Shown here: positions 1 through 20,296 of the stretch, in pieces | Numbering within the stretch: the first letter of the stretch is position 1 | Layout of the letters: each line of letters opens with the position of its first letter | Source of the DNA: Candidatus Neomarinimicrobiota bacterium | Lineage (GTDB): Bacteria; Fidelibacterota; Marinisomatia; Marinisomatales; TCS55 | Length of the DNA stretch: 20,296 nt | NCBI GenBank assembly: GCA_018651745.1 | Contig: JABIDL010000015.1 | Span: forward strand, 1 to 20,296 | Reading direction: 5' to 3' | Position numbers and translations under genes: made by a program | Notes under the pieces: model-generated | Seen by the model: only the letters and a program-made list of their open reading frames with translations | The model's database searches: none | What the model was told of the DNA's origin: nothing

Positions 1-51
1 CCGGGTCGCTTTGGGGAAAAGCCAAACCCTGAATCAGAAAAACAGTTATAA
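1..51 (+). other. Possible C-terminal end of a plus-strand gene
   Basis: Frame 1 is open from the window edge to a TAA at 49-51 and would encode about 16 residues ending ESEKQL. The stretch is more GC-rich than nearby spacers, which fits coding sequence converging on the Rrf2 gene. Frame 2 is also open, to about position 69, so the frame is not certain. An imperfect hairpin (GCTTT/AAAGC with GGGT/ACCC outside it) lies at 3-29. Confidence 0.25.
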
Positions 52-84
52 TAAAATAGGTGAATTTTGAAAGTGGTTTTATTT

Positions 85-549
85 TCATGCTTCCTGCTCT
101 TGTTTTTTATTCATGAGAGAAATGATATCCAGCTTGGACTGCAGCTCTTCACTGAACTGATTGATGTTCTTTTGTTCAAATATTTTTGAGATTTCTGTTT
201 TAGCCTTACCCCAATCATGGTGAACGGGACACGGACTTTCATCTGAACAAAATGGAAATCCAATAATACATCCTTCTAAAAATCCGTCGCCATCAATAAT
301 CCGTATAATATGATCTAATGTGATTTTGCTCCCGTTCTGATTGATGACAAATCCACCGTTGATACCTTTATGAGAAAGTATTAAATCGTGTTTAACCAAA
401 ATTTGTAAAACTTTTCCCAAAAAGTGGTTTGGGATATCCAACGCGCTTGCAATATCTCGTTGAAAAACTGGACTATTTTTTGGTTGTCCTGCTAAATACA
501 TGACCGCCTGAATGGCGTATTGCGACGATTTGGATAGTATGTTTGACAT
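85..549 (-). CDS. Rrf2-family transcriptional regulator, probably Fe-S
   Basis: This is a 154-residue Rrf2-type regulator, the usual length for the family. Residues 1-80 form the winged helix-turn-helix: an opening SSQYAIQAVMYLA helix, the recognition region around ASALDIPNHFLGKVLQIL, and a wing at KGINGGF. Three cysteines (94, 101, 107) lie in GCIIGFPFCSDESPCPVHHDW, where IscR, NsrR and RsrR bind their Fe-S cluster, so a redox or sulfur-responsive cluster is likely but inferred. The gene is the last of the minus-strand series, 151 bases after the molybdoenzyme start region, and its own upstream region carries a perfect dyad at 570-589. It may control the molybdoenzyme genes and itself. The effector is unknown. 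Confidence 0.9.
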   Translation of the reverse strand: MSNILSKSSQYAIQAVMYLAGQPKNSPVFQRDIASALDIPNHFLGKVLQILVKHDLILSHKGINGGFVINQNGSKITLDHIIRIIDGDGFLEGCIIGFPFCSDESPCPVHHDWGKAKTEISKIFEQKNINQFSEELQSKLDIISLMNKKQEQEA

Positions 550-569
550 GTTTTCTTTACTTAAAGATA

Positions 570-589
570 ATCAGACCTGTTTGTCTGAT
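570..589 (-). promoter_or_regulatory. Dyad operator upstream of the Rrf2 gene
   Basis: A perfect 7-base inverted repeat, ATCAGAC-6 bases-GTCTGAT, lies about 20 bases upstream of the Rrf2 start codon. On the minus strand a weak promoter (TTGATA about 18 bases from TAATAT, roughly 590-632) ends just before it, so the dyad would cover the transcription start. Size and place suit an autoregulatory Rrf2 operator. Binding is inferred. Confidence 0.5.
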
Positions 590-700
590 GGTAGATATTA
601 AGGAATATAAGATACGTTTATCAAGTTATATTTTTATTTTCATTTTTATTAAAGCTTGAGTTACGAGTTTTCATCTCCAATTTATTATGATAATCAAGGT

Positions 701-3547
701 TCATTTAATATAAAACTGCTCTTTTTGTGGTGTCAATGGTCGCCCCATCCAAAGCGGTCTTCGTAAACTATCTGGATGTGTTTCTCGTTCTTTGGCCCAT
801 TCATTCCATTTTTTAAAATGTTCGAATGATTTATTCGTATCCACAAAAACATCCCCATATTTCTCGCCGGATTCCGGCTTGGATATACTCACTTTTTGAA
901 GCCAACAATGGGCACCAGAAATAGGATCAGGATTTGCTGCATGCGTGATATTCTGATGAACACCCCCATCTCTCCACCAAACGCGATTGGTATCAGGATC
1001 ATCCGTTTCCCAAGGTTCAACCCCTTTCACTGTTTCCATCTTCCACTGTCCATCACCCATGTTTTTAATATCAACCGTATTCGTCATGTAGCGATTTCCC
1101 TCATCCTGCTGGCGGCGCCATCTTCCAATATGATGTGAGCAGGCCACTACGCCAGGTTTAATGGATTCTGTCACCCAAACTTTATCCACAAACCAACCAA
1201 TAGGTGTGGTTATTTTAAGTAAATCTCCATTATCTACGCCAAGGCGTTTTGCATCTTTGGTATGAATCCAAATGGGATTTTTATGGGCAATCTCTGTGAG
1301 CCATTTCGCATTAGCAGAGCGAGAATGAATATGAGTAGGTAATCTGAAATTTGGTAATAATACACATTCATTTTTACTCGTGTCCATTTCGTCTGGATGC
1401 ACATGGCTCTTAATTCGATATCCCGGTGTCGCATGTTCCGGATAACCAAAATCCACCATAGTTTGAGAATAAATTTCTTGTCGTTTAGATGGTGTAGGAA
1501 ATCCACCAAAACTCTTTCCATCCACTTGAATGCCAACGATATTGCCATCTTTTTCAATTTGGCCGTTCTCTTTCACGGTGGCGCCATTCATAGTGTCTTC
1601 ATTCACAAGATCTTCATTTTTCACATACACTTCAGGATCCACCATAAAAGCGCCAAACTTTCGCATGTATTCTAATGCAGATAATCCTTCTTTCTCCGCC
1701 ACTTCTGGCAAGCCATTCGTATGTTCGAAAATGTATTGATAATATTCGTCAACATTGATTTTTTCACCGTCTCGATATGGGCTCATAAAATGCTTCCGAA
1801 TCCCCAAATCGCCATCTTTGTCAATTCGCCAGGAAAGCTCAATCCAGAATTCATCTTCTTCCCATACTTCACCGGGATTTACTTCATAGGTGAATTCCAC
1901 TTCTTTTCCATCACGGCGAGCTTTTTCTCTCAATACCGGTTGACGAAATGCAATCCAAACACCCGCTTGCGTTTCGTAAGAATTAATATCATGCCGCTCG
2001 GATGCGTGCCCCATGGGCAATACATAATCAGCAAAAAACGCGGTCTCATTCCACGTGGGAGTTAATGCAATATGGCACCCAACTTTTTCTGCATCAGATA
2101 ACATTTCTATCCAAGAAAATCCATCGGGATAAGTCCACACCGGATTAAATACACGGGTGAAATACACATCCATTGTTCCACGGCCATCTTTGATTAAATG
2201 AGGTAAAATTTGGCTCATTTCATAATGCGTGAGCGTATATTCTTTCGGCCAAGCCAATTCATTCCACGCATCCGGTCCTGGTGGCACATCAAAAAATTCC
2301 GGATGAAATTTATTCCAAGCACTGGGGGATGTTCCCCCTTCTGTTCCGACAGAGCCAGTGAGCACATTCAGTAAATGAAGCGTCCGAGACACTTGCCATC
2401 CACCGAGATTCCCGATAGAAGCGCCACGCCACACATGAGTGGATAATTTACTCCCCGCTTTGCCAACCATCTTCGCCACGCGAATAATTTGATCTGCATC
2501 AATTTGCGCTTCTTTTGCTGCATATTCCGGTGTGAATTCTGCCCATTCTTCACTCAATCGTTTGATGAATTGATCAAACTCAATCGAGTCGTCCGGATGC
2601 AAATTCTTGAGATAATCATCCCAATTCACCCAGTTTTCCATATAATGACGATCATACAAGCCTTCGTCTAAAATAATTTTTGCCATAGCCAAATAAACGG
2701 CCGATTCACTGCCGGGATAGGTAGGCATCCATTCATCCGCCATAGACGCTGTATTGGATAGACGCGGATCCATCACAATGAGCTTGGCCCCTTTCATCAT
2801 ACCTTCCATAATGCGTTGGGCATGTGGATTAAAATAATGTCCCGTTTCCAAATGAGACGACGCGAGTAAAATAACTTCCGCATTGGTATGGTCCGGACTT
2901 GGACGATCGTATTTATGCCACATAGCATAACCGGCACGCGCACCAGCCGAACAAATATTTGTGTGGGAATTATGGCCATCCACTCCCCACGCTTTTAACA
3001 CCCGTTCTGCATATCCTTCATGCCCGGGGCGTCCCACATGGTAAACAACTTTTTCTTTACTTTTCCGTAAAGATTTAGCAATTTTTTCTGAAATTTCGTC
3101 CAATGCTTGATCCCAAGTGATGCGTTCCCACTTGCCTTCGCCTCGCTCACCCACTCGTTTCATGGGATATAAAATCCGTTCCGTATCATTTATTTGGTTG
3201 ATGGTTGCGGGACCTTTTGCGCAATTCCGTCCGCGACTCCCGGGATGATGTGGATTTCCTTCAAATTTCCGAACTTCATTTGAATCTTTATCAATATAAG
3301 CCAAAAGACCGCACGCTGATTCGCAATTGAAACAAGTGGTAGGCACTATGGAATAATGTCGTTCTTTTTTCTCCGGCCACGCTTTTGGGTCTAATTCTGT
3401 AAAATCATTCCATTCATCCGGTTCAGGGTATTTATACAATTCCCGGGGACCTTCCATAGCAAATTCTTCGGACCAATCAGGTCGGTCTGATATTTTAGGA
3501 ATAAGTCCTAATGATTCTGAAAATGTTTCTATCCAACTACGTTTCAT
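701..3547 (-). CDS. Molybdopterin oxidoreductase large subunit (CISM family, Soe/Psr-like)
   Basis: This is a 948-residue catalytic subunit of the DMSO-reductase superfamily. An N-terminal [4Fe-4S] site is formed by Cys72, Cys75, Cys79 and Cys109. Cys199 in HTNICSAGARAGY sits where the molybdenum thiolate ligand occurs in the Psr/Phs/Soe/Fdh group. The C-terminal part (about 770-880) looks like the molybdopterin dinucleotide-binding domain, with NRVWWRDGGVHQN and PDPISGAHCWLQKV typical of a Soe/Psr-like branch. The N-terminus (MKRSWIETFSESLG) has no twin-arginine signal, so the enzyme is probably cytoplasmic, like sulfite dehydrogenase SoeA. Electrons would pass to the ferredoxin/NrfD fusion encoded upstream. 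An AGGA lies just before the ATG, next to a family A repeat. The substrate (sulfite, polysulfide or other) cannot be read from sequence alone. Confidence 0.85.
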   Translation of the reverse strand: MKRSWIETFSESLGLIPKISDRPDWSEEFAMEGPRELYKYPEPDEWNDFTELDPKAWPEKKERHYSIVPTTCFNCESACGLLAYIDKDSNEVRKFEGNPHHPGSRGRNCAKGPATINQINDTERILYPMKRVGERGEGKWERITWDQALDEISEKIAKSLRKSKEKVVYHVGRPGHEGYAERVLKAWGVDGHNSHTNICSAGARAGYAMWHKYDRPSPDHTNAEVILLASSHLETGHYFNPHAQRIMEGMMKGAKLIVMDPRLSNTASMADEWMPTYPGSESAVYLAMAKIILDEGLYDRHYMENWVNWDDYLKNLHPDDSIEFDQFIKRLSEEWAEFTPEYAAKEAQIDADQIIRVAKMVGKAGSKLSTHVWRGASIGNLGGWQVSRTLHLLNVLTGSVGTEGGTSPSAWNKFHPEFFDVPPGPDAWNELAWPKEYTLTHYEMSQILPHLIKDGRGTMDVYFTRVFNPVWTYPDGFSWIEMLSDAEKVGCHIALTPTWNETAFFADYVLPMGHASERHDINSYETQAGVWIAFRQPVLREKARRDGKEVEFTYEVNPGEVWEEDEFWIELSWRIDKDGDLGIRKHFMSPYRDGEKINVDEYYQYIFEHTNGLPEVAEKEGLSALEYMRKFGAFMVDPEVYVKNEDLVNEDTMNGATVKENGQIEKDGNIVGIQVDGKSFGGFPTPSKRQEIYSQTMVDFGYPEHATPGYRIKSHVHPDEMDTSKNECVLLPNFRLPTHIHSRSANAKWLTEIAHKNPIWIHTKDAKRLGVDNGDLLKITTPIGWFVDKVWVTESIKPGVVACSHHIGRWRRQQDEGNRYMTNTVDIKNMGDGQWKMETVKGVEPWETDDPDTNRVWWRDGGVHQNITHAANPDPISGAHCWLQKVSISKPESGEKYGDVFVDTNKSFEHFKKWNEWAKERETHPDSLRRPLWMGRPLTPQKEQFYIK

Positions 3548-3558
3548 ATTTTTATCCT

Positions 3559-3583
3559 GCCACTAAGGCACGAAGACACAAAG
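3559..3583 (+). repeat. Family A dispersed repeat, forward copy
   Basis: This is a copy of the GCCACxAAGxCACxAAGACACAAAG unit immediately upstream of the molybdoenzyme start. It is inverted relative to 3597-3622 and 4036-4062, and with the latter encloses the GxxExxY gene. Confidence 0.8.
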
Positions 3584-3596
3584 TTATTATGATTCT

Positions 3597-3622
3597 TTCT
3601 TCGTTCTTTGTTGTCTTTCTGG
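3597..3622 (-). repeat. Family A repeat, degenerate inverted copy
   Basis: This is a diverged reverse-complement copy of family A (reads CCAGAAAGACAACAAAG on the minus strand), directly after the GxxExxY stop codon. It could form a hairpin with 3559-3583. Confidence 0.6.
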
Positions 3623-3628
3623 TTATTT

Positions 3629-4030
3629 CTATAAAATGATTCTCTTAATTCCATTTTTAATCAATGGGACATTAAAATTGATTAAAAAGCCCAATCGCTT
3701 ATCCATTAATTTTAAATGGCTTAATACTTGTGCTTGCCAAACTGTATTCATTTCATCAACAGCTTTTAATTCACAAATAATCTGTCCTTCAACGAAAACA
3801 TCTAATCTTAATCCTTCATCAAAAGTTATCCCATCATAAACAATAGGGATCTCGACCTGACGTTTTACTTTTAACCCACGCTTTCTTAATTCATGGCAAA
3901 ATGCAATTTCATAAATTTTTTCTAATAATCCTGGACCAAGATTCTTATGAACCGAAAATGCTGAATCCACTATTTTGGAAGCAATATCTTCTGTTTTAGC
4001 CGATAATTTTGTATGGTGTTTTTTATCCAT
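3629..4030 (-). CDS. GxxExxY protein (PD-(D/E)XK nuclease-like)
   Basis: This 133-residue protein is the usual size for the GxxExxY family. The name-giving motif is at Gly34-Glu37-Tyr40 (GLLEKIY). It is followed by a nuclease-like core with Asp77 in LRLDVFV, Glu87-Leu-Lys89 in ICELKAV, and Gln100 in WQAQVLSHL, matching the D...ExK pattern of PD-(D/E)XK folds. Its biological role is not established. The gene separates two subunit genes of one oxidoreductase that are normally adjacent, and family A repeats sit directly on both sides, so it looks like a passenger inserted with the repeats rather than an enzyme component. The start is preceded only by a weak GAAG. Confidence 0.85.
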   Translation of the reverse strand: MDKKHHTKLSAKTEDIASKIVDSAFSVHKNLGPGLLEKIYEIAFCHELRKRGLKVKRQVEIPIVYDGITFDEGLRLDVFVEGQIICELKAVDEMNTVWQAQVLSHLKLMDKRLGFLINFNVPLIKNGIKRIIL

Positions 4031-4035
4031 TTTTT

Positions 4036-4062
4036 CTTCGTGTTTTTGTGTCTTCGTGGCTA
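4036..4062 (-). repeat. Family A repeat, inverted copy
   Basis: This is a good copy of GCCACGAAGACACAAAAACACGAAG on the minus strand, between the stop of the ferredoxin/NrfD fusion gene (4065-4067) and the start of the GxxExxY gene (4030). It is inverted relative to 3559-3583. Confidence 0.8.
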
Positions 4063-4064
4063 AC

Positions 4065-5684
4065 TCAACTTAATGGTATCATTTGCGGCACACGAATCCT
4101 CACAAATTCTGTTAAATAAATTCCAATTAATGCACATCCACTCGCAATTAAAGTCATACTTGGATAATTATTCAGCAACACGATTGGCATTACACTTCCT
4201 ATCACAATTCCTGCCCAGAAATATTTGGAATAATATCCTTTTGTCATGAGCTGGATGGCTTTTTTTGTATCGGGCGTATCATGGGGCAATAAAATTTCTT
4301 TCGACATGATAATACTATTCGCAACAATGGCCCATAATAATGTATCGGCCATGGATGGAATCAATTCCGGCGATATGAACATGAGTGAAACTGTCCCTGC
4401 CATGACGGCGTGAACCAACATGTGAACGGCTGACAATTCAGTGGACTGCCATAAATCTCTCGATCGAGCTTGACCAAATAAGAACGCAGTATAAACCGCA
4501 CCAAGTATGGCAAAAATGGCACCAACTGCCCATAACCAAGTCCAACCAAGTCCAAAATAATAATCAACGAATTTCAATGTGACCAGTCCGCCAAATCCTG
4601 TAATAATGTAAGCACCACGAACCAGCCATGATTTCCACTGTGGACGAAGTAATACATATAAGAATCGATCGGGTCGATCTAAATCTTTCACTAAAAATGC
4701 ACCCGTTAATCCCATAAATATCAATGTAGTTATGAGTCCTGCCAATTCAGTGGACGGATCAATACTTCCATTTAAATATTGCCATATTGCCATCATTAAG
4801 AATGTGCCCGTGGCAATGGCTTTTGTCCAGACATAGGCAGGCACTTCCCATCCCCAAAGGACACCCTTACTTGGTGAATCATACACTCGCCGTGCTTTTT
4901 GCGAATCCATATCTTCTTGAATTTCTTTCGCTACATTATCGATGGCACGTTGGTCAATGGGTTTACCAGATCTGGCCGAATTCTCCATAGCCAATTGGAC
5001 TAATAAATTTCCCGTATCTGAATCCGCCAATCTCTGATCGGCATATTTCGCATAATGTCCCACACCCGCTGATTGCTCTGACCATAAATATTTTCCATCT
5101 CGTTCTGTAGCATTGGGATCCAACATTTCTTTCGTCCCGTTCACATAATACAAATTGGGGTCAGTCATTTTTTCCGGTTTCCGCGTCATTGTTTCTTCAT
5201 TGGCTACCAGTTGAGCAATTTTTGAATTCGTATCATCTAAATCACCGGAAACAATCGCTTCTACAGGACATACCACCACACAAGCCGGTTCGTAACCACC
5301 ATCAACACGATGGGCGCAATAATTACATTTCGCTGCAGTATTTGTATTTGGGTCGATATACAATGCATCATAGGGACACGCCTGCATGCACGATTTACAT
5401 CCGATGCAGCGATCGTTGTCAAAATCAACAATACCATCAGCTCGAGTATGAAGCGCCGTCGTTGGGCATATTTCTACACAAGGTGCATCCGCACAATGGT
5501 TGCATCTATGAACTGAAAATTCCCGAGTATTATTGGGGTATTCCCCTTTTTCAATATATTTCACATGGGTGCGATTAACACCAATAGGAACATCGTGCTC
5601 ACTTTTGCAAGCAACGGTGCAGGCATGACAGCCAATGCACATTCTATTATCTATTACAAATCCGTAATTCATATTTTTTGCCAT
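4065..5684 (-). CDS. Fused four-cluster ferredoxin and NrfD-like membrane subunit
   Basis: This 539-residue protein joins the electron-transfer and membrane subunits of a CISM complex (PsrB+PsrC, or SoeB+SoeC), which are usually separate genes. Residues 1-150 carry sixteen cysteines in four [4Fe-4S] sets: 16/19/22/26, 61/64/69/73, 93/96/99/103 and 120/123/135/139. A hydrophilic linker of about 130 residues follows. Residues 280-535 contain eight predicted membrane helices of NrfD type, with DLDRPDRFLYVLLRP between helices 2 and 3. It should pass electrons between the molybdenum subunit and the quinone pool. No Tat signal is present, so the clusters face the cytoplasm. The first ATG (5682-5684) lies inside a family A repeat with no clear ribosome binding site. 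Met5 at 5672 is an alternative start. Confidence 0.88.
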   Translation of the reverse strand: MAKNMNYGFVIDNRMCIGCHACTVACKSEHDVPIGVNRTHVKYIEKGEYPNNTREFSVHRCNHCADAPCVEICPTTALHTRADGIVDFDNDRCIGCKSCMQACPYDALYIDPNTNTAAKCNYCAHRVDGGYEPACVVVCPVEAIVSGDLDDTNSKIAQLVANEETMTRKPEKMTDPNLYYVNGTKEMLDPNATERDGKYLWSEQSAGVGHYAKYADQRLADSDTGNLLVQLAMENSARSGKPIDQRAIDNVAKEIQEDMDSQKARRVYDSPSKGVLWGWEVPAYVWTKAIATGTFLMMAIWQYLNGSIDPSTELAGLITTLIFMGLTGAFLVKDLDRPDRFLYVLLRPQWKSWLVRGAYIITGFGGLVTLKFVDYYFGLGWTWLWAVGAIFAILGAVYTAFLFGQARSRDLWQSTELSAVHMLVHAVMAGTVSLMFISPELIPSMADTLLWAIVANSIIMSKEILLPHDTPDTKKAIQLMTKGYYSKYFWAGIVIGSVMPIVLLNNYPSMTLIASGCALIGIYLTEFVRIRVPQMIPLS

Positions 5685-5707
5685 AAAGACTCAAAGACAC
5701 AAAAGAC
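5680..5707 (+). repeat. Family A repeat, forward copy overlapping a start codon
   Basis: This is a GCCATAAAGACTCAAAGACAC-type copy. Its first bases form the reverse complement of the proposed start ATG of the ferredoxin/NrfD fusion gene. It pairs with the inverted copy at 5791-5816, and the roughly 83 bases between them hold only AT-rich sequence. Confidence 0.75.
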
Positions 5708-5790
5708 TAAAATATTTAAAAACTATTTTATGAATCTTCAAACTATTTTGGGCTTTTTCTTTTTATTTAATTCCTATTGATTATCTTTTA

Positions 5791-5816
5791 TTCGTGTCTT
5801 GGAGCCTTCGTGGCTA
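5791..5816 (-). repeat. Family A repeat, inverted copy
   Basis: This reads GCCACGAAGGCTCC on the minus strand and begins one base after the stop codon of the 331-residue secreted protein gene. It forms an inverted pair with 5680-5707. Confidence 0.75.
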
Positions 5817-5817
5817 A

Positions 5818-6813
5818 TCAATCTTCAAATAGGTCTTCAATACTTCCAGAAATAATCCCCGGAATCATGGTGTATTTTGCAAAGGCTGCATAGCCCGAAT
5901 CCCAATAATACAATTGCATCCGCCACATTTGCCCGTATTGAACCGCTTTTACTTTACGTCCATCTTTATACGCGATTATTTCAACAGGGTGGGCCGATGT
6001 ATGATCAATTCCAGGTAATGGAGAATCATTAGATTTACCATTGCTCCTGAAATCAGAATTAATGCTGGTAGTTCGATTTTCTGTATAATCATTCGTAACT
6101 CCGAAATAAACAGCATCTTTAAAATCAATTTTAGAAATAATTCGCCAACCATCACATTCTTCTGGACCACCATCTTTACTACCATTGATAATTGATTCTA
6201 CTTTTGAGACAGCGGCTTCCATTGTTTTTTCTTTAAACAATACATCCTGCGAACTTTCCCAATTTCTCCACATAGCCATCATTTTAGCGGGACCATCCCC
6301 ATTAAAATCATTCAAATCATCTTCATCTCTTAAAGGTGGTTGTTGTTCAGACACAACTTGACCCGGAACATTCGCAACGACAGCTTTCATTTCATCAGCT
6401 ACACTCTTTGCACTGTTGAGTAAGGCTGTATATGATTTTGAATCTTCATAAAAAACCATAGCATGCGCTACTGGGTTTGTCATATTAATGTATGTTTTAC
6501 GGCCTTTCCCATATTCATAAATTGCGACACGTAACACTTGAGCTGAAATGGTATTTGGTTCTTCATTTTCAGCTACTTTCATGTAATTTGGGGACGTCAA
6601 TAAATATAACCGAGATTTCTGCCCATCTATATCGGATGAATTAAAATCATATTTTGAATGAAGCGTTAAGTTGGATTCACCCAATGCAGTTTCAAATGCT
6701 ATCGTCGTTTCTTCAAAAGAGCCGGATGCGTTCAATATTTTTTCGAAAATGCCAATATCCGGACCGGCAAAAAGAAGTTGGCAAAGTGTAAAAATGATTA
6801 ATGGAATTCTCAT
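5818..6813 (-). CDS. Secreted protein of unknown function
   Basis: This is a 331-residue protein I do not recognise. Residues 1-17 form a signal peptide (MRIPLIIFTLCQLLFAG, likely cut after LFA), so it is exported. The mature part is mixed alpha/beta and acidic, with one cysteine (in PEECDGW) and an aspartate-rich stretch, DEDDLNDFNGDG, that could bind calcium. No membrane helix follows the signal. A strong ribosome binding site, AAAGGAG, sits before the ATG. It is the last gene of a tight series with the TPR protein and the 43-residue protein, and lies just upstream of the molybdoenzyme genes. A periplasmic partner of that complex is possible but unsupported by homology. Confidence 0.75.
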   Translation of the reverse strand: MRIPLIIFTLCQLLFAGPDIGIFEKILNASGSFEETTIAFETALGESNLTLHSKYDFNSSDIDGQKSRLYLLTSPNYMKVAENEEPNTISAQVLRVAIYEYGKGRKTYINMTNPVAHAMVFYEDSKSYTALLNSAKSVADEMKAVVANVPGQVVSEQQPPLRDEDDLNDFNGDGPAKMMAMWRNWESSQDVLFKEKTMEAAVSKVESIINGSKDGGPEECDGWRIISKIDFKDAVYFGVTNDYTENRTTSINSDFRSNGKSNDSPLPGIDHTSAHPVEIIAYKDGRKVKAVQYGQMWRMQLYYWDSGYAAFAKYTMIPGIISGSIEDLFED

Positions 6814-6851
6814 AAGGATTCTCCTTTATTTAAATGAATGATGATACGAAA

Positions 6852-6983
6852 CTAACCGTATAACTCTTTTGCTTTTTTGGCTGCTTTAGCTTCTTCTTCT
6901 GAATATCCTTTCCCTGACCAAAGCATATCGTAATTTATGGTTACAACGCCATCATGTGGAAATCCCGGTATTAATTCAGCCAT
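6852..6983 (-). CDS. Small 43-residue protein
   Basis: This is a short gene with ATG at 6983 and TAG at 6852-6854, preceded by an AAGGAG ribosome binding site at good spacing. It starts 21 bases after the TPR gene stop and ends 38 bases before the secreted-protein gene. The product begins MAELIPGFPHDGVV, continues through INYDMLWSGKGY, and ends in an acidic-to-basic helix, EEEAKAAKKAKELYG. It has no cysteine, no signal peptide and no membrane segment. Strong translation signals and operon placement support a real gene. Its function is unknown; it could be a small partner of the TPR protein. Confidence 0.7.
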   Translation of the reverse strand: MAELIPGFPHDGVVTINYDMLWSGKGYSEEEAKAAKKAKELYG

Positions 6984-7004
6984 TTTTTTACTCCTTGTAT
7001 GTTC

Positions 7005-8006
7005 TTATAACCAATGAAACCCATGATCCAATCCCCACTGTTTCGCTGAGACATCTCCCCAATAGGCGGATTGCCTAAAGAAATGAGTCGCTTCATCAAG
7101 TTGGTTTTTTGCTTCATAAATGGCTCCAAGACAATTGTATGATTTTGTATGTTTTTCATTTAATTCTATGGCTTGATTATAAGCAATAATCGCCTTTTCT
7201 TTCAGATTCAATTTTTCAAAAGTTTGTCCAAGTTGATAATGGGGCTTTGCATTTTTTAATTCAATATGTGTAGCATTTTTATATGAATCTAATGCTTGTT
7301 CAAATTCTCCATTTTTATAGTGAGCCAATCCTTTTTTCATAAATGCTCTATAATGGTTTGGATAAAGTTTAACGACTTCATTATAGGCATAAATTGCATT
7401 TTCATACTGACCTATATTTTGGAATGTATTCCCCAACGCATACAATGCTCTACCATGATATGCATCAAGTTTCAAGCAAGATTGATATGAGACAATCGCT
7501 TTGTCTAATTCTCGATTATGCACATGAGTGTTTCCGAGATTATACCAAGCATTGGCATAATTTGGATTTATCTCGATGGCTTTATTAAAGGATTCTATTG
7601 CCTGATTAAACCGACTGTCCGCATCATAGGTTACGCCCAAATTATTCATGGCTTCTGTATGGTTGGATTTCAATGAAATAGCTTTTTCGTAATGATGGAC
7701 AGAAGATGTATAATCTTTTTTTCGGTAAAAACAATTTCCTAAATAATATTGACATTGTGCATTATGGGGTTGAAGAGCATAAGCTTCATTAAAATAATGA
7801 ATAGCATTGTCAAATCGTTTGCCACGATAAGCAAATAAGCCTTTTTGAAACCAATCCATGGATTCCAATGCATCATGGCTTTCTTGGGTATTGGGACTTG
7901 GCAAAGATTCATCCAATAAACTATTTGTAATGGCAAATACATTAGACAATACATGAATGTCTGTGGTTTCTACATAAGCGATGGCATTGGGTTGTGATTT
8001 ATTCAT
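7005..8006 (-). CDS. TPR repeat protein, eight repeats
   Basis: This is a 333-residue soluble protein. After about 48 leader residues come eight uninterrupted 34-residue tetratricopeptide repeats (about 49-82, 83-116, 117-150, 151-184, 185-218, 219-252, 253-286, 287-320). They show the usual pattern, for example AWYNLGNTH...LDKAIVSYQSCLKLD. No signal peptide is present, so it is cytoplasmic and probably a binding scaffold. The AAAGGGG before its start lies within repeat D, so the repeat may supply the ribosome binding site. It follows the J-domain-like gene and precedes the 43-residue protein. The partner is unknown. Confidence 0.88.
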   Translation of the reverse strand: MNKSQPNAIAYVETTDIHVLSNVFAITNSLLDESLPSPNTQESHDALESMDWFQKGLFAYRGKRFDNAIHYFNEAYALQPHNAQCQYYLGNCFYRKKDYTSSVHHYEKAISLKSNHTEAMNNLGVTYDADSRFNQAIESFNKAIEINPNYANAWYNLGNTHVHNRELDKAIVSYQSCLKLDAYHGRALYALGNTFQNIGQYENAIYAYNEVVKLYPNHYRAFMKKGLAHYKNGEFEQALDSYKNATHIELKNAKPHYQLGQTFEKLNLKEKAIIAYNQAIELNEKHTKSYNCLGAIYEAKNQLDEATHFFRQSAYWGDVSAKQWGLDHGFHWL

Positions 8007-8011
8007 TATTT

Positions 8012-8046
8012 CTAACCCCTTTGTGTTTCCCCTGTGACAGGGGAAA
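8012..8046 (-). repeat. Family D hairpin repeat, left copy
   Basis: This contains a perfect 10-base stem with a 1-base loop (TTTCCCCTGT-g-ACAGGGGAAA, 8026-8046), followed on the minus strand by CACAAAGGGGTTAG. It is inverted relative to 8079-8114. The AAAGGGG could act as the ribosome binding site of the TPR gene. Confidence 0.8.
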
Positions 8047-8078
8047 AAGATCTAATTTTCAATTGAAATCCTTTTTTA

Positions 8079-8114
8079 TCTCCCCTGCAATAGGGGAGAA
8101 TTAAAGTGGGGTTA
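8079..8114 (+). repeat. Family D hairpin repeat, right copy
   Basis: An 8-base stem, TCTCCCCT-gcaat-AGGGGAGA (8079-8099), is followed by AATTAAAGTGGGGTT. It is the same unit as 8012-8046 in the opposite orientation, in the spacer between the J-domain-like and TPR genes. Confidence 0.8.
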
Positions 8115-8136
8115 TAATAGATAAATACACCAAATT

Positions 8137-8871
8137 TCATATGATGGAGCTTTGTTCTATATGTTGAATTTCTTGTTCAAGTTTCCGTTTCTTTTCTTCG
8201 AAATATTCATCCCAATCGTCCAGAAGAACAACTTGAATAAATGCTTGTGAATCTTTCAATTCTTTTAAATCAGATTTAACGATATTCAATTGTGATTTAA
8301 GCCTGACAATTTCCATCTGTATTTTTTTCATGTCTTGGCTCGTTGGTGAAGATACATTTATCTGTTTTTCGTTCTCTAATGATTCCCATATCTCCCGAAC
8401 GCGATTTAAATCATTCTGGTTATAAGCCGATTTAAGCTCATGAAAAGCCGCACCCGCTTCGTCTTCTAAATCATCTTCCACCATATCCGGATGACAACAT
8501 TTACTTGCTTTTCTGAAAAGGTCTTTTAATTCCGTCTGTTCATCGTCCGATAAGTTCCATTGAGACTCTATTTGCGCCGCATCAAATATTTTCTGATAAT
8601 CATGGAATGCTTTTCCGGCTTTATCATAAGCATGTTTCCATTCAAAATCTGTATCAGCTTTTTTCTTTAATTTATCTTTCCGCAGGGTGAGTAATTGAAT
8701 GATAAGTCGACCGCATTCCTGTTGATGGCGAATATTGAAATCGTGAATAAGCTTATCTAATTCAGTTTTTTCACTCTCTCTTTCCCCTAATTCTTCCCGA
8801 AGATATTCAATTTCTTTTAACCCGGATTTGATTTCAGGATTTTGCACATGAATAAGTGTGTCAGTATTCAT
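8137..8871 (-). CDS. Coiled-coil protein with J-domain-like HPD motif
   Basis: This is a 244-residue soluble protein. Residues 15-75 and 180-240 are rich in charged heptads and look like coiled coils. Between them, residues about 105-170 resemble a J domain: a helix, LKDLFRKASKCC, then His127-Pro128-Asp129, then AAFHELKSAYNQNDLNRVREIW. The HPD tripeptide is the DnaK-stimulating signature of J proteins. It is not a canonical DnaJ, since it has no N-terminal J domain, zinc finger or DnaJ C-terminal domain. A chaperone-recruiting role in maturing a neighbouring protein is inference. No strong ribosome binding site is visible. It lies between the radical SAM and TPR genes on the same strand. Confidence 0.75.
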   Translation of the reverse strand: MNTDTLIHVQNPEIKSGLKEIEYLREELGERESEKTELDKLIHDFNIRHQQECGRLIIQLLTLRKDKLKKKADTDFEWKHAYDKAGKAFHDYQKIFDAAQIESQWNLSDDEQTELKDLFRKASKCCHPDMVEDDLEDEAGAAFHELKSAYNQNDLNRVREIWESLENEKQINVSSPTSQDMKKIQMEIVRLKSQLNIVKSDLKELKDSQAFIQVVLLDDWDEYFEEKKRKLEQEIQHIEQSSII

Positions 8872-8902
8872 TTTGATCGTTTAGTCGGATTAATATATAA
8901 CT

Positions 8903-8928
8903 GCCACGAAGTCTCAAAGACACAAAGG
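8903..8928 (+). repeat. Family A repeat, forward copy
   Basis: This reads GCCACGAAGTCTCAAAGACA and forms an inverted pair with 8953-8979 in the spacer between the radical SAM and J-domain-like genes. Confidence 0.8.
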
Positions 8929-8941
8929 ATTATTAATTTAT

Positions 8942-10054
8942 TCAAATTTTTTCTTCGACCCCTTGTGCCTTTGTTGCTATTTTAATTTCATTAACTCTTT
9001 TATGAATTTCAGGAAGATGTTTTACACCATTTTCATAATCTACCAATCGATTGATAAGATAAAATAAATACATACTTGTAAGCCAATTGGTGAATTCCTG
9101 TTTTGATCTCAAATGTTTTTTCATATTCAGCATCACCCAAGAAAAATGCTGCCATACATCCAGGCAGGATTCACATGAACGATCAATGCCAGTGCAACAT
9201 CGTCTTGTTGTTTTGAAATCAGAATTATACGCTCGAAAATGGGGACTGTATGGATTCCCATTTTTCATTCGATCTGCATATTCCGGTAGATTTGTGCTGA
9301 CGGTTGTGCATACATCATATCCCCATTGTTGACCATACAGTTCACCGGTGGAAATCACGTTAGTTAAATAGGATGATAAATAAATAAAATTCGGATAGCG
9401 CTGAATCACTTTATCAATTTCTTCTCTTACATTGTCAAATCCTTGACGATGATCCAAAGCACCACCCAGATTGTCTATATCACTGTAAAAATTAAACAAC
9501 ACTCTATTTCCATTCGCCACGCACTCATCCACCACCGATGCGATTTCGTGGGCATTTCCCGCAGAAACAGTATAATACCAAAAAGCTCGTGAATCATTTT
9601 TATAATTATCTAATGCAATGGAAAACAAATCACGCTTACCCTTATTTCGCAATTGTGAATCCGTTTCATGATTTCCCCAAATAGACACACCAATAGGCAT
9701 ATTTTCAAATCCATCTATTGGAATTGGAATGATGCCATTTGTAGATACATTCATTTTGAAATTGTCATAAATCTTTTTGAGTCTATCCAATCTTAAGCTG
9801 GGTTCACCCCCAACAATGGTCACAAAATTCGTCCCCCGTTCCAATTCTTTTTCAATAAATGAATCAAATTGGCTTTCGTCTGAAGGCGTTTTTACTTTAT
9901 CCATTTCTTCAGAAAAATAATAACATCCCGCACATCGGATATTGCACTCGTCCGTTAAATCCAATGAGATAGATTTCATAGCTCCTGCTTGTCGAATCTC
10001 TTTATACAGCCGATTCAAAAACGGGTCTTGAAGGTAAGGTTTTAACGAATTCAT
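8942..10054 (-). CDS. Radical SAM protein with C-terminal cysteine cluster, function unknown
   Basis: This is a 370-residue radical SAM enzyme. Cys37, Cys41 and Cys44 (CNIRCAGC) bind the SAM [4Fe-4S] cluster, and Gly-Gly-Glu-Pro at 82-85 is the SAM-binding motif. Cys286, Cys287, Cys294 and Cys297 (RRCCTGIDRSCESC) could bind an auxiliary cluster as in SPASM or twitch domains, followed by a helical tail. It differs from the LipS-like pair downstream of 13861 and from classical LipA. A peptide- or protein-modifying role is possible because the J-domain-like, TPR and 43-residue genes follow it, but nothing shows the substrate. The last 11 residues (ATKAQGVEEKI) are encoded by a family A repeat, so the native C-terminus was probably replaced. 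Confidence 0.85.
   Translation of the reverse strand: MNSLKPYLQDPFLNRLYKEIRQAGAMKSISLDLTDECNIRCAGCYYFSEEMDKVKTPSDESQFDSFIEKELERGTNFVTIVGGEPSLRLDRLKKIYDNFKMNVSTNGIIPIPIDGFENMPIGVSIWGNHETDSQLRNKGKRDLFSIALDNYKNDSRAFWYYTVSAGNAHEIASVVDECVANGNRVLFNFYSDIDNLGGALDHRQGFDNVREEIDKVIQRYPNFIYLSSYLTNVISTGELYGQQWGYDVCTTVSTNLPEYADRMKNGNPYSPHFRAYNSDFKTTRRCCTGIDRSCESCLDVWQHFSWVMLNMKKHLRSKQEFTNWLTSMYLFYLINRLVDYENGVKHLPEIHKRVNEIKIATKAQGVEEKI
8953..8979 (-). repeat. Family A repeat, inverted copy inside the 3' end of the radical SAM gene
   Basis: On the minus strand this reads TAGCAACAAAGGCACAAGGG, a diverged family A unit. It encodes the last residues of the radical SAM protein and pairs with 8903-8928. Confidence 0.65.
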
Positions 10055-10070
10055 TTAAAAACTTTCATAG

Positions 10071-10096
10071 ACAGGATAACAGGATTTACAAGATGG
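10071..10096 (+). repeat. Family B repeat, forward copy
   Basis: This is a copy of the ACAGGATAACAGGATTTACA unit upstream of the radical SAM gene. It forms an inverted pair with 10121-10147 around a short AT-rich loop. Confidence 0.8.
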
Positions 10097-10120
10097 TAAA
10101 AAAATATTCTTTTTATGTTT

Positions 10121-10147
10121 TTTCCTGTTCATCCAGTTAATTCCGTC
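10121..10147 (-). repeat. Family B repeat, inverted copy supplying a stop codon
   Basis: On the minus strand this reads GACGGAATTAACTGGATGAA. The TGA stop of the preceding ligase gene (10146-10148) overlaps its first bases. Confidence 0.75.
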
Positions 10148-11114
10148 AATTTATATATTGTTTCCCAGGCAATTTATTTTCCAATTCGGAATTTCCATTA
10201 TCCAATTTTGCAGAATAAATTTTTCCATCTTCCACTCTGAAATTTCCCATTACTTTTTCCCCAGCTATATCAATTTCATCATAATGAATAAATACATTTC
10301 GGGCAATTTTTAATGGTTTTCGTTTGGATGAGCCATTCCCATCATCTATGGAATTCAAAAATGATTCTGACCGTAAAACTGCGCCGACTTGTCCCGCTCT
10401 CTCAATTTCATCAATGGTCATGCCGCCAGGATTTAGCTTCCTGCCTAAATGTATTTCATATTCGTCTATCAATTGATCTGCCAGTTTATCCATTTTGACC
10501 ATAGAACCAATGTCATCCAGCGTAATAATATGGTCTTTCATGGCTTCTTTGGCTAATGCGCGAAAGGATTCATTTGGAACACTCCACACGGATGCCATCG
10601 TGTCGAAATCAAAATCAAAAAGAATATTTCCCACCACAATGCTCGCTTCGCCTATTTGACCACCACCGATTCCAGCAACTCGTTTTCCATTCATTTCTAC
10701 TTCATGGCTTCCCACTAATTCTGCCTTTACATCAAAAAAATGTTTTAATGTATTCACGACAGGTGTTAGCATCATTTCATAAACTTTATTCGAATTTGCG
10801 GGCACACGACTTTTATGAAAAACGCATTGATAGAACAATTGGCTTGAGTCCAGATAAGTTCCACCACCGCCAACCTTCCTGCGTAAAATGGGAATCTCTT
10901 TCTCACCACAAACCTTTCGGTCAAATGTTTCATTTAACTTCTGATGATAACCTAAACAAACATAGGCGTCGGACGGTTGAGAAATGATGATGGTGTCCGG
11001 TGTATCTTCAGTCATGAGCTCTGCAACAGTGTGATACACCGCCTGCGTTTGCCATCCGGGAATCCGCCCCATGTGGATTAATCGTATAAATTTTTCGTTC
11101 ATATTTTTATTCAT
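10146..11114 (-). CDS. Lipoate-protein ligase with LplB-like tail (sLpl(AB)-like)
   Basis: This 322-residue protein is of the lipoate/biotin ligase fold. RRKVGGGGTYLD (78-89) is the RRxxGGG lipoyl-AMP-binding motif, and MNGKRVAGIGGG (141-152) aligns with the substrate loop that carries the catalytic lysine of LplA. There the position before V-A-G is Arg145, not Lys, as far as hand alignment allows. Residues about 225-322 resemble the LplB/accessory domain. Such fused ligases serve LbpA carriers in sulfur-oxidation loci together with LipS1 and LipS2, both encoded just upstream. A GGGGGA from repeat C precedes the start. Met5 is a weaker alternative. With Arg145 it may act as an octanoyl/lipoyl transferase or be non-catalytic. 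Confidence 0.85.
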   Translation of the reverse strand: MNKNMNEKFIRLIHMGRIPGWQTQAVYHTVAELMTEDTPDTIIISQPSDAYVCLGYHQKLNETFDRKVCGEKEIPILRRKVGGGGTYLDSSQLFYQCVFHKSRVPANSNKVYEMMLTPVVNTLKHFFDVKAELVGSHEVEMNGKRVAGIGGGQIGEASIVVGNILFDFDFDTMASVWSVPNESFRALAKEAMKDHIITLDDIGSMVKMDKLADQLIDEYEIHLGRKLNPGGMTIDEIERAGQVGAVLRSESFLNSIDDGNGSSKRKPLKIARNVFIHYDEIDIAGEKVMGNFRVEDGKIYSAKLDNGNSELENKLPGKQYIN

Positions 11115-11117
11115 TCC

Positions 11118-11155
11118 AAATCCCCCTATTTCCCCCTTTTCTAAAAGGGGGACTT
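11118..11155 (-). repeat. Family C hairpin repeat, left copy
   Basis: This carries a perfect 10-base stem, TCCCCCTTTT-ct-AAAAGGGGGA (11131-11152), flanked by TCCCCCTATT. It is the inverted counterpart of 11556-11586, and the two enclose the DUF559 gene. Its GGGGGA lies close upstream of the ligase start at 11114. Confidence 0.85.
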
Positions 11156-11174
11156 AAAAAGGTATATCTCAAAT

Positions 11175-11543
11175 TCATTTTTGTAATAGTTTCTTTCTTA
11201 TCCAATTTTCAATATCTTGAAGGACATATTCTAATCCCTGTTTAACTTGATTATCATCAAATCGAATCACTGTAAGACCAAGTGATTCAAGAAAATCTGT
11301 TCGCCTTTGATCTTCATTTTCTCGATCATTATGACTCTCACCATCAATTTCTATCACCAATTTTAACTTTGGGCAATAAAAGTCTACAATAAATTCACCA
11401 ATAGGTCTTTGACGATTAAATTGAAACCCCATCATTTGTTTTTGTTTTAATTGATTCCATAATAATACTTCTGACAATGTAGAATTATTCCGAAGATTTC
11501 TTGATAATTGCTTTAATTTTGGATTATAATAAATTTTAGCCAT
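11175..11543 (-). CDS. DUF559 (Vsr-like) endonuclease-domain protein
   Basis: This 122-residue protein is the usual length for DUF559, a Vsr-type PD-(D/E)XK superfamily. Asp54 in FIVDFYCP, Glu65-Ile-Asp67 in VIEIDGESH, and His71 form the expected active-site cluster, and FNRQRPIG lies before it. The C-terminal half (LGLTVIRFDDNQV) completes the fold. Genes of this family are often found singly without clear partners, and their role is not established. Here it splits the lipS1-like gene from a ligase gene and sits between two inverted family C hairpins, which argues that it arrived as a passenger. No good ribosome binding site is visible. Confidence 0.88.
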   Translation of the reverse strand: MAKIYYNPKLKQLSRNLRNNSTLSEVLLWNQLKQKQMMGFQFNRQRPIGEFIVDFYCPKLKLVIEIDGESHNDRENEDQRRTDFLESLGLTVIRFDDNQVKQGLEYVLQDIENWIRKKLLQK

Positions 11544-11555
11544 GCAACCAAATAG

Positions 11556-11586
11556 TCCCCCTTTCTAAAGGGGGATTTAGGGGGTT
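11556..11586 (+). repeat. Family C hairpin repeat, right copy
   Basis: A 9-base stem, TCCCCCTTT-ct-AAAGGGGGA (11556-11575), is followed by TTTAGGGGGTT. It is the same unit as 11118-11155 in the opposite orientation, just before the DUF559 start. Confidence 0.85.
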
Positions 11587-11613
11587 ATCAAAAAAAGATT
11601 GTGGCATTATTAT

Positions 11614-12705
11614 TTATGAAATACTTCCATTCAATTGCATTTGTTCTCGAATGACCGTTAATTCATCGCCAGTAGGTTTGAATGGATAATCCCGATATTC
11701 TTCCCCGGGACGATATGAACCATAAGGGCGATTGCAAGCCATTACCCCTTCTCGATCCGGACAGCCATTTGTCATAAACGGCAAACCTTCATTAATCGTA
11801 TTTTGGATCAATTCTTCTTCCGATTCGATGGATTTAATAAAGCCATTCGCATCAAATTGAAATACATCCTGATCCACATTTTTTTCTTCGATGAGATGTT
11901 TTGCCAACTGGACACGGCGATGGCGTTTTATCGGTTGGCGTGTTTGATCTTGTAAAGTGGTGCCAGGTTCAGGGTTAAACGAAAATAAATAACCCGCGAT
12001 TTCTTCAGATTTCAATCGATAAAACATATCTACCAAATCTCGATCTGTTTCTCCAAGCCCTACAATCAAATGACAATTCACATTCATAGGACCATAAATC
12101 TTCCGAGCCGCTCGAACCATTTCCCAATGGTATTCCCAATCATGGGGACCGCTGGCTTCTTTTCCACGGGTTTTAATAAATAATTCTTCGGTCACCGCAT
12201 CCAAGCCATATCCGATAATGTCTATGCCTTCTTCCTTCAATTGCTTCAAAAATGGCACATTCATTGTAGTGGCATTCACCAATCCGGATAAAGGAACATC
12301 TGGTGCAGCCGAATGAACTTTTCGCGTAATTTCAATCAAATCATTATTCGCCCGATGATCCTGCACTTGAGAAATACAGACGCGCCCAACCGTGCTTTCT
12401 GCTTCTTTTTCCGCAATCTTTTCGGCGATTAGATCTGTAGAAAACAAAGGCCAATCCACACGGATAAAACTATTTTCTTCAGCTAATCCAGGACGTTCTC
12501 TTGCTAATCCACAATAACTGCAATTAGCAAAACAGCCTTCCGGATAATTTTGAAGCAAATTGATACATCCACAGCCACAGCCGTGAATTCGACCCGGTTT
12601 AAGCCCCAATTCTATAGCAGCCGCCATACTAATCCGCACATAATCCGGACTAATATTTAACAATTCTGCTTGTTCTTGTGATGATAATTTTAATTGTTCG
12701 TTCAT
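11614..12705 (-). CDS. lipS1: Radical SAM lipoyl synthase component, LipS1-like
   Basis: This is a 363-residue radical SAM protein of the biotin/lipoyl synthase type. Cys58, Cys62 and Cys65 (CFANCSYC) bind the SAM cluster. An upstream HGCGCGC motif adds Cys43, Cys45 and Cys47, and a C-terminal NGCPDREGVMACNRPYG adds Cys315 and Cys324. Together these could hold the second, sacrificial [4Fe-4S] cluster that donates sulfur. In the LipS1/LipS2 pathway two such proteins jointly insert the two sulfurs into octanoyl groups, replacing single-chain LipA. The LipS2-like gene immediately upstream and the ligases and GcvH-like carrier nearby support this role. AAGGAAG precedes the ATG. The symbol rests on motifs and context; the 1/2 labels could be swapped. 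Confidence 0.75.
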   Translation of the reverse strand: MNEQLKLSSQEQAELLNISPDYVRISMAAAIELGLKPGRIHGCGCGCINLLQNYPEGCFANCSYCGLARERPGLAEENSFIRVDWPLFSTDLIAEKIAEKEAESTVGRVCISQVQDHRANNDLIEITRKVHSAAPDVPLSGLVNATTMNVPFLKQLKEEGIDIIGYGLDAVTEELFIKTRGKEASGPHDWEYHWEMVRAARKIYGPMNVNCHLIVGLGETDRDLVDMFYRLKSEEIAGYLFSFNPEPGTTLQDQTRQPIKRHRRVQLAKHLIEEKNVDQDVFQFDANGFIKSIESEEELIQNTINEGLPFMTNGCPDREGVMACNRPYGSYRPGEEYRDYPFKPTGDELTVIREQMQLNGSIS

Positions 12706-12719
12706 ATCTTCCTTTTTTT

Positions 12720-12746
12720 GACAGGATTAACGGGATTTACAAGATG
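12720..12746 (+). repeat. Family B repeat, forward copy
   Basis: This reads GACAGGATTAACGGGATTTA, just upstream of the lipS1-like start. It forms an inverted pair with 12818-12845. Confidence 0.85.
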
Positions 12747-12817
12747 TCTAAAAAGAAATGTCATTTTCTTTATGACCATTCTATTCTAATCCCAAGTCTG
12801 TTTTTTTAAACTATTTT

Positions 12818-12845
12818 AATCCTGTTTTATCCTGTTATCCTGTCC
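12818..12845 (-). repeat. Family B repeat, inverted copy
   Basis: On the minus strand this reads GGACAGGATAACAGGATAAA, directly after the lipS2-like stop codon. Its partner is 12720-12746. Confidence 0.85.
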
Positions 12846-12853
12846 ATATTTAT

Positions 12854-13861
12854 TTACCAAGTAACGCCACAGCAGGCATTAATAAATGATGGTTCTAATC
12901 CTTTTTCTTTCGCATATCCCACGATGCCTTCTGATGGAAATGCAATTCCGTTCAATCCGGCATTTATGGCGGATTTATCGATGTCAATTTTCATATTCCC
13001 TAATGGGCGGGCACATCCCAATAATATTGGCGTTGTTGGTAGCGATAATCTTGCTGTTTCAAAAAACTCACCAATTTCATCCATGGATGGGGGAACGACA
13101 CCTTCCATGCCCGTGCCTGTAAGCGGTAATAAAATCACCAGCACTAAAATCTTCGGTGGAACCTTTTTGATTATATCCAAAGCTGCCCATTCACCATTCA
13201 TTTTCCCGAAATAATGTCCCAAAACAATGTGGGGAATGGCAGGAATTTTGTGGTGTTGTAATCGCGCCAACACCGCTTCGTAATCAGACGGTGATGCATC
13301 TAAATGATAGACATCAGAAATGGTTTCCTGGTCGCCAATAATATCCAGCATTACACCATCCACGCCCACATCTGCCAATGCTTTACACGTTTCTTCGTTT
13401 GGCAAGCCGGGATGAACCCGAATTACCATTCCCAATTCACTGCGAATGCGTTTCATATCGTCTATATGCTGAAGTAATGGCACTTGATTTTTAATATTAC
13501 TTCCACCGGAAACTAAAATTCCTTTTGCACCTTTATTCTTTAAATCCTTTGCCATATCAAACAGGCTCCCGCCAAATGAAGGTAAATCCAACATATTGTC
13601 CAACATTTTGGTATTACAGTGTTCGCAACTCAGCGCACATTTATTTCCCGTAACGCTGATGGAAACAAACTCTTTCAAGGAACCGGAAAATTCAGATGTA
13701 GAATGTGGTTTTAGTCCGGGACCGTAAAAAGTAATCTCATTTGGAAAATTTTCTTTTCTTATTTCAAAAGGGGTCTGGACAGGATTAACTGGATGAACAG
13801 GATTTTCACCATTTAGATTATTGGATTGGTGGATTGGTGGATTGATGGTAGTGTTATTCAT
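12854..13861 (-). CDS. lipS2: Radical SAM lipoyl synthase component, LipS2-like
   Basis: This is a 335-residue radical SAM protein. Cys75, Cys79 and Cys82 (CALSCEHC) bind the SAM cluster. Cys283 in LGCARPLG and Cys330-Cys331 near the C-terminus (INACCGVTW) are candidate ligands for the sulfur-donating cluster. It is encoded just before the LipS1-like protein, and together they should convert octanoyl to lipoyl groups on the nearby carrier. The ATG overlaps the TGA of the preceding lipoprotein gene (ATGA), so translation is probably coupled. Residues 5-15 and 19-28 are encoded by a tandem octamer and a family B repeat, so the first 30 residues look acquired. No ATG, GTG or TTG lies between them and the conserved region beginning near residue 33. 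Confidence 0.75.
   Translation of the reverse strand: MNNTTINPPIHQSNNLNGENPVHPVNPVQTPFEIRKENFPNEITFYGPGLKPHSTSEFSGSLKEFVSISVTGNKCALSCEHCNTKMLDNMLDLPSFGGSLFDMAKDLKNKGAKGILVSGGSNIKNQVPLLQHIDDMKRIRSELGMVIRVHPGLPNEETCKALADVGVDGVMLDIIGDQETISDVYHLDASPSDYEAVLARLQHHKIPAIPHIVLGHYFGKMNGEWAALDIIKKVPPKILVLVILLPLTGTGMEGVVPPSMDEIGEFFETARLSLPTTPILLGCARPLGNMKIDIDKSAINAGLNGIAFPSEGIVGYAKEKGLEPSFINACCGVTW
13778..13806 (+). repeat. Family B repeat inside the lipS2-like gene
   Basis: This is a GACAGGATTAACTGGATGAA copy read antisense by the lipS2-like gene, where it encodes ENPVHPVNPVQ (about residues 19-28). No inverted partner is adjacent. Confidence 0.85.
13818..13848 (+). repeat. Tandem octamer repeat inside the lipS2-like gene
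   Basis: There are three consecutive copies of GGATTGGT (13823-13846, the last ending in AT) preceded by TTATT. On the coding strand they give INPPIHQSNN. A related CCAATAATCCAG string lies at 16657-16685. Confidence 0.75.
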
Positions 13862-14958
13862 TTCACTCTAATTTTTGTTTTCATAATTCTTGGTTTAGTT
13901 TTACTATAATCTTCGAAATAAATATGCTCTTTATCAAAACCTAACGGCCATCCAGGCAATTGTATTTCGCCATAGTATTTTTCCAAATCTTTGGAATAAA
14001 CCTGACACCAATATTCATTTTTCAGTTGATTTTCATTTTGCACGATAATTTCATCTGACCATGGATTTTTCATTTGAAAATTGTTTTTATAAATGGTCAA
14101 TATATAATTCTGATATTCAAAAATACGATGCATGGACGATTTACCATTCATCCATTCAAATAAATTTGACAAATCACCACGACAGAAATAATCTTCGGTA
14201 AATCCTTTTACGACAGGTGTAAAGTGAGTCCCCTTAACACCCGCCATTCCTTGAAAATCGAAATTTAAATTATATTTCCGGATGTAAGGTGAAATACCTA
14301 CAAATTGAAAAATCTTGTCATCAACAAAAATGGAACGGCTGTAATCTAATACTGAATAGCCATTGAGATATTCTTTTGGTAAAAAAGTCCCCTTTGAAAT
14401 TCTTTTCATCTTTGGGAATGTAAATGTATTTAACAATGATTTCTTTGTTACATCTGCACCCCAATATTCAAGACTATCCGAACCGGAAATAATAAATGTA
14501 GAATCGTTTACAAAATAAAAATTACTCCCTGTAATAACAAAATCATCATCAAAATCAGCCCAAACTCCCAGATATTTTCCGCGTTCATCGTATTCTGTAA
14601 TATTATGACTTGTGATATTTGGAATTAAGACATGGTCATTTTTTTGTATCAAAACATTTGTTATGCCATGTGTAGAAAATTCATTATGTATAGCGTGTAG
14701 CTTTTTGCCGAACTTATCAAAAACATGGACGGTTTCATTCGTATGATCAGCAATATAAATACGGTTATTTTTCCCAAAATGAAATGTTCTGAATTGTTGC
14801 TTTATCCATTTTGGTTCTTCAATTTTTGTGAATCCTATCTTCTCTAATAATATTTTATTATCATCAGAAATTTGTAAATATGATGCACAAGAAAAATTCA
14901 GAATTATCGCTATAAAAAGAAATGAGTATTTGAATCGTATTTTGACAATATGTTGCAT
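13858..14958 (-). CDS. Lipoprotein, propeller-like, paralogue of 15537-16598
   Basis: This is an exported lipoprotein of 366 residues from Met at 14958. That start gives a proper signal peptide ending in a lipobox-like LNFSCAS. A start 60 bases further up (15018) would add 20 residues overlapping the antitoxin promoter. The body has repeated strands of the kind seen in 6-bladed beta-propeller lipoproteins, for example NRIYIADHTNETVHVFDKFGKKLHAI. Its last 50 or so residues (YWCQVYSKDLEKYYGEIQLP onward) are nearly identical to the paralogue while the rest has diverged. Its TGA overlaps the ATG of the lipS2-like gene. The ligand and role are unknown. Being cell-envelope proteins, the pair are not obvious lipoate-assembly factors. 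Confidence 0.8.
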   Translation of the reverse strand: MQHIVKIRFKYSFLFIAIILNFSCASYLQISDDNKILLEKIGFTKIEEPKWIKQQFRTFHFGKNNRIYIADHTNETVHVFDKFGKKLHAIHNEFSTHGITNVLIQKNDHVLIPNITSHNITEYDERGKYLGVWADFDDDFVITGSNFYFVNDSTFIISGSDSLEYWGADVTKKSLLNTFTFPKMKRISKGTFLPKEYLNGYSVLDYSRSIFVDDKIFQFVGISPYIRKYNLNFDFQGMAGVKGTHFTPVVKGFTEDYFCRGDLSNLFEWMNGKSSMHRIFEYQNYILTIYKNNFQMKNPWSDEIIVQNENQLKNEYWCQVYSKDLEKYYGEIQLPGWPLGFDKEHIYFEDYSKTKPRIMKTKIRVK

Positions 14959-15016
14959 TGTGTTGCGTATTGTTACTATATGTAGTAATTTGTCCATATC
15001 AATAAAAGGATTAACC
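14942..15016 (+). promoter_or_regulatory. Probable promoter/operator of the toxin-antitoxin pair
   Basis: TTGACA at 14942-14947 is followed by AT-rich sequence without an ideally spaced -10 (TATTGT at 14968 or TACTAT at 14974). Two dyads lie here: ACAATA...TATTGT (outer ends 14945-14973) and ACTA-TATG-TAGT (14975-14986). Type II antitoxins often bind such sites. An AAAAGGA ribosome binding site is at 15004-15010. Confidence 0.35.
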
Positions 15017-15250
15017 ATGGGTCAACATGCCATCAGAATCGATTCTGAATTATTTAAAACAGCAAAATCTACTGCCGATGTAGAACATCGGTCTGTGCCG
15101 AAACAGATTGAATATTGGGCAAAAATCGGACGCATTTCTATCGAGAACCCTGATTTATCATACAAAATGATTCACGATATTTTGCTGGGACTGTCTCAAG
15201 CAGAAAATGGCGAAACGGAAGACTACAATTTTGGCTCGTTCGAAGATTAA
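15017..15250 (+). CDS. ParD-like antitoxin
   Basis: This is a 77-residue protein of the ParD-like antitoxin family. The N-terminus (MGQHAIRIDSELFKTAKSTA) forms the ribbon-helix-helix start, and RSVPKQIEYWAKIGR is the family signature. The C-terminal half (about 45-77) is acidic and should wrap the toxin. ATG at 15017 was chosen because AAAAGGA precedes it and conservation begins there; an upstream in-frame extension to 14828 runs antisense through the lipoprotein gene. Its 3' end overlaps the toxin gene by 44 bases. It is probably an autorepressor with the toxin. It is one of only two clear plus-strand genes here. Confidence 0.85.
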   Translation: MGQHAIRIDSELFKTAKSTADVEHRSVPKQIEYWAKIGRISIENPDLSYKMIHDILLGLSQAENGETEDYNFGSFED

Positions 15251-15518
15251 AGTTCGAGCTACGCCTTTGTTTAAAAGGCAGGCAAAAAAATTGTTTAAGC
15301 ATACCAAGAAAGAATTGGATGAGCAAATAAAGGCTATAATTAAAAACCCAACAATTGGTGACAGAAAACATGGTGATTTGGCTGATGTTTTTGTTCATAA
15401 GTTTAAAATTAAAACGAATTTGTTTTTGCTTGCATATACTTTTGACCCTAAAACCAGAACCTTAATCATGATTGGTTCTCATGAAAATTTTTATAGAGAT
15501 TTGAAAAAATATAGATAG
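15207..15518 (+). CDS. RelE/ParE-family toxin
   Basis: This is a 103-residue basic protein of the RelE/ParE toxin superfamily. It shows the opening helices ATPLFKRQAKKLFKHTKKEL, the strand segment KIKTNLFLLAYTFDPKTRTLIMIG, and the closing SHENFYRDLKKYR typical of the toxins paired with ParD-like antitoxins. The target (ribosome-bound mRNA or gyrase) cannot be told from sequence. The start at 15207 overlaps the antitoxin by 44 bases. The product begins MAKRKTT, and a later start near the conserved part is possible. The pair is inserted, on the opposite strand, between two paralogous lipoprotein genes. Confidence 0.85.
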   Translation: MAKRKTTILARSKIKVRATPLFKRQAKKLFKHTKKELDEQIKAIIKNPTIGDRKHGDLADVFVHKFKIKTNLFLLAYTFDPKTRTLIMIGSHENFYRDLKKYR

Positions 15519-15536
15519 GGTAATTCCTTAACATTT

Positions 15537-16598
15537 TCATTTCACTCTGATTTTTGTTTTCATAATTCTTGGTTTCTTTTTACTCAAATCTCTGAAATAG
15601 ATATAATGAGAATCTCTTCCGATAGGCATTTCCGGCAATTGAATTTCACCGTAGTATTTTTCCAAATCTTTGGAATAAACCTGACACCAATATTTGTCAC
15701 CATCTTCAAAGACTTCACGATACAAAACGCAGGAATAATTTCCATGTTCAAATAAATCTATTGTGCGAGAATTACGCATAATCCAGTTTTGGAATGATTC
15801 TCCATCTTTGTCAAAATCCCAATATCCAAAATTGGGCTTATTTTCTAAATCTCCCAATTTATAATGCTCGCCCTGCACGCCTTTATTTCCCACATATTCC
15901 AAATCAAGATTTAATTCTCTTACAAAAGGTGATGTTGCCACAATATAAAAAAGACTACTGTCCACCATAATGGATTTAGAAAAAGCCCATGTCATTCCAC
16001 CGCCATCATAACCTGGACCAATTGAACCCCCAAGCGTTTGAAAATCTGTTTCGGGGTATTGAAACTTACCAAAAAGCATTTGATTTTTCCCAATCCATCC
16101 ATGACCGGAAACAATCAATAGACTATCCGAAAGGATATGAATATTATGACCATAAGGTGAATACTTTTGGCTTTCCCTAAAATTCCAATACCATTTATCT
16201 GTTATTTTCCCATTCTTTTCAAAAATAAGAAAACCAAGATCCAATCTAAAATCTTCATTATTTGTAAAATATTCTCCAATAATGTTGTCACCATGGAACA
16301 AATGTAATTCTCCCAAATGTTTATAAAATATATCAGGACTTGTATCAAAAACCTTCTTCCCCTTCTTATTAAACCCAACAATTTCTTGACTATTTCCTTT
16401 CCAGATATACACATTCCCGTTATCTAAAAATGAAATGGATGTGTGGTATTGATTTAATAGTTCCGGTTCTTCAATTTTCCAAATTCCATCTTTTTTTAAT
16501 AATATCTTACCGTTATCAGAAGTTGATAGTGTTCCAAGAGAAATGCAGCCCGAAAACATCAGCGCCGTTAAAATTGCAATTGGTAATATTTTTCTCAT
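15537..16598 (-). CDS. Lipoprotein, propeller-like, paralogue of 13858-14958
   Basis: This is a 353-residue lipoprotein with signal MRKILPIAILTALMFSGC and lipobox cysteine Cys18. The mature part has repeated beta segments (for example NGNVYIWKGNSQEIVGFNKKGKKVF) like its paralogue. The last 50 or so residues are almost identical to that copy at protein level, and the DNA is also close to identical in patches such as 15658-15694. This points to a recent duplication or gene conversion limited to the 3' end. A GAGATAAG lies before the ATG, and a family E hairpin lies 12 bases further up. The function is unknown. Confidence 0.82.
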   Translation of the reverse strand: MRKILPIAILTALMFSGCISLGTLSTSDNGKILLKKDGIWKIEEPELLNQYHTSISFLDNGNVYIWKGNSQEIVGFNKKGKKVFDTSPDIFYKHLGELHLFHGDNIIGEYFTNNEDFRLDLGFLIFEKNGKITDKWYWNFRESQKYSPYGHNIHILSDSLLIVSGHGWIGKNQMLFGKFQYPETDFQTLGGSIGPGYDGGGMTWAFSKSIMVDSSLFYIVATSPFVRELNLDLEYVGNKGVQGEHYKLGDLENKPNFGYWDFDKDGESFQNWIMRNSRTIDLFEHGNYSCVLYREVFEDGDKYWCQVYSKDLEKYYGEIQLPEMPIGRDSHYIYFRDLSKKKPRIMKTKIRVK

Positions 16599-16609
16599 TC
16601 TTATCTCAT

Positions 16610-16639
16610 CTTTGCGAAAGTTTTTTTACTTCCGCAAAG
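16610..16639. repeat. Family E palindrome, intergenic copy
   Basis: CTTTGCG/CGCAAAG outer and AAGT/ACTT inner stems surround a T loop. It is the same palindrome type as 17220-17252, here in the spacer between the ligase and lipoprotein genes. A TTTTGTTTTT run follows on the plus strand, but no plus-strand gene ends here. The rest of the spacer holds CCAATAATCCAG-like repeats (16657-16685). Confidence 0.75.
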
Positions 16640-16692
16640 TTTTGTTTTTCCAAACATCCAATAATCCAGTAATACATTATTCCAGTTTTTCT

Positions 16693-17844
16693 TCATTCCT
16701 TTTCTCCAACTGTTTGCCCCGGCGATACAAAACAGCCATATGGATCAGAAGATGTTTTTCGTGCCATTATTTCTGCTTTTTGAATGGCGGACGACAGAGC
16801 TTTGATTAAAGATTCTATTGGTAAATTTGCTAAATCGCCTGACCAGCGTTCATACACTTGAGACAAAGTTTCGTGGAGAGATGATTCCTGGCTTGAATGC
16901 CAGCGCAAACTTTGCTCTAAATCTGCAATGGCATGTTCTGATGTAAAAAAGTCCCCGCCGATGAAAGCTGATTTTATCATTTTCCCCGCAAGCACAATGC
17001 GAATATCTAGAAGACCACCTTCGGTTTTAATAATAGATTTTCCGATTGCGTCTGCCACATCTGTAGATTGGAATATCCAATTTGAATCCATGTATTTATC
17101 TTTTTCTAATTGACGAATTTCATTCATCTCACCGTCGGTATAATCACTTAATTCTATATTGACATCAAAAGCACTTTTATATCCATTTAGAATAGTTTTT
17201 CGAATCTCATTCAAGGTTAAACTTTGCGGAAGTTTAAAACTTGCGCAAAGTTCTCGTCGAACCGTTGTTGTTCTTTCTCCCACAGTAGCAATTTCTTTAT
17301 CAGATATTTTTTCGAAGGGTGTTTGTAAAACATTGAGCATATAAGCCACATCTAAATCCACTAATAAAGATGCATGAAATAACAATCCGCCAGTAGCTGT
17401 TTTATGCAAACCCAATCCGGCGATCTTTAACCCATTAACTTCTAAATCATTCTTACGGCGAAATTCAACTTTGATTCCTAACGTGTTCAACCCGGATATT
17501 ATTCCTTGGGAAAATTGTGACATTCGTTCTCGAACACTGGCATACGATTCATCGGATTTCCCCGGTATTGCCAAAGCTACACCTAATTGGTTTTCCCCCA
17601 TGATGATGGCACCACCGCCGGTTGGTCTTCGGTTAACAGGGATTTTATTTTGAGCGCAGTAATCCAAATTCAATTCATTTTCAATCGTCTGGAATCGCCC
17701 TACCAATGCGCATGGTTGGTATGTATAAAGTCGAAGTGTGGGTAGAGATGTGCCGGTGCCAACTCGCGTAGCGAGCACTTCATCCGCAGCCAATCCAGCG
17801 GATGCAGTTACACGGTTATTTTCAATATACCGCCAAGTGTTCAC
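16693..17844 (-). CDS. Lipoate-protein ligase with LplB-like tail, second copy
   Basis: This is a 383-residue ligase of the LplA fold with a C-terminal accessory domain. RRPTGGGAIIMG (72-83) is the lipoyl-AMP motif. VNGLKIAGLGLHKTA (136-150) is the substrate loop, with Lys140 at the catalytic position. Residues about 255-345 resemble the LplB region. The GTG start overlaps the stop of the GcvH-like carrier gene (GTGA), so it should be made together with its substrate, which it would load with lipoate or octanoate. Residues 198-209 (ELCASFKLPQSL) are encoded by a near-perfect palindrome of family E and may be an inserted segment. It is only distantly related to the ligase at 10146-11114. Confidence 0.87.
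   Translation of the reverse strand: MNTWRYIENNRVTASAGLAADEVLATRVGTGTSLPTLRLYTYQPCALVGRFQTIENELNLDYCAQNKIPVNRRPTGGGAIIMGENQLGVALAIPGKSDESYASVRERMSQFSQGIISGLNTLGIKVEFRRKNDLEVNGLKIAGLGLHKTATGGLLFHASLLVDLDVAYMLNVLQTPFEKISDKEIATVGERTTTVRRELCASFKLPQSLTLNEIRKTILNGYKSAFDVNIELSDYTDGEMNEIRQLEKDKYMDSNWIFQSTDVADAIGKSIIKTEGGLLDIRIVLAGKMIKSAFIGGDFFTSEHAIADLEQSLRWHSSQESSLHETLSQVYERWSGDLANLPIESLIKALSSAIQKAEIMARKTSSDPYGCFVSPGQTVGEKE
17220..17252. repeat. Family E palindrome inside a ligase gene
   Basis: This 33-base near-perfect palindrome pairs AACTTTGCG with CGCAAAGTT and AAGTTT with AAACTT around a single central A, with one mismatch. It lies wholly within the ligase reading frame and matches the intergenic copy at 16610-16639. 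Confidence 0.88.
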
Positions 17845-18275
17845 CCAGCCATGCCTTGGGTTTCAAATCGTTCTATTTCAGATTCCATCCATCCGGGTAG
17901 CGCATCACCAGAGACCATCGCACTTGATTCTTCTGCCCAATTAGCAGGTTCAATTTTAATCAACCACCCCTTTTCAAAAGGGTCTTCGTTTATCAACAAC
18001 GGATTTTGCAATACAGCATCATTTTGTTCAACAACAATTCCTGAAATTGGGGCGAAAAGTTCACCTGTCATTTTTGCCGCTTCCATGGAACCCATGACTT
18101 TCCCCATTTCTATGGGCGTTCCTACAGCCGGTAGAGTTAAATAAGCCATTTCGCCCAGGGAATCCAAACCCAATTCATCCATGCCAATAGTTATGCGTCC
18201 ATCTTCTTCTTGTTTAGACCAAAGATGGTTGCTGTTGTAAAAACGATCGGATTCAAAGTTAAATTGTTTCTTCAT
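17841..18275 (-). CDS. lbpA: GcvH-like lipoate-binding protein (LbpA-like)
   Basis: This is a 144-residue single-domain lipoyl carrier. The lipoyl lysine is Lys68 in GSMEAAKMTGELFAPISG, aligned with VESVKAA in GcvH, and EDPFEKGWLIKIEP is the conserved later part of the fold. No glycine cleavage P, T or L protein gene is nearby. It lies between an HdrD-like gene and a GTG-overlapping ligase gene, with LipS1/LipS2-like genes further on. That setting fits the LbpA carriers of sHdr sulfur oxidation better than a housekeeping GcvH. AGGA precedes the ATG. The role as carrier for an oxidised sulfur or other intermediate is inference; a spare GcvH is the alternative. Confidence 0.8.
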   Translation of the reverse strand: MKKQFNFESDRFYNSNHLWSKQEEDGRITIGMDELGLDSLGEMAYLTLPAVGTPIEMGKVMGSMEAAKMTGELFAPISGIVVEQNDAVLQNPLLINEDPFEKGWLIKIEPANWAEESSAMVSGDALPGWMESEIERFETQGMAG

Positions 18276-18290
18276 AATTTTCCTATTTTA

Positions 18291-18316
18291 GACGGGATAA
18301 CAGGATTGACAAGATA
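18291..18316 (+). repeat. Family B repeat, forward copy
   Basis: This reads GACGGGATAACAGGATTGAC, upstream of the lipoyl carrier start. It forms an inverted pair with 18355-18384. Confidence 0.8.
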
Positions 18317-18352
18317 TTAATTTTAGCTTTTCTATTTTTAGTTTTTAATTTT

Positions 18353-20296
18353 TTAATTATCCTGTTCATCCTGTAATCCTGTCAATTTTTCTTCAGGTAA
18401 ATCCATTGCTTCAAGAACAAAATCAATAATATCCTTCACCGCCATCGTATCTTCATTTCCCGATGTTTTTGCTGCATCCGCATACATGGTCATATCTTTT
18501 GGACAGGCCACAGTAAAATTATTTACACCAACTGCGACAGCTTCTTCAATCCGATTCTCACTGGGACGTTGGGTCATATCATCATGATCCGGCAACCATA
18601 TTTGTCCACCACCGGCACCACAACAAAAGCTATTTTCTTTATTTCGCGGCATTTCTACCAAGTCGATTCCACATAGTTTCATCACATCGCGGGGATCATC
18701 ATAGATACCATTGTATCGCCCTAAATAACAGGGATCGTGATAGGTCGCTTTAATATCCAATTTTTTCTTCAGCTCAATATCGCCATTTTTGATGAGTTCC
18801 AACAATAATGTGGAATAATGTTTCACGGGATAATTCCCACCCCTTTCTGGATATTCATTTTTCAATGAATTAAATGTATGGGGATCGGTGGTAAAAATTT
18901 CTTCAAATTCGCATTTTTCAATCGTTTCTATATTTTGTTCTGCCAGAACGTCAAATAGTCCTTCTTCACCAACACGTCGCACATCATTTCCTGCAGATTT
19001 TTCCTTTTTTCCCATGATACCAAAGTCCACACCGGCGGCCGTTAATACTTCTGCAACCTTCCGAGTGGTATCCTGACAATTCTGATTAAAACTGGCGAAA
19101 TCACCGACATACCAAAGATATTTCACCGGTTCCTTTGTGGCATCTTTCAGTTTAAAATCTAATTTTTTAGACCATTTTGAACGACGGCGAGCTGACTCAT
19201 TAAATGAATTTCCCTGTTCATCCAAACTGCGTAATACATCGGCCAATTCGTCGGGCATTTTTGCATCAAATACTTGATTTCTCCGCAGTTCCAGAATATC
19301 CATCATGGGCTCATTCCCAACAGGACACACTTCCACGCAAGCGTAGCATGTGGTACAGGCCCACATTGCATCTTCCGAAATAGCATATTCCAGCAATGAT
19401 GTTTTGCCAGCCCCGTTAAATAGACCGTTCCCCTGCTCGTTGATAAAATACCGTTTATTGATTTCCAGAGCCGACGGACTCAATGGCGTTCCACTTTCGT
19501 GCGCCGGACACACTTCATGGCAACGGGTACACATAATACACGCCCATGAATCCAGCACTTGGGGCCAAGGTAAATCGGATAATGTTTTTGAACCGGGTGA
19601 TGCGGAATTGGTAATGCCATCCATGGCACCCCGAGCCGTTCTGCGACCCAATGCCAAATTTACCGGTGCAATCATGAGATGGATATGTTTCGAGCGTGGA
19701 AAATATGGCAGGAACATAACAATGAGCCCCATGGCCAACCACCAGGTTACATGAATCCCCGTTTCCAATGATGCATGAGACCAATTTGAGAACATCCCAG
19801 ACATGATACTGGCCGTAGGAAGCCATGAATCTGTATGACCATTTTCAGCCAAATGCATAGCCGTTCCCAACCAACGTGAGCCCACATGAATAAGAATAAA
19901 AATACCCACAATGAGTGAATCTTTTTTCAATCCGCCGGCACTAACACCGGGATGCAATTTCACATTTGCATTAAATTCCATAACTTTGGGTTTTTGAACA
20001 AAACGTCGATACAAAAAGAATACCATCCCAACCAAAACAAATACACTAAAAATATCCGCAAATACATTAAACAAATTTGCAAAAATATTATCACTTCCAA
20101 TTGTGGTCCAACCTGGAACAAATGCTTCCAAAATATCATTCACATTCACCAAGAGATAAAAACTAAATCCAAAGAAAATAAATGAATGAAACATGGATAC
20201 AATGGGACGTGCTTTGGCAATGGGCTTTTGCAGAAATACATCAATCAAGGCAGTAATAAACCGCCCAATGAGATTATCACTTCTATCTGCATTTGC
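18353..20296 (-). CDS. Membrane-bound HdrD-like Fe-S oxidoreductase (NarI-HdrD fusion), 5' end outside the window
   Basis: The frame is open to the window edge: 16 codons without a stop precede the TTG at 20248, so the true start lies outside. Numbering from that TTG, residues 12-180 hold four or more membrane helices with histidines 21, 121, 132 and 166, as in NarI-type haem b domains. Two [4Fe-4S] sites follow: Cys237/240/243/247 and Cys298/301/304/308. The second CCG domain is intact (Cys507, Cys542-Cys543, Cys582). The first has lost its cysteines (Asp383, Ala419, Asp455, Thr458 in their places). It should exchange electrons with quinone. EMO (EtfAB:menaquinone oxidoreductase) and DsrMK/Hdr-like roles are both possible. 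The C-terminal LTGLQDEQDN comes from a family B repeat. Confidence 0.85.
   Translation of the reverse strand, partial: ANADRSDNLIGRFITALIDVFLQKPIAKARPIVSMFHSFIFFGFSFYLLVNVNDILEAFVPGWTTIGSDNIFANLFNVFADIFSVFVLVGMVFFLYRRFVQKPKVMEFNANVKLHPGVSAGGLKKDSLIVGIFILIHVGSRWLGTAMHLAENGHTDSWLPTASIMSGMFSNWSHASLETGIHVTWWLAMGLIVMFLPYFPRSKHIHLMIAPVNLALGRRTARGAMDGITNSASPGSKTLSDLPWPQVLDSWACIMCTRCHEVCPAHESGTPLSPSALEINKRYFINEQGNGLFNGAGKTSLLEYAISEDAMWACTTCYACVEVCPVGNEPMMDILELRRNQVFDAKMPDELADVLRSLDEQGNSFNESARRRSKWSKKLDFKLKDATKEPVKYLWYVGDFASFNQNCQDTTRKVAEVLTAAGVDFGIMGKKEKSAGNDVRRVGEEGLFDVLAEQNIETIEKCEFEEIFTTDPHTFNSLKNEYPERGGNYPVKHYSTLLLELIKNGDIELKKKLDIKATYHDPCYLGRYNGIYDDPRDVMKLCGIDLVEMPRNKENSFCCGAGGGQIWLPDHDDMTQRPSENRIEEAVAVGVNNFTVACPKDMTMYADAAKTSGNEDTMAVKDIIDFVLEAMDLPEEKLTGLQDEQDN
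18355..18384 (-). repeat. Family B repeat, inverted copy forming the 3' end of the HdrD-like gene
   Basis: On the minus strand this reads TTGACAGGATTACAGGATGA and encodes the last ten residues of the HdrD-like protein. Its partner is 18291-18316. Confidence 0.8.

Follow-up and report, generated by a model that had tools for sequence, protein, structure and literature searches.

A lipoate-assembly module and a distinct GcvH-fold carrier in a type II sHdr-LbpA sulfur-oxidation island of Candidatus Neomarinimicrobiota

The stretch of Ca. Neomarinimicrobiota DNA that we analyzed (20,296 bases; hereafter the window) encodes a GcvH-like lipoyl carrier, two ligase-fold proteins and two radical SAM proteins next to an HdrD-like membrane protein (Table 1), and as a preliminary description had reported, there are no gcv genes in it. 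The locus raises the question of which lipoyl protein such a gene set would serve, and of whether the membrane protein takes the place of the soluble sHdrABC proteins in sulfur oxidation, as that description had proposed.

Table 1. Features of the window, with the basis for each assignment
Feature	Position	Strand	Basis or remark
Rrf2-family regulator adjoining the molybdoenzyme, possible regulator	85..549	-	domain searches
Molybdopterin catalytic subunit, 948 aa, candidate sulfite-oxidising (Soe-like) or psrA-like	701..3547	-	domain searches; conserved in island
Fused Fe-S/NrfD subunit, 539 aa, of complex iron-sulfur molybdoenzyme (Soe/Psr-like)	4065..5684	-	domain searches; conserved in island
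Conserved radical SAM protein, role unassigned	8942..10054	-	neighbour of lip genes in most relatives, also in other phyla
Lpl2, ligase-fold paralogue, 322 aa, Arg at catalytic Lys position	10146..11114	-	domain search and clade alignment
LipS2, radical SAM sulfur insertase	11614..12705	-	NCBIfam top match LipS2, E 2.6e-59
LipS1, radical SAM sulfur insertase	12854..13861	-	NCBIfam LipS1 237.1 bits, cut-off 230
Window-specific insert between lpl1 and lipS1	13862..16692	.	lpl1/lipS1 adjacent or overlapping in relatives
Two paralogous ORFs within insert	13858-15018; 15537-16598	- (both)	
ParD/ParE-like pair within insert	15017-15518	+	
Lpl1, lipoate/octanoate-protein ligase, 383 aa, candidate carrier-specific ligase	16693..17844	-	Pfam LplA-B_cat and Lip_prot_lig_C
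GcvH-fold lipoyl carrier, 144 aa, Lys68, no cysteine	17841..18275	-	Pfam GCV_H E 1.8e-32; own clade
EMO/EtfD-like membrane ETF:menaquinone oxidoreductase, C-terminal 647 aa	18353..20296	-	EtfD homology
Exact overlap with start of contig G000:C23	20156..20296	.	141 bases

The window and its adjoining contig

The window is a whole contig, and its last 141 bases are identical to those with which contig C23 of this genome begins, with a single open reading frame, that of the membrane HdrD-like protein, spanning the join. Continuing from the overlap, the gene order on C23 is etfA, etfB, shdrB3, shdrH, shdrA, shdrB1, shdrC1, trx, lbpA, dsrE, dsrE2 and tusA; both the sHdr and the etfAB genes sought beyond position 20,296 were found there, together with tusA, two dsrE genes and a canonical LbpA. 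The identical order occurs on single contigs in five relatives, and synteny with the window genes was kept in eight relatives within the phylum, which rules out chance as the source of the gene grouping. As published, type II sHdr is defined by shdrC1B1AHB3 plus etfAB within one cluster (PMC6067878, PMC11582611), and this set is present here across C23 and the contig join, and entirely on single contigs in the five relatives. The window holds the downstream section of a type II sHdr-LbpA sulfur-oxidation island, and a complete cytoplasmic sulfur-oxidation island is now placed in Neomarinimicrobiota, which has no mention in the type II sHdr cluster literature that we compared (PMC6067878, PMC11582611). 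Like the type II (group III) clusters of those papers, the island combines shdrC1B1A-H-B3 with etfAB, tusA/dsrE and an LbpA having N- and C-terminal Cys; it differs from them in the third carrier class, which lacks the Cys pair and adjoins the lip genes, and in holding an altered second ligase, an EMO and a molybdoenzyme in a single island. The insert between lpl1 and lipS1 is not part of the lipoate module, because in relatives these two genes lie side by side or overlap.

The membrane protein and the proposed flow of sulfur and electrons

The HdrD-like gene adjacent to the carrier gene was confirmed. The end of the contig truncates it on the 5' side, and with the start codon on C23 (L004:246) its product has a full length of 682 aa. 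The NarI part ascribed to it did not hold up, in that the window part of the protein had no match to Pfam NarI at E<0.001 and its homology is to EtfD, the best solved relative being M. smegmatis EtfD (PDB 9ojn, E 2.6e-76), which has a five-helix b-haem domain. Among its homologues, haem His72 is kept in 47 (with one gap) and His241 in 48/48, as are the eight [4Fe-4S] Cys, and etfBA is adjacent in the island. By this homology the protein is an EtfD/EMO-type ETF:menaquinone oxidoreductase predicted to accept electrons from EtfAB, rather than the Hdr partner first suggested, and it probably forms the exit to quinone in type II sHdr. It shares with M. smegmatis EtfD (PMC13083937) the membrane b-haem domain, two [4Fe-4S] domains and the second CCG cluster, and additionally adjoins etfAB; however, all four Cys of the D1 linear cluster are gone in 48/48 homologues (503D, 538S/N, 581D, 584T/S), the D2 position C712 is replaced by Asp, and the protein would serve sHdr rather than beta-oxidation. 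The quinone exit of type II sHdr would then be an EtfD relative uniformly without the ligands of one Fe-S cluster. The proposal that a membrane NarI-HdrD fusion replaces soluble sHdrABC had as its sole support the lack of shdr genes inside the window, and it is scarcely tenable given the shdrC1B1AHB3 and etfBA genes directly upstream on C23, the same order in relatives, and the loss of the first CCG-cluster ligands, which is unlike a catalytic HdrD.

From the gene content we infer that TusA, the DsrE proteins and LbpA would relay sulfane sulfur to a soluble sHdr complex of C1, B1, A, H and B3. Taking H. denitrificans as the model, this complex would produce sulfite, with electrons passing from sHdr to EtfAB, then to the membrane EMO/EtfD-like protein and to menaquinone. 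The sulfite would probably be oxidised by the adjacent molybdoenzyme with its fused FeS/NrfD subunit, for which we found no solved close relative. In make-up this enzyme resembles the Marinimicrobia psrABC (PMC5688066, PMC8359478) of the same phylum and habitat, which likewise combine a PsrA-like molybdoenzyme with an FeS part and an NrfD part; here, in contrast, these two parts form one fused protein, encoded within an oxidative sHdr island. The Neomarinimicrobiota "psr" genes had left sulfur reduction versus oxidation in oxygen-minimum waters undecided (PMC8359478); for the "psr-like" molybdoenzyme of the island, sequence and linkage suggest sulfur oxidation rather than reduction, a direction that sequence does not settle.

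Lipoate-assembly enzymes and their carrier

The LipS-like Cys patterns noted in the two radical SAM proteins were borne out. LipS1 has its CX3CX2C at C75/C79/C82, and its C283, C330 and C331 align with auxiliary-cluster Cys of T. kodakarensis LipS1; LipS2 has a CX3CX2C at 58, and LipS2 is its best NCBIfam match, at 201 bits and so below the curated cut-off of 270. Of the "two fused ligases" first described, Lpl1 stands as a likely ligase: it has both LplA and LplB-type domains, retains the ND..K motif and belongs to a clade with the catalytic Lys in 32/32; its gene shares 4 bases with the carrier gene. The other is instead an altered paralogue, Lpl2, from a clade that is present in several phyla and in which Arg replaces the catalytic Lys in 16/16. 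Lpl2 has a shortened C-terminal domain, an AF2 model (pLDDT 81) whose top fold match is the bipartite archaeal ligase 3r07, and, judged by eye, no conserved Cys at a LipL-like site; it may be an ATP-independent transferase, or an altered or inactive ligase.

Housekeeping LipA, LipB, GcvH and GcvP are encoded elsewhere in the genome (GcvP on C37, canonical GcvH on C2). The evidence supports a LipS1/LipS2 module dedicated to lipoate assembly that stands apart from the genome's own housekeeping LipB/LipA and GcvH and is tied, as initially proposed, to sHdr-LbpA sulfur oxidation. Taking the type II island, the EMO reading and this module jointly, we hold the resulting picture with good confidence. 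The module agrees with sLpl(AB)-LipS1/LipS2 assembly (PMC10332631; T. kodakarensis LipS1/LipS2, PMC9585515) in having LipS1, LipS2 and an LplA+LplB ligase in one operon, and differs in having two ligase-fold proteins (one with Lys changed to Arg) and its own carrier; no LipT was seen among the island genes (no LipT model was searched), and the LipT reductase is absent in about half of LipS1/S2 bacteria (PMC10332631).

The lipoyl Lys of the GcvH-like carrier is residue 68, as first described, and is invariant across 20 aligned carriers; the AF2 model of the carrier has a pLDDT of 95. In a phylogeny set beforehand as the refuting check, the carrier did not group with GcvH; the trees, which lack type I LbpA/LipS, gave three separate groups, with support of 97/93 for the carrier clade, 98/95 for LbpA and 100/98 for GcvH. 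An A. ferrooxidans plasmid locus was rejected as a type I reference, being an orphan HdrB plus GcvH and not a type I cluster. LbpA is marked by two conserved Cys, N- and C-terminal (PMC6067878); this pair is absent from the window carrier and occurs in 0 members of the 32-row carrier clade, and among nine carriers from the phylum one (G194) carries one Cys, at a non-LbpA site. The conserved lipoyl Lys of the supposed LbpA-like carrier was confirmed, but we rejected its identity as LbpA proper, since both LbpA cysteines are missing, the clade is separate and a genuine LbpA sits on C23. The carrier clade spans many phyla, and its members adjoin lipS1/lpl genes in 31/32 cases, the remaining case being cut by a contig end, and EMO in only 9/32. 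Judged by sequence, the carrier is a separate third class of GcvH-fold carrier, distinct from LbpA and GcvH and tied to LipS1/S2 assembly in many phyla; the class is apparently undescribed, as we found no description in the literature.

Possible roles of the carrier and of Lpl2

The role that we tentatively favor for the carrier, as the most likely one, is that of a dedicated lipoyl-assembly carrier or hub. Lpl1 would octanoylate or lipoylate the carrier encoded beside its gene, LipS2 and LipS1 would insert the two sulfurs so that lipoate gets built on this carrier, and Lpl2 would act on LbpA, possibly via lipoyl transfer from the carrier. The specific form of a previously undescribed relay, in which Lpl1, LipS2 and LipS1 build lipoate on the Cys-poor carrier and Lpl2, its adenylating lysine lost, then moves it to LbpA, strikes us as doubtful; if true, it would be another route for lipoate assembly. 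Such a relay would resemble the B. subtilis LipM-GcvH-LipL lipoyl relay in tying a GcvH-fold carrier to a set of ligase-fold enzymes, and would differ from it in that LipS1/S2 replace LipA and the LipL-type Cys was not seen. A hub is not needed in principle, since in type I systems one sLpl(AB) acts directly on LbpA (PMC10332631), and as the Bacteroidota Lpl2 retains the catalytic Lys, transfer cannot be the general rule in Bacteroidota.

Among the genomes tested, each carrier-positive one had at least two strong Lpl matches, and the carrier-negative ones had at most one intact; LipS1-positive genomes without the carrier mostly had a single fused ligase. On an sHdrB1 tree the carrier changed four or more times, with the second Lpl tracking it in 4/4 resolvable pairs, a number on which a sign test cannot reach significance.

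Alternatively, the Cys-poor carrier may itself work in type II sHdr as a second lipoyl protein, its lipoyl arm shuttling sulfur or electrons between LbpA/sHdr and EtfAB/EMO; its place among the lip genes would then reflect that it is their main substrate. At least two LbpA-type carriers are present in most sHdr organisms (PMC6067878), and this one lies inside the sHdr island, adjoining EMO in 9/32 cases and shdrB3 in 16/32; however, its constant neighbours are the assembly genes and not sHdr genes, it is missing the Cys pair of the sulfur-handling LbpA, and type II sHdr genomes without the carrier exist, both with and without LipS1. As for Lpl2, the Arg and the shortened C-terminal domain would fit a drifting, inactive paralogue, with Lpl1 lipoylating carrier and LbpA alike, but we consider this unlikely given that Lpl2 is kept across several phyla with a uniform Arg and shows 84-92% overall conservation in near relatives. 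A spare GcvH for glycine cleavage or one-carbon metabolism would match the carrier's fold, its few or no Cys and the GcvP on C37 without an adjacent gcvH, but is very improbable, as we rejected identity with GcvH given the genome's own canonical GcvH and the placement outside the GcvH clade, and the carrier is found among lip/sHdr genes in many phyla.

A type II sHdr island across two contigs

The window spans contig C15 from end to end. The first 141 bases of C23, another contig of the same genome, were identical to the last 141 bases of the window in the same orientation, an exact overlap consistent with an assembly k-mer. The ORF for the HdrD-like membrane protein (EMO) crosses this join up to an ATG and encodes 682 residues. 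Upstream of it on C23 we found, in order, etfA, etfB, sHdrB3 (a fused HdrC-HdrB protein), a protein at the HdrH position, sHdrA, sHdrB1, sHdrC1, a thioredoxin-like protein, the lipoyl carrier LbpA, two DsrE-type proteins (one the DsrE2 equivalog) and TusA. Both the sHdr and the etfAB genes that the preliminary description had proposed to look for past position 20296 were thus present, and the island formed by C23 and the window is a type II sHdr system by the published definition. The complete order was seen on a single contig in five relatives and its visible parts agree in two more; in genome G192 the carrier-lpl1-lipS1-lipS2-lpl2-rSAM unit runs divergently to the other island genes. These findings therefore refute the model in which a membrane HdrD replaces sHdrABC. 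LipS1 is encoded in 9 of 245 genomes from this phylum. Relatives that carry a name assign the genome to Candidatus Neomarinimicrobiota; a sHdrB1 with 100% identity occurs in MAG SI037_bin27 (a Saanich-type isolate name).

The GcvH-fold carrier with Lys68, LipS1, LipS2 and the HdrD-like protein were all confirmed in the sequence and, like two ligase-fold proteins, lie on the minus strand. Lpl1 has both ligase domains and the ND..K motif, but the second proposed ligase, Lpl2, has Arg where solved ligases have the catalytic Lys. LipS1 passed its curated cut-off; LipS2 fell below its own and had no better match than LipS2. LipA, GcvH and GcvP are encoded elsewhere in the genome, and so is LipB, together with genes for dihydrolipoyl dehydrogenase and pyruvate dehydrogenase, as expected if the island's lipoate module is dedicated. 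Every functional statement made here is based on homology and gene order.

In relatives lpl1 and lipS1 are adjacent or overlapping; here a toxin-antitoxin pair and two paralogous ORFs separate them. The radical SAM protein (rSAM), of unassigned role, adjoins the lip genes or the island both in Candidatus Neomarinimicrobiota and in loci from Acidobacteriota, Calditrichota and Bacteroidota, at 59-90% identity. Small ORFs with a nuclease fold (one DUF559 and two PDDEXK_3) are inserted between operon genes within the island.

Coordinates of features in the window and in compared loci
Feature	Location	Positions	Strand
Psr/Soe-like molybdoenzyme with fused FeS-NrfD subunit, within the sHdr island	window	701-5684	
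Small nuclease-fold ORF	window	3629-4030	
rSAM	window	8942-10054	-
Lpl2	window	10146-11114	-
Small nuclease-fold ORF	window	11175-11543	
LipS2	window	11614-12705	-
LipS1	window	12854-13861	-
ParD/ParE-like pair and two paralogous ORFs (no Pfam match)	window	13862-16692	
Lpl1	window	16693-17844	-
Carrier	window	17841-18275	-
EMO (5' end on C23)	window	18353-20296	-
Small nuclease-fold ORF	L004 (C23 side)	3687-4058	
Divergent LbpA-like protein	L152	4569-5057	
Divergent LbpA-like protein	L054	18258-18752	
Orphan sHdrB1-like protein and GcvH	L147	13491-17194	
Extra CCG-domain-like protein	L014/L015 (G105), joined	25818-27101	

Carrier class and the ligase-fold proteins

The carrier had been called LbpA-like. 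In a tree of 115 GcvH-fold proteins (type I and archaeal references were left out of our trees) it fell in a supported group of its own (97/93), apart from LbpA (98/95) and also from GcvH (100/98), the grouping that would have spoken against a dedicated carrier. LbpA members have both of the Cys, one N-terminal and one C-terminal, that have been described as diagnostic of LbpA. This pair is missing from the carrier group, in which 24 of 32 members are devoid of Cys altogether. Its gene adjoins lipS1 or an lpl gene in 31/32 cases (a contig end terminates the other), EMO in 9/32 and shdrB3 in 16/32; the constant partners of the carrier are therefore the assembly genes. We found no description of this class in the open-access papers searched. 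A further divergent LbpA-like protein, with a LEAAKWLG motif and C-terminal CVHC, adjoins a thioredoxin-like gene in two loci, and a plasmid of A. ferrooxidans has a GcvH and an sHdrB1-like orphan (51% identity) between hemerythrin genes.

Among the type II genomes examined, every carrier-positive genome had at least two strong Lpl matches and every carrier-negative genome at most one; in carrier-negative G262 the lip operon also holds a broken lpl fragment. LipS1-positive genomes without the carrier mostly have one ligase of 535-555 residues (Pfam DUF116 match checked in one). On the sHdrB1 tree the carrier changed at least four times, the second Lpl changing along each time, a number too small for significance. 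The Lpl1 and Lpl2 clades are separate, with Lys in 32/32 and Arg in 16/16 rows, respectively, and Bacteroidota have a different second ligase that keeps the Lys and whose gene adjoins LbpA. Together, the pairing, the Lys/Arg split and the Bacteroidota ligase suggest that Lpl1 serves the carrier and Lpl2 serves LbpA. A relay between Lpl1/carrier and Lpl2/LbpA is a hypothesis that we hold to be less likely than not. Type II sHdr genes also occur in Euryarchaeota/Poseidoniales MAGs from several studies (L043, L045, L046, L050; L157, L161); in two such genomes that were examined, the carrier is absent and the ligase is a fused one, with DUF116 confirmed for L157.

EMO and the molybdoenzyme

By far the best solved relative of EMO was M. 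smegmatis EtfD (9ojn, E 2.6e-76), which has been described as wiring ETF to menaquinone. Because etfBA adjoins the gene and given this homology, EMO likely passes EtfAB electrons to menaquinone. The haem His, eight cubane-cluster Cys and most D2 ligands are kept in 48 sHdr-linked EMO homologues, in which D2 C712 is Asp and the four D1 Cys are replaced by Asp, Ser/Asn, Asp and Thr/Ser. Electrons would enter EMO via D2, not D1.

In every relative with a contig long enough to cover this part, the island includes the molybdopterin protein (948 residues here) and the fused FeS/NrfD protein; among 80 named type II loci, 16 have one or both within the retrieved sequence. Their linkage points to a sulfite-oxidising direction, which, if true, would take oxidation all the way to sulfate. 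Published work has either read the PsrABC of Candidatus Neomarinimicrobiota as reductive or left its direction open; a Psr/Soe-like enzyme inside an sHdr island suggests a possible oxidative role for the Marinimicrobia 'psr' genes. In one relative (G105), an extra CCG-domain-like protein of 427 residues (23% to EMO) is encoded between a TPR gene and the molybdoenzyme genes.
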